Positions 1-64,000 of a stretch of DNA of 64,000 bases are shown here, in pieces (positions within the stretch are counted from its first letter, which is position 1; the number at the start of each line of letters is the position of its first letter). A program made the translations under genes and the position numbers. The notes beneath the pieces were generated by a model. That model was given only the letters and a program-made list of their open reading frames with translations, searched no databases and had not been told where the DNA came from. Source of the DNA: a virus. The DNA is taken from positions 1-64,000 of IMG/VR virus record IMGVR_UViG_3300025417_000566. The stretch is one strand, 5' to 3'.

Positions 1-655
1 CGCTTGCAAATGCTTCGAACAACTTACGTCCAAAGTTATTTTCTCTAGCAGATTTGATGTCTTCCTTAAGTTGTGATAGTTCACCCTTAAGATGTGTTGC
101 AACTGCGCCGCTTACTTTCTTAGCACTTTCAGCAACAAACTTTGCTTTCAATGCTTCTAATTGTTTACGACCTTCAGCAACTAACTTAACCTTTGCTTCA
201 ACAACTTGTTGTCTGTCTACAGCAAATTCTTTGATTTCACGTGCTAATGCATGTGTAACAAATTTCTCAAGTTTTTGTTGATTTTCATTTTGAAGTTTAC
301 GATCAGCACGTAATTCTTTGATTTCTTCGGCTAATTTTGTAACCATGAATTCATTGAATTTTGTTGCTTGTTCTTCTAACTTGATTTTTGCTTTTACGCG
401 GTCTTCGTTCATTGCTTGTCTTTCTGACTGAAATTCAATGATTTCAGTAGATAGACCTTCAGTTACCATCTTATCTAGGGCTTCTACCATAACTAGTCGG
501 TCGTGTTCATATTTTTGTGCGAACTCATCACGTAGTTCTGCACGAACCTGATCCTTGGCTTCCATCAACTTAGATTCCCATACCTTGTTTAACTCGGTAC
601 CAATCTCTTCATTGATAAGGCCACTTTCTAGTAATGGTTTGATAGCATCAAACAT
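1..655 (-). CDS. 22: Prohead core scaffold protein, gp22-like (3' end cut by window edge)
   Basis: This is an open frame of 218 codons running off the left edge, so the C-terminus is missing. It begins MFDAIKPLLESGL after an AGGGG-type ribosome site. The visible protein is almost entirely charged and helical (Lys/Glu/Ala/Gln rich), as expected for the coiled scaffold core around which T4-type proheads assemble and which gp21 later degrades. Near the edge it reads ENNFGRKLFEAFAS, a block I associate with gp22 of marine T4-like phages. It lies directly downstream of gp21, as in T4 (order 20-67-68-21-22-23), so the major capsid gene gp23 is expected just outside the window. Identity rests on composition, that C-terminal block and gene order. 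Confidence 0.8.
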   Translation of the reverse strand, partial: MFDAIKPLLESGLINEEIGTELNKVWESKLMEAKDQVRAELRDEFAQKYEHDRLVMVEALDKMVTEGLSTEIIEFQSERQAMNEDRVKAKIKLEEQATKFNEFMVTKLAEEIKELRADRKLQNENQQKLEKFVTHALAREIKEFAVDRQQVVEAKVKLVAEGRKQLEALKAKFVAESAKKVSGAVATHLKGELSQLKEDIKSARENNFGRKLFEAFAS

Positions 656-669
656 GCTCTTATCCCCTT

Positions 670-1305
670 TTAAATTTTGAGTTCTTTAATCAGACGAGTT
701 ACTTCGTCCTTTAAGAACTTCTGCACTTTTTTGTCGCCTCTAGCGTCTTTTGCAATTTCTAAAACTTTATGTCCATACTTCATATTTTGAAGACTTTCAT
801 AAATTGCTTTAGGATACGCATTGGGTGCGCTAGGCTGTGCAACAATATCCACTGTGATTATTTCAAAATCACTCACTCTGCCATCCATATCGTTAACGTT
901 ACCGCTACCTCTACTAGATACGCCGAGTTTCACACCACTTTCCAACATTGTAGTTATTAACTGACCCATTGGAGTTGGTAGAATCTTTAGTTTCCCAAAA
1001 CCATTGGGACCGTCCATCCACATACTTTCAATCATATGAGATACACGGTCTAAATTGATTTTGAGGTCATCTGGGTGATCTACTTCACCTAAAACGGAGT
1101 AGCCACCTGTAATTTGTTCGTTGAGAGTATTGACTGCATTCTCGATTTCAGACACGGGGTAAACACGCTCATTTGCGTTTTTAACCCCGCCCTGAATGAA
1201 GATACCTTTCATGTAAAGGTTCTTACTATCGTTTGCACCTTTAACACTTTCGACCACCATTTGTGCGCGGTCGAATGTTAAATGTTCTTTGAGATACAAA
1301 GCCAT
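670..1305 (-). CDS. 21: Prohead core protease, gp21-like
   Basis: This 211-aa protein matches the length of T4 gp21 (212 aa). In the T4 family this serine protease sits in the prohead core and cleaves scaffold and capsid proteins during maturation. The catalytic signature is visible: GEVDHPD with His77, and GVSSRGSG with Ser130/Ser131, as in herpesvirus-type assemblin proteases. An aspartate-rich segment (FEIITVDIVAQPSAPNA) follows, also typical of the family. The gene lies 14 nt downstream of the acidic core protein gene and just upstream of gp22, so the three are probably co-transcribed from the late box at 2167-2174. Confidence 0.93.
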   Translation of the reverse strand: MALYLKEHLTFDRAQMVVESVKGANDSKNLYMKGIFIQGGVKNANERVYPVSEIENAVNTLNEQITGGYSVLGEVDHPDDLKINLDRVSHMIESMWMDGPNGFGKLKILPTPMGQLITTMLESGVKLGVSSRGSGNVNDMDGRVSDFEIITVDIVAQPSAPNAYPKAIYESLQNMKYGHKVLEIAKDARGDKKVQKFLKDEVTRLIKELKI

Positions 1306-1319
1306 TGTTTCTCAGTTCC

Positions 1320-2132
1320 TTATTTCGCTACTGGGCTCTTAGTACCAGTTGCTCCGTCCTTCTTAACAGGAGCGGGTGTTTTGCCTAAGTTTGCGTTGTT
1401 CTTTCCTGGAACATTCTTAAAGTTGCCTGCTCCTGGAAGATTACCTTCACCTTTAGTTAAGTAATCACTTGGCTTTTTAGGACTTGTTGGTACTGCTTCA
1501 TCTTTACCAACAAAATTTACTGGCTTGCTGTCCATGCCTGCTTTGCCTGAATTGAAAGTAGTTGGACTCTTTTTGTTAACGCCATCATCGCCATGAGTTA
1601 CAGAAACTTTCTGAAGATTGACGTTTTCCATAACGCTTTCGTCCATGTCGCTCATTTCTTCGCCGCCCATGTCGTCCATTTCTTCGCCGCCCATGTCGTC
1701 CATTTCTTCGCCGCCCATGTCTTCGTGACCTTCGTCACCTGCCATGATTTCTTCAAACTCTGCCATTAATTGGTCTAGTTTGTCTTCGATTCTGATGACT
1801 GCATCTTCGATTTCTTCATGCTCTTCATGCTCACCTTCGTCATGATCTGCTTCTAGGTCATGAGTTAATTCATCACCTTCTTCTTCTGCATCGTCATCAA
1901 ATTCAATGTCTGATTCGTCTTCTTCTGTGACACCTTCTTCTTCAGCATTGATCTCATCAAGTAGTCCGCCTACTTGACCGCCCATGCCTTCTTCCATATT
2001 TTCTTCATCCATGAGTGATTCATAGATTTCACGTGACTTTTCAACTACGATTTCGTGGAAAAGTTCACGGGCTTGTTCTTCATTCTCATTGATAATGAGA
2101 TTGATAAGTGTTTCGAATTTCTTGTTATCCAT
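1320..2132 (-). CDS. 67: Acidic prohead core protein, gp67-like with a long C-terminal extension
   Basis: This 270-aa protein is very acidic. Residues 1-45 contain NENEEQARELFHEIVVEKSR, which resembles the N-terminal part of the small T4 core protein gp67, and the gene lies in the gp67/gp68 slot between portal and protease. T4 gp67 has only about 80 residues, so this version would be more than three times longer. The middle is Glu/Asp-rich and includes three tandem copies of an 8-residue unit (MGGEEMDD). The C-terminal 80 residues are instead Lys/Pro/Gly-rich and look disordered. A good ribosome site (AGGAGA) precedes ATG. The gp67 assignment is inference from position, acidity and the short N-terminal similarity. 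Confidence 0.6.
   Translation of the reverse strand: MDNKKFETLINLIINENEEQARELFHEIVVEKSREIYESLMDEENMEEGMGGQVGGLLDEINAEEEGVTEEDESDIEFDDDAEEEGDELTHDLEADHDEGEHEEHEEIEDAVIRIEDKLDQLMAEFEEIMAGDEGHEDMGGEEMDDMGGEEMDDMGGEEMSDMDESVMENVNLQKVSVTHGDDGVNKKSPTTFNSGKAGMDSKPVNFVGKDEAVPTSPKKPSDYLTKGEGNLPGAGNFKNVPGKNNANLGKTPAPVKKDGATGTKSPVAK
1654..1725. repeat. Three tandem 24-bp units inside the acidic core protein gene
   Basis: Units start at 1654, 1678 and 1702. The first two are identical and the third diverges in its last few bases. On the coding strand they specify repeated MGGEEMDD. The length is a multiple of three, so copy-number change would keep the reading frame. Confidence 0.9.
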
Positions 2133-2166
2133 TGTAAGTTCTCCTGATAGAAATGGCTTTGTAAAG

Positions 2167-2174
2167 TTATTTAG
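2167..2174 (-). promoter_or_regulatory. Late-promoter-like box (CTAAATAA) before the core/protease/scaffold genes
   Basis: Read on the minus strand this is CTAAATAA, one of a family of boxes in this window resembling the T4 late promoter TATAAATA. It lies 34 nt upstream of the acidic core protein start, leaving a leader that includes the AGGAGA ribosome site. No sigma-70 -35 element is evident. Promoter function is inferred from recurrence before late genes. Confidence 0.55.
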
Positions 2175-2238
2175 TACGTGATCAGGAAAACCGTCAATTA
2201 AGACGTATTTTTTGCGTTTTTAGTTAGAATATACTAAC

Positions 2239-2472
2239 TTAGGCTGACGGGGCGCCGGTTTCTTGCTCAGGCTTTGCACCATATTGCTCACGAACTTTCT
2301 TTAAATGCACTTGTTTTTCGTAGTTTCTAACGTCTAACATACGTCTTAATTTACGGATTTGCTTTAAAGTAAGTTTGGTTTTTCTTGATGATTTCCACAC
2401 AGGTCTACTGTTATCAGAATTGGTATCCTGATAGCCAAGGATTGGGGGGTCAAACATCTCGAATAGTTTCAT
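2239..2472 (-). CDS. Conserved small basic protein, unknown function, in the head gene cluster
   Basis: The product is 77 aa. The central part is strongly basic (KSSRKTKLTLKQIRKLRRMLD) and predicted helical, and the C-terminal 15 residues are polar. It lies between portal gp20 and the acidic core protein, close to the slot of T4 gp67/gp68, but I see no clear similarity to either. A basic protein beside a very acidic core protein may be a core or packaging partner; that is speculation. There is no ribosome-binding site upstream. The start codon instead lies 5 nt after a GATAAATA box, suggesting a leaderless late transcript. Confidence 0.75.
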   Translation of the reverse strand: MKLFEMFDPPILGYQDTNSDNSRPVWKSSRKTKLTLKQIRKLRRMLDVRNYEKQVHLKKVREQYGAKPEQETGAPSA

Positions 2473-2477
2473 ATTCT

Positions 2478-2485
2478 TATTTATC
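2478..2485 (-). promoter_or_regulatory. Late box GATAAATA, 5 nt from the start codon of the 77-aa gene
   Basis: The minus strand reads GATAAATA, then AGAAT, then ATG. In T4 the late box occupies about -13 to -6, so +1 would fall on the A of ATG. Confidence 0.6.
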
Positions 2486-2487
2486 TA

Positions 2488-4299
2488 TTATGCGAATCCA
2501 CCGCCACCCATTGGTGCGGCTCCACCTGCTCCTGCTTGCATTGCACTTGGTGCGCTTGCTACGTCACCACCTGCAACAGGTCCTGCAGTTTCAGGTCCTT
2601 GTTCTGCTTCTTGGTCTGCGTTTTCGATGTCTTCTGCTGTTTGATCATCTGATTCAAAGTCACCAGAACTAATACCAACGTTACGTAAGTCAGAACCTTG
2701 AGGTTCATTTGTAACTTCTTTCTTGTTCTCTTCTTCCCAAAGTTTTTCGTTGCGTTTGATTTCTTCTTCGGTTAATCCTAAGAATCGTTCCATTGCAAAA
2801 CGTTTACTTACATAAGGAAATGCTTCCATTGTGCTAAACACACTAACACGTGCATTGTCTAATTCACTTTGACGATATGCTGCAAAGTTTTGCGGTGGAT
2901 TAAACTTAATACTGAATAAACCGGTATCAATATTAAATCCTCTCCAACGCAAGAATAATTTAAATTCTTGATCTAGTTTCAAACAAATATAGTTCTGCAA
3001 ACGTTCGCAGTACTGATTGAAACGAAACTCTTGAATCATTGCTGTGCCAACACGACCATCACTTAATGGAGTTGTATTGTCGTCTGGACCTGTTGGCAAA
3101 TAACTACTCGGAACACGTAGACCACGTGCTAATCTGTTATTAAAGTATTTCAAGTCATCAATTTCACCAAGATTTTGACCACCGGGTAATACTTCTACGC
3201 TTGAACCACGACCTTCTGCTGTAACAGGGAAGAAGTAGTCTTCGTTCATACTTAATGGATTGTATGTTGCGTCAACAATACTAGTGCCACCATAAAGACT
3301 TGGAATGCGTCTTTGGTGAATTTCATTCTTAATTCTATCTACGAATGCCATAGCCATATGACTTGGCATATTACCAACGTCAATCTTAAACATTCTACGT
3401 TCAGGAGCACGTTGTACACGATAGATAAGAACAGCATCTTCAAGCAATTCTTTTTGTTTATAAACTTTAAAGATGTTTTCTAAAATACTTTGACCAAAGG
3501 GCCAAAAGCGATCCAGACCCTCCGTCAAACTTAGATGCACTACATGTTTAGCATCTACGGCTGACTCGCTTTGTCCCAATGTAAATCTTGAACCACTGGT
3601 GTTATATGGCATTGCAGGAACTGTGTAAGGTGTGTTTGTACCACCACCTGAACCACCTAACCCTGTTGCTGGGTTGGCTGCAAAGTCTGTGTTTGTCTTT
3701 TGTGCTACGCTCAAGTTTTGTAAGTTAATGTTAATGTCTTTAATAACGTACTGTTCAGGTTGTTTACCTTCACTTTCGTTAACAATAACTTTAATAACTT
3801 TAACCATATCAACCCAATATAACTTAAAGTTTTCTGGGTCACGAACAAATACTTGATCGCCATATTTAACAACGTTACGGAATACTTTAAACATACGAAC
3901 ATCAAATTCGTTTAGTTTACACCATTGTTGTAATTGCTTTGTAATTAGTTCTACTTCGTGGGGAGTAGGATCGTCTTTAAATTCTACTTCAAAAGGGGTC
4001 TTGTTGTGTTCGTTTCTTTGTGTACTGAATTCTGCTAAGATATCTAAACAAGCATTAATTTCAGCATCAACGTCCATCATTTCATATTGATTATAACGTT
4101 CAATTCTATTTGGGTGACCTGTGTAGACTTCTGGAAGTCTAGACATATAGTTCTTATAGCCAAACTCTGTGCTGTTCCAGCCACCTGTCTCTGAACCATT
4201 TTGTCCAGGACTGCCGTTCCAAGCACCGGTGTTACTATTGCCACCGGCAATCGGGCTTGAGAGACCACTCTTATTTAAGAATTTCTTTTTATATGCCAT
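2488..4299 (-). CDS. 20: Portal vertex protein, gp20-like
   Basis: The 603-aa product is somewhat longer than T4 gp20 (524 aa). It should form the dodecameric portal at one capsid vertex, through which DNA is packaged and to which the tail attaches. Family features visible include the N-terminal MSRLPEVYTGHPNRIERYNQYEMMD, the block DAEINACLDILAEF, the central IKNEIHQRRIPSLYGG and VEVLPGGQNLGEIDDLKYF, and RGLRVPSSYLP, all typical of T4-type portals. The last 60 residues are Ala/Gly/Glu-rich and probably disordered. There is no clear ribosome site; the ATG follows a CTAAATA box by 5 nt. It starts the head gene block downstream of the tape-measure-like gene. Confidence 0.95.
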   Translation of the reverse strand: MAYKKKFLNKSGLSSPIAGGNSNTGAWNGSPGQNGSETGGWNSTEFGYKNYMSRLPEVYTGHPNRIERYNQYEMMDVDAEINACLDILAEFSTQRNEHNKTPFEVEFKDDPTPHEVELITKQLQQWCKLNEFDVRMFKVFRNVVKYGDQVFVRDPENFKLYWVDMVKVIKVIVNESEGKQPEQYVIKDININLQNLSVAQKTNTDFAANPATGLGGSGGGTNTPYTVPAMPYNTSGSRFTLGQSESAVDAKHVVHLSLTEGLDRFWPFGQSILENIFKVYKQKELLEDAVLIYRVQRAPERRMFKIDVGNMPSHMAMAFVDRIKNEIHQRRIPSLYGGTSIVDATYNPLSMNEDYFFPVTAEGRGSSVEVLPGGQNLGEIDDLKYFNNRLARGLRVPSSYLPTGPDDNTTPLSDGRVGTAMIQEFRFNQYCERLQNYICLKLDQEFKLFLRWRGFNIDTGLFSIKFNPPQNFAAYRQSELDNARVSVFSTMEAFPYVSKRFAMERFLGLTEEEIKRNEKLWEEENKKEVTNEPQGSDLRNVGISSGDFESDDQTAEDIENADQEAEQGPETAGPVAGGDVASAPSAMQAGAGGAAPMGGGGFA

Positions 4300-4303
4300 G
4301 TTA

Positions 4304-4311
4304 GTATTTAG
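4304..4311 (-). promoter_or_regulatory. Late box CTAAATAC just upstream of the portal start codon
   Basis: The minus strand reads CTAAATA, then CTAAC, then ATG of gp20. The box nearly abuts the stop codon of the upstream gene (4314). The 5-nt gap would put the predicted +1 at the start codon. No Shine-Dalgarno sequence is present between box and ATG. Confidence 0.55.
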
Positions 4312-4313
4312 TG

Positions 4314-7300
4314 TTAAACCTTAGTATGTTTCAATATCTTTTCATTAGTTTTATGGCTATTTTCCAAAACACTAATTACTTTGTCTAATTTTGTTGACAT
4401 TGTGTGAATTAAATCAGGGAATGCTTTACTCAAACCCATTAAAGGATCTTTTGTTGCATTAGATATTGCTTCTGGTTTTGCTGGCTCTTTTGCCAATTTC
4501 ATTAATATAGACTGAGGATCTAACGGGGCAACCAATTCACTGCCGTGCAGTTCCATTGGATAACCTGTTGAGGGCCCATTAAACATGCCACCTGCTTTTG
4601 CTTTTAAAGGTGTTTTAGGATCAATACCGTTACTAGCAACAATACCTGAAAGTGATCTTACATAGTTAGGGTCTGTGGCATATCCTGCTGATTTGATTGC
4701 TTGTGCGGCTTCAACAGGAGATGAACCAGGGGTAGTTTTTCTCTTAGTCCATTTTACTACGTGATCACCAATAGCATCATCTATACTAGGAAAATCTTTG
4801 AAATAATCATTAATATAAATGTCTTTTCCGTTAATTACTTCTCTAGTTCTACGTAGTGTTGCTGGCTCTATAGGCTGTCCATTTCTCTTTTTGGCTTTTT
4901 GACCAAAAGGATTATTTTTACCAGACATGTGTTTGCCCCAGCCTGATTCAAGGGCCCACTGTGATGCAGTAATTTCTGGGTGAGGATCACCTGTATTTTT
5001 AGCAGTTTTCATGACATCTAAGAAAGCAGGTTTAGGTTTACCTATAGTAAACATTGCATTAGAGATATCACCTCCACCACTACCACCTGCCGCGGCTGCA
5101 CCACGTCCACTTCTACCTCCACCTTCACCAGGTGCAGTATTTGTAAATCTTTCTGATGAGCCGCTGCCTCCTGTGTCGGCAGGTCCTGATCCTGCTCCGC
5201 CACCTGCTGTGCCTCCAGTGCCTGCATTGGCTCCGCCGGCTCCTCCACCGCCTCCTGCGGCTGCACCACCTGCGTCTGCGGCTCCGCCGCCGCCGCCTCC
5301 GCCGCCGCCTCCGCCTCCGGCAGCACCAGCGGCTCCACCACCGCCTCCACCGCCACTGCCAGAACTTGATAAGATTCCCATTGATTGAGCATATTTGTAG
5401 AATGCGTCTGAATTTGATTCTGCTTTAGTACCAAAATCCATTTTAGCAAATTTTTCAAATGCCGCAACAGGTCCGTCACCACCAAACAGTTTAGTTAAAC
5501 CTGCACCAACTAATGAACTAAGTGCAGTAAATGCTCCTGGTCCACCTTTGTAACTTCCCATAGCATTTGCAAAATTAACAAATGCTTGTGAATTTTTTGT
5601 TGTTTTTTCAGGATTAATGTCTAGTTTGCCAAATTCTTCAAACTTTTTCGTAGGCGGATCTTCTTTAAAGAATTTGTAGGCAGAACTTGATATGATACTT
5701 GATAGTGTTCCTGCATTTGGTCCACCTTTATAATGCGACATTGCTGTACTAAACGCAACAAACGCATCAGAAAGGTCTTTAACACGTTTAGGATCTTTGA
5801 CATTTAAATTAGAGAATTTTTCAAATTCAGTATATGGGAATTTTGTTCCACCAAAGAAACCTGTAAGTGAATCTGAAATTCCACTTAATACACCTGGATT
5901 TGCGGCTGATGCTTCTCCCATTGCTTTACTGAAAGCAACAATAGAATCTGAGTTATTTTGTATCTTTTCTTTATTTAGGTCAATCTGTTGGAATTCAGTT
6001 AACTGTTTTGCTAGTGCTTTAGTACTATCTACTTCTTTAGTTTTATCTTGGATATCTTTTTCTTTAGGACCTTTGTCATCTTTACCACCAATAGTGTCCC
6101 AATTCTTATATAAACCATATCCAGCGCCAATTATACCGCCCACGCCTGCGCCAATTGCTGTACCTACCCCTGGTACAATACTACCAATAGCCGCACCCGT
6201 TAATGCACCGGCAGTTGCATCAGAACCTACTGATACCCCAGCGCCTGCTTTTTCATGACCAGATTCTTTTAGTTTGTCTGCCGCTTTGTTTCCTAGATAT
6301 CCAACTGCTAAACCACCTGCGGCTAATCCGCCGGCTGCTAATAGTCCACCACCAGCTGCGGCTGCTCCTGCACCTGCGGCTCCTTCGGCTGCTCCTGCAA
6401 CGCCTGCCGCACCTTCAGCCGCACCTGCAACGCCTGCCGCACCTTCAGCCGCACCTGCAACACCTGTTGCCCCTTCGGCTGCGCCTGCGGCACCTTCAAG
6501 ACCTTCAGCAGTCTTTAATATATTACCACCTTGACCACCTAAAGGTTTAGTAATCTTGTCTAATACTCCACCGCTTTTACCAAATAATCCTTTACCTTCT
6601 AACAATGAAGTTAGTTGGTTTTTAGCCATTACTGCGGTTAAACCTACTACAGCAACAGTTAATGCTCCCATAGCAACAGTCAATAATGTCAAGTGCTGGC
6701 TTGCTTTGTTGATTAAATCATCAGTAGCAATTCGTGCTTTAATTTCTCTTTCTTGTAAATTAGCCGCGGCTTGTGATTTAGCATCTTCTCTGCCTTGTGC
6801 GTCTTTACCTTGTTTAGCAAGTTCAGTGTCTCGGTCTATTTTTGCACGTTGGGCATCACGTTCTTCCGCAGTCATTCCTGCTTGTGCTTGCCCTGATTGT
6901 AAACCTTCTTTGTTTCCAATTAATAGATTTTTTGCGGCACCTTCACCTGCAATACCTATCGTGTCACCTAATGCAGTTGCCTGCTTGTCTGTTGCTTCTC
7001 CAATTTTATTAGAAGCAGCCTTACCATAGGCTTCACCTTGGCGTTCAGCATTTACTAAATCAAGTTTACCTTGAGCATCATATGTTGCTCTTGTGCCTTG
7101 TATTTGATTTTGCAAATCTTTGGCATTCATGCCTGTTTGCGTAAAGTACTTTGCAGTTTCCTTATTAATTGTGCCTGTTCTGGCTGCTTGACCAACGGCC
7201 GCACCTGCGGCTTCGCCTTGTTCAGCAGTAACACGATTAATTAACGCTTTTCTAGCCTGTTGTTGTGCTAGAACATCATCAGCTTCTTTATCTCTGCCTT

Positions 7301-8291
7301 CTTTTCTAAGTTTAGCAATCTTTACATTTTCTTGACGTTCTTTTAATACTTCTTCAAATTTTTGTTGATTAACTAACTGTTCTTGTTTTAATTGGTCAGC
7401 ATTTTTACCAGTTAATGCACTTAGTTTTACTAAGTTTTCTGTGTATTCTAATGATGCATTCTTTAATGTTTCACGACCAATAGTTTCGCTTTTTAGTGCA
7501 ATAACTGATAGTTGTTGTTGTGCTAGATAGTCTGCTTGATTTTGAGTAAGTTCCTCATAGGACATACCCAAATTTCTAAATTCTTTTCTTACGTCACTAC
7601 CGGCATTGGCTACTTCTAAGAATTTTGATGCACCTTCGCCTGCCGTGCCACCTAAAGCAACTAGATTTTTACCTACTGTTTGTAATGGTTTAACTAATTT
7701 TTCTAAGTCAGCAGAAGAATAACCTGCGGCTCTTCCTAAACCTGCAAGTTTGTCTACACTTTGACCTAAAGCCGCGCCTGATTTTGATAAACTATCTCTA
7801 AAACCTATTTGATCATCTAACTGTTTTGTAACAGCCTGTGTGACCATTGTAAAGGCTTTGGCTAGTGCGCCGGCTGCTGTTCCTGCAATACCAAAGTTTT
7901 TACCAAGTTCTAATGCCGCATCGCCTACCGAACCAATAGCACTATTATATTTTGCAAACCCTTTTTGACCACTTAGTAACGCATCACCAAACGATCCCAA
8001 AGCCATAACCGCACTGCCGCCGGCTGCTTTAAGGCTTTTGTTAAAATCATCTATTTCTTGTTGTGCTTCTTTTTCTGCATCTGCCAATGCTTTTGCTACT
8101 GGTGTCGCATTTTTTTGAGCAGTAGTATGTGAATTAGTTGCGTCAGTATACTGTTTGGCTGCCCCACCCATGCTGTTTATGTTTTTGGCAAAATCCCCCA
8201 TAGTGGAGTTGGTTCTGCCTATCATTTCAGACATTGCGGCTAGATTTTCGTTAATCTGTCTTAAAATTTCTGGGTCAATTGAGTCAGCCAT
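4314..8291 (-). CDS. Tape-measure-like tail protein with a C-terminal glucosaminidase-type domain
   Basis: The 1325-aa product has long helical N-terminal segments (1-330), a coiled and charged region (to about 530), a hydrophobic stretch near 530-560 and a Gly-rich hydrophobic segment near 690-720, Ala/Gly-rich linkers, then a FlgJ/glucosaminidase-like domain at about 1090-1230. That domain carries ITASQWALESGWGKH with putative catalytic Glu1115 and NNPFGQKA, as in peptidoglycan hydrolases. Such a mix is typical of tape measure proteins, which set tail length and enter the cell envelope on infection. T4 gp29 has 590 aa and no such domain. The gene diverges from the gp26-like gene, and tail-assembly genes often neighbour the tape measure. 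The tape-measure role is inferred; the hydrolase domain is seen in the sequence. Confidence 0.75.
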   Translation of the reverse strand: MADSIDPEILRQINENLAAMSEMIGRTNSTMGDFAKNINSMGGAAKQYTDATNSHTTAQKNATPVAKALADAEKEAQQEIDDFNKSLKAAGGSAVMALGSFGDALLSGQKGFAKYNSAIGSVGDAALELGKNFGIAGTAAGALAKAFTMVTQAVTKQLDDQIGFRDSLSKSGAALGQSVDKLAGLGRAAGYSSADLEKLVKPLQTVGKNLVALGGTAGEGASKFLEVANAGSDVRKEFRNLGMSYEELTQNQADYLAQQQLSVIALKSETIGRETLKNASLEYTENLVKLSALTGKNADQLKQEQLVNQQKFEEVLKERQENVKIAKLRKEGRDKEADDVLAQQQARKALINRVTAEQGEAAGAAVGQAARTGTINKETAKYFTQTGMNAKDLQNQIQGTRATYDAQGKLDLVNAERQGEAYGKAASNKIGEATDKQATALGDTIGIAGEGAAKNLLIGNKEGLQSGQAQAGMTAEERDAQRAKIDRDTELAKQGKDAQGREDAKSQAAANLQEREIKARIATDDLINKASQHLTLLTVAMGALTVAVVGLTAVMAKNQLTSLLEGKGLFGKSGGVLDKITKPLGGQGGNILKTAEGLEGAAGAAEGATGVAGAAEGAAGVAGAAEGAAGVAGAAEGAAGAGAAAAGGGLLAAGGLAAGGLAVGYLGNKAADKLKESGHEKAGAGVSVGSDATAGALTGAAIGSIVPGVGTAIGAGVGGIIGAGYGLYKNWDTIGGKDDKGPKEKDIQDKTKEVDSTKALAKQLTEFQQIDLNKEKIQNNSDSIVAFSKAMGEASAANPGVLSGISDSLTGFFGGTKFPYTEFEKFSNLNVKDPKRVKDLSDAFVAFSTAMSHYKGGPNAGTLSSIISSSAYKFFKEDPPTKKFEEFGKLDINPEKTTKNSQAFVNFANAMGSYKGGPGAFTALSSLVGAGLTKLFGGDGPVAAFEKFAKMDFGTKAESNSDAFYKYAQSMGILSSSGSGGGGGGGAAGAAGGGGGGGGGGGGAADAGGAAAGGGGGAGGANAGTGGTAGGGAGSGPADTGGSGSSERFTNTAPGEGGGRSGRGAAAAGGSGGGDISNAMFTIGKPKPAFLDVMKTAKNTGDPHPEITASQWALESGWGKHMSGKNNPFGQKAKKRNGQPIEPATLRRTREVINGKDIYINDYFKDFPSIDDAIGDHVVKWTKRKTTPGSSPVEAAQAIKSAGYATDPNYVRSLSGIVASNGIDPKTPLKAKAGGMFNGPSTGYPMELHGSELVAPLDPQSILMKLAKEPAKPEAISNATKDPLMGLSKAFPDLIHTMSTKLDKVISVLENSHKTNEKILKHTKV
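5050..5390. repeat. Low-complexity Gly/Ala-coding tract in the tape-measure-like gene
   Basis: The coding strand is dominated by GGN and GCN codons giving long runs of glycine with alanine (residues about 970-1080). The tract is far richer in GC than its surroundings. It separates the helical body from the glucosaminidase-type domain and would act as a flexible linker. Long open frames on the opposite strand here (Pro/Ala-rich) are shadows of this composition. Confidence 0.85.
6361..6480. repeat. 30-bp tandem repeats coding for an AEGAAGVAGA-type unit
   Basis: Units start at 6391, 6421 and 6451, and the segment from 6361 is a degenerate further copy. Units one and two differ at only one or two bases. 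They encode repeated 10-residue blocks of Ala, Gly, Val and Glu in the tape-measure-like protein. Unit length is a multiple of three. Confidence 0.85.
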
Positions 8292-8329
8292 TATAGTTCC
8301 AAGTTTTTATATATCCAGGTTTTTGCCCA

Positions 8330-8349
8330 CTAAATACACATGTATTTAG
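8330..8349. promoter_or_regulatory. Inverted pair of late boxes (CTAAATAC-acat-GTATTTAG) in a divergent intergenic region
   Basis: CTAAATAC on the plus strand (8330-8337) faces the same octamer on the minus strand (8342-8349), with a 4-nt spacer. The plus box would serve the gp26-like gene (ATG 8387) and the minus box the tape-measure-like gene (ATG ends at 8291), giving leaders of about 45 nt each. A second plus-strand candidate, ATTAAATA, lies at 8351-8358, and a 12-bp palindrome (CATAAATTTATG) precedes the GAGGA ribosome site of the gp26-like gene. Confidence 0.6.
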
Positions 8350-8386
8350 TATTAAATAAAATCCATAAATTTATGAGGAACAACCA

Positions 8387-14598: not shown

Positions 14599-16275
14599 AT
14601 GGCATCAACTATACAAGCAGACATTGGTGGTGGAGTAAATGTAACAGCCACAACCGGTTCAAACGGTATTCAGTATACTATTAATTTAGCCAACGGCAGT
14701 AGTGCAGGACCCTACACGGGAGATGAATTAGTTGACGTTGGTTCTGGCTTGCAAACAATACCTCCCCCTGAAACTTTTAGGTTGACTTATAAAGGGAATA
14801 CAGTATTAACATCTACTGACCCAAATGATCTTGAAAACGGACAAGATATTGTACCTAATCTATTTCAAATTCAAAAATATGCAGAAGAAAATTTAGCAGT
14901 AGCATCCCCTAACACAACTTCTACTGCTACTCAACCGACTATAGAAAACTCAAGTCCAACCGCAACTATTAGCCCAACAGCCGAAACAGTTCCTGAGGGA
15001 TCAACAGGTGCATCAACTACGACTTGCGGACTTACTGTTATTGTTCAACAAACATCTGACCCAACAAATCCAGATGTTTCAATTTCTTTCCCTAGTGGCT
15101 TTCAATTTTATCTATCACAAAGTGGAACTTTTAGTGATTTAGAAATTGCACCAGACGGATCATCAATTACAGATACCGCAACAGGACAAGTATATAGCCC
15201 AACAGACTCTGCCGACATTGCCGCTCTTGCTTGTCAAGCCAATAATCCGTCGGCACTTGAAGATGCGGCTATCACAGCACAAGACAATTTGGATACACAA
15301 ACTCCTGCTACAGGAGCAAGCGCACCGGAAACTGTAGACCCAAATACTGATCCAGCAGTTCAACAACAACAAGACGCACAAGATGCTCAAGCAGGAACAA
15401 CTGCTACAGTACAAAATAGTAATGCCCCAAGTTCACAAGGTAGTTCTATTGGGTTACAAGGTGCAACCTCAAAAGCACAAGAATCAGCAACAGCACAAGA
15501 TGCGGCAAACGCATCTGGAAAACTTGCAGACTGGAGAGTAGCAATAGCACTTGCGCCAGGTAGTAAGTATTTGTATAATGCACCTAATCCAGGAATACTT
15601 GCCCCACTTGCAGCCACAGATGGTGTAATTTTTCCTTATACTCCAAGTATTAGTGTTGCATATCAGGCAAGTTATGACGTAGCAAATATTATTCATAGTA
15701 ACTATAAAGTATATCAATATACAGGCAGTTCAGTAGAACAGGTTACTATTACAGGTGAATTTACTGCACAAGATACTTATGAAGCAAATTACTTAATGGC
15801 TGTAATTCACTTCTTTAGATCAATGACTAAAATGTTTTATGGTCAGGATGAATATCCTAAGCCAGGCACACCACCCCCAGTAGCATTCTTATATGGCTTT
15901 GGTGCATTTCAATTTGACGGACAACCATTAGCAATCACAGGCTTTACTTATAGTTTACCTGCTGACGTAGACTATATTCAAGCATATACAACAAGTGCAA
16001 TTGCGGGTCAGCAAATAAGTGTACCTTCACAAGGCACTAGTCAAAACGGTAGATTAGGTACTCAAATACAACCAGGTGGTACTAGACCCCCACCTGGGTT
16101 CCAAGTAGCAGGGGCACCAAAAGCCCCAACATATGTACCAACAAAAATACAATTATCAATCAGTTGCGTACCTCTTGTTAGCAGAAATCAAGTATCTAAT
16201 AATTTTAGTTTGGCTGAATATGCTACCGGAAACTTAACAAGAGCGCAACAAAACGGCGTAGGAGGATTTTGGTAA
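14599..16275 (+). CDS. 48: Baseplate tail-tube-associated protein, gp48/gp54-like
   Basis: The 558-aa product has a C-terminal 250 residues resembling T4 gp48/gp54, the proteins that cap the hub and start tube polymerisation: TPSISVAYQASYDVANIIHSN, then VTITGEFTAQDTYEANYLMA with VIHFFRSMTKMFYG, VAFLYGFGAFQFDGQPLAI and TKIQLSISCVPLVSRNQVS. Residues about 95-310 are Thr/Ser/Gln/Ala-rich with few hydrophobics and look like an inserted disordered region; T4 gp48 has 364 aa. It is followed by gp53 with a 1-nt overlap. Choice between gp48 and gp54 is uncertain; position first in the baseplate block and next to gp53 favours gp48. Confidence 0.72.
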   Translation: MASTIQADIGGGVNVTATTGSNGIQYTINLANGSSAGPYTGDELVDVGSGLQTIPPPETFRLTYKGNTVLTSTDPNDLENGQDIVPNLFQIQKYAEENLAVASPNTTSTATQPTIENSSPTATISPTAETVPEGSTGASTTTCGLTVIVQQTSDPTNPDVSISFPSGFQFYLSQSGTFSDLEIAPDGSSITDTATGQVYSPTDSADIAALACQANNPSALEDAAITAQDNLDTQTPATGASAPETVDPNTDPAVQQQQDAQDAQAGTTATVQNSNAPSSQGSSIGLQGATSKAQESATAQDAANASGKLADWRVAIALAPGSKYLYNAPNPGILAPLAATDGVIFPYTPSISVAYQASYDVANIIHSNYKVYQYTGSSVEQVTITGEFTAQDTYEANYLMAVIHFFRSMTKMFYGQDEYPKPGTPPPVAFLYGFGAFQFDGQPLAITGFTYSLPADVDYIQAYTTSAIAGQQISVPSQGTSQNGRLGTQIQPGGTRPPPGFQVAGAPKAPTYVPTKIQLSISCVPLVSRNQVSNNFSLAEYATGNLTRAQQNGVGGFW

Positions 16276-16589
16276 TGTCAAATCAAATACTATATCCAAA
16301 GACAAGTCCATATAATACAACAAATGTTGTAAACAATAAATTTTTAGATGTAATAAACTATAGACCAATTCCTAAATATCCACAAGATGTTTATTTTATT
16401 ATTACAGCAGTATATGAATATAGACCTGATCTATTAGCCTACGACTTGTATGGCGATAGTAAGTTATGGTGGGTATTCGCAGAAAGAAATCCCAATCGAT
16501 TGGGAGAAGATCCTTATTTTAATTTTGTACAAGGTTTAGGAATATACGTGCCAAAATTGTCAACACTTCAAACTGTTTTAGGAATCTAA
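16275..16589 (+). CDS. 53: Baseplate wedge protein gp53-like
   Basis: The 104-aa product starts at ATG 16275 inside the stop of the previous gene (TAATG), with GGAGG 8-12 nt upstream; an in-frame TTG at 16269 is not needed. The block YEYRPDLLAYDLYGDSKLWW with VFAERNPN and FVQGLGIYVP is characteristic of gp53-family wedge proteins, which have a LysM-like fold and join wedges around the hub. T4 gp53 has 196 aa, so this is a short form limited to the core domain. Confidence 0.82.
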   Translation: MSNQILYPKTSPYNTTNVVNNKFLDVINYRPIPKYPQDVYFIITAVYEYRPDLLAYDLYGDSKLWWVFAERNPNRLGEDPYFNFVQGLGIYVPKLSTLQTVLGI

Positions 16590-16590
16590 A

Positions 16591-19500
16591 GTGGCACAGT
16601 ATACCAATACAAAAACCAATTCTGGTGGCTATACGGTTTCTACAACACTGAATACTGACACCAACACAACCACGTATTCTGTAACAACACCTGACGGTCA
16701 AACTGCTACTACTGTTCAAAGTCCATCAGGTGTTGTTAATAATACAGTACTATTTGCACTAAGTGGACAACTAAAGGATCCGGTTACTGGGGGAGGAGTC
16801 CCGCCCTTAAACTATGCAGGAGCACTAACTGATACTGCGGATAGTGTAAAGGCACAGGCTACAGCGGCAGCGGCAGCACCGCCTCCAAATCAACCGCCGG
16901 CTGATCCAAATTCAAACGAAAGTCAAACAGATGATGAGAATGATTTAGGTGATTCTTCAGGAGACGATGACAGTGGAGATGAATCAACTGATCCTACCAA
17001 TGGATCAGCGCCTAGTAACAATAATACTGCAAGTGGCACAGCATTGGTCAATGGGCAAGGTTACAATCCAAATGATGATTTGCCAGGTAGAAGATTACAA
17101 AATCCTTTAGGTGAATATGCAAGTTACACATATCAATTAAGTTTGTATATGGTAACACCTGAAGCATATATGTTATTCGCAAATTCAGGAAGACAAAACA
17201 TTAATTTTCCAGGTATTTACTTAGTTGCTCAAAACGGTGGTATTAACAACACATCACAAGTACAACGTGCACCTGGATTTAAATTTGATTATGGTATTGA
17301 TAATTTAAAAATTACCAATGCAATGTCTACAAAAGACAGCGGAACAAATGTCAACGTTACTGAAATGACATTTCAAGTTATTGAACCATATGGCTTTTCA
17401 TTTGTTAAAAATTTAAAATATGCCGCACAACAAATTGCTAAAACATCAAACACATCAGGACAAAATCCTTCTGACGATCCTACTAAACAATTTTTTATCA
17501 TTGGTATAAGATTTTTTGGTTATGATCAATTTGGCAACATATTAACAGGCAACGAGCAGTTTGGTAATGGTATTTTAGATCCAAATGCTGGTGCATCAGG
17601 TGAATCAGGTGGTTTGTTTACAAAATACTATGATATCAATTTTACAGCAATGACATTTAAGATAGATGGTAAAGCAGTTATATATGATATTACTGCGGCT
17701 GAAACTACAATCTTAGCAGGTGCAAGTGTTAAAAGAGGTATGATCAATCACGACACTAGTGTAACATCAGGCACAGTAGGTGATGCATTAAATCAACTTG
17801 CTAAAATTTTAAATGACAATCAAAAACAATTGCTAGATGCAAAAAAGATAGGTGTAGCAAATAGTTACTCATTCTTATATACGCCATATGGAACTGAAGA
17901 AGATGAAATTGGTGATGGTTCAGCAACCTCACGCATTGCACGTGCTAAACTAGTAAACCCTGCTGACCAAGACAAATATAAATGGCCTGGTAGTGGAGCA
18001 AAGTCAACAACAGAATCTAATGCCGCAACAGAAGTTAAAGCAATTCCAAAAACTAATGCTAGAACATTGACATGGAATGCTGATACGCCTATTCCACAAG
18101 CAGTTGAAGACGTTGTTAAATCAAGTTCATACTTAACAGATGCATTAAAACTTTTATATACCACAAACATTGAAAGTGATCCAAAGAAAGACACGCCTGA
18201 TCAAATTGATGGTACATCAAAAGATCCTATCTCTTGGTTCAACTGTCAACCTTCTATCAATGGTATTAGTTGGGATAGTGTAATCAATGACTGGTCATTT
18301 GATATCTCATACATTATTACTGAATATCAAACTCCAATTACTAACAGCGTGTACGCAAATCCAGCAGTACCATATTATGGCCCTGTAAAAAGATACAAGT
18401 ATTGGTATACTGGACAAAATTCAGAAATTTTGAGTTATTCTCAAACTTTTAATTGCTTGTACTATCAAGCAGTTCAAGATGCCAATGCCGATACTAATAC
18501 ACAAAGTACCAACGGCGGAACTAATCCAAGTAGCGGTACTACAGGTTCTGGTAATGCAGGGGCGGCTCCACAGGGCGGTGCAAAAACAGCAGATAAAAGA
18601 ACAGGACAATCTACATTAGGTAAATTGGGTCCAGGTTTTGAAGCACAAAATAACTACTTAAACAGTTTGTATGATTCTAGTTCTGTAGTAGAAGCCGATT
18701 TAGAAATATTAGGTGATCCTGATTACCTAGTAACTAGTAGTAATGAAACTCTTAATGGTGTATATAGTAAATTCTATGGACAAGATGGCTTTACTATTAA
18801 TGCCAATGGTGGACAAGTTTTTATTGAAATTGATTTTAAGGAAGCAGTAGACTATACTTGGAATGAAGGACAAGTGCAAAACTCTAACGGTACTATTTCT
18901 TCAATGGGTGCAGGCATATTGAACATCAATGAGTCAATTCAATTTTGGCCTTATCCACCCAATATCGCTCAAATTGTTCAAGGACTTAGTTATCAAGTAA
19001 TTACGATTGACAGTTCGTTTAGTAACGGTGCATTTAAACAGCATTTGCATCTAACATTAAATCAATTCCCTGATGCGGCAACACCACAAAACGAATCAGG
19101 AAGAGAAAATCCAGCAACACCACAAACACCAAGTCAAGGACAAGGAGCCGCAGGCCCCAATCCTGGTGCAGGTGGAAGTACTACATCATCTACTGGATTG
19201 GTACAAGACAATCCATCTAATCAAGCGGCCCCTGCAACATTGCTTACAAGTAATGTTCAAGCACCAGATCAACCTACAACACAGTCATCAACTACAGGTA
19301 GTAACTCACGTGATCCTAATGTGATAACAACTGATACAAACACAACAACTACTACAGTTACAGGTGGTACAACAGTAACCGGTGGCGGAGCAACAATAAG
19401 AAGAAGTGATGGTAGCGTAACTACAGTACCAGGCCCAGGAGTAGTAGCAGACGATGACGGAGGCAATGCCCCGCCTAACTTAGGACCAGGAGGACCATAA
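16591..19500 (+). CDS. Large baseplate hub protein, probably gp27-type
   Basis: The 969-aa product uses a GTG start after AGGAA. Residues 1-95 are Thr-rich, 105-145 are an acidic Asp/Ser/Asn linker, and from about 155 a folded part begins (EYASYTYQLSLYMVTPEAYM). Later blocks include FFIIGIRFFGYDQFG, YDINFTAMTFKIDGKAVIYD and, near the end, EADLEILGDPDYL and SIQFWPYPPNIAQIVQGLSY. These tube-like beta elements and the place directly before the gp5 spike suggest the hub protein on which the spike sits. T4 gp27 has 391 aa and I cannot align it confidently, so gp27 identity is inference. The last 140 residues are again low-complexity Thr/Gly/Pro. Confidence 0.6.
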   Translation: MAQYTNTKTNSGGYTVSTTLNTDTNTTTYSVTTPDGQTATTVQSPSGVVNNTVLFALSGQLKDPVTGGGVPPLNYAGALTDTADSVKAQATAAAAAPPPNQPPADPNSNESQTDDENDLGDSSGDDDSGDESTDPTNGSAPSNNNTASGTALVNGQGYNPNDDLPGRRLQNPLGEYASYTYQLSLYMVTPEAYMLFANSGRQNINFPGIYLVAQNGGINNTSQVQRAPGFKFDYGIDNLKITNAMSTKDSGTNVNVTEMTFQVIEPYGFSFVKNLKYAAQQIAKTSNTSGQNPSDDPTKQFFIIGIRFFGYDQFGNILTGNEQFGNGILDPNAGASGESGGLFTKYYDINFTAMTFKIDGKAVIYDITAAETTILAGASVKRGMINHDTSVTSGTVGDALNQLAKILNDNQKQLLDAKKIGVANSYSFLYTPYGTEEDEIGDGSATSRIARAKLVNPADQDKYKWPGSGAKSTTESNAATEVKAIPKTNARTLTWNADTPIPQAVEDVVKSSSYLTDALKLLYTTNIESDPKKDTPDQIDGTSKDPISWFNCQPSINGISWDSVINDWSFDISYIITEYQTPITNSVYANPAVPYYGPVKRYKYWYTGQNSEILSYSQTFNCLYYQAVQDANADTNTQSTNGGTNPSSGTTGSGNAGAAPQGGAKTADKRTGQSTLGKLGPGFEAQNNYLNSLYDSSSVVEADLEILGDPDYLVTSSNETLNGVYSKFYGQDGFTINANGGQVFIEIDFKEAVDYTWNEGQVQNSNGTISSMGAGILNINESIQFWPYPPNIAQIVQGLSYQVITIDSSFSNGAFKQHLHLTLNQFPDAATPQNESGRENPATPQTPSQGQGAAGPNPGAGGSTTSSTGLVQDNPSNQAAPATLLTSNVQAPDQPTTQSSTTGSNSRDPNVITTDTNTTTTTVTGGTTVTGGGATIRRSDGSVTTVPGPGVVADDDGGNAPPNLGPGGP

Positions 19501-19501
19501 T

Positions 19502-22500
19502 ATGGCAGAAGACATAATCAGAGCCAAAGGTTCGACAAAAGCAACTAAACCAGATGCAGGCGGTGCGAATCCTCGCAATGTACCTGTACTAGCAATCGTT
19601 AAAGATAACGTAGACCCAACACGTTCAGGTAAACTTAAAGTTTATATTGGTGACAAGGGCGGCCCAGATTCAGACAACTCTAATACTTGGGTTAGTGTAA
19701 ACTACATGACTACCTTCTTTGGTAAAGTAATACCACAAGCAGGCAGTGATGGATACGGAGATTATAAAAACAACCCAAGTTCATATGGTGAATGGCACGC
19801 TCCTCCCGATATTGGTACAACAGTAATTTGTATCTTTATCAATGGTGACCCTAACTATGGATTCTATATTGGATGTGTTCCCGATGCAGATGCACTACAA
19901 ATGGTTCCTGCTATTGGTGCAACTGATAACATTATTCCTAACGAAGGTGAAGCACAAAGTTATGGTGGTGCAGTAAGACTTCCTGTAACTAATATTAACA
20001 CTAACAACGATAAAGTAACAAATAGTCCAGACTTTATCACAGCACCTAAACCAGTTCATAGTTATACTGCAAGTATTATGAATCAACAGGGTGTTATTCG
20101 TGATCCTATTCGTGGGCCTATTTCAAGTAGCGCACAACGTGAGGCTGCAAGTCGTGTGGGTTGGGGTGTAAGCACGCCGGGTAGACCAATCTATTCAGGT
20201 GGTTATAATGATACCAGTGTAGCAAGTAATCTTACTGAAGAACAAGCACAAAAATTAAAAGTAGTTGCACGTAGAGGTGGTCACAGTTTTGTTATGGACG
20301 ACGGTGACGTTATTGGACGTGACCAACTTATCAGAATTAGAACAGCATTGGGTCATCAGATATTAATGAGTGACGATGGTCAAACATTAATGATACTACA
20401 CAGTAATGGACAAAGTTATATTGAGTTGGGTAAAGAAGGTACAATTGATATGTACTCTACTAACTCAGTTAATATTAGAACACAGGGTGACTTAAACTTA
20501 CACGCAGACAATAACATTAATCTTCATGCTGTCAAAGACATGAACTTTAAAGCAACAAACTTTAATGTCAATACAGATCAAAAGATTGCTTTAGGTGCAT
20601 CTACTGATATCCAAATGTCAGCAATTAATAATTTTACTGCCAAAGCAGGCGCCGCAGTTGCATTAGCATCAGGTGGCGATGGATCATTGGCAGCAGGTGG
20701 TGCGGCATATATTAATGGTAGTAAAGTAAATTTAAATTCAGGTTCAGCAAGTACACAACCAGAACAAGTTGCAACAATTCCCGTTCTTGCACAAACTGAT
20801 ACACTATATGATCAATCAACGGGGTTTAGTGCGGCCCCAGGTAAGTTATTATCAATTACTTCACGTGCCCCTGCACACGCACCATGGGCTAACGCAGGTC
20901 AAGGTGTTAACGTACAAACAAACTTAGATGCAAATGCAAACTTACCGCCTACCCCAAGTCCAGCAGTTGCAAGCGCAAATGACGCAGGTGCGTCAACTAA
21001 CCCAACACCAGTGAGCGTAGCAACAGCGGCAAGCGCACCAAACGTTCCTGCTGTATCTGATTCAATGGATCAAGGAACTACAAACGCAGTATTGGGCGCA
21101 CAAGCACAGGCTGCGGCTCAAGGCCCATTAGCGGCAGCAACACAGCAAGGTGCAGCCGTAATTTCAACTGCGGCAGGCAATGTAGCCGCAGTTGGTGCTT
21201 TTGCACAGTCACCAAGTCAACTAGCATCAAGCGGTATTTTAAAACCAGGTTCAGATACTCTTATTAATGGTCTTGTACAATCAGGAGCCAATATTAGTCA
21301 AGCAATGCCTTCAGCATTGTTTGCAGGTGCATCGGGCGCAAAAAATTTACAACAATTAACATCAAGTGTTGGTGCACAAGCAACTAGTGTTGTAACTAAT
21401 ATGCAACAGGCACAAACGGGCTTAACACTAACCGGAGTTATTACAGGAAGAGAATCACCAACACAAGTTGCAGGTCTAGTAAATGCGGCTACAACAGTTG
21501 GATTGCATCAAACAGTTGGTGCAGTACAAAGTATATCAGGTGGTGGAATATCTACTAGAGCATTAACCGGAGCAGTAGGTTCAGTAACAACAGCATTGAC
21601 AGGTTCTAAAGCGTTAGGATCATTAGCAGCCGGAGCAACTGGATTGGTATCAAGTGCTTTGGGATCAGCCGGCGGAGCAATAACTACAATTGGTACTTCT
21701 CAATCAGCATTAGGTGCTATTGGTTCAGGCGCCGCAGCCGCAGGTGTCGCAACACTGGCAGGTGGTGGACTAGGAGGCATTGCCAGTGGATTAAATGCTA
21801 TGGCAGCAGTTCCATCATTAACAGGATTACTAAATCTAACACAAGGTGTTTCTGGTTCAGCATTTAATGCAATTAAGAAACAATTTAAGCCAATGCAGGC
21901 TGGTATACCACAAAATCTAACACAGATTGCCGCAGCCTCAGCAGTATCAAGTGCATTAGTTTCAGGACAAGGCACTGCTGGTAGCTTATTAGCAGGAGTT
22001 GCCGGTGGTGTTGCAGGTGGAATTGCGGGCAGTGCAGTCTATGGATCAGGTTTAATCAATGGGGCAAGTGCATTAGGAGTCAGCAGTATTGTTGGTGGTT
22101 CTGTGGGTAGTTTGGTAAGTGGAGCATTAAACTCAGTATCAGGTTTAACTTCAGCAACATCTATTGCAACAGGATCATTAGGATCAGTTACTAATATCTC
22201 AGGTGCTATTAATAATAGCGTACCAGGTGTGTCTGGACTTGCAACTCAAGTATCAAGTTCATTGGGTTCTATTCCAAATCCATTAAATTCATCATCTGCT
22301 TCAATTGGTGCTATTGGTGGAATTACAGGATTGATTAGCAAAACAACAGGAATTAATCCATCTAACCCTGCTAGTATCTTATCAGTTGCACAAAAAGGTG
22401 TAAATGGTGTCACAGCATTGGGCGGCGCCGGCGCATCATTAGCAACTGGTGGATTGGCACAACTATCGGCATCTGCGTCAATTATTAATTCAGGCGCCGG

Positions 22501-23524
22501 AGCAAGTGCATCATCTGCCCTTGCTAGTGGTATGAGTAATCTGCCCGGTGGAATAGGAATTGCAGGCGCTGTAGTAAACAACGCATCAAATGCTGTTAAC
22601 TCTATTCCGGGTGCAGGTCAATTGTCAGGACTTATTGGTTCTGCACAAACTGCGGCGATGAACGGGTTACCAATGCCAAGTATTCCAGGTGGTTTAGGCT
22701 CACTGTCAAGTCTAGCAAGTACTGGTCTAAGCGTAGGCGATGCGGCATCATTACAATCATCTATTTCAGCATTAAGTTCAGGCACAGCAGGGGCAATTCA
22801 GTTGCCTACATTTGGATTTAACACTACAGATAGATCATCAATAAGCGATCAAATCACCTCAGTATTGGGTGATCCTAGCATTCCCCCACCTGATTTAACA
22901 GGTGAAATATCTACTGAGGCTGTAAATGATATTCAAGCATTAGACAATGCACAACAACAAGCAATTGATATTGAAGATCAACTCAATCAATATCAAGATG
23001 TAATTGATGCGGCAAACACAGCCTACGAAAACGCATTGGCAACATTGCCCGAGGGTGATCCTGGAATTGAAAGCGCAAGACAAGCATGGTTAGCCGCACT
23101 AAGTGATCCTGGATACATAGCGTTGTTGAATCAATATAATGCAGATACAAACGTTGACATTCCCTCTATAGCAGATGCATCACAAACTGCATCTTCTACA
23201 AATTCAAGTGCCAACGAAACAACTATCAATGGATTAATTGCATCAGGAGCATCTAGTGCTAGTGGTTTAACAGGGTCATTAACTTCAAGTCTACCTAGCG
23301 TTAGTTCTCTTAGCAACTTAACTGGCTCAAGTGGAACAAGTTCATTGACATCATTAGTCAACAATCCTGAATCATTGAGTAGTCTAAAATCTACTGCTGG
23401 AACTGCTTTAGGTACCGTAACTGGTCAAAATGCAACTGCATTACAATCATTACAAGGGTCTGTAGCATCAAATACCCAAGAAATTAACAATTCTATCTCA
23501 GGTATTATTGGCCCGGGCGGCTAA
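19502..23524 (+). CDS. 5: Central baseplate spike gp5-like, without lysozyme domain, with giant Ala/Gly/Ser tail
   Basis: The 1340-aa product has an N-terminal OB-fold part at about 25-130 (VPVLAIVKDNVDPTRSGKLK, PPDIGTTVICIFINGDPNYG) and a VgrG/gp5-type beta-helix at about 253-415, with the typical run GHQILMSDDGQTLMILHSNG and alternating IxLxAxxDI-like strands. T4 gp5 (575 aa) has a lysozyme domain between these; here residues 130-250 lack it. After 415 come about 720 residues rich in Ala, Gly, Ser and Leu with many GSL, GAI and GLxS repeats, then a more charged segment (about 1130-1230, DIEDQLNQYQDVIDAANTAY) and a Ser-rich end. The spike should pierce the outer membrane on contraction. GGAGGA precedes the start. 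Confidence 0.85.
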   Translation: MAEDIIRAKGSTKATKPDAGGANPRNVPVLAIVKDNVDPTRSGKLKVYIGDKGGPDSDNSNTWVSVNYMTTFFGKVIPQAGSDGYGDYKNNPSSYGEWHAPPDIGTTVICIFINGDPNYGFYIGCVPDADALQMVPAIGATDNIIPNEGEAQSYGGAVRLPVTNINTNNDKVTNSPDFITAPKPVHSYTASIMNQQGVIRDPIRGPISSSAQREAASRVGWGVSTPGRPIYSGGYNDTSVASNLTEEQAQKLKVVARRGGHSFVMDDGDVIGRDQLIRIRTALGHQILMSDDGQTLMILHSNGQSYIELGKEGTIDMYSTNSVNIRTQGDLNLHADNNINLHAVKDMNFKATNFNVNTDQKIALGASTDIQMSAINNFTAKAGAAVALASGGDGSLAAGGAAYINGSKVNLNSGSASTQPEQVATIPVLAQTDTLYDQSTGFSAAPGKLLSITSRAPAHAPWANAGQGVNVQTNLDANANLPPTPSPAVASANDAGASTNPTPVSVATAASAPNVPAVSDSMDQGTTNAVLGAQAQAAAQGPLAAATQQGAAVISTAAGNVAAVGAFAQSPSQLASSGILKPGSDTLINGLVQSGANISQAMPSALFAGASGAKNLQQLTSSVGAQATSVVTNMQQAQTGLTLTGVITGRESPTQVAGLVNAATTVGLHQTVGAVQSISGGGISTRALTGAVGSVTTALTGSKALGSLAAGATGLVSSALGSAGGAITTIGTSQSALGAIGSGAAAAGVATLAGGGLGGIASGLNAMAAVPSLTGLLNLTQGVSGSAFNAIKKQFKPMQAGIPQNLTQIAAASAVSSALVSGQGTAGSLLAGVAGGVAGGIAGSAVYGSGLINGASALGVSSIVGGSVGSLVSGALNSVSGLTSATSIATGSLGSVTNISGAINNSVPGVSGLATQVSSSLGSIPNPLNSSSASIGAIGGITGLISKTTGINPSNPASILSVAQKGVNGVTALGGAGASLATGGLAQLSASASIINSGAGASASSALASGMSNLPGGIGIAGAVVNNASNAVNSIPGAGQLSGLIGSAQTAAMNGLPMPSIPGGLGSLSSLASTGLSVGDAASLQSSISALSSGTAGAIQLPTFGFNTTDRSSISDQITSVLGDPSIPPPDLTGEISTEAVNDIQALDNAQQQAIDIEDQLNQYQDVIDAANTAYENALATLPEGDPGIESARQAWLAALSDPGYIALLNQYNADTNVDIPSIADASQTASSTNSSANETTINGLIASGASSASGLTGSLTSSLPSVSSLSNLTGSSGTSSLTSLVNNPESLSSLKSTAGTALGTVTGQNATALQSLQGSVASNTQEINNSISGIIGPGG

Positions 23525-23532
23525 AATAAGGA

Positions 23533-23540
23533 AATAAATA
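23533..23540 (+). promoter_or_regulatory. Late box AATAAATA, 4 nt before the gp25 start codon
   Basis: AATAAATA is followed by CTGT and ATG (23545). An AAGGA at 23528-23532 could instead serve as a distant ribosome site for read-through mRNA from gp5. Confidence 0.45.
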
Positions 23541-23544
23541 CTGT

Positions 23545-24006
23545 ATGGCACAATATATTGGATTTAGTACTATCAACGCTTGTTTACCCCAGACAACTAA
23601 TAATGTATCTGGGTTGGCTGCCCGCAGTTTGGACGGGGGTTTAGGATTACAACAACCAATTAATCCGGGTAAAAAATTTAGATTATTAAATTCAGATTTA
23701 GTCGTAAGAGACTTGATTAATGCTCTTAATATACGTCAAGGAGAAAAAGTAGGCCAACCTAATTATGGTACTACAGTTTGGAGTTTCTTGTTTGATCCTA
23801 ATACATTTGATGTTCAAACTCAACTTCAAAATGAAATTAAACGAGTTGCCTCACAGGATCCTAGAATAATTTTAAATGCTGTTAATGCTTTCCCCCAAGA
23901 AAATGGTATATTAGTTGAAATAGAAATGGCTGTTGCCCCCTTCAATAACCCAGCACTATTGAGTATATTTTTTAATCAAACGACTAGTGCGGCCGCAGTA
24001 GTTTAA
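23545..24006 (+). CDS. 25: Baseplate wedge protein gp25-like (GPW/gp25 family)
   Basis: The 153-aa product (T4 gp25: 132 aa) carries the gp25-family core: LVVRDLINALNIRQGEKVGQ, YGTTVWSFLFDP and LQNEIKRVASQDPRI. This small lysozyme-like fold has no enzyme activity in contractile systems and nucleates the sheath at the baseplate. It stands between the spike gene and gp6, as in T4 (5-repeat region-25-6). Confidence 0.92.
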   Translation: MAQYIGFSTINACLPQTTNNVSGLAARSLDGGLGLQQPINPGKKFRLLNSDLVVRDLINALNIRQGEKVGQPNYGTTVWSFLFDPNTFDVQTQLQNEIKRVASQDPRIILNAVNAFPQENGILVEIEMAVAPFNNPALLSIFFNQTTSAAAVV

Positions 24007-24026
24007 TCAAAAACCGAGTTTTTGAT
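24006..24026 (+). terminator. Hairpin ATCAAAAA-ccgag-TTTTTGAT between gp25 and gp6
   Basis: A perfect 8-bp inverted repeat with a 5-nt loop begins on the last base of the gp25 stop codon and is followed 3 nt later by a GATAAATA late box. The stem is mostly A-T pairs and no separate T-run follows, so it is a weak terminator or a processing/attenuation site separating two transcription units. Confidence 0.4.
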
Positions 24027-24029
24027 AAT

Positions 24030-24037
24030 GATAAATA
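24030..24037 (+). promoter_or_regulatory. Late box GATAAATA before gp6
   Basis: The box lies 18 nt before the start codon of gp6 (24056), with AAAGAGAG as a possible ribosome site in the short leader. Confidence 0.6.
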
Positions 24038-24055
24038 TATCAAAAGAGAGTATCT

Positions 24056-27000
24056 ATGGCAACAAGTTCACGACAAGCGGCATTATTTGGACTTAATGAT
24101 TGGCAATCATTATACCAAACCTATTCTGCGGCTAATTTTCAAAGTTACGATTATGAAACCCTTCGTAAGAGTTTCATTGATTATCTCCAACTATATTACC
24201 CAGAAACATTCAACGATTACACAGAATCAAGCGAATTTATTGCCTTGCTTGACGTTATGGCTTTTATGGGCCAAGGTCTTGCATTTAGAAATGACTTAAA
24301 CAGCCGTGAAAACTTTATTGATACCGCAGAACGTAGAGATAGCGTTATCAAACTTGCCAATTTAGTTAGTTATACTCCAAAACGTAACATTGCTGGACAA
24401 GGATTTATCAAGGTAACTAGCGTATCAACTACACAAAATATCCAAGACATCAATGGATTAAACTTAAGTAATCTACAAATTCTATGGAATGACCCTGCTA
24501 ATCCAAACTGGCTAGAACAATTCAATACAATCATCAATGCCGCATTGATCACTTCACAGCGAATTGGTAAACCAGGTAACTCTCAAGACATTTTAGGTAT
24601 TACAACAAGTGAGTATGCAATTCAAATTCCTGCTACATCACTACCAGTAGTTCCATTTAACGCAACTGTTGACAATCAAAATATGAATTTTGAATTAGTC
24701 AGCGCAAGTAGTGTTGGGGAAGACTATGTATATGAAGTTCCCCCTGCACCAAGTGGTAAGTTCAATATACTATATCGCAACGACCAATTAGGTTTTGGTA
24801 GCCCTAACACAGGATTCTTTTTCTATTTTGTACAGGGCAGTTTACAAAACTACGATTTCACATTACAACAGCAAATTTCTAATCAAAATATTGCAATTGG
24901 TAATATTCAAGGTGTCAACAATAGTGATACTTGGTTATATCAATTAAATAGCGATGGAACTAGAACTCCTTGGGTTCAAGTAGACAACGTATATGCAAAT
25001 GCACAACTGCAAACAGAATTCTCTAACAAAGATATTTTTTCTGTAACTTCAGGTTTCAATGATACTGTTACATACATCTTTGGTGATGGTGTGTTCTCTG
25101 CTATCCCAGTAGGAAACTTTAGAGCATATGTTCGTTCAGGTAACGCATTAACATATGTAATTCAACCTAGCGAAATGAACGGAATCAGCGTTTCATTCAC
25201 ATATCTTGACCAAACAGGTCGCGCCCAAACAATTACATTTGGCTTGACATTAACACAAACAGTAAGTACAGCGCAAGCAAGAGAAACACTTGCAAGTATT
25301 AAACAACGTGCCCCAACACGCTACTATACACAAAATCGTATGGTCAATGGTCAAGACTATAATGACTTCCCGTACTCACTGTATAGTTCAATCATTAAAA
25401 GTAAGGCTATTAATCGCAGTAGCATTGGTGCTTCAAAAAGTTTAGATTTGCTTGATCCAACAGGTAAATTCTCAAGCATTAATTGTTTTGGGGATGACGG
25501 TGCTTTATATCAAGACACTACCCCTGGTTTTTATACACTTACAATTAATAGTACCAGTGATATTATCAATTTCTTTACTGGCGCACTATCAGCAGTATTG
25601 GCAGCAAACAGAGCAACTCAATACTATATTCAAAACTATCCTCGATATGCAATTAATTCATCTACAGTAACTGGCGCACCAGTATACTGGAGTACAGCAC
25701 AAGTTAATGCAAGCACAGAATCAGGTTATTTTTATGAAATTAGTGGTGCATTACAAATTCCACAACCAATTGGCATCTATGCTTCAAGTAATTTGAAGTA
25801 TTTGTCACCAGGTGCAGTATTACAATTTACTGCTCCTAATGGATATTACTTTGACAGCAACAATAGACTACATGCTGGTATTGGTGGTGCAGGTACAACT
25901 ACTACGATTTGGTCAACAATTACTAACGTTATTGGTGACGGTAGTAACAGTGGTACTGGTAACTTTAGTAACGGCACTGGTCCCGTAACACTTAGTGGGT
26001 ATGTTCCTGATGGCGTTACATTAACACAAGTTATTCCAGCATTCAGCAATGCGGTGCCAACAACTGTTATTCAAGAGTGTGTGGTTCTTATGGAACTACA
26101 ACAGAATTTTAGTTTAGTATTTGATAATTCAATTGCTATCAATCAACAACGTTGGTTTATTGAAGCATATGATTACCCAAACAGTTTTGTTCAATTCCAA
26201 AGCATGGGTAACAACATTTACAGTATTACATATCAAGCATTAACATATTATTTTGGTAGTGTTGCAAGTACACGTTTTGCATTTAACCCTAACCAAGTTG
26301 TGTTTGATCCATACTCAGGTAAAGTGTTACAAGATTTTATTAACATTTTACAAGTTAACTCACAACCAGATTCAAGTCAGCCTTTAGGCAATGATGTTGT
26401 AGTTAATATTCTTGGTCAAACTGTACAAAGCGATGGTTATGTAGATGACTTCCAAGTTGAAGTTGCGGCAACCAGTGTGGATAACAATCAATTAGTATTA
26501 AGCCCTGACTTCTTTAGTGAAGTCACAGGTTATGTAAACGGTGGAACAAACATTGGTGTATATGTGTTCTTTCAAATCGTAACCGATCCATTAAACTTAC
26601 AACAAAATTATATTATTCCTACAAGTAGTGTTTGCTATACATATCCTACAATCACACAGATTGAAGTAAACAAATATCAATATCCTGTTGGTCAGTTATT
26701 CTTTGCTTATAGCGAAACCAATGCACAAGGTGGTACAGGTAATTTCTATGTTTCTGTTCAAGAACCAAATGTAATAACACCATCATATACAATGGTATTG
26801 CAATCAGATTATACTTGGAAAGCAGGTCGTCAAGGTCTTGCATTCCAATATCGTCACAACAGTAACAACACAACTAGAATTGATCCAGTGACAACTAACA
26901 TCATTGATTTGTATGTTGTAACTCAATCATATTATACTGCTTACACACAATGGGTAACTGATATTACTAACACAGTACCATATCCTTCAATGCCAACCAT

Positions 27001-27457
27001 AAATGATTTAACACAAGAATATGGAAAACTAGACGATTATAAAATGTTGAGTGATGCATTGATATTAAATAGTGTAGTGTTCAAACCTTTGTTTGGACCT
27101 AAGGCAAATAGTGCGTTGCAAGCAACTATTAAAGTTGTTGCAAATTCAACCACTAATGCAAGTGATAGTGAAATTAGAAGTGCTGTTTTAACTGCTATGA
27201 ATAATTATTTTGATATTAACAATTGGAATTTTGGTGACACATTCTACTTTAGTGAATTGGCATCATATCTTCATAATGAATGCGGCGATTTAATTAGTTC
27301 TGCTGTATTGGTACCAAATGATCCAAGTCAGCCGTTTGGAACATTATATGAAATCAAATGTTTACCTTATGAAATTTTCGTAAATGCGGCTGTACCTGAT
27401 ACAGTGGTAGTGATACCAGCAAATACCCCTGCACAACTTCAGGTAGGATACTTATAA
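24056..27457 (+). CDS. 6: Baseplate wedge protein gp6-like
   Basis: The 1133-aa product is nearly twice T4 gp6 (660 aa). The N-terminal 130 residues show the gp6/J-type wedge signature: FIDYLQLYYPETFNDYTESS, EFIALLDVMAFMGQGLAFRN, LNSRENFIDTAERRDSVIKL and LVSYTPKRNIAGQG. The block PTRYYTQNRMVNGQDYNDFP near 420-440 and a C-terminal part with EIRSAVLTAMNNYFDINNWN also fit. gp6 dimers form the ring that holds wedges together and moves during contraction. Extra length lies mainly in the Asn/Thr/Gly-rich middle. It is followed 1 nt later by the giant gene. Confidence 0.93.
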   Translation: MATSSRQAALFGLNDWQSLYQTYSAANFQSYDYETLRKSFIDYLQLYYPETFNDYTESSEFIALLDVMAFMGQGLAFRNDLNSRENFIDTAERRDSVIKLANLVSYTPKRNIAGQGFIKVTSVSTTQNIQDINGLNLSNLQILWNDPANPNWLEQFNTIINAALITSQRIGKPGNSQDILGITTSEYAIQIPATSLPVVPFNATVDNQNMNFELVSASSVGEDYVYEVPPAPSGKFNILYRNDQLGFGSPNTGFFFYFVQGSLQNYDFTLQQQISNQNIAIGNIQGVNNSDTWLYQLNSDGTRTPWVQVDNVYANAQLQTEFSNKDIFSVTSGFNDTVTYIFGDGVFSAIPVGNFRAYVRSGNALTYVIQPSEMNGISVSFTYLDQTGRAQTITFGLTLTQTVSTAQARETLASIKQRAPTRYYTQNRMVNGQDYNDFPYSLYSSIIKSKAINRSSIGASKSLDLLDPTGKFSSINCFGDDGALYQDTTPGFYTLTINSTSDIINFFTGALSAVLAANRATQYYIQNYPRYAINSSTVTGAPVYWSTAQVNASTESGYFYEISGALQIPQPIGIYASSNLKYLSPGAVLQFTAPNGYYFDSNNRLHAGIGGAGTTTTIWSTITNVIGDGSNSGTGNFSNGTGPVTLSGYVPDGVTLTQVIPAFSNAVPTTVIQECVVLMELQQNFSLVFDNSIAINQQRWFIEAYDYPNSFVQFQSMGNNIYSITYQALTYYFGSVASTRFAFNPNQVVFDPYSGKVLQDFINILQVNSQPDSSQPLGNDVVVNILGQTVQSDGYVDDFQVEVAATSVDNNQLVLSPDFFSEVTGYVNGGTNIGVYVFFQIVTDPLNLQQNYIIPTSSVCYTYPTITQIEVNKYQYPVGQLFFAYSETNAQGGTGNFYVSVQEPNVITPSYTMVLQSDYTWKAGRQGLAFQYRHNSNNTTRIDPVTTNIIDLYVVTQSYYTAYTQWVTDITNTVPYPSMPTINDLTQEYGKLDDYKMLSDALILNSVVFKPLFGPKANSALQATIKVVANSTTNASDSEIRSAVLTAMNNYFDINNWNFGDTFYFSELASYLHNECGDLISSAVLVPNDPSQPFGTLYEIKCLPYEIFVNAAVPDTVVVIPANTPAQLQVGYL

Positions 27458-27458
27458 A

Positions 27459-30400
27459 ATGGCAAATACAAATAGAGTTAGAACACTTAATTTCTTACCA
27501 GAAATTTTTCAGACTACTAGCAACCAACAATTTTTATCTGCTACACTTGACCAATTAGTAAATCCTCCCAACTTACAACGTATTCAAGGTTACATTGGAA
27601 GTAAGTTTGGTTACGGTGTTAACCCAAACGATTACTATGTTACAGAACCTACAAAAACTAGAAGAGAATATCAACTAGATCCAGGCGTTGTAATTAAAAA
27701 GACAAATGAAAATACTGCAAAAGATTTTATTACATACCCAGGTATCCTTGACGCATTAAATCTACAAAACGGTGTTACTAACAATAACAATCGTTTGTTT
27801 AATAGTCAGTTCTACTCATGGGATAGTTTTACCAATCTAGATAAGATCATTAACTTTAATCAATACTATTGGTTACCTTTTGGTCCACCTTCAGTAACAG
27901 TAGCATCACAAACTGTTTATTCTACAGAGCAATATGTTGTAACGTCATTAGACAATGGTTATAATATTCGTATTGCTTCAGCTGAAACAGGTGAAATTAA
28001 TCCAACACTAACATTGTTGCGCGGTGGCACTTACACATTCTTAGTTGATCAAGATACTCAATTTTGGATTCAAGGTCAACCAGGTGTAACTGGCTACAGT
28101 CCTACGCAAACTAACTTATATACACGTAATGTATATGGAGTAGAAAACAACGGTGCAACTCAAGGTTATGTAACATTTACAGTTCCTGCCGCAGACGCAC
28201 AAAACGAATATCAATTTCCTGCTAGTGGTGTAAATCTTGATTTAGTATGTACTACACCATTTAGCCAAATCAACGGACAACTATTGTCAACAATAGGTGC
28301 AATTGATGGTGTCACATCATTGCAAGGTCTACAGATTATGTTTTATAACACAGGAATTCCTAACGAAACTGGGTATGTACAAACATATTATTCTGAAACT
28401 TCATATGACACTAATGATAACACATTAGTTCAACCTCTTACAATTTCAGTTAACCAAACAGCGGCTAATGTCTTTACATTAGCAAGTGGAACAAACGCAT
28501 CATTAAATGTAAATGACACTATTACATTTAACAATCCTACATTCGGTGGAGTAACTGCGGGTAGCGTATATTTTATTAATGGTTTAGTGGGAACAACAGG
28601 CTTCACTATTTCTGCTACATTAGGGGGTTCTATTTTAACATTGACCAACGCAACAGGTTTAATGACTGCTAATACAAATCAAGGTTTGTTAGAAGAGGGT
28701 TATTATACCACTGTTGCAAACAACTTCTATACAGTTGAATATGTTGGTGATCCTGCTAACCCAGTTATTAGATTGATTCCAAGTGGAGTTATTCCTACTA
28801 ATCAAACTATTACGCCAGCATTTGGTGTACAGTATAATAATTTACCCTTCTATCGCAACACAGTGGGTACAATTGCAGAAGTACCTTATATTAGTGCGCC
28901 CCTAAACACATTATACTATCAAGATGGTACAAACGCTGACAGCGTTGGTGTTATTAAATTAATTGAAAGCAATCTTTCAAACACAATAAACGTTACAACT
29001 GACATTTTAGGACAAAAAACATTTACTAGCACAAATGGTGTTGTGTTTACAAATGGATTAAAAGTAAGTTTTGACGGTGACGTTATCCCAACAAGTTATT
29101 TGTCAGGTGAATACTACGTAGAAGGCGTGGGTACTGCTATTGAGTTGATCCCAGTTAACTCATTGATCTGCCCTGAAGGATTTACTGAGGCAGTTTATAA
29201 TCCATATGATTCTACTAATTATGATATTGGTAACTGGGACTTAACAGACTTTGTTCCTGTATTACCTGATTACATTACTATTGCTAGAAATAGTATTAAC
29301 AAAAACGCATGGTCACGTAGTAATCGTTGGTTCCACATTGATGTAATTAATGCAACTGCATCTTACAACAATGATCCTACGATTCTTACAATTTATGCGT
29401 CTGCTACAGCAAAAGCACAACGTCCAATTATTGAGTTTTACCCTAACCTACAATTGTTTAATTCAGGTATTATTGGTAAACAAGCAGTTGACTTTTTTGA
29501 CACAAGAACAACAGATGCATTAACACAAGTTGCAGATCAACAAAACTACTATCCTGATATCCAAGTATATAGTACATATACAGCAACCGTTGCCGGGGTT
29601 ACAAATGCAACATCAACTACAATTACAATTAACGCAAGTGCAGTAACAGGAACACTACAACAGTACCAATATATTACTGATTCTACAAACTTGTTGCCTA
29701 GAAACTCACAAATTCAATCAATTGCATTGAATAATGGAGTATACACATTAAATGTATCATGGCAAAATGCAACTACATTTAATACAACTACTGTAGCAAG
29801 TATTGTTGCTAGCGACACAACTGTAAACAATTATGCATTGTTCTCAGGTGCTAGAGTTATTTTCTCAGCAGACCCAACAGTAAGCAACACAATTTTTGTT
29901 GTCAACTTGTCTACTCTAACAACTGGCTCAACACCAGTTATCACAATGACTCCTGCTGAAGATAGCCCATGCTTAACAAATGAACAAGTTGCTGTGTTGC
30001 GTGGTTACTATCATCAGGGTGAAAGTTATTATTATACTGGCACAAGTTGGGATTTAGCACAAGAAAAAACCAATGTAAATCAAGCACCTTACTTTGATAT
30101 GTTTGATAGCAATGGTGTAAGTTTTGGCGACCCATCAGTTTATCATAGTACAACATTTACAGGTACTACACTATTTCAGTATGGTGTAGGTATAGGCTCA
30201 ATCGATACTGTTTTGGGTTTCCCTATATCGTACAGTTCTATTGATAACCAAGGCGATATTCAGTTTGACGTAACACTTAACTCAGACACATTTAATTATG
30301 TGAACGGCGCCACACCTATAACTGAAAATATTAACACAGGTTACGTTTACAACTACACAGTGGACAGAACATTGTTCAGACAATTGGGTTGGCAAACTGC

Positions 30401-33400
30401 TGTAGCACCTAGTGTACAATATCAATATTTTGAAATTCCATATAGCCCTGCTACAACAACATACACGTGTGATATTGCGGCATTAACTGGAACAGCGGCA
30501 ACTGATGCTGTTTGGCCAGTGGTACAAGTTTATATTGACAACGTATACCAATCTCCAACCTCATATACATACACAGTAGGAACAAATTCTACTACTATTG
30601 TACTTCCACAACAACCTTCAACTGCAACACTAGTTCAAATTCTATTGTTAAGTAATCAGGTAAGTACAACTGGATATTATCAAATTCCTATCAATTTGAG
30701 TAATAATCCATTGAACACAAATATTACTGTTGCTAACGTTGGTGATATTCGCAATCAATATCAAAGTATTTTTTACAATAATCCTAATACAACAGGTCAA
30801 GTATTTGGCCCTAACAACTATAGAGACTTAGGAGATATTGTTCCATATGGTACTGCTATTATTCAAAATAGCGCAAGTCTAGTATTGCCCGGAGCACTAC
30901 TACGTGTACCTGATCACAATTTATTCAATGCGTTATTGTATAACAGCCGTGAATATGTTAACTATAAACAATTAATTGTAAGTACAGTTAGCAACACAAA
31001 CTTTACACAAACATATAACCCTGCGCAAATTTTAGATATTGCACTAGCGCAAATTACTCAATCTAAGAGTCCTAACCAATCATTCTTCTGGTCAGACATG
31101 ATTCCTTCACAAGCGCCTTATAGAAGTAATATCTATACATTTAACAATGCACTAGACACATCAATCTACCCATTGTCACAAGTTTATAATTTTGAAACAG
31201 CAAATTATAATGGTGTATTGGTATATCGCACAACAAAGATTAACGATTATCAAACTGTTACTGAACAGTTAATTAAGGGTCAAGATTATACAGTAAGTAC
31301 AACTGCACCTTCACTTGAAGTTACTATTGAGTTGAATGCAGGAGACACAATTACAATTAATGAATATAATCAAACTTATGGAAGTTATGCTCCAAATACT
31401 CCAACTAAGTTAGGATTATATCCCGCATTTGTTCCTGAAGTTGTCTTAGATAGCGACTACTATACACCTACATATTTTATTAAAGGACACGATGGTTCAT
31501 TTACTAAGTTATACGGTGAGTATATAAACGGTGTATTACAAGACTATCGTGACCAAGCATTATTAGAATTTGAAACACGTGTTTACAATAACTTGAAGTT
31601 AAGTAACACAATTCCAATTCAAGCATATGATTTGATTCCTGGTTATTTCAGACAGGGTACACAGCAATATTCTAATCAAGAATGGTTAGAAATGTACAGT
31701 ACTAATTTCTTAAATTGGATTGGTCAAAATCGTTTAAATTACAAAACACAATACTATAACACAAACGATCCATTTAGTTATAACTATACCAACTCAGGTA
31801 ACAAGTTAGACAGTACTCCAATTCAGCAGGGTTACTGGAGAGGTGTATATCAATATTTCTATGATACAACAACTCCAAATGAAACACCTTGGGAAATGTT
31901 GTACTATCCAAATCAACCAAGTTGGTGGACAGAACGTTATGGTCCTGCCCCATATACAAGTGATAACTTAGTGTTATGGAACGACATTGCAAACGGCGTT
32001 CGTTGGGAAGATGGTGTACCTGTAACAGTTCCTGAACTAGCACGTCCTGGCTTACTAAACATACTACCAGTTGATAGCGCAGGTAACTTAGTAAGTCCTT
32101 TTGTATCAATTGTTGGTAACTATAATCCTAACACATTCCAAAAAGATTGGGTTGTTGGTGATGATGGCCCAACTGAATTAAGTTACAGAAGAAGTAGCAC
32201 ATGGCCGTTTGATTTCATGAGACTTCAAGCATTGATGAAACCTGCTGAATTCTTTAACTTGGGTGTATGGGTTGACAATTACAAATACAATGCAGAGTTT
32301 AATCAGTACCTAGTTAATGATAGAAGTCACTTAGTGCCTAATGAAATTCCTGTATATGGTAGTGGCACAGCCGTAACCAGTTACTTGAACTGGATTGTTG
32401 ACTTTGAAAAACAACAAGGTATCGATGCTACAACAAATCTAACAACGTTATTCAACAACTTAGATGTAAGATTGGTTTACAGATTGGCTGGCTTCAGCGA
32501 TCAAAATCAATTGGCATTCTATGTTGAAAAAGCAAGTCCAAACACAACAAGTTCATCATTGTTGATTCCAAATGAGAGTTATAATATTCTTTTATATGAT
32601 AACCAACCATTTGATAGAATCCCTTATAGTTCTGTTGTTGTACAACAAAATGATGGTTACTACACAGTATTTGGTAACGCACAACAATTTGCATACTTTA
32701 CTGTATTGAACCCAGTTTATGATGGTCAAACTTATGCAATTGACATTCAGTCAGCAAAAGTTAAGGTAGCAAAAAACTATTCAACAAAAGAAACAATTGT
32801 TCCTTATGGTACATCGTTTTACAGTACACAAGAACTTGCACAATTCTTAACTAGTTATGGAGCATGGCTACAAGATAGAGGTATGATATTCCAAGACATT
32901 CAAAATGGTCTTGAAGTAACATGGAATCAAATGGTTGCTGAGTTCTTATACTGGTCACAAACAGGTTGGGGTACAGGCTCAGTAATTACATTGAATCCTG
33001 CGGCAACACTATTGACTATCGATAAAGTTGATTGTGTTGTTCAACCATTAACTATCCAAGATCAAAACTTTGTATTGAATCAAAACTTATATCCAATTCA
33101 ATTGAAGGATATGTGTATTGAACGTAATGATACACAGTTTACATTACACGCATTAAATCAAGGTGATGCATTTAGTTATGCACAATTTGATCTAGGTAAT
33201 TTTGAACACGGCATCGTATTTGACAATACAACACAATTCAATGATACAATTTATAACCTAGTAACAGGTCTACGTCAAATTAGAATTAATGTGCGTGGTG
33301 CAAAAACTGCGGATTGGAACGGTACTGTAAATGCTTGGGGCTTTATCTTGAATCAAGATAACGTACAAGAATGGTCACCTAACTTAAAATATACTAAAGG

Positions 33401-36400
33401 ACAGATCGTTCTTTACAAGAACAAGTATTGGGTAGCACAACGTGTTATCGAACCAACAGCAACATTTAATCAACAGAATTGGAAAGAAACAAATTACAAT
33501 GCTGTACAGATAGGTATGCTGCCTAACCCATCAACACGATCATTTGAAAGTGCGTTATATTATAACACAAATGTTAGTAACTTGTCACAAGATGCCAACT
33601 TACTAAGTTATAGTTTGATTGGTTACAGACCAAGAGATTACTTAGCAACAGCAGATTTGACAGACGTTACACAAATTAACGTTTATCAAAACTTAATTAA
33701 AAACAAAGGAACACGTAATGCAGTAAACGCATTCCAAGGTGTTACTTTACCACAAGGTGGTATTAGTTATAATGTCTATGAAAACTGGGCAATCTTGCAA
33801 GGTGAGTTTGGTGGTGTAGCAAATAACAATTTTGTACAATTTAGAATTAACCAAGCAAATATGACCGGAGATCCATCAATCTTTAGTTTAACTAATGGTG
33901 TGTATACTCCTGGCTCAATGCAAGAAATTCCTATCTATAGTTTATACAACTATAAACACAATATTGATAATCCAAACATCTTGTTAACAACAAATGATGC
34001 AGAACCTAGCACAACAAACATTTATCCAGACGCAGGTTATGTAAACTTTAACGATGTTAAAATGTCAAGTTACTTCTACTCTGGATTACCTAGAGCAACT
34101 GATATCACTGGTCAAATTGTTCCTATTCAGAATTTCTACGTAAGAGATTATGTATGGTTGGCTAATTTCTTGAACACATGGAATGTATATTCATTAAAAC
34201 CAATTGGTCAAGTAATTCAAGTTAGAAACAATTTAAACAAAACAGCAACAATTACATTTGCAGAACCACACGGACTAAGCAAATTACAACCATTAGCAAT
34301 CGTCAACTTTGCAAACAATGTAGACGGATATTATATCGTTACACAAGTTGTAAATTTAAATGAAGTTATTATCAATCTCAATGTAGCAACTGCAAATCAA
34401 AATACATTGACTGGTCAAGGTATTGGTTTAATCTTTGAAACACAAAGAGCTGCAACACCTTCAGAAATTGGATTGTTAGACTTAACTGAAGCAGACTTTA
34501 TTACAAATACAGTTTGGGTTGATGAAAACACAGACGGTAACTGGGCAGTCTATCAAAAGACTATCAATTATCAATACAATCAGCAATTAGAAAAGCCATA
34601 TGCAACTAATTTTGGTACTGCTGTTTCATACTCACCTGAAATGGGATACTTAGTTAGCGATGCACCTCAAGGTAATGTTTATAGATATGTGTACGACCCA
34701 TTATCATCACAATCAACAGGACAACCTGTTTATGACATATCACAAACGTTAACTGGTGGTACAAGTTTTGGTACAACAATTGTTCATCAAAATAACATTT
34801 ATGCTATTAGTGAACCAACAAGTGGTACACCAAAAGTATACATTTACGCATTAAATGATAGCACAGTTTCAACTGCGGCTATTCTCTATCAAACTATTGC
34901 GGCACCCGGTGGTGTAACTAATTGGGGTAGTGCATTGGCAATGTCAGGGGATAACAATTGGTTGTATATTTCTGACATAGCAAATAATAATGTTTACGTA
35001 TATCGCAGAGAACAAGTTCTATTGAACGCTGGTTACTTTGTAACAGGACAAACATATACAATTCAAAGTATTGGTACAACAGACTTTACAGCAATTGGCG
35101 CAGTTGCAAACGATGTAGGTATTACGTTCGTTGCTACAGGTGCAGGTACCGGTACCGGCACAGCGTTGCAAGTAACATATGCGCAATCAACTGTAATCAG
35201 TGGTTCATCAACTGCTGGTTCAGTATCAGGCGATAATTTCAGTGCTTCATTGTCAACTGACTATTATGGTCAAACATTATTTGTTGGCGCACCTGATGTA
35301 AATTACAGTTCAACAATTGAAAATTGGGGTAGTGCATATGCATACCAAAGAACAGTTCAAAACGTTGAAGCACAACAAACTAGTGTTGCTGGACAAATTC
35401 AGTCATTTACATTAGGTTGGACACCAACAGCAGGAGCAACAAGAACAGCAAGTGCAACTAATGGTAGCACAAACTACATTACATGTAATGCAGCCATGAC
35501 TGGCTTTGCAGTAAATCAAGCCGTAGTCTTTAATGGTAGTAACTTTGCTAACTGTGGTATTAAGCCAAACGTTGTTTACTACATTGCTGGTATTTCAGGT
35601 TCAACAATTTCTATCAAAACATCACGTTCATCAACAACGCCTGTGCAATTAACTACTGCTAGTGGCTTGTCATTTGGTGTGTATGTACAAGTTGATCCAT
35701 TATATGTTACAGTTAACGGTACATTAGTACAAGACAACAACTATGGTGTAATTGGTAATCAATTTGTTTACAGTGGTGCATTGCAAGCAGGTGACATTAT
35801 CAACATTAGTGATAATCAATACACATTAGTACAAAACTTCAATTCACAGTTCAATGACAGAACCGGGATACATTATGGTTATGCAATGGACATGAACACA
35901 TTTGGTACTGAAGTATTAGTGGGTTCACCATTTGAAATCAATGACACTACAGGTGAAGAAGGTGCTACTTATAGATATACTAATGTTGGTGCCAAATATG
36001 GTGTTATTATTGGTACATCTGTATGTAATTTGTTGTCATCACAATACTTGTTTATAAATGGATACTTGTTATTCTTGACAGCAGGTGATGCAACATCAAT
36101 TGCTAACCAAATCAATTCAAGCAAAATTACTAACGTACAAGCATCTGTAACAACTGATGGTATGTTAGTGATTCAAGTAATTGATAGCGAAATTGCACAA
36201 CCTAACAATCAACTATCAATCTCTGTTGTTAATGAAGATGTGCTAGATCAATTGGGTCTTGATGTATTTGTTAATACACAAGTTCTTGTGTCACCATATG
36301 CAGTTGGCCCAACAGAATTTGGTACAGCAATTAAATTCAATGAATCTGGAAGTGTAGTAATTTCTGCGCCAGTTGGCACACGTTATGAGTTCACATCATT

Positions 36401-39400
36401 TGACTTTACTGACAACGGTACACCTGATTTAGACACCGTGTTTGATAATAACGCAACACGATTTGTTGACAGTTATCCAAACGCAGGTGCAGTATACATG
36501 TATGATTATCTTGGTAACTACAATGAAAATGTTGCAAACCCTGGACAATTTGTATTTGCTCAATCTGTAAATTCACAAAACACAAGTTATGGATTCAATC
36601 CATTATACGGTGCAAGCCTAGATTTTAACAACAACACAGTTGTTGTTGGTTCACCTGACTTCTTGCCAGGAGTATCAGATGGGCAAGTTGTAATCTATGA
36701 CAACTCAGTTGGTACACAAGACTGGGGCATTTATAGACAAAGCGCACCTATTGTTGATATCAACAGTATCAGCAACTCACAATTGTTTAGTGCTACATCA
36801 AACAACACACTAGTAAATCTAGATTATATCGATCCATTACAAGGTAAGATTCTTGGCTCAGTAAGACAAAATCTAGATTTTGTAACAAATACTGATCCTG
36901 CAAGATACAATAGTGATTTAGCAAGCCAAACAGGTTATGTTTGGGGAGCAAACGAAGTTGGTAAAACATGGTTTAATACAAACAATGTACGCTTTGTTAA
37001 CTATCATCAAAACGATGTAGTGTATAATAGCAAGTACTGGGGTCAGGTATTCCCAGGAAGTGATGTTGCCGTTTACACATGGGTAGCAAGCAATGTGCCT
37101 CCTCAGAATTATCAAGGTCCGGGTACTCCGTTAGACATTACATTATATGCTATTAGCAGTACATTAAACGCAAGTAGTGTTGTTGTACCTATCTATTATT
37201 TCTGGGTGCGTAACACAAACTTGATTTTTAGCGAAACAGGAAAAACTCTAAGCGATACTATTCTTGCGCAATACATTGCTAACCCACGTGGGTCAGGTAT
37301 TAGTTTTATGGCTCCTGTATTACCAAACACATTTGCAGTTTATAACAGTTTAAGTTATTTCAATGGTACTGATACTGTGTTCAATATTGCATATAGTAGC
37401 AATCAAGATTCAGGAAGTGATATCTATCACCAACAATTTGCTCTTATTAAAGAAAATTATGCAGAAGATTTCTTGCCAGGATTCCCGCAGTATGCGTATA
37501 TAAGCAGTGCTTTGAGTGAACCTAATGGTTTATATTTAAGATTTATTAACAGTTTGGCAGGATGTGACGATGCAGGTGGAGTAGTACCTGATCCATACTT
37601 ACCAATTCAAGTTCAATCGGGTGTTCAAGTAAGACCAAGACAAAGTTTCTTCCTTGATAGATTCTTAGCACTTAAAAACTATTTGACATTTGCTAATGAA
37701 GTGTTAGCACAATATCCAATCGTTGAACTAAGAGAAAATTTAGACTTCTTGTACACAGTAGGAGATATTAATCCTGGTACAGGCTTACCATACTACGACA
37801 CAACTAACTATTGGGAATTTGTCAACTGGTGGGCTCCTGGCTACAGCGACAACACACGCTCTGTACTACAAGTTCCATTATACGCTGACTTAGCAACATT
37901 GAATGTAAGTGCAGGTACAATTGTAACTGTTGCACAAAACGGTGCAGGTAAATTTGAAGTTTATATTACTGACGGATTAGGAAACTGGACACGTATTGGT
38001 TTACAACAAGGTACTATTCAGTTTAGTAGCGCATTATGGGATTACTCAAGTGCAGGCTTAGGTTGGGACGGAAACTTCTTTGATACAAACGTATTTGATT
38101 TGTACCCAAGCGAAGAAACACGTTATATTGTTCGTGCATTAAACGAGCAAATTTATACTGCGGACTTGTTGATTTATAGAAATCAAAGTTTGATTTTACT
38201 ATTCCAATATATCCAAAGCGAAACAACCTCATCACAAAACTTCTTACCTTGGTTGAATAAAACATCATTGGTTGACGTAGATCATAAGATTCGTGAATTG
38301 TTACCACTTGAAGTATATCAAGGTGACAATGAAGTATTCTTAGAAGGTTACTTAAATGAAGTTAAACCTTATCACGTAACTATCAAACAATTTAGTTTTA
38401 GTTATACAGGTAATGATGTATTTGAAGGTAACATCACAGACTTTGATTTGCCAGCACAATGGAATAATACTTATCAAGAGTTTATCAGCCCTGAATTAGT
38501 TTATACATTACCAAACAACGAATATGAATATTTGCCAAGCAGTTCAATTTGGCAAACAGAAGCATATAACCAATGGTATCAAAACTATGGCGTTTCATTA
38601 ACTGGTCAAGATAATTACAACATTACAACACTAGTTTCATACTTAACTCCAAGTTCTAAGTATATTATTGTTGATAACGCTAATGGTTTCCCAATTAATG
38701 GTACAATCACTATTGACGGCGAACAAATTGGATATTCATCAGTAGACCGTGCATTAAATCAACTAAGTGGATTAGTACGTGGATACAACAGTACTGTTGT
38801 TACTAACCATATCCCTGGTGCTAAAATTTATATTGACTTACCTGCTGTCTTACTATTGAGCGGTGGTAATGGTTATAGTAATCCTCCAAGAGTAACTGCG
38901 GTAATTGATGAAACATTATACCCTGCTCCAAGAACTCCTGCTGTATTAGAAGCAGTAATGAATTTAGATTCGGTATTGGAAATTAATGTTATTATCCCAG
39001 GTTCAGGATATCCTGTATTACCCACAATTGTTATTGAACCATCATCTACAATTTATTTTGCAAATACACAAGTCAATTCAGTATTGCACACTATTACAGT
39101 TTATGCACCTGATTTAGTAACAGGTTCACAAGTTCAATACTTTAACGATACATCAACAAATAATGGAGTTGGTGAGTTAGCAGACGGACAATGGTACTAT
39201 ATCAATGTCTTAGAAACCACTCCTACTGCGGTAGTTGCACTTTATGTAACTTATTCAGATGCAATCAATGATGCTAACAGAATTCCAATCTTTAATAATG
39301 GAACAGGTAGCGCATTCTCATTGAATCTTGGTGCTAGAGCATCAGCAATTTCTACTGCTTACCCAGTACGTGAAAACAGTATTAGAATGAAGTTCGATAG

Positions 39401-42400
39401 AACTACATACAATTCACAAGTACAAGATTGGCAGTCTAGTGCATACTACGGCGCATTCTTTGCTGGTAGTTATCGCAACAATGAAGACTTCTCAAGTTCA
39501 GATGTAAGTTTAGAAAGTACTACACCTCCTATTCAATATATTACTGCGGCTTCAGGTGGCGGCGTAGTATTTGAAATTAGTGATGTTACAAACGATCAAC
39601 AAGTTGAATGGTCTTCATTTGTAAGATATGTTGGGGCCACAGTAGCATCTAACAATTCTATTAAATTGATTCCACAAGATGGAAACAATGATCCTAACAA
39701 TCCACAGCCAAATGCTTCTGGTACAACTGTTGGTTTCTATGTTGGTATGCCAATTCAATTTAATGGAGTGGGCATTGGTGGACTTGTGGGTTCAACTACA
39801 AGTACCCCAGTAATTTACTATGTACATAGCATTATTGATGAATTATACTTTACAGTATCATTATCAGTAGGTGGTCCTATTGTAACATTAACATACGCAA
39901 CAGTTGGAGCCGCAGGCTTAGAATGTTTAACTGCAAGTGTTACAAACACAGCAGTATTGACTGTAAACTACCCAGGTATTATCACAGTTACAAATACTAC
40001 AGCAGTAACTAATGTATTCACTGCCCCAGTATCAGCAATTGGTACAGGTGGTACTAATGGATTCTATGTGGGTATTCCATTATTCTTCACTGAAGGTTTA
40101 ATTGGTGGTGTTGTATTAAATCAAGTTTACTATGTTTCAACAATTATTGACGAAGAAAACTTTACAATTTCTTCATCACCTACGCCATTAAGCACTACCG
40201 TTCTTTCTACAGCAAGTTCAACTAATATTGTAACTGTTTATACTACAGAAGGTATGAAGGTTAACGATCCATTAATCTTTAACAACATGGTGATCAGTGG
40301 TAGTAGTGTAACTGATTTTGGTAACATTATTTCAGGTGTAACTTATTACATTAAAGAAATTATTAATTCTACAGAAATTACAATTTCTCAATATGTAAAC
40401 AGTACTGTATTCCCATTAACAACCGTGGCTGCAAGTAGTACAACAAGTGCATTGGTAACTGATCAAAGTTCTAGCACACAGTTGACTACTGGTTTAGGCG
40501 CAATGATAATGAATGTCAATTTACCAATTAGCCCAGGACAAATCAATGGACAATTGTTTAACTTGTATGAAACATCTGGACAATATCCTAATATTGGTAC
40601 AGGTGTTATCAGTGAATTAATTGGCAACACAGTTAATGCTACAATTCAAACTGTAAATTATGTTGCATTTAGTAACCAACAACCAACTCAATTTATGTAT
40701 GCTAACATGCCAGTTAGATTTAATACTTCAATTGGTGGATTAAGCACAAACACAACTTACTACATTAAATCACTTGGTGTAATTTCTGTAAACTGTACAA
40801 CTACAAGTTCATCAACCAATCAGATTACATGTAATAGTACATCTACATTGTATGTTGGCATGCCTATCAAATTCAGTGGTGTGTCATTAGGTGGTATTAC
40901 AATTGGACAAACATATTTTGTTAAATCTATTGTAGACAGCACACACTTTACAATTAGTGCAACGTCAGGTGGTTCAACATTAGTGTTGTTCACATCAAAC
41001 GGTGAAATGGTTGGTACTGGCGACCCGTACATGGTTGTTTCTGCAACATTGGGCGGTAGCGCAGTATCATTAACATCAAGTACAGCAAGATCAAGTTTTG
41101 TTCAATATCCAACTGCTAATCCAACATTTGATATTTCTTATGCGGTTGGTGGATATATTGCAATCATTAATTCTGCGGCATCTGGATTTGCAGTTAACAA
41201 CGTAATCACAATTTATGGATCATACGTTGGTGGTACAACACCTACTAATAATGTGACATTGACAGTAAACACAATTGGAACTGACGGACAAATCACTGGC
41301 GTAATTGCATCAGGAACTGTACCGGCAAGTTCATCAAGTTACTATCTAAAAGTCGTATCTCCAAATCAATTGGCAGTTTACAGTAATCCATTGTTGACTG
41401 TTCCTGTAAGTGGACTAGACATACCTTATGTTGGATTCACAGTTGAAACAGTTACAGGTGTTAACTCATCAACCAATGCATTGACAATTGCAGATACTAC
41501 ACAATTCTCTCAATACGATGCGGTTGTGTTTACTGGCAATACAAGTATTGCACAAACTAATATTGTTCCTAACCAAACATATTACATTTATCAAATTCTA
41601 AGCCCAACAACATTTACAATTTCTACTGCACCAGGTGATGGTTCTACTGTAGTTACTATGGTAACTACAATCGCCGTAAACTTCACAATGGCAAAAGCAG
41701 GAAGTTTTGCAGTATTACCTCAACCGTTCTACTTCAATCAAAGTATTGTGAAGTATAACAACAGAATATATCAATGTATTATTTCTAACAATGATAGTGA
41801 ATTTATCTTTGGTAAGTGGCAGTTGTTAGACAGTGATAGTAATTTATTAAACGCTATGGACAGGGTAATTGGTTACTATCAACCAACTGCAAACATGCCA
41901 GGTGTAGACTTGACACAGTTGTTTGAGGGTGTAACTTATCCTAACTCGACATATTATGGTAATCAATTTGCTCCCGCAAATCAATATCCTGTAGATACAA
42001 TTCTACAAGATCAACCATTCTATCCAACAGAAGTAGATATTACTAGCGTAATTTGGAATGGCGCAACATACTTAGCAACAAGTAACTTACCAACATATTC
42101 GGCAGTATTGATTAGCCCAGATGGTATTAACTGGAGTATTGATACACTGGCAAATATTAATGTTGACATTACAGATATTCTTTATGCAGGTGGTTTCTAT
42201 GTAATCACAACTACAAATAGTGCAACACCTATCTATAGAAGCAATGACGGTATCAATTGGACAACAAATGGTTACTATACCCCATATAGCGATCAACCAT
42301 ACGATACTACAGAGTATGATTCAACATCAATCAACGTAGCCCAACTTGCATTGCAAGCAGTAACATATTCAAATGGATATTATATTGCAGTTGGTGACAA

Positions 42401-45400
42401 CATTGTTAGAAGTGCAGACACATATAACTGGGTAGAAGTTCCAATCTTCCCTAACACATTAACAAGTTATGAGTTCTATGCAATTGCAAACGTTACATTG
42501 CCATCATTTACTGGATTAATTGCAGTGGGTAGTGGTCTACGTCCTGACGTAACGTCAGGTGTTACTGAGCAAGTAAGCACTAATGTAATATTCTATAGTA
42601 CAAACAATGGATTAAATTGGACACAAGTTAACTCATTAACACCAAATGGATTCTATGGAATTGCAGGCAACAACTCATTAATTCTTGCAGTTGGTTCAGG
42701 TGGTGTAATCTATTACAGCACTAACGGTGCAAGTTGGTTAGGTCTAAATCAAGTTCAAGTGATTTCTATCAATGCCGCAACTAACGTTATTAACGTAACT
42801 AATAGTGCTGGATTTGTATTAAATCAACCTGTGCGATTCAGTCAAGCGTTTGGTGGTCTAAGCACAAATACAACATACTATATTGTAAGTATTACCGGCG
42901 GAGCAATTAAAGTTTCATTAACACCAAGTGGTTCAGCAATTGTATTGACAAATGTAAACCCAAGTGCAGACCAAACAATGATGTTTGCGTATAATTCTGC
43001 TAACCCAAATCCAGCAACGTTGCGTGATATCATTTATGCAAATGGTATTTGGATTACAGTTGGTGATACTGGTACTATTAAGACATCTACAAATGGATTT
43101 AGTTGGACTACACAATCATCAGGTACTGTACAAAACTTACACTCAGTAACTTATAATAATACAACAAGCACATTTACAGTTGTTGGTGATAATAATACTA
43201 TTTTAGAATCTACAAACAACGGTGTGTCTTGGTCAGATATTTCTGTATTCAATGTTGCTCCTACTGTATACGATGTACAGGGTGCAGAATTCCCATATGG
43301 TTATGGTCCAGAAGAATTAGTTCCAGGTGTTGTAACAGACAGTATGGCTATGACAGTTATTACACGTCCTGGTACATTGTGGCCAGTAGTTGAATATTCA
43401 AATGCAGGTTATAATTCTGTATCATTAGAATTGACACCAACATCAGCAAGCCAAACTGTATACAGTTTTGCAAGTGCATCGCATTATCCTGCACAAGTTC
43501 GTGTGCAAGTACTTGATTCAACTACAATGTTGGGTACAACATTAGATGCAAGTGCATACACAGTTGATTGGATTAATAAGTCAATTACTCTTAACACTCC
43601 GTTGTCATACTTACCAAACACACAAAAATTAAGAATTGATGTATATGAAGTTGGTAACGGTAGTCAATTGGTTAAATCTAATACTGATACTAACCCTATT
43701 AGAAACAACACAGTAACAGGATTTGATGAGATTTACTTAGATTGTAATTACAGCCAAAACATTTACAGTGGTAGCGGTGTGATTCAACAAGGTACATACC
43801 CTATCAACACATTAGCAACTGAAACTTTTGCAGAAACTAACTATATTACATGTGCAAGTATTAGTAATTTCATATTGAACACACCTATTACATTCTTAGG
43901 TAATGTGTTCGGTGGTATTGTTGCTGGTACACAATACTATGTAAAATCAATTAGTACTGCAACAAATCAAATTACAATTTCAGCAACATACAATAGTGTA
44001 ACTGGTCAAGCAGGCCCAACCCTTGCATTGACTACTGCTACAGGTAGTATGGACGTTGCGATTGAAGTAGGTAACGGTCTTGTATGGACAGCACCAATTG
44101 TTTACTTAAACGGTACACAATTGGTAATGGGCGTAACAAACAATGTTATTGCTACAACAGCAGGAACTAATGCAATCACAACAAACTCAACAAGTGGTTT
44201 GATTGTTGGCACTCCTATTATGTTCAGTAGCACAATTTTTGGTGGTGTCATTCAACCATTGACAACATACTATATTAGTAGTATTATTGATATATATGAC
44301 ATTACAATCAGTGCAACTTTAGGCGGACCGACACTAGCATTAACTAACGCTAACGGTGGTGCAAGTTTTGTAACTAATGATTATGCGTTTGGAATTCAAC
44401 CAAATGGCATCCAAGCAAAAATGATCTTTAGTAGCAACACATATAACACAACAAATGATTATATTGTATATTCTGTATTTGGTCAAACTGAACCAGTGCA
44501 GATTGGTTATTCATTACCAACTGTACAAGAATTCATTGCAACAGGTCAAACATCATCTTATAACCTAAATAACTACTTAGGTGGAACAAATGCATACAAC
44601 GCAATTGTTGAAATTGATGGTGTAAGACAAACTATTTCTCAGTACACTATTAGTGAATTTGCTAAAACAATTAACTTTGTATCTAACCTATCAGCAGGTT
44701 CTAAGATAACTGTAACAACGTTTAATGACACACAACAGCAATACCTAACTACTCAGTATGGTATCACAGGTACCCCTGGCTCACAATTTATTGATCTAAC
44801 TGTTGGTTCAACAACTCACACTGTTGTAACATACGATCAAGGTGGCACAGCGGGCTTTGATAGTAATGGTTCTGTAAACGCTGGATCATTTGTTGTTGGA
44901 ACACAATATGAGATCACTACAGTAGGTACAACCAATTGGGTAGCAATTGGTGCAAGTTCTAATAACGTTGGTATTGTCTTTACTGCAACTGGTGTAGGAT
45001 CAGGTACTGGTGTTGCATTAGCAGTTGGCTTGTATGCAGAAAATTATAACTACTTAACATTGTCATCAGGAACAACAGCATCATTACAAGTCAATAACAG
45101 TTTGGTGTTCAGTGATGTTATTGGTGGAATTGTTGCTGGAAAAACATATTATGTTACACAGATTATTAACAGTACACAATTTGTAATTTCTGAATTAGTA
45201 GGAGGAGAACCTTTAACGTTAACAAACGCCACAGGCTCAATGTTGGCTACAGCAAATGGATTAACAGTAGCCCCAATTAGTAACATTTCAAACCAATTAA
45301 CAGCACCTCTTGCAGTTACATTTGCTAGTGCTACAACATCAGGTACTAACGCAATTACAGTAACAAGCACAAATGGATTTGTTGTTGGTAGAACTGCAAT

Positions 45401-46886
45401 ATTCCAAGGCACAGGCTTTGGTGGTATTGTAACTGACGGAACAGTATACTTTGTTGATACCGTAATTGATGATACTAATTTCACAATTATGGATCAATAT
45501 GGTAATCAAATTTCGTTGTCAAACGGAAGTGGCGACATGCAAGTCACAATTGATGGACAACCTGCAATTCGTGTAACTACAAGTATTGATAATTATTTTA
45601 ATGAAAATCAATTGGTCAACATCAATGGTACACAGGGTTCAGTACAACTCAACGGTAACACTTATTATGCAAGAATAATTACTAATACAACCTTTGACTT
45701 ATACACACAACCATATGATCCATCAATTAATGCTGTTAACTACCCAGTAACTACAGCGGCTTCTTGGACAGGTGGCGGATATGCTTGGAGATCAGGCGTG
45801 TTTGTACTGTCAACTACAACAGCAACAGCAACAACTTCAACTAATAACATTATTACTGTAGCAGACACAAGTAATTTGGTACAAGGTACTCCGATATTAT
45901 TCAATGAAATTGGATCAGTGCCCGGTGATGTAATCATGGGTGGACTAGTACAGGGAACAACTTATTATGTTGGAAGTATCTTTAACGGAACTGAATTCAA
46001 TGTAACAAGTTCACTATATGGAAGTACTGTAACGTTGACCAACGACAGTGGTAGTATGAATGTGGTACAATGGGTACAAAGCAATGTAGATCGTCTATGG
46101 GTAACTGTAAACGGCTTACGTGTACCTTCAAGTAACTTAAGTGTAAACCAATACAATGAAGTAGGTATTCTAACAGAGATTGTTCCGGGTGATGAAGTTA
46201 TCATTACTAACATGATTCCACAAGCAACACCTAATGAATTGACATACTTGAATCTAGTAAACACAGTGGGTGAGGCAGTTGTATACAGAGCCAACACACA
46301 AACTAGAACTTGGTTAACTCAACCAATCTATGATTTAAGCACAACGATTTATGTTAACGATGTGACTAGAATCACAACTACAATTACTGAAAATGCAACT
46401 GTACCTGCTGAAGTTGACGGATACTATTATGTTGGATTGAACGCTAACAAGAATAGTATTTCTAGTATCACAGTATTTGACACAACTACAAATAGTTTGA
46501 TTAATTCTAGTGAGTATGAACTTGTTATTGTAGATACTGCTCCTCAGATTAAAATCAATGGAACAGCAGTTTCAGCAGGAAATTCATTAGTTATTACTAT
46601 TTTAGAAGGTAATGTAATCTTAGTTAACGGAGAACAAATCAAGTTTACTACTGTTGATTTTGTTGCAAATTCAATTTCAGGTCTACAACGCGGGGCAAAT
46701 GGAACTGCAAGACAGCCGTTTATTCCAACTTATACTGAAGTATACGGATTATTACCAACTGGCATGTTGTCTAATAATTACTATAATCAGACTTGGAATT
46801 CATACGTTTACAATCAAACTTTGGGCGATCCACTGCAAATTAGTAACACAGTTCCTGCAGAATTCTTAAATACGGATGTTACCTAA
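27459..46886 (+). CDS. Giant 6475-residue baseplate / virion structural protein in the gp7 position
   Basis: A single uninterrupted frame of 19.4 kb encodes about 700 kDa. It directly follows gp6, where T4 has wedge initiator gp7 (1032 aa). The N-terminus (TLNFLPEIFQTTSNQQFLSA, IQGYIGSKFGYG, NFNQYYWLPFGPPS) resembles large structural proteins of marine T4-like phages; a Trp/Tyr-rich block lies near 1360-1520. Further on: FG-GAP-like propeller repeats (about 2380-3090), Asp-box repeats (about 4860-5260), a beta module of 65-80 residues present at least a dozen times, and duplicated GTG-rich and NGEQI modules. The C-terminus (LGDPLQISNTVPAEFLN) looks conserved rather than run-on. The ribosome site AGGA precedes ATG. 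Role: baseplate periphery or receptor contact; gp7 homology is from position only. Confidence 0.8.
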   Translation: MANTNRVRTLNFLPEIFQTTSNQQFLSATLDQLVNPPNLQRIQGYIGSKFGYGVNPNDYYVTEPTKTRREYQLDPGVVIKKTNENTAKDFITYPGILDALNLQNGVTNNNNRLFNSQFYSWDSFTNLDKIINFNQYYWLPFGPPSVTVASQTVYSTEQYVVTSLDNGYNIRIASAETGEINPTLTLLRGGTYTFLVDQDTQFWIQGQPGVTGYSPTQTNLYTRNVYGVENNGATQGYVTFTVPAADAQNEYQFPASGVNLDLVCTTPFSQINGQLLSTIGAIDGVTSLQGLQIMFYNTGIPNETGYVQTYYSETSYDTNDNTLVQPLTISVNQTAANVFTLASGTNASLNVNDTITFNNPTFGGVTAGSVYFINGLVGTTGFTISATLGGSILTLTNATGLMTANTNQGLLEEGYYTTVANNFYTVEYVGDPANPVIRLIPSGVIPTNQTITPAFGVQYNNLPFYRNTVGTIAEVPYISAPLNTLYYQDGTNADSVGVIKLIESNLSNTINVTTDILGQKTFTSTNGVVFTNGLKVSFDGDVIPTSYLSGEYYVEGVGTAIELIPVNSLICPEGFTEAVYNPYDSTNYDIGNWDLTDFVPVLPDYITIARNSINKNAWSRSNRWFHIDVINATASYNNDPTILTIYASATAKAQRPIIEFYPNLQLFNSGIIGKQAVDFFDTRTTDALTQVADQQNYYPDIQVYSTYTATVAGVTNATSTTITINASAVTGTLQQYQYITDSTNLLPRNSQIQSIALNNGVYTLNVSWQNATTFNTTTVASIVASDTTVNNYALFSGARVIFSADPTVSNTIFVVNLSTLTTGSTPVITMTPAEDSPCLTNEQVAVLRGYYHQGESYYYTGTSWDLAQEKTNVNQAPYFDMFDSNGVSFGDPSVYHSTTFTGTTLFQYGVGIGSIDTVLGFPISYSSIDNQGDIQFDVTLNSDTFNYVNGATPITENINTGYVYNYTVDRTLFRQLGWQTAVAPSVQYQYFEIPYSPATTTYTCDIAALTGTAATDAVWPVVQVYIDNVYQSPTSYTYTVGTNSTTIVLPQQPSTATLVQILLLSNQVSTTGYYQIPINLSNNPLNTNITVANVGDIRNQYQSIFYNNPNTTGQVFGPNNYRDLGDIVPYGTAIIQNSASLVLPGALLRVPDHNLFNALLYNSREYVNYKQLIVSTVSNTNFTQTYNPAQILDIALAQITQSKSPNQSFFWSDMIPSQAPYRSNIYTFNNALDTSIYPLSQVYNFETANYNGVLVYRTTKINDYQTVTEQLIKGQDYTVSTTAPSLEVTIELNAGDTITINEYNQTYGSYAPNTPTKLGLYPAFVPEVVLDSDYYTPTYFIKGHDGSFTKLYGEYINGVLQDYRDQALLEFETRVYNNLKLSNTIPIQAYDLIPGYFRQGTQQYSNQEWLEMYSTNFLNWIGQNRLNYKTQYYNTNDPFSYNYTNSGNKLDSTPIQQGYWRGVYQYFYDTTTPNETPWEMLYYPNQPSWWTERYGPAPYTSDNLVLWNDIANGVRWEDGVPVTVPELARPGLLNILPVDSAGNLVSPFVSIVGNYNPNTFQKDWVVGDDGPTELSYRRSSTWPFDFMRLQALMKPAEFFNLGVWVDNYKYNAEFNQYLVNDRSHLVPNEIPVYGSGTAVTSYLNWIVDFEKQQGIDATTNLTTLFNNLDVRLVYRLAGFSDQNQLAFYVEKASPNTTSSSLLIPNESYNILLYDNQPFDRIPYSSVVVQQNDGYYTVFGNAQQFAYFTVLNPVYDGQTYAIDIQSAKVKVAKNYSTKETIVPYGTSFYSTQELAQFLTSYGAWLQDRGMIFQDIQNGLEVTWNQMVAEFLYWSQTGWGTGSVITLNPAATLLTIDKVDCVVQPLTIQDQNFVLNQNLYPIQLKDMCIERNDTQFTLHALNQGDAFSYAQFDLGNFEHGIVFDNTTQFNDTIYNLVTGLRQIRINVRGAKTADWNGTVNAWGFILNQDNVQEWSPNLKYTKGQIVLYKNKYWVAQRVIEPTATFNQQNWKETNYNAVQIGMLPNPSTRSFESALYYNTNVSNLSQDANLLSYSLIGYRPRDYLATADLTDVTQINVYQNLIKNKGTRNAVNAFQGVTLPQGGISYNVYENWAILQGEFGGVANNNFVQFRINQANMTGDPSIFSLTNGVYTPGSMQEIPIYSLYNYKHNIDNPNILLTTNDAEPSTTNIYPDAGYVNFNDVKMSSYFYSGLPRATDITGQIVPIQNFYVRDYVWLANFLNTWNVYSLKPIGQVIQVRNNLNKTATITFAEPHGLSKLQPLAIVNFANNVDGYYIVTQVVNLNEVIINLNVATANQNTLTGQGIGLIFETQRAATPSEIGLLDLTEADFITNTVWVDENTDGNWAVYQKTINYQYNQQLEKPYATNFGTAVSYSPEMGYLVSDAPQGNVYRYVYDPLSSQSTGQPVYDISQTLTGGTSFGTTIVHQNNIYAISEPTSGTPKVYIYALNDSTVSTAAILYQTIAAPGGVTNWGSALAMSGDNNWLYISDIANNNVYVYRREQVLLNAGYFVTGQTYTIQSIGTTDFTAIGAVANDVGITFVATGAGTGTGTALQVTYAQSTVISGSSTAGSVSGDNFSASLSTDYYGQTLFVGAPDVNYSSTIENWGSAYAYQRTVQNVEAQQTSVAGQIQSFTLGWTPTAGATRTASATNGSTNYITCNAAMTGFAVNQAVVFNGSNFANCGIKPNVVYYIAGISGSTISIKTSRSSTTPVQLTTASGLSFGVYVQVDPLYVTVNGTLVQDNNYGVIGNQFVYSGALQAGDIINISDNQYTLVQNFNSQFNDRTGIHYGYAMDMNTFGTEVLVGSPFEINDTTGEEGATYRYTNVGAKYGVIIGTSVCNLLSSQYLFINGYLLFLTAGDATSIANQINSSKITNVQASVTTDGMLVIQVIDSEIAQPNNQLSISVVNEDVLDQLGLDVFVNTQVLVSPYAVGPTEFGTAIKFNESGSVVISAPVGTRYEFTSFDFTDNGTPDLDTVFDNNATRFVDSYPNAGAVYMYDYLGNYNENVANPGQFVFAQSVNSQNTSYGFNPLYGASLDFNNNTVVVGSPDFLPGVSDGQVVIYDNSVGTQDWGIYRQSAPIVDINSISNSQLFSATSNNTLVNLDYIDPLQGKILGSVRQNLDFVTNTDPARYNSDLASQTGYVWGANEVGKTWFNTNNVRFVNYHQNDVVYNSKYWGQVFPGSDVAVYTWVASNVPPQNYQGPGTPLDITLYAISSTLNASSVVVPIYYFWVRNTNLIFSETGKTLSDTILAQYIANPRGSGISFMAPVLPNTFAVYNSLSYFNGTDTVFNIAYSSNQDSGSDIYHQQFALIKENYAEDFLPGFPQYAYISSALSEPNGLYLRFINSLAGCDDAGGVVPDPYLPIQVQSGVQVRPRQSFFLDRFLALKNYLTFANEVLAQYPIVELRENLDFLYTVGDINPGTGLPYYDTTNYWEFVNWWAPGYSDNTRSVLQVPLYADLATLNVSAGTIVTVAQNGAGKFEVYITDGLGNWTRIGLQQGTIQFSSALWDYSSAGLGWDGNFFDTNVFDLYPSEETRYIVRALNEQIYTADLLIYRNQSLILLFQYIQSETTSSQNFLPWLNKTSLVDVDHKIRELLPLEVYQGDNEVFLEGYLNEVKPYHVTIKQFSFSYTGNDVFEGNITDFDLPAQWNNTYQEFISPELVYTLPNNEYEYLPSSSIWQTEAYNQWYQNYGVSLTGQDNYNITTLVSYLTPSSKYIIVDNANGFPINGTITIDGEQIGYSSVDRALNQLSGLVRGYNSTVVTNHIPGAKIYIDLPAVLLLSGGNGYSNPPRVTAVIDETLYPAPRTPAVLEAVMNLDSVLEINVIIPGSGYPVLPTIVIEPSSTIYFANTQVNSVLHTITVYAPDLVTGSQVQYFNDTSTNNGVGELADGQWYYINVLETTPTAVVALYVTYSDAINDANRIPIFNNGTGSAFSLNLGARASAISTAYPVRENSIRMKFDRTTYNSQVQDWQSSAYYGAFFAGSYRNNEDFSSSDVSLESTTPPIQYITAASGGGVVFEISDVTNDQQVEWSSFVRYVGATVASNNSIKLIPQDGNNDPNNPQPNASGTTVGFYVGMPIQFNGVGIGGLVGSTTSTPVIYYVHSIIDELYFTVSLSVGGPIVTLTYATVGAAGLECLTASVTNTAVLTVNYPGIITVTNTTAVTNVFTAPVSAIGTGGTNGFYVGIPLFFTEGLIGGVVLNQVYYVSTIIDEENFTISSSPTPLSTTVLSTASSTNIVTVYTTEGMKVNDPLIFNNMVISGSSVTDFGNIISGVTYYIKEIINSTEITISQYVNSTVFPLTTVAASSTTSALVTDQSSSTQLTTGLGAMIMNVNLPISPGQINGQLFNLYETSGQYPNIGTGVISELIGNTVNATIQTVNYVAFSNQQPTQFMYANMPVRFNTSIGGLSTNTTYYIKSLGVISVNCTTTSSSTNQITCNSTSTLYVGMPIKFSGVSLGGITIGQTYFVKSIVDSTHFTISATSGGSTLVLFTSNGEMVGTGDPYMVVSATLGGSAVSLTSSTARSSFVQYPTANPTFDISYAVGGYIAIINSAASGFAVNNVITIYGSYVGGTTPTNNVTLTVNTIGTDGQITGVIASGTVPASSSSYYLKVVSPNQLAVYSNPLLTVPVSGLDIPYVGFTVETVTGVNSSTNALTIADTTQFSQYDAVVFTGNTSIAQTNIVPNQTYYIYQILSPTTFTISTAPGDGSTVVTMVTTIAVNFTMAKAGSFAVLPQPFYFNQSIVKYNNRIYQCIISNNDSEFIFGKWQLLDSDSNLLNAMDRVIGYYQPTANMPGVDLTQLFEGVTYPNSTYYGNQFAPANQYPVDTILQDQPFYPTEVDITSVIWNGATYLATSNLPTYSAVLISPDGINWSIDTLANINVDITDILYAGGFYVITTTNSATPIYRSNDGINWTTNGYYTPYSDQPYDTTEYDSTSINVAQLALQAVTYSNGYYIAVGDNIVRSADTYNWVEVPIFPNTLTSYEFYAIANVTLPSFTGLIAVGSGLRPDVTSGVTEQVSTNVIFYSTNNGLNWTQVNSLTPNGFYGIAGNNSLILAVGSGGVIYYSTNGASWLGLNQVQVISINAATNVINVTNSAGFVLNQPVRFSQAFGGLSTNTTYYIVSITGGAIKVSLTPSGSAIVLTNVNPSADQTMMFAYNSANPNPATLRDIIYANGIWITVGDTGTIKTSTNGFSWTTQSSGTVQNLHSVTYNNTTSTFTVVGDNNTILESTNNGVSWSDISVFNVAPTVYDVQGAEFPYGYGPEELVPGVVTDSMAMTVITRPGTLWPVVEYSNAGYNSVSLELTPTSASQTVYSFASASHYPAQVRVQVLDSTTMLGTTLDASAYTVDWINKSITLNTPLSYLPNTQKLRIDVYEVGNGSQLVKSNTDTNPIRNNTVTGFDEIYLDCNYSQNIYSGSGVIQQGTYPINTLATETFAETNYITCASISNFILNTPITFLGNVFGGIVAGTQYYVKSISTATNQITISATYNSVTGQAGPTLALTTATGSMDVAIEVGNGLVWTAPIVYLNGTQLVMGVTNNVIATTAGTNAITTNSTSGLIVGTPIMFSSTIFGGVIQPLTTYYISSIIDIYDITISATLGGPTLALTNANGGASFVTNDYAFGIQPNGIQAKMIFSSNTYNTTNDYIVYSVFGQTEPVQIGYSLPTVQEFIATGQTSSYNLNNYLGGTNAYNAIVEIDGVRQTISQYTISEFAKTINFVSNLSAGSKITVTTFNDTQQQYLTTQYGITGTPGSQFIDLTVGSTTHTVVTYDQGGTAGFDSNGSVNAGSFVVGTQYEITTVGTTNWVAIGASSNNVGIVFTATGVGSGTGVALAVGLYAENYNYLTLSSGTTASLQVNNSLVFSDVIGGIVAGKTYYVTQIINSTQFVISELVGGEPLTLTNATGSMLATANGLTVAPISNISNQLTAPLAVTFASATTSGTNAITVTSTNGFVVGRTAIFQGTGFGGIVTDGTVYFVDTVIDDTNFTIMDQYGNQISLSNGSGDMQVTIDGQPAIRVTTSIDNYFNENQLVNINGTQGSVQLNGNTYYARIITNTTFDLYTQPYDPSINAVNYPVTTAASWTGGGYAWRSGVFVLSTTTATATTSTNNIITVADTSNLVQGTPILFNEIGSVPGDVIMGGLVQGTTYYVGSIFNGTEFNVTSSLYGSTVTLTNDSGSMNVVQWVQSNVDRLWVTVNGLRVPSSNLSVNQYNEVGILTEIVPGDEVIITNMIPQATPNELTYLNLVNTVGEAVVYRANTQTRTWLTQPIYDLSTTIYVNDVTRITTTITENATVPAEVDGYYYVGLNANKNSISSITVFDTTTNSLINSSEYELVIVDTAPQIKINGTAVSAGNSLVITILEGNVILVNGEQIKFTTVDFVANSISGLQRGANGTARQPFIPTYTEVYGLLPTGMLSNNYYNQTWNSYVYNQTLGDPLQISNTVPAEFLNTDVT
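34600..36730 (+). repeat. FG-GAP/integrin-like propeller repeats within the giant gene
   Basis: Repeated units carry FGTAVSYSPEMGYLVSDAP, WGSALAMSGDNNWLYISD, YGQTLFVGAPDVN, YGYAMDMNTFGTEVLVGSPF, FGTAIKFNESGSVVISAP and YGASLDFNNNTVVVGSPDF. Each ends in a V(G/S)AP or VGSP turn followed by a strand such as VYRY, VYVYR or VYMYDY. This is the pattern of seven-bladed FG-GAP beta-propellers, which often bind ligands or receptors. At least six blades are seen (residues about 2380-3090), interrupted by one GTG-rich module and one of the common beta modules. Confidence 0.7.
39650..46070 (+). repeat. Cluster of diverged 65-80-residue beta modules within the giant gene
   Basis: Copies share the pattern VGxPIxFxGxxFGGIVxGxxYY followed by VxxIxDxxxFxISxTxGG and LTLTNATGxM. 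Approximate nt positions: 39650-39920, 39995-40210, 40210-40440, 40640-41070 (two), 41460-41690, 42750-42990, 43815-44060, 44150-44370, 45045-45260, 45318-45550 and 45810-46070. Outlying copies lie at 28455-28660 and 35440-35690. DNA identity between copies is low, so they are old duplications. They alternate with Asp-box and other domains. Confidence 0.75.
42040..43240 (+). repeat. Asp-box (sialidase-type) repeats within the giant gene
   Basis: Units of the type SPDGINWSID, SNDGINWTTNG, STNNGLNWTQV, STNGASWLGL, STNGFSWTTQS and STNNGVSWSDIS follow strands such as ILYAGGFYVITT, VTYSNGYYIAVGD and IIYANGIWITVGD. SxDGxxW is the Asp-box turn found in sialidases and other six- or seven-bladed propellers. 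No sialidase catalytic arginine triad can be assigned, so a binding role is more likely than catalysis. Confidence 0.75.
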
Positions 46887-46888
46887 AT

Positions 46889-46896
46889 GATAAATA
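46889..46896 (+). promoter_or_regulatory. Late box GATAAATA, 5 nt before the start of the 51-aa gene
   Basis: GATAAATA, AAGAA, then ATG at 46902. It begins 3 nt after the stop codon of the giant gene and overlaps an alternative in-frame ATG at 46887. Confidence 0.55.
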
Positions 46897-46901
46897 AAGA
46901 A

Positions 46902-47057
46902 ATGAACAATATTAAATCAAAAAGTCAAGGAAATCAGGGTAAAAAACAACCTCCTACCAAACCTAACGAGCATGGTGGGTTCTACTTTTCCTCTAGTGTA
47001 AAGATTTTTGATCCAAATAGTAAACAAGTTTTGGTACAGAAAAGAGGGGATGCTTAA
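46902..47057 (+). CDS. Small structural-gene-cluster protein (51 or 56 aa)
   Basis: The frame runs ATG 46887 or 46902 to TAA 47055-47057 and overlaps the next ATG by 1 nt (TAATG). I prefer 46902 because a late box ends 5 nt before it, but 46887 is possible. The first half is Lys/Asn/Gln/Pro-rich. The second half, GFYFSSSVKIFDPNSKQVLV, resembles the N-terminus of the next protein (GFLKIYDPNSGEIFVDKK), suggesting a duplicated small beta element. Function unknown; tight linkage to the next gene suggests a shared structural role. Confidence 0.7.
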   Translation: MNNIKSKSQGNQGKKQPPTKPNEHGGFYFSSSVKIFDPNSKQVLVQKRGDA

Positions 47058-47677
47058 TGTCGGTTATTAATTTATCCTTGAAAGTTGAGGGATTCTTGAA
47101 AATCTACGACCCCAATTCAGGTGAAATTTTCGTAGATAAAAAGAATGCAATCAATTATGAAAACATGTCAGAAGCCATTGCTGATACACTAAGTGATCGT
47201 GGGTATGGAGAAATCTTCCAAATGGCGTTTGGTAACGGTGCGGCTTCAGTATCAGATACTGGAGTTATTACGTATTTGCCACCAAACGTAACTGGACAGA
47301 ATGCGGCATTGTATAATCAAACATATGCTAAGATCGTAGATGATACTAACGTACTTAATTTGGATCCTACACGCAATAATATGACAGTTTACCATACTTC
47401 TGGTAACGTTTATACTGACATTTTGGTTCAATGTCTACTAGATTACGGTGAGCCTGCAGGTCAGGCCGCGTTCGATAACAGTACGCAGACGGATTCTAGT
47501 TACATTTTTGATGAATTAGGCTTATTGGCCAACTACGGAACAGATGCTAACGGTAATACAATTACAAGACTATTGACACACGTGATTTTTCACCCTGTTC
47601 AAAAGTCATTGAACAGACAAATTCAAATTGATTATACGGTTAGAATACAAGCGTTAACCAACTTGGTAACAATATAA
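47057..47677 (+). CDS. Virion structural protein, unknown, after the giant gene (gp8 position)
   Basis: The 206-aa product shows no enzyme motif. Segments such as FQMAFGNGAASVSDTGVITY and ELGLLANYGTDANGNTITRL followed by LLTHVIFHPVQKS look like a beta-rich baseplate or fibre-attachment protein of the kind found in marine T4-like phages. The N-terminal KIYDPNSGEIFVDKKNAI repeats the motif of the preceding small protein. T4 has gp8 in this position (334 aa), but I see no alignment. Confidence 0.7.
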   Translation: MSVINLSLKVEGFLKIYDPNSGEIFVDKKNAINYENMSEAIADTLSDRGYGEIFQMAFGNGAASVSDTGVITYLPPNVTGQNAALYNQTYAKIVDDTNVLNLDPTRNNMTVYHTSGNVYTDILVQCLLDYGEPAGQAAFDNSTQTDSSYIFDELGLLANYGTDANGNTITRLLTHVIFHPVQKSLNRQIQIDYTVRIQALTNLVTI

Positions 47678-47685
47678 GATAAATA
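47678..47685 (+). promoter_or_regulatory. Late box GATAAATA before the fibre gene
   Basis: The box starts right after the stop codon of the previous gene. The leader to ATG 47707 holds CGGAGTGAT as ribosome site. Confidence 0.65.
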
Positions 47686-47706
47686 AAGATAACGGAGTGA
47701 TAGATT

Positions 47707-48936
47707 ATGGCATATACAATTGTTAAAAGTAATGGTACAGTACTAACAACCATTGCTGACGGTACTATTAATACAACTAGTACCTCTCTAGGGTTACCAG
47801 GTAGAAATTATCCTGGTTACGGTCAACCAATGGACGAAAACTTTGTTTGGCTTACTGAGAATTTTGCAAATGCAACTCCTCCAGCAAATCCATTGACAGG
47901 TCAACTTTGGTATAATACAAATAACCAAACAATGTATATCTGTCCAACAGATGGACAGTCAAATGCCGCAGCCTGGTTATCATTAACGGCAACTAGTTCA
48001 GGTGGCGCAACAACATTTGGTGCTGTTACTGTTACAGGAAACTTAGCAGCCGGAAATCTATCAGCAGTAAGCAATCTATCAGCAAATGCTACTACAACAG
48101 CATTCTTAACCGTATCAGCAAACGCAAATATCGCTAATGCTAACATCACTCAAGCAAGCATTGGAACATTAACTACATCAAATATCACAACAGGTAGCGC
48201 CACAACCGGCGGAAACTTAACTGGTGTTTGGACTGTTACTGGTTCAGCAGGTGGAAACAACGCTGTAGCATTTAACTTTATTCAAGGTGGTATTGCTATT
48301 AGTAACTCAGCCGGCGCCAATCTATATGGTATTGCTACTGACAAGTACATGTATGCTAATGGTACCCCAGTAAGTTTTGCAGGTACATATAGTAACAGCA
48401 ACGTGGCTGCATATATGCCAACATACGCTGGTAACGGTTTATTTACACAAGTACAATGTAATGTGTTCACAACAGGTGCAAACACAACAGCAGGAACTAT
48501 CACAGGTAACTGGACATTGACAACAGGATCAAGATTACAAGCAACATACGCTGACTTGGCAGAACGCTTTGAGGCAGACGATGTTTACGACCCGGGTACA
48601 GTTGTACAATTGGGCGGTGAAGCAGAAATTACTGCCGTAGAATACGAATTAAGTGAAGACGTATTTGGTGTTATCAGTAACACAGCGGCTTATTTGATGA
48701 ACGCAGGGGCAGGTAGTGATGCTACTCACCCACCAGTAGCAGTTTCGGGTCGTGTTGAAGTTAAAGTAACAGGTAAAGTTACAAAAGGACAACGTTTAGT
48801 TAGTGCTGGTAACGGTATAGCACGTGCGGCTCAACCAAATGAAGCAACAGCATTTAATGTCATTGGCCGCGCATTAGCAAACAAAACAGACGATGGTTTA
48901 GGCACAGTTGAAGCCATTGTTTCGATTACGAAATAA
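47707..48936 (+). CDS. Tail fibre protein with a conserved C-terminal trimer/chaperone-like domain
   Basis: The 409-aa product has an N-terminal attachment-type domain (PGYGQPMDENFVWLTENFAN, NPLTGQLWYNTNNQTMYI), a repetitive Ala/Asn/Thr middle (about 100-270) fit for a trimeric shaft, and a C-terminal domain from about 280: YADLAERFEADDVYDPGTVV, DVFGVISNTAAYLMN, PPVAVSGRVEVKVTGKVTKG. That C-terminal pattern recurs in cyanophage fibres and resembles self-processing or chaperone ends of phage fibres; no catalytic residues can be assigned. It should contact the host surface. Confidence 0.82.
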   Translation: MAYTIVKSNGTVLTTIADGTINTTSTSLGLPGRNYPGYGQPMDENFVWLTENFANATPPANPLTGQLWYNTNNQTMYICPTDGQSNAAAWLSLTATSSGGATTFGAVTVTGNLAAGNLSAVSNLSANATTTAFLTVSANANIANANITQASIGTLTTSNITTGSATTGGNLTGVWTVTGSAGGNNAVAFNFIQGGIAISNSAGANLYGIATDKYMYANGTPVSFAGTYSNSNVAAYMPTYAGNGLFTQVQCNVFTTGANTTAGTITGNWTLTTGSRLQATYADLAERFEADDVYDPGTVVQLGGEAEITAVEYELSEDVFGVISNTAAYLMNAGAGSDATHPPVAVSGRVEVKVTGKVTKGQRLVSAGNGIARAAQPNEATAFNVIGRALANKTDDGLGTVEAIVSITK

Positions 48937-48945
48937 GGATAAGAA

Positions 48946-49899
48946 ATGAGTTACGCACAATATGGATTAGTACAGGCAACTGACTTTAACACGTTCGTAG
49001 GTGGTAATCCAACCACTACATCTAATACACTAAACGCAGTTTGGGCAACAGGTGGTGGTAGTGCAGGATATGGACAAACATCAGTAGCAAACGTTGCTAC
49101 TGGTAACACAGTTGTCGCTACTGGACAATGGAACGCATTGGTTGCTAACACAGCAAGCGCCGCAACTCACCAAGGCTCATCAATTACAGCAGTAACAGCG
49201 CCTACAGCAGGTGGTACAATTACATATCTTAGTGCTATCCCAACTAACCTATCAACAATTTACACAAATAAATTGAATGCCGCAAGTCAAGGCTCAACTT
49301 CTTCAAACACAGCAACTTTTGGTAGCACATGGAGTAGTGCATTAACATTTACATTTAGTGCATCATTTGCGAACGGTGACGCCGCACGTTATTTCTTTAA
49401 CGCAGGTGGTCAATTAAAACTAACTTGTTCACACCCAACAGGTACAGGTATTAATTTACTGTTGAACAACTTAGCAAGTAACGTTGGTACAGTTGTTATG
49501 AGCGCACCAAGTTCAGGTTCTGTATCTATTGCAAGTACTTCATTTAATGGTATTACTAAGATCGGTGGCGGTGGTAACTCTCCAACAATCAGCACAAACA
49601 GTGGATACTATGCGATGACCACATCAAACGTCACAGTATTCACACAAACAGCGTCAACAGGTCCTTCTGGATATTTGGCAACAAACATCAAGTTTATTGC
49701 TAAGTCAAACGGTACTGTTGGTTCAAACGCTGACGCAGGTAACGTAATTACCATTTATTCAACATGGACTGAAATCCCAACTGGATTGGTTGCAAGTTCT
49801 GGTTCTGCTGTAACTCTTACAGTTGTACCACCAGAAACAACTAATATTGCCAATACTTGGGGTACTATTACATTAACCGGTTCAGTAACAGGTTCATAA
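48946..49899 (+). CDS. Fibre or virion surface protein, Ser/Thr/Ala/Gly-rich
   Basis: The 317-aa product has few charged residues and long beta-prone Thr/Ser/Asn stretches. The first 130 residues are helical with Ala/Thr (NTLNAVWATGGGSAGYGQTS), the rest holds beta elements such as ALTFTFSASFANGDAARYFF and NAGGQLKLTCSHPTGTG, then ITIYSTWTEIPTG. It follows the fibre gene by 9 nt with GGATAAGA as ribosome site and is the last gene of the structural block. A structural role is inferred from context and composition. Confidence 0.65.
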   Translation: MSYAQYGLVQATDFNTFVGGNPTTTSNTLNAVWATGGGSAGYGQTSVANVATGNTVVATGQWNALVANTASAATHQGSSITAVTAPTAGGTITYLSAIPTNLSTIYTNKLNAASQGSTSSNTATFGSTWSSALTFTFSASFANGDAARYFFNAGGQLKLTCSHPTGTGINLLLNNLASNVGTVVMSAPSSGSVSIASTSFNGITKIGGGGNSPTISTNSGYYAMTTSNVTVFTQTASTGPSGYLATNIKFIAKSNGTVGSNADAGNVITIYSTWTEIPTGLVASSGSAVTLTVVPPETTNIANTWGTITLTGSVTGS

Positions 49900-49916
49900 C
49901 ATTTTTAGGGTAGACG

Positions 49917-49959
49917 TTGTATCCATCTAAATACTCATAGGAGTGTACGATGGATACAA
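49917..49959 (+). promoter_or_regulatory. 11-bp inverted repeat enclosing a late promoter, ribosome site and start codon
   Basis: TTGTATCCATC (49917-49927) pairs perfectly with GATGGATACAA (49949-49959), which contains the ATG of the next gene. The 21-nt loop contains most of the late box CTAAATAC (49927-49934) and AGGAG (49938-49942). In a read-through mRNA the stem would bury the start codon. An mRNA starting from the late box (about 49940) lacks the left arm. This is the arrangement known for T4 gene e (lysozyme). Confidence 0.65.
49927..49934 (+). promoter_or_regulatory. Late box CTAAATAC heading the accessory operon
   Basis: Predicted start of transcription is near 49940, giving a short leader with AGGAG before ATG 49950. 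The genes that follow to the window end overlap or nearly touch, so this box probably drives much of the operon. Confidence 0.6.
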
Positions 49960-50255
49960 AACAATTAATTGCAGACGCCAAAGCCCGTTTCAGTCACAAT
50001 TCTGCCAAAGCATATCTAGCAGAAAAATACCGTAACAAACTACTTGTCGCAGAACAAGGCGGCTTATGGAAAGCCGACGGTGAAACCATTACCTTATTAA
50101 CCTCAATCAATTCAAAACGAGCAGTACTTATTGATACTTTTGACAATCCAGTAGAAGTTGACCGTAACGTATTATTAACTAAACTAAAAGAAGTCTATTC
50201 AGAAGTCATGGATCAATGGCTAAAAGAATGGAAAGAACTAGAGGCTAAACGATGA
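49950..50255 (+). CDS. Small conserved phage protein, unknown
   Basis: The 101-aa product begins MDTKQLIADAKARFSHNSAK and contains GGLWKADGETITLL and a C-terminal helix (KLKEVYSEVMDQWLKEWKEL). I recognise it as a type of small protein common in marine T4-like phages but without known function. It opens the accessory operon and overlaps the next gene by 4 nt (ATGA). Its start codon lies in the inverted repeat at 49917-49959, so its translation, and that of coupled genes, may depend on the late promoter. Confidence 0.75.
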   Translation: MDTKQLIADAKARFSHNSAKAYLAEKYRNKLLVAEQGGLWKADGETITLLTSINSKRAVLIDTFDNPVEVDRNVLLTKLKEVYSEVMDQWLKEWKELEAKR

Positions 50256-51058
50256 GTAGAGGGGCAATATTATTTGCTTTTAACTCACCTAAATATGATT
50301 ATTATGCAATGGCTAAGTACACAGCCAAACGCATTAATCATTTCTTAGACTTGCCAGTTACAATTGTAACTGACGAACAATCATTGCCGAAAACAGAAGA
50401 CTATGTTTGGGATAGTATTGTAACAACCACTCCAGATAAAAATAATATCAGAGACTATGGTGTTTGGATTAACAAGGGTAGATATCAAGCATATGAATTC
50501 AGCCCATATGAAGAAACATTATTATTAGATGCTGACTATGTTGTAAACTCAGATAAGTTATTGAAAACCTTTGAGTTTTACGATGACTTTTGCTGTCACA
50601 ATAAAACAAACTTTTTAATGCATCCTGGCGTACCCCAAGAAGTATTAAGTGTTTATAGTTATGAAACACTTTGGGCAACTGCCGTAACCTTTAAGAAAAG
50701 TAAACGGGCAGAGCAAATTTTTAACTGTTTAGAAATGGTACAAAATAATTATGATCACTACGCTAATATTCATAGTTTCATTGGTGGAGTATATCGTAAC
50801 GACTATGCACTTACTTTGGCTCTTCGCATTGTTAATGGTCATAGTACTAATCCTAGAGATATAATACCCTGGGACTTAGTACACGTAGGTAAAAACACTA
50901 GTGTGTATGCAAATAGTAATGATGAGTTTAATACTGAATACACAGTAATGTTTGACAATTGGCAACGTGGCAAGATTCGTAAAGAATATATTACAATTAA
51001 AGACATGGACTTTCATGTAATGAATAAAGATAACTTTGTGGAGATGATTAATGAATAA
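50252..51058 (+). CDS. Glycosyltransferase-like protein with DAD motif (paralogue 1)
   Basis: The 268-aa product begins with a Rossmann-like first strand (GAILFAFNSPKYDYYAMA), has VTIVTDEQSLP, and carries LLLDADYVVN near residue 90, a DxD-type motif that binds metal and nucleotide sugar in GT-A enzymes. Helical AYEFSPYEETLLLDAD is shared in pattern with the next gene (VYEASPYEYTIKLEAD), indicating paralogy. It is close to GT8-like phage proteins. Substrate unknown. It overlaps both neighbours by 4-8 nt. Confidence 0.65.
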   Translation: MSRGAILFAFNSPKYDYYAMAKYTAKRINHFLDLPVTIVTDEQSLPKTEDYVWDSIVTTTPDKNNIRDYGVWINKGRYQAYEFSPYEETLLLDADYVVNSDKLLKTFEFYDDFCCHNKTNFLMHPGVPQEVLSVYSYETLWATAVTFKKSKRAEQIFNCLEMVQNNYDHYANIHSFIGGVYRNDYALTLALRIVNGHSTNPRDIIPWDLVHVGKNTSVYANSNDEFNTEYTVMFDNWQRGKIRKEYITIKDMDFHVMNKDNFVEMINE

Positions 51059-51797
51059 AGGATTTGTTATCATGGCACAAGGTGACGATTATGTTAAGTG
51101 TGCCGAAGTATTAAAGAAAAACATTAAGCGTACTATGCCTAAAGCCAAAGTAACTATCATTACAACTGATATGCTACCCTATGGTGATCAAGCACCTGAT
51201 ACTAATTGGAAACTACAAAACGATTGGCAAGTATATGAAGCCAGTCCATATGAATATACAATCAAACTAGAAGCAGATATGTATTTACCGCGATCAATTG
51301 ATTATTGGTGGGACGTATTGCAACATAGAGATATGGTTGTTAGTACTACAATTAGAAACTTTAAACAAGAAATTAGTGATATCAAGGCATATCGTAGATT
51401 TATCTATGATAATAAACTACCTGACACATACAATAGCATTACTTACTTTAAGAAATCTGACACAGCACAGCAATTTTATGAAATTGTTCGTGATGTTTTT
51501 GAGAACTGGCCTTTCTATCGCAACTCACTACAATGTAACAAAGATGAATTGGCTACAACAGATTGGGCATATGCGATTGCTAGTCATATCATTGGCGCAG
51601 AGAAAACAACATTACCCCAGTTTACTGATATGAGCATGATTCACATGAAACAATTTATTAATGGAACTCCTACACAAGATTGGAGAGATGTTTTATTATA
51701 TGAAGTATCCAAAGATTCGTTGAGGGTAAACACAATTCCCCAAATGTATCCTTTTCACTATCATATGAAAGACTTTTGTGATAACATTAAGGTATAA
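51051..51797 (+). CDS. Glycosyltransferase-like protein with EAD motif (paralogue 2)
   Basis: The 248-aa product starts MNKGFVIMAQGDDYVKCAEV, has VTIITTDMLPYGD and YEASPYEYTIKLEADMYLPR, parallel to the preceding protein. The DxD aspartate is replaced by EAD, so metal binding may differ or activity may be lost. It overlaps the upstream gene by 8 nt. The pair looks like an old tandem duplication. Substrate and acceptor unknown. Confidence 0.62.
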   Translation: MNKGFVIMAQGDDYVKCAEVLKKNIKRTMPKAKVTIITTDMLPYGDQAPDTNWKLQNDWQVYEASPYEYTIKLEADMYLPRSIDYWWDVLQHRDMVVSTTIRNFKQEISDIKAYRRFIYDNKLPDTYNSITYFKKSDTAQQFYEIVRDVFENWPFYRNSLQCNKDELATTDWAYAIASHIIGAEKTTLPQFTDMSMIHMKQFINGTPTQDWRDVLLYEVSKDSLRVNTIPQMYPFHYHMKDFCDNIKV

Positions 51798-51800
51798 TAA

Positions 51801-52154
51801 ATGACAGAAGCCAAAGAAGAAGATTACGTATTATTTTGGGAAGCACCCAAAATTGAAAAACCTGAATTCAGACTTTACTATGACGCAAAAGGCAGTGTTG
51901 TTTGTTATACTTGTGAAAAGTTAGACGGGGATTATATTGTAATTGATGCACTTACTTATGCAGAAGGACGCCCCGATGTTCGTGTTGTTAACGGAAAATT
52001 AGTAAAAATTAACAACAATGCAGTAGTAAGTAAATTAGTTCCTGATGAAGAAGAAGGTCAACTTTGTTCTATTGATGATGTTAGTATCATCGTTACAAAG
52101 AAAGACAAAGTAAAAAAACAAAAATGGAAATTAGCAACTTATGAACTCGGATGA
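51801..52154 (+). CDS. Conserved hypothetical protein of the accessory operon
   Basis: The 117-aa product is acidic at the start (MTEAKEEDYVLFWEAPKIEK) and lysine-rich at the end, with beta-prone segments (FRLYYDAKGSVVCYTCEKLD). Two cysteines (VCYTC) are spaced Cx2C but no second pair is present. It overlaps the next gene by 14 nt. No function recognised. Confidence 0.65.
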   Translation: MTEAKEEDYVLFWEAPKIEKPEFRLYYDAKGSVVCYTCEKLDGDYIVIDALTYAEGRPDVRVVNGKLVKINNNAVVSKLVPDEEEGQLCSIDDVSIIVTKKDKVKKQKWKLATYELG

Positions 52155-53094
52155 TATTGTTGATGTAGCAGACTTAGATTGCATTTATCTAAGTTATGAC
52201 GAACCACAGAAAGAAGAATTTTGGTTAAAGATTAAGAACATGGTTCCTTGGGCAAAGCGTGTTGATGGGGTCAAAGGTAGTGATGCCGCACACAAAGCCG
52301 CAGGTGAGGCAAGTGAAACAGAACGTTTTATTCTTATTGACGGTGACAACATGCCTGATGAAGAATTCTTCAACATTCAGTTAGACTTTACTGATAAGAG
52401 TCCTAACTATAAACAAGCACAGTTTCGTTGGAAAGCAGTTAATGCTATCAACGGACTACGATACGGTAACGGTGGCATGAGCAGTTGGACAAAGACTTAT
52501 GTTGCTAATATGAAAACACACGAAAATCAAAATGAAGGTGATGTTTCACGTATTGCTGACTTTTGTTTAGATAGCGCAGACAACTTATACTGGGCTATGT
52601 ACGATTGCTATAGCACGACCTACCCTAATTACACTCCCTTTCAGGCTTGGCGTGCAGGTTTTCGTGAAGGTGTCAAGATGTGTTTGAATCGCGGTGCTGT
52701 ACCCAGCATTGAAGAATTCAAAGAAACAGTTGCCAGTCGCAATCTAAACAACCTTACAATTTGGCACAATGTGGGCACAGATGTTGAGAATGGTATTTGG
52801 GCTATCTATGGTGCTAGATTAGGCACATACATGACTATGTTATCTGATTGGGATCATACTAATGTTCAATGGTTTGATAACTATATTGAAATGTGGGACC
52901 AATACAAAGACAGAGATCCTCAACACTCAGCAGAATTTTTTGGTGAAGCATTGAGTGACAAGTTAGGTCTACCTATCTGTACACTTAGCCCAGAACAAAG
53001 CAAGTTTTTCAAACGTCATTATAATAGTGATAAACATAACTTAGGTCCTTTAGTAACTGAAATGGATGTTATTCGTAGGATCGAAGGCTGGTAA
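52141..53094 (+). CDS. Glycosyltransferase-like protein with DGD motif
   Basis: The 317-aa product begins DIVDVADLDCIYLSYDEPQK and contains TERFILIDGDNMPDEEFF near residue 60-75, where DGD would serve as the DxD motif of a GT-A-type transferase. Other segments (YGNGGMSSWTKTYVANM, WAMYDCYSTTYPNYTPFQAW) are typical of a phage protein set often found beside radical SAM genes. No sugar specificity can be read. It ends one base into the next ATG (TAATG). Confidence 0.6.
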   Translation: MNSDDIVDVADLDCIYLSYDEPQKEEFWLKIKNMVPWAKRVDGVKGSDAAHKAAGEASETERFILIDGDNMPDEEFFNIQLDFTDKSPNYKQAQFRWKAVNAINGLRYGNGGMSSWTKTYVANMKTHENQNEGDVSRIADFCLDSADNLYWAMYDCYSTTYPNYTPFQAWRAGFREGVKMCLNRGAVPSIEEFKETVASRNLNNLTIWHNVGTDVENGIWAIYGARLGTYMTMLSDWDHTNVQWFDNYIEMWDQYKDRDPQHSAEFFGEALSDKLGLPICTLSPEQSKFFKRHYNSDKHNLGPLVTEMDVIRRIEGW

Positions 53095-54497
53095 TGTCAA
53101 ACGAAACAGATAGAATTAAACAGATTAAAATTCGTGTACAGAACGAATCTACACCTACATTCTGTTTGGCAAAGTGGCATCACGTTACAATGTACTTACA
53201 AAGTGGTGAGACGCATAGTTGTTATCATCCACGACCGCACAAGATTCCATTAGAAGAATTGCGTGACAATCCCAGTGCATTGCACAATACGCACGAAAAG
53301 AAATTAGAACGCAAAATGATGCTTGAGGGTAAAAAGCCTGAAGGGTGTCAATATTGCTGGAACATTGAAGCAATGGGACCTGACTATATCAGCGACCGTC
53401 ATATTCGCAACAGCAGTATCTTTACTGAAGAACGCTTTGAGCAAACAGCGAAAGGTCCTTGGGATCAAAATATCAATCCAGAATACTTAGAGATTAACTT
53501 TGGTAACGAGTGTAATTTCAAATGCGGTTACTGTCATCCAAAGTATAGTACAAGTTTCTATAAAGAGATTGAAAAGTTTGGTCCTGTTACTAATGTAAAG
53601 AATCATCGTTGCGACATTGACTGGATGAAACTATATCAACGTGAAGAAGAAAATCCTTATGTTGATGCGTTTTGGAAATGGTGGCCTGAACTGCGCAAGA
53701 CATTAAACATCATGCGTGTTACTGGTGGCGAACCCACACTTCATAAATCTACATGGCAACTGTTAGATAAGATTGAAGAAGAACCCATGCCTTGGCTTGA
53801 ACTAAACATTAACAGCAATCTTGGAACAAAGCCAGTTCTCATAGAACGTTTAGCAGACAAGGTCAAAAAGTTAGTAGACGAAAATAAAATTCAAAGTTTT
53901 AAATTGTTTACTAGCATGGATACATGGGGAGAACGTGCTGAGTATATTCGCACTGGGTTAGACTTAGAATTGTGGGAACAAAACTTTCACACTTATGTAC
54001 AACGTAGTAACAGCCCAATTACATTCATGATTACATTCAATATCTTTAGTGTGACTTCATTTAAGTCATTGCTTGAGAAGTTTTTAGAATGGCGTGAACA
54101 ATATGGTTGGTTTGAAGAAAAGTCACACGACAAACATAGAATTCGTTTTGATACTCCATACCTTCGTGACCCTATTCAATATGACATGAACATTCTTCCC
54201 AAAGAAGAGTTTATGCCCTATATGTATGAATCATTACAGTTTATGAAGGACAATGTAGACGATACTGCTAGTAACAAGTTTACAACAATAGAATATGAAA
54301 AGTTTAAGCGTGTAGTTGACTACATGGCTGAAACTAATTATGAAGAAAAGAAATTGATTGAAGGTCGTAGAGACTTTTACAACTGGTTCAATGAGTTAGA
54401 TGATCGCAGAGAAAATGACTTATTAACCGTGTACCCAGAAATGTTGGAGTTTTATAGATTATGCCAGGAAACCAGCCTAACGAATCCTCTTTCGTAA
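53094..54497 (+). CDS. Radical SAM enzyme 1 (twitch-type)
   Basis: The 467-aa product has the radical SAM cluster motif Cys140-x3-Cys144-x2-Cys147 (NECNFKCGYCHP) and MRVTGGEPTLH (Gly211-Gly212-Glu213) for SAM binding. Upstream, FCLAKWHHVTMYLQSGETHS followed by CYH and later CQYC provide ligands for an auxiliary iron-sulfur cluster. This plan matches the twitch/SPASM-like radical SAM proteins. The core is longer than in its neighbours and it is the most diverged of the four similar genes. Substrate unknown: a peptide, sugar or nucleotide modification is possible. A 1-nt overlap with the gene before it. Confidence 0.85.
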   Translation: MSNETDRIKQIKIRVQNESTPTFCLAKWHHVTMYLQSGETHSCYHPRPHKIPLEELRDNPSALHNTHEKKLERKMMLEGKKPEGCQYCWNIEAMGPDYISDRHIRNSSIFTEERFEQTAKGPWDQNINPEYLEINFGNECNFKCGYCHPKYSTSFYKEIEKFGPVTNVKNHRCDIDWMKLYQREEENPYVDAFWKWWPELRKTLNIMRVTGGEPTLHKSTWQLLDKIEEEPMPWLELNINSNLGTKPVLIERLADKVKKLVDENKIQSFKLFTSMDTWGERAEYIRTGLDLELWEQNFHTYVQRSNSPITFMITFNIFSVTSFKSLLEKFLEWREQYGWFEEKSHDKHRIRFDTPYLRDPIQYDMNILPKEEFMPYMYESLQFMKDNVDDTASNKFTTIEYEKFKRVVDYMAETNYEEKKLIEGRRDFYNWFNELDDRRENDLLTVYPEMLEFYRLCQETSLTNPLS

Positions 54498-55762
54498 AAA
54501 AGTTATTGCTTGGTAAGAGCAAGACTTTTTGTATGATACCTTGGGTTCATTTGCACACTACACCCACCGGTGTAGCCGCGCCTTGCTGTATTGCAGAATC
54601 GTGCGCAACTCCTGACGGTGTTGGTGATTCTAAGACGCAAGGACTAATGGAATTAGTTAACAGCGAAAAGATGAATCAACTACGACTTGACATGTTGACT
54701 GGTAAAGAAAACATTGAATGTAGTAAGTGTTATAACCATGATGCTCAGGGCATTGATAGTTTTAGAACCACATCTAATGAGCAGTGGAAAAATGCTTTTG
54801 ATGACGTATTAGAAAATACCAATCTTGAAGATGGGTCACTAAAGAAATTCAAGATGCGTTACTTTGATATTCGTTTTAGCAATATCTGTAACTTTAAATG
54901 TCGCACATGTGGTTCAGCATTTAGTACTCAGTGGGAACAAGAAGATTTAAAGAGTGGAGTATTCTACGCAAAGATCATTCCAAAAAACAATAACAAAAAG
55001 TTCTTGCAAGACGTAGTAGATCAAATTCCAAATATGGAAGTTGCATACTTTGCAGGTGGTGAACCATTGATTACTGAAGAACATTATATTCTATTAGAAG
55101 AAATGATTCGCAGTAACCATACAGATATACTATTGCGTTACAATACTAACCTAAGTAATTTAAAATTTAAAGACAAAGACTTGCTTGGACTATGGAAACA
55201 CTTTAGTAAGAAAATTCAGATTTACGCAAGTATTGACCACTGCAAAGAACGTGCTGAGTATATCAGACATGGAACTGATTGGGGACAAGTTGAAACAAAC
55301 TTTATGCTTGCTAAACAAACGCCTTATGTTAATATTCAAATTAACACAGTATTGAGTGTGTTTAATTATTTGACTATTGATGAGTTTTATCAATACTTGA
55401 TTGACAAGAATATGTATACTAACAAAGATGCAGTATTCACATTGTACAATATGACAACTCCTGATCATTTAACATGTCATATCTTGCCACCTGAGTATAA
55501 AGCAAAGGGTGAAGAAAGTATCAACCGAGCAATTGCATACATGAAAACCAATAGATTTATTGACAAACATCTACAACAACTAGAAGTTGCTCCTGGTTGG
55601 GTAAATCACAAAGATAATTGGGATGAGCAAAAAGTTAAATTTAGAGAAGAAGTAAAAAGACTTGATATACTAAGGGGTGAATCATTTATGGAAACATTCC
55701 CTGAGATTGCAAATCTTTATATACCAGAACAACGAGTAAGAGCAAGAATGGCACCAGTATGA
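54461..55762 (+). CDS. Radical SAM enzyme 2 (twitch-type, paralogue of enzyme 3)
   Basis: The 433-aa product has Cys24 in FCMIPWVH, Cys42-Cys43, Cys87-x2-Cys90 (auxiliary ligands) and the SAM cluster Cys143-x3-Cys147-x2-Cys150 (ICNFKCRTCG), then AYFAGGEPLITEEH. It overlaps gene 1 by 37 nt, an unusually long overlap; a later non-ATG start is possible, since the conserved part begins near GKSKTFC. Two stretches are nearly identical in DNA to radical SAM gene 3, one of them 41 nt without a mismatch. It overlaps gene 3 by 4 nt. Confidence 0.85.
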   Translation: MPGNQPNESSFVKKLLLGKSKTFCMIPWVHLHTTPTGVAAPCCIAESCATPDGVGDSKTQGLMELVNSEKMNQLRLDMLTGKENIECSKCYNHDAQGIDSFRTTSNEQWKNAFDDVLENTNLEDGSLKKFKMRYFDIRFSNICNFKCRTCGSAFSTQWEQEDLKSGVFYAKIIPKNNNKKFLQDVVDQIPNMEVAYFAGGEPLITEEHYILLEEMIRSNHTDILLRYNTNLSNLKFKDKDLLGLWKHFSKKIQIYASIDHCKERAEYIRHGTDWGQVETNFMLAKQTPYVNIQINTVLSVFNYLTIDEFYQYLIDKNMYTNKDAVFTLYNMTTPDHLTCHILPPEYKAKGEESINRAIAYMKTNRFIDKHLQQLEVAPGWVNHKDNWDEQKVKFREEVKRLDILRGESFMETFPEIANLYIPEQRVRARMAPV

Positions 55763-56994
55763 ACCTAGACAAAGAATTTTTATTGAATGAAAGCAAAACG
55801 TTTTGCATGTTCCCCTGGGTTCATCTTAATGTAACACCTAAAGGTGATATTTATCCTTGCTGTAGTAATGATTACACTAAGCCATTTGGAAACACTAAAA
55901 AGACTTCTCTTAAAGAAGCATTTAACAGTGACCAAATGAAACAGTTACGTTTAGATATGCTAAACGAAAAGAAAAACGATATTTGCACATTTTGTTATAA
56001 ACACGAAGAAGCAGGCCCACATAGTTTTAGAAACTACAGTAAAGAACAATTTAGCAAACGCTTTGATGAAATCGTTCCAACTACACAGGCTGATGGAACA
56101 GTAGAAGAATTCAAAATGCGTTACTTTGATATTCGTTTTAGCAATATCTGTAACTTCAAGTGCAGAACATGTGGTAGCGAATTCAGTAGTCAATGGGGTG
56201 CAGAAATGCAAAAGCACTTTGATGACAAACACCCAATTGTTATTCATGCTGACGATGGTAAGGGGACAGTACTACAAGAAGTATTGTCACATATTGAATA
56301 TATCGACCTCGCTTATTTTGCAGGTGGTGAACCATTGATTACTGATGAACATTATGTAATGTTGGAAGAAATGATTCGTTTGGGTAAAACTGACATTACA
56401 CTACGTTACAATACCAATGCAAGTAATATCAAGTATAAGAAACATGATATCCTAGACTTATGGAAATACTTTAAAAAGATCGAATTGAGTTGTAGTGTAG
56501 ATCATTATGGTGAACGAGCAGAATGGTTACGCAAGGGAACTGATTGGGGTAAAGTAGAAAACAATCTATTGACTTTCCGTGATTTAGATTACATTAGTTT
56601 CCAAATGAATACTGTGTTTAGTATTTTCAACTATAGCACTATTGGTGAATTTTATAGTTATTTAAAGAGTAAGAACATTGTAAGGCGTGAAGATTGGTAT
56701 CATAGTCTTTACCTAGCAGTTCATCCTAGTTACTATTGTGCTAAGAGTTTACCCAAAGAATTAAAAGTAGAGGCAAGTGCCAAAGCATTAGCCTGGGCAG
56801 AGGCAAATAAAGATGATAATACTTCATTGTCAAGATTGGTAACAGACGCAGTTAATTTTGCTAGCGACCGTGATCAATGGCACGAAGTTAAGGATCAATT
56901 TATAATGCATACCCGAAGTATTGACAGGATCAGAGAAGAAAACTTCTGGGAAGTTTTCCCCGAATTAAATAAGTTACAAGACTTAGAGGAATAA
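55759..56994 (+). CDS. Radical SAM enzyme 3 (twitch-type)
   Basis: The 411-aa product carries FCMFPWVHLNVTPKGDIYPCC, CTFC as auxiliary ligands, the SAM cluster Cys131-x3-Cys135-x2-Cys138 (ICNFKCRTCG) and AYFAGGEPLITDEH. Order and spacing match enzyme 2 over the whole length, so the two arose by tandem duplication. The start is coupled to gene 2 (ATGA). It is followed after 2 nt by the 85-aa gene. Confidence 0.87.
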   Translation: MNLDKEFLLNESKTFCMFPWVHLNVTPKGDIYPCCSNDYTKPFGNTKKTSLKEAFNSDQMKQLRLDMLNEKKNDICTFCYKHEEAGPHSFRNYSKEQFSKRFDEIVPTTQADGTVEEFKMRYFDIRFSNICNFKCRTCGSEFSSQWGAEMQKHFDDKHPIVIHADDGKGTVLQEVLSHIEYIDLAYFAGGEPLITDEHYVMLEEMIRLGKTDITLRYNTNASNIKYKKHDILDLWKYFKKIELSCSVDHYGERAEWLRKGTDWGKVENNLLTFRDLDYISFQMNTVFSIFNYSTIGEFYSYLKSKNIVRREDWYHSLYLAVHPSYYCAKSLPKELKVEASAKALAWAEANKDDNTSLSRLVTDAVNFASDRDQWHEVKDQFIMHTRSIDRIREENFWEVFPELNKLQDLEE

Positions 56995-56996
56995 AC

Positions 56997-57254
56997 ATGG
57001 CAACTTTTGAAGCAGGAAATAAAGACGTAAGATTACAAGGTATGGTAAAAGACATCATGGCAAAGTATGTCGATAAAACACCTTTTACTGAAGAAATTTG
57101 TGATCAAATCATGGCAGATGTATTAGAAACATTTGGCAAAGAAGCCGATGCAAAGGTTATGATTGATACAGATACTAACGAAATTGAAATCACAGTACGT
57201 GATTTAATCAAAGTACCAATGACATTTTCATCACTAAAACTTTTCAAGGCATAA
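56997..57254 (+). CDS. Small protein between radical SAM genes, unknown; possible partner or substrate
   Basis: The 85-aa product is acidic, with a helical first half (RLQGMVKDIMAKYVDKTPFT, EEICDQIMADVLETFG) and a short beta part (KVMIDTDTNEIEITVRDLIK). AGAGGA lies well placed before ATG. It is embedded between enzymes 3 and 4. Small proteins in such places are sometimes peptide substrates or carrier/recognition proteins for radical SAM enzymes, but the sequence lacks the repeated Cys, Gly or core pattern of a typical precursor. Function unknown. Confidence 0.7.
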   Translation: MATFEAGNKDVRLQGMVKDIMAKYVDKTPFTEEICDQIMADVLETFGKEADAKVMIDTDTNEIEITVRDLIKVPMTFSSLKLFKA

Positions 57255-57255
57255 G

Positions 57256-58527
57256 ATGGACAAGGCAGTAGTCAAAAATCTAGTAGAAAACGGTAAACAC
57301 TTTTGTGTGTTACCTTGGGTACACTTTCATGCATGGCCTGATAGCCGTGTAATGCCTTGCTGTGTTGCAGATAGCAACATGCCTGTGGCAAAGATTGAAA
57401 GTGATCAGTCTATCATTGAAATGATGAACAGCGAAGACTACAAAAAGATTCGCACAGCAATGATGAATGACGAGCCTGTTGAGGCTTGCAAACGTTGTTA
57501 TGACTTAGAATTAATGGGCACATGGACTATGCGCCAAAGTCATAACAAGCGCAGAGGTCTAGATTATGTTGACTACATCGGTGACGTTACAAATGATGAT
57601 GGCTCATTAAAAGAGTTTGAAATGAAATACATGGATATTCGTTTCAGTAATCTATGTAATATGAAATGTCGTAGTTGTGGCCCTGCATGTTCAAGTCAAT
57701 GGGCACAAGAGTTCATGGATCAACGTGGCGAAGAAGTATTCAAAGAGTACTTCCCTAATCAAAAAATTGTTGTTAACAACAACGAAGACCAAACACTTAT
57801 GCTTAAACTAAAGCCATATCTTGCTGATGTGACTGAAGTATATTTTGCTGGTGGCGAAATCATTATTACACCTGAGCATTACGAATGTTTAGACTATTGG
57901 ATTGAAAATGGATTAACAGATCAAGTTGAATTAAACTATACAACAAACTTCTCTTCATTGAAGTACAAGAAAAATGTAGACTTGATTGAATACTGGAGTA
58001 AGTTCCCCAACTTACAAGTATGGGCTTCATTAGATGCACATGGCGACCTTGCTGAATGTATTCGCAAGGGTACTGATTGGTCTAAGATTGAAGCAAACAT
58101 TCGTGAGATTAAAGAAAAAGTCCCGCATGTTAAGTTTCAAATCACTCCTACAATTAGTATTTGGAATGTGTTTGACTTCCCAGACTTCTTTGACTACATG
58201 ATTGAAAAAGGATTTATCGATACTAGCAGTAGTCCACGATTTAATCTTGCAACTAACCCATGGTATGCAAACATTATGATTCTACCTAAACACGTTAAGC
58301 GTAGACTAACAGAATTGTATAGAGTATACCAAGAAAAGTATAAAGATAACATTGATATCTATAATGGATTCAAAATGATTATCTATAACTTAAACGTGGG
58401 TGATGAAAACAAAGGTGGTATCTTAGAGTTCAAGCAGTTTAATGATGAACTTGACGGATTCCGTGATGAAAAACTTGAAAACATAGTACCAGAATTAAAA
58501 GAGGTTTATGAGTGGGCCGCAAGTTAA
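57256..58527 (+). CDS. Radical SAM enzyme 4 (twitch-type)
   Basis: The 423-aa product carries FCVLPWVHFHAWPDSRVMPC, CKRC, the SAM cluster Cys134-x3-Cys138-x2-Cys141 (LCNMKCRSCG) and VYFAGGEIIITPEH, where the usual proline after GGE is replaced. It is a more distant paralogue of enzymes 2 and 3. It starts 1 nt after the 85-aa gene and overlaps enzyme 5 by 16 nt. Confidence 0.86.
   Translation: MDKAVVKNLVENGKHFCVLPWVHFHAWPDSRVMPCCVADSNMPVAKIESDQSIIEMMNSEDYKKIRTAMMNDEPVEACKRCYDLELMGTWTMRQSHNKRRGLDYVDYIGDVTNDDGSLKEFEMKYMDIRFSNLCNMKCRSCGPACSSQWAQEFMDQRGEEVFKEYFPNQKIVVNNNEDQTLMLKLKPYLADVTEVYFAGGEIIITPEHYECLDYWIENGLTDQVELNYTTNFSSLKYKKNVDLIEYWSKFPNLQVWASLDAHGDLAECIRKGTDWSKIEANIREIKEKVPHVKFQITPTISIWNVFDFPDFFDYMIEKGFIDTSSSPRFNLATNPWYANIMILPKHVKRRLTELYRVYQEKYKDNIDIYNGFKMIIYNLNVGDENKGGILEFKQFNDELDGFRDEKLENIVPELKEVYEWAAS

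Positions 58528-64000: not shown

Follow-up and report, generated by a model that had tools for sequence, protein, structure and literature searches.

The window analysed here comprises 64,000 nucleotides (positions 1 to 64,000 of the IMG/VR virus record IMGVR_UViG_3300025417_000566) and belongs to a virus contig of 79 kb, which also encodes a T4-like portal, a head protease, a late sigma factor and an SbcD-like gene. It contains a giant gene of 19.4 kb (19,428 nt; Table 1), which begins with an ATG 1 nt past the stop of a gp6-like baseplate wedge gene and runs through 6,475 codons with zero internal stops, the unbroken frame that the first-pass annotation of this DNA had described. The encoded protein has a calculated mass of 705 kDa and a pI of 4.2; its composition is acidic and rich in Ser, Thr and Asn. 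Genes for a gp5-like hub and tail lysozyme and a gp25-like wedge protein lie further upstream. On the downstream side, a Lys/Asn-rich 56-aa ORF (46887-47057) separates the giant gene from a 206-aa gene, whose start codon it overlaps. A homologue of this 206-aa gene was found downstream in 29 of the 30 testable loci.

Two other parts of the window are also of note. The minus-strand gene at 4314-8291 encodes a 1,325-aa product that contains an endolysin-type domain close to the C-terminus. It also gave weak matches to tape measures and tail-associated lysins, and judging from these sequence matches the product is likely a tape measure with a built-in lysin. In addition, five genes in a row at positions 53094-59483 encode radical-SAM and/or SPASM domains, and an NAD-dependent epimerase (60828-61811) comes after them. 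Such a run is unusual in a phage structural region and possibly serves in sugar or peptide modification.

Table 1. Genes at the giant-gene locus and features of the giant protein (window coordinates; residues numbered along the giant protein).
Feature	Residues	Position	Strand	Remarks
gp5-like hub and tail lysozyme gene		19502..23524	+	PHROG 13211
gp25-like wedge gene		23545..24006	+	PHROG 261 and 43
gp6-like baseplate wedge gene		24056..27457	+	1,133 aa; directly upstream; PHROG 10646 E 6e-252, PHROG 219 E 2e-23
Giant structural gene, PHROG 10938 family		27459..46886	+	6,475 aa; ORF, profile match, homologues
Conserved N-terminus	1-150	27459..27908	+	motif LPxxFQTxxNxxFLxATLDQL; common to all compact relatives (alignment, tile map)
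G-module	324-407	28428..28679	+	
Conserved block	500-700	28956..29558	+	common to most compact relatives
Conserved family core	780-2260	29796..34238	+	conservation peak ~1310-1550
Small domain (predicted)	1967-2012	33357..33494	+	like Milano phage baseplate and phage 7-7-1 tail fibre domains; VIA Z 7.5, 0.9 Å over 45 residues
Small beta-barrel (predicted)	2242-2329	34182..34445	+	like E1 FCCH domain and phage endosialidase domains; AF2 model, VIA Z 8.7-10.7
Beta-rich insert	2330-3070	34446..36668	+	present in both giant and mid-size clades; undetected in compact relatives
G-module	2655-2738	35421..35672	+	missing as unit in L075 and L083
Second conserved core block	3070-3740	36666..38678	+	lowest dN/dS (0.059)
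End-type domain, first copy	3720-3795	38616..38843	+	DGExIxY...GLxRGxN; duplicate at 6355-6430, hhalign E 3e-15
G-module	4066-4151	39654..39911	+	
G-module	4175-4254	39981..40220	+	
G-module	4243-4330	40185..40448	+	
Partial G-module	4387-4439	40617..40775	+	
G-module	4438-4520	40770..41018	+	
G-module	4658-4737	41430..41669	+	region 4660-4747 missing as unit in 4 homologues
Seven-bladed beta-propeller insert (predicted)	4855-5263	42021..43247	+	missing, same boundaries, in L075, L085, L093
G-module, within propeller	5092-5174	42732..42980	+	missing (65-85 residues) in 9 propeller-retaining homologues
G-module	5448-5535	43800..44063	+	
G-module	5556-5640	44124..44378	+	missing in L093
G-module	5855-5933	45021..45257	+	with preceding module (5773-5935) missing in 13 homologues
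G-module	5951-6031	45309..45551	+	missing in L071
G-module	6116-6203	45804..46067	+	missing in 3 homologues
Conserved C-terminus	6215-6475	46101..46883	+	holds second end-type domain copy (6355-6430)
206-aa gene, PHROG 11259		47057..47677	+	downstream of giant gene

Several lines of evidence established that the size of the gene is genuine. The five other frames over the same interval contain 391-683 stops each, so base composition does not account for the giant open frame. A second contig (IMGVR_UViG_3300025357_000023, L094) carries the same 19,428 nt with zero differences, and the longest exact direct repeat within the gene is 16 bp, which is too short to mislead an assembler. IMG/VR yielded another 21 complete and distinct homologues, 5,906-6,629 aa in length, and alignments among the giants extended over the whole length, both ends included, with identities of 51 to 59% (84% in the closest case), a few variable patches excepted. 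Measured against the closest distinct homologue, which is 84% identical to the giant protein, dN/dS was 0.059-0.173 in all nine segments of the gene, including the C-terminal extension. Because of the identical copy, the full-length homologues and these dN/dS values, the size is real and selected over the whole length, and the giant ORF is one functional gene under purifying selection along its full extent. The repeat modules inside the gene might be taken as a sign of an assembly or run-on artefact, but in view of the second contig, the other full-length homologues, the lack of any exact repeat over 16 bp and the selection acting on the entire gene, the probability of an artefact is practically nil; assembly error was ruled out by the identical copy together with the repeat ceiling. 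The earlier statements that the frame is no run-on and that both its start and its end are conserved were thus borne out, and for the assembly error across repeats, named at that stage as a potential refutation, we found the opposite. At another locus (L035, 9989-29006), the giant gene is present in two overlapping frames of 2,914 and at least 3,446 codons, which may reflect a frameshift, a sequencing error or a real split.

The two halves of the giant protein matched the PHROG 10938 profile with E-values of 5.5e-198 and 1.2e-42, and BLAST showed blocks shared with ten isolate or compact relatives; on these sequence matches, the giant protein is a member of the PHROG 10938 family of virion structural proteins. 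Members encoded by cultured jumbo myophages (RaK2, PA5oct, CBB, Atu_ph07 and Phosso) span 3,326-4,555 aa, with RaK2 gp465 at 3,326 aa, PA5oct gp355 at 3,857 aa, Atu_ph07 gp180 at 4,449 aa and Phosso 294 at 4,555 aa, and contigs bearing family members reach 344 kb. The record of PA5oct gp355 carries an ESI-MS/MS note, and 21 peptides of CBB_236, amounting to 7.72% coverage, were recovered from CBB virions (PMC5259590). Searches that used the PA5oct and L105 proteins as queries retrieved no or almost no further contigs.

Tiled profiles showed that residues 1-150, 500-700, 780-2260 and 3070-3740 are held in common with the compact isolates, with weaker sharing at ~4700-4870, 5200-5360 and 6300-6460 with some compact or mid-size forms. 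An AlphaFold (AF2) model of core residues 1290-2330 (mean pLDDT 77, pTM 0.61) contains the two small domains listed in Table 1; comparison with a viral structure library returned family members first and then short domain matches. Residues 1971-1992 also gave a weak match to carbohydrate-binding module 5/12, which fell below the cut-off (Pfam E 0.0043). Searches of the whole protein against Pfam and NCBIfam gave weak sub-threshold matches only, and a sequence search of solved structures with the protein and three core profiles gave nothing meaningful.

The remaining length of the giant protein is rich in inserted domains. An ~80-aa repeat (G-module) is present in about 14 copies, with copy-to-copy E-values of 7e-12 to 3e-23; the compact isolates showed no detectable copy. 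Comparisons of the repeat with 4hiz and 2m5s were weak (E 0.16-0.17), and those with the barrel domain at 2242-2329 gave E 0.005-0.2, where one control reached 0.015; these are hints only of an FCCH-like or endosialidase-type barrel. A second module type was found in duplicate (window 35016-35183 and 44871-45044, residues ~2520-2575 and 5805-5862; hhalign E 3.7e-25). Residues 4855-5263 are predicted to adopt a seven-bladed beta-propeller fold of the Ycf48/BNR-like type: the AF2 model aligned with virginiamycin B lyase (VIA Z 29.8, 2.2 Å over 266 residues), Foldseek also matched Ycf48, and weak Ycf48/BNR matches were found in the sequence itself. Consistent with this prediction, the span of the structural alignment (4855-5253) agrees with that of an indel (4855-5263). 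The propeller blades are 42.9-45.3% identical to Caulobacter phage tail fibres.

An indel map among the giants revealed that residues 2659-2747, 4660-4747, 5094-5183, 5773-5935, 5945-6027 and 6119-6202 are each missing whole in at least one homologue. The boundaries of these module-sized indels coincide, and both ends of the protein are conserved. Since one repeat lies within the propeller and is missing in nine homologues that keep the propeller, the insertions are nested, and because the repeats and the propeller are gained or lost as whole units while the ends are kept, the extra length is modular. The new point of this analysis is that the giant size stems from nested, exchangeable domain insertions on an otherwise conserved structural protein.

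In a quick tree of the core region (residues ~1300-2260), in which some isolates sit on long branches, the giants, L058 included, formed one supported, derived clade, followed outward by L199 (4,595 aa), a clade of 4.6-5.0 kaa and L105 (3,432 aa). The isolates, of 3.3-4.6 kaa, were separate from the giant lineage. Within the giant clade, L058 encodes only 4,927 aa; its N- and C-terminal ends are both retained and it is followed by the same neighbouring gene, which ruled out a truncated gene. The simplest reading is stepwise growth from a compact form with later losses, for example in L058.

We additionally considered the role of the protein in the virion. The gene order tail lysozyme, gp25, gp6, giant gene supports a baseplate role as far as gene position can indicate one, and the same order is found in CBB and PBECO4. 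A gp6-like gene preceded the family member in every environmental locus whose upstream sequence was long enough to use (169/169; some of these loci share a contig), and the family member directly follows the gp6-like gene in RaK2, PA5oct, Atu_ph07, Phosso, Vibrio 2.275, XbC2, PBECO4, Munch and CBB. Our preferred explanation, which we regard as reasonably probable, is that the giant is a virion structural protein, peripheral in the baseplate wedge, with a core that serves as an anchor and inserted modules that act as surface-binding arms. Three observations count against a baseplate assignment: the PHROG category of the family is 'head and packaging', the core model gave no convincing match to solved baseplate proteins beyond one 45-residue domain, and in SCTP-2 the family member lies ~90 kb away from the gp6-like gene. 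In SCTP-2 (L004, 609-9899), the place of the gp6-like gene just upstream of the family member is taken by a 3,096-aa gene of unknown function. For the first-pass designation as a baseplate protein, membership of a virion structural family, the baseplate cluster, the gp6 adjacency and the relatives in PA5oct and CBB virions all speak in favour, and the baseplate location itself is probable.

In the preferred explanation, the giant protein would most likely be made together with the gp25- and gp6-like proteins as a peripheral part of the wedge. It would be fixed to the wedge by the core common to the 3.3-4.6 kaa relatives (residues 1-150, 500-700, 780-2260 and 3070-3740, plus the C-terminal end), with whole domains, namely the ~14 ~80-aa repeats, a second beta-rich region and the seven-bladed beta-propeller, inserted between the conserved stretches. 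These modules would be expected to form rigid arms that project from the baseplate and bind surfaces; the baseplate location, the anchoring to the wedge and the binding role of the modules are all steps that we infer. Six copies, a number that assumes one in each wedge, would add about 4.2 MDa, in line with the figure of about 4 MDa first proposed. A more far-reaching version, which we think somewhat unlikely, is that a wedge protein has turned into an all-in-one receptor-binding platform, whose built-in adhesin cassettes (propeller and repeats) are swapped as units. If true, host recognition would evolve by cassette exchange in a baseplate protein and not through separate tail fibres.

Much of the giant protein consists of fibre-type modules, its composition is acidic and Ser/Thr/Asn-rich, and some of its domains resemble phage endosialidase and tail-fibre domains, all of which would fit a tail-attached fibre or adhesin that is no wedge component and uses its conserved part only as an attachment site. 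However, the conserved core of ~2.5 kaa, the gp6 adjacency at all testable loci and the existence of a compact 3.3-kaa form in many phages indicate a structural role, and make a mainly fibre-like or adhesin-like protein an unlikely alternative. Family members are also encoded by the hairy phage CBB (PMC5259590) and by Atu_ph07, which has been termed hairy (PMC7824862), so the protein might instead form the hair-like tail whiskers of such phages. We judge this highly improbable, given that the giant gene is grouped with baseplate genes and that the family is also found in MIJ3, for which the microscopy, in the part of the account available to us, describes a spiky baseplate and long kinked fibres and no whiskers (PMC6892783).

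Compatible with a peripheral wedge protein is the proposal that the giant is truly orthologous to the wedge initiator gp7 of T4, descended from a common ancestor and inflated like the giant gp7 of cyanophages. The gene occupies the same position, right after gp6, and greatly enlarged gp7-type proteins are known from the cyanophages DSL-LC03 (4,107 aa) and S-SSM7 (3,007 and 3,001 aa), in which the genes adjoin gp6, with a 5,172-aa homologue in S-SCSM2R; these cyanophage giants are mostly annotated as gp7 baseplate wedge initiators. In S-SSM7 (L235, 16824-35918), two gp7-annotated genes of ~3,000 aa flank a 340-aa structural gene. The DSL-LC03 protein also contains a propeller segment similar to that of the giant, with blades of 29% identity. 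Using hhalign with single sequences and profiles, we found no significant match of the family to T4 or cyanophage gp7: the best match, a non-significant point in favour of orthology that pairs the conserved KGT motif of the family (residues 2083-2085) with the KGT-type region connecting T4 and cyanophage gp7, reached E 0.025, whereas the T4-cyanophage control gave E 4.5e-7. In addition, no chain of gp7, which forms a heterotrimer with two gp6 copies, was among the best structural matches listed by Foldseek and VIA for the model of core residues 1290-2330, which is weak evidence. True gp7 orthology is possible but doubtful. The claim that the protein sits where T4 has gp7, whose length of 1,032 aa was given correctly, stands for its position after gp6; the link is positional only. 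T4 gp7 resembles the giant in following gp6, but it is six times smaller and shares no detectable sequence homology with it. Core homology between the cyanophage giants and the protein described here was likewise not detectable, and by analogy their enlargement is a parallel case.

Taken together, our results indicate that a widespread environmental jumbo-type lineage makes a protein of ~0.7 MDa, compared with roughly 0.35-0.5 MDa in its closest cultured relatives. For each module there are closely related natural variants that carry it and others that lack it, and these provide a ready-made series for studying how contractile-tail baseplates gain size and binding domains, and allow one to ask whether the cultured 3.3-4.6 kaa forms represent the structural minimum. 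Compared with known systems, the PHROG 10938 proteins of cultured phages (PA5oct gp355, RaK2 gp465, CBB_236, Atu_ph07 gp180 and Phosso 294) are homologous to the giant in the N-terminus and the core blocks and share its place after a gp6-like gene, but they are shorter, with no ~80-aa repeat detected and no propeller match; the PA5oct and CBB members were detected in virions. Proteins of huge phages, some of them tentatively annotated as structural, are very large too and reach 7,694 aa (Al-Shayeb 2020, PMC7162821, the only paper found when the literature was searched for compilations of the largest phage proteins). The statement that the protein ranks among the largest of phages is fair at 6,475 aa, but since a longer one has been reported, the claim of exceptional size has to be softened: the giant is no size record, but a striking new variant in a known family.

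Follow-up and report, generated by a model that had tools for sequence, protein, structure and literature searches.

Results

Gene content of the locus

The window analysed here, a 64,000-nucleotide stretch that forms part of a 79,114-base IMG/VR record, carries on its plus strand an operon that begins with a small gene, p101 (101 aa; 49950-50255). The second cistron, GT268 (268 aa; 50252-51058, plus strand), encodes a predicted GT-A glycosyltransferase, and its ATG overlaps the p101 stop codon as ATGA, a 4-nt overlap found in 73 of 89 records. The remainder of the operon (51051-58527, plus strand) consists of overlapping or closely spaced cistrons for proteins of 248, 117 and 317 aa, four radical SAM proteins and a protein of 85 aa. 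In relatives with enough sequence p101 is likewise followed by GT268, GT248, p117, p317b and radical SAM genes in varying number, so the term accessory, which a preliminary description of this DNA had applied to the operon, is wrong for this group.

Structural models gave some indication of what these genes encode. The GT268 model (pLDDT 89.3) resembles GT-A enzymes, glycogenin for one (E 1e-6; TM-score near 0.4), and all four radical SAM proteins belong to NF033640, a family of twitch-domain radical SAM proteins. The predicted fold of p101 (pLDDT 93.9) resembles DUF4376 domains: Foldseek against BFVD returned an uncultured-phage protein as the best match (E 2e-9) and many DUF4376 entries with probabilities of 0.9-1.0 but weak E values of about 0.02-0.1. 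Pfam gave no match to the p101 of the window. A comparison with the PDB yielded prefoldin with a Z of 7.5, a value in the common range, and no DUF4376 entry, although this comparison tests little. In the cited parts of three papers DUF4376 is attached to fibre chaperones (PMC7289586, PMC10579305, PMC7882524), and we regard a DUF4376/Tfa-type fibre chaperone as a lead to the identity of p101.

Upstream of p101 lies a unit of two ORFs, one of 409 aa starting at 47707 (plus strand), preceded by a late box of its own at 47680-47685, and one of 317 aa ending at 49899, for which no family match was found. The unit is probably fibre-like, as judged from its position and from a Peptidase_G2 domain in the 409-aa ORF, and its own late box is present in 86 of 87 records. 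Further upstream, a single ORF of 6475 aa (27459-46886) takes up nearly a third of the window.

An inverted repeat places the p101 start codon opposite the promoter flank

Between the stop codon of the 317-aa ORF and the p101 ATG at 49950, beginning 17 nt past that stop, lie two arms of 11 nt each, 100% complementary and 21 nt apart. The left arm, TTGTATCCATC, occupies 49917-49927, and the right arm, GATGGATACAA, occupies 49949-49959, covering p101 from the AUG (49950-49952) to the second base of codon 4. Between the arms stand the late box TAAATA (49928-49933), which with the preceding C reads CTAAATA, and the ribosome site AGGAG (49939-49943); the preliminary description, which had claimed just this arrangement, was exact. 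The ribosome-site strand can also pair with ATACTC (49931-49936) to form an inner helix, helix 2, in which 82.0% of cells are paired according to a pair-count across 37 leaders. Judged by the spacing in T4 and Aeh1, late transcription would start at 49939, the sixth nucleotide after TAAATA. Both the left arm and the ATACTC strand lie 5' of this position, so the left arm would be missing from late mRNA, and the ribosome site would form its 5' end.

The length of the repeat is by itself weak evidence, because the number of such repeats is close to that expected by chance: counting perfect arms with loops of 3-60 nt, we found five inverted repeats of at least 11 bp in the 64-kb window, where 10 Markov shuffles averaged 1.4. 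What exceeds chance at the p101 leader is the position of the repeat and its conservation.

The hairpin does not resemble an intrinsic terminator, as no T-run adjoins the stem and the next letters are AACAATTAATTG; no plus-strand terminator was called within 46700-50400, and no Rfam family matched 49500-50400 up to E 1. A T-run of at least 5 does occur in 76 of the 93 leaders compared below (49902-49906 in the window, directly past the upstream stop); most relatives have it 22-28 nt ahead of the late box, and mostly no stem adjoins it. A terminator ahead of this T-run was considered and rejected, since the stems found there mostly do not lie next to it.

The arms are conserved and co-vary across relatives

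This phage group is only distantly related to named phages. Megablast with 46000-58000 and tblastn with p101 gave no match among them, and the 603-aa portal ORF shows 47-55% identity to the best named records, led by jumbo phages, Agrobacterium phage Atu_ph07 among them. We compared relatives gathered with p101 (16 loci), with the 317-aa ORF (the best 80 of 265) and with a p101 profile (the best 80 of 217); together these searches yielded 165 loci that have a p101 start, a large share of them on shared contigs, and 93 distinct leaders. TAAATA precedes p101 in all 93, at 16 nt from the ATG in 45 and at 15 nt in 18, with extremes of 5 and 36 nt.

In 73 of the 93 leaders the stretch 5' of the predicted start pairs with the start region at z <= -2, whereas only 4 of 176 other box-driven genes (94 non-redundant records) reach this level; the count shifts slightly with the shuffle and the set used, to 73/93 or 71/93 leaders and 72/93 box sites. 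When no transcription start was imposed, 81 of the 93 leaders had the lowest-energy partner of the AUG 5' of the box, and 6 more had it between the box and position -1. The partner thus falls 5' of the predicted start in 87/93 p101 leaders, compared with 49/176 other box-driven genes.

The two arms change together. With the register fixed as in the window, 72% of the first 10 gene positions form Watson-Crick pairs across 87 distinct arm pairs, a value that drops to 17-28% when the register is slid by one to three bases. At the ninth gene base the pair is U-A in 20, A-U in 12, G-C in 11 and G.U in 9 of the 87; at the eighth it is G-C in 46 and A-U in 10; and at the sixth it is A-U in 63 and G-C in 7, where G-C accompanies a change of codon from GAT to GAC. 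None of 5000 permutations of the arms was as well paired, whether 86, 75, 67 or 56 representatives were used. When the pair-count tool was applied to 37 leaders, 18 cells had changed in both arms, where shuffles gave 5.1 and none of 500 reached that number; the covariation score was 0.144 in register and 0.035-0.070 when slid. Compensatory change in the arms, which the preliminary description had proposed looking for, is thus present.

Other measures were less decisive. Two further outputs of the pair-count tool were unremarkable (pairs with change on both sides, 55 of 500 shuffles; further pair types, 150 of 500), and exchanging left and right segments by duplex energy gave a weak result, with a median z of -1.0 and 24% of cognates ranking among the best 5%, probably because many leaders have arms in common. 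Tree parsimony gave 17 paired double changes, compared with 3-12 in slid registers. RNAalifold returned only 3 inner pairs from all 37 representatives with 16-nt spacing; once seven hairpin-less or off-register rows (L035, L067, L073, L074, L081, L088 and L150) were left out it returned 11, and the outer helix (8 outer pairs) appeared only then.

Rebuilt, weakened and lost hairpins

Several leaders build an equivalent structure from other sequence. L026 and L090 carry arms of different sequence that end at or just before the ATG; their ribosome sites have predicted exposures of 0.0008 and 0.0009 in the long form and of 0.67 and 0.84 in the short form. The left arm of L055 is CATCTAAATA and includes the late box. 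L025 and L097, whose nearest relatives differ, have the ATG five nucleotides after the box and lack a ribosome site, and both retain the hairpin; they are predicted to combine a leaderless late start with a hairpin gate.

Twenty of the 93 leaders pair weakly (z > -2). In L003 and L004 the hairpin is gone and the late box is still present; a 122-aa ORF, possibly endonuclease-like, is inserted there between the fibre-like ORF and p101 (locus position 4001). L049, L050, L061, L066 and L130 carry a small extra gene between the 317-aa ORF and p101, and their hairpin is weak or absent, while L073, L081 and L048 pair weakly with no inserted gene to account for the loss. A link between hairpin loss and an upstream terminator found no support in a crude scan (terminator in 4/22 hairpin-less against 6/71 hairpin-bearing leaders, Fisher p 0.24). 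The preliminary description had named unconserved arms as evidence against its reading; that most leaders pair and that the arms co-vary speaks for conservation, and the 20 weak or missing cases imply that the hairpin is not indispensable.

A second gate was sought at a 270-aa scaffold-like gene (window 2173, minus strand) and rejected: its z values of -3.6/-3.1 in the window are not kept in most relatives. Many leaders of this gene (window 2132-2173, minus strand; L185-L264) have a stem and T-run before the box, and in several relatives the late box reads ATAAGTA.

TAAATA as a probable late promoter

In the cited part of one source the T4 late box, TATAAATA, spans -13 to -6, and that of Aeromonas phage Aeh1 is CTAAATA, starting from -12 (PMC1524935). 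The Aeh1 sequence is identical to the box before p101; other late-box candidates in the window, unlike the Aeh1 form, often read ATAAATA, whereas the gated operon has CTAAATA. Across 94 non-redundant records with 2114 candidate starts, TAAATA was counted 274 times at a distance of up to 60 nt, compared with 85-193 times for other orderings of its letters. Its distance to the ATG shows an isolated peak at 5 (11 cases), with none at 6-9, 6 cases at 2-4 and the rest at 10 or more. This gap would be accounted for if transcription began at the sixth base past the box, with leaderless mRNAs at 5 and leaders holding a ribosome site at 10 or more. The histogram therefore agrees with a late p101 mRNA that, we infer, starts at 49939, the A of AGGAG. 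In the window TAAATA-N5-ATG stands at 4310 (minus strand) before the 603-aa portal ORF, at 2483 (minus strand) before a 77-aa ORF and at 59477 (plus strand) before a 447-aa ORF, and genes of this type in these phages are predicted to have leaderless late mRNAs.

Late boxes mark the head of the operon and hardly its interior, which supports the late box noted there in the preliminary description. The box was found at p101 in 89 of 89 records and at the 409-aa gene in 86 of 87, at the 317-aa gene in 23 of 92, and within the operon almost nowhere: GT268 1/76, GT248 1/85, p117 0/52, p317b 5/74 and the first radical SAM gene 0/54. An ORF at 13564-14496 (minus strand) contains a gp55-like late sigma domain (domain match 13573-13899). 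Such a domain was found in 16 of 19 records examined, including that of the window; no match came from L047, L070 and L055, whose records may be fragments. Sigma-70-like matches upstream of p101 are near chance (13 against 10.7 expected).

Predicted folding separates the two transcript forms

Folding of both transcript forms, which the preliminary description had suggested computing, gave the contrast that its reading predicts. Across the 93 leaders the predicted exposure of the AUG has a median of 0.02 for read-through RNA and of 0.60 for the late form, with a gain above 0.3 in 74 leaders and a loss of equal size in one; shuffling the left parts gave a mean exposure of 0.33. T4 gene e under the same folding method goes from 0.03 to 0.72. 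With 100 nt of downstream sequence included, the AUG of the window's late form was less open (0.38/0.21/0.20).

Discussion

Comparison across relatives establishes, at the level of sequence, a conserved and co-varying hairpin on the p101 start codon, with a late box between its arms, an operon behind it and a late sigma in the same genomes. We propose that an mRNA entering from upstream would hold both arms, so that the AUG would be paired and the inner helix would pair most of the ribosome site, and translation from p101 onward would not occur. A gp55-type late RNA polymerase would instead start an mRNA at the box between the arms, at about 49939, and this mRNA, lacking both the left arm and the inner strand over the ribosome site, would be translated. 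Because the second cistron overlaps p101 by ATGA and most relatives have no further late box in the operon, gating p101 would gate the operon through translational coupling. It is very likely, on this comparative evidence, that the start-codon gate is real and works like that of T4 gene e: the architecture that the preliminary description had likened to gene e holds up in the position of the AUG partner 5' of the predicted start, in the covariation of the arms and in the presence of a late sigma. We hold with considerable confidence the broader reading of a cis-acting RNA gate on p101 that is passed to the operon by coupling and most likely insulates it; within this reading the position of the transcription start, the block to translation and the coupling are steps that we infer.

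What the gate may be for depends on the RNA that it silences. Since the upstream unit has a late box of its own, with no terminator called before p101, the RNA that reads through is probably late itself; the gate would then sort mRNAs by start site and by time only indirectly. The operon would thereby be expressed from its own promoter, whatever reads through from the late fibre-like unit, and would also, as a consequence, be limited to the late phase. A gate by transcript origin, in which ribosomes tell two late mRNAs apart and so insulate the low-dose enzymes of a putative fibre-modifying operon, is a reading that we find credible though far from assured. The same hairpin might instead serve the purpose that the cited sections give for T4 e and I-TevI, a time delay (PMC3014915, PMC2988022), in which early or middle read-through RNA is silenced and the operon waits for the late phase; the gp55-like sigma is in keeping with this, which we hold possible and somewhat doubtful. 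The cistrons upstream are fibre-like and carry their own late box almost without exception, and no early promoter class is known here, the sigma-70-like matches being near chance, all of which weighs against delay and makes it more likely that the gate insulates the operon than that it delays it. Restriction to the late phase, the role that the preliminary description had assigned to the switch, would then be only an indirect effect of where the mRNA starts.

Explanations that dispense with a gate must account for the same leaders. A hairpin at the 3' end of the upstream fibre-like mRNA, acting in stability or as an RNase site with the AUG in its arm by accident, would fit a stem that begins 17 nt past the upstream stop and is preceded by a T-run in most leaders; it is unlikely, since no U-run follows the stem, no plus-strand terminator was called, the loop contains the box and the predicted start, and the right arm falls on the AUG or the ribosome site in most leaders. 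The palindrome could also act as DNA, bound around the late promoter by a dimeric regulator: such an element would co-vary too, and the arms flank the box exactly. We consider this quite improbable, as the arms of L026, L090 and L055 have been replaced wholesale, unlike those of an operator, and the distance from box to ATG ranges from 5 to 36 nt. Moreover, C-to-T changes opposite G, which keep a U.G pair, account for 29 of 41 cases, while T-to-C changes opposite A account for 11 of 49; these counts of G.U against C.A favour RNA, although the sequences are related to one another and a bias in mutation could produce the same pattern. Least probable of all is a chance repeat that never pairs in vivo, arising from a conserved promoter flank (TATCCATC) next to a conserved protein start (MDT). 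Both flanks are indeed conserved and 11-bp repeats are not rare in 64 kb, but the variable positions co-vary beyond any of 5000 permutations and the arms have been rebuilt in unrelated sequence.

The gating logic is known, in the sections cited, for T4 e, soc, 49 and I-TevI (PMC3014915 section 29; PMC2988022). In T4 gene e, as here, only read-through RNA can pair the AUG and the ribosome site directly follows the box, and one folding method predicts the same contrast in exposure for both genes. Unlike gene e, the gated gene here is a small, fibre-chaperone-like protein at the head of a glycosyltransferase/radical SAM operon, and the upstream unit appears late rather than early; the two phages are only distantly related, as the portal comparison indicates. 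The late transcripts of T4 I-TevI and Aeh1 mobE, according to the part of the source cited, also lose one helix strand over the ribosome site (PMC2988022), as predicted here for the inner helix; these are homing endonucleases within or beside early or middle genes, and p101 is not one. We recognised no description of a gate at a p101-type gene in the open-licence PMC literature, whose partial coverage makes this a weak negative.

The T4 logic has been documented for a few genes of T4 relatives, and here it can be followed across 93 distinct leaders, in which compensatory change, rebuilt arms and losses provide strong comparative evidence that selection keeps such gates. The gate stands at a different type of gene from T4 lysozyme, in a large group of uncultured T4-like phages, where it precedes an operon of predicted glycosyltransferase and radical SAM genes, and it suggests how late phage transcription could insulate the dosage of an operon without a terminator.
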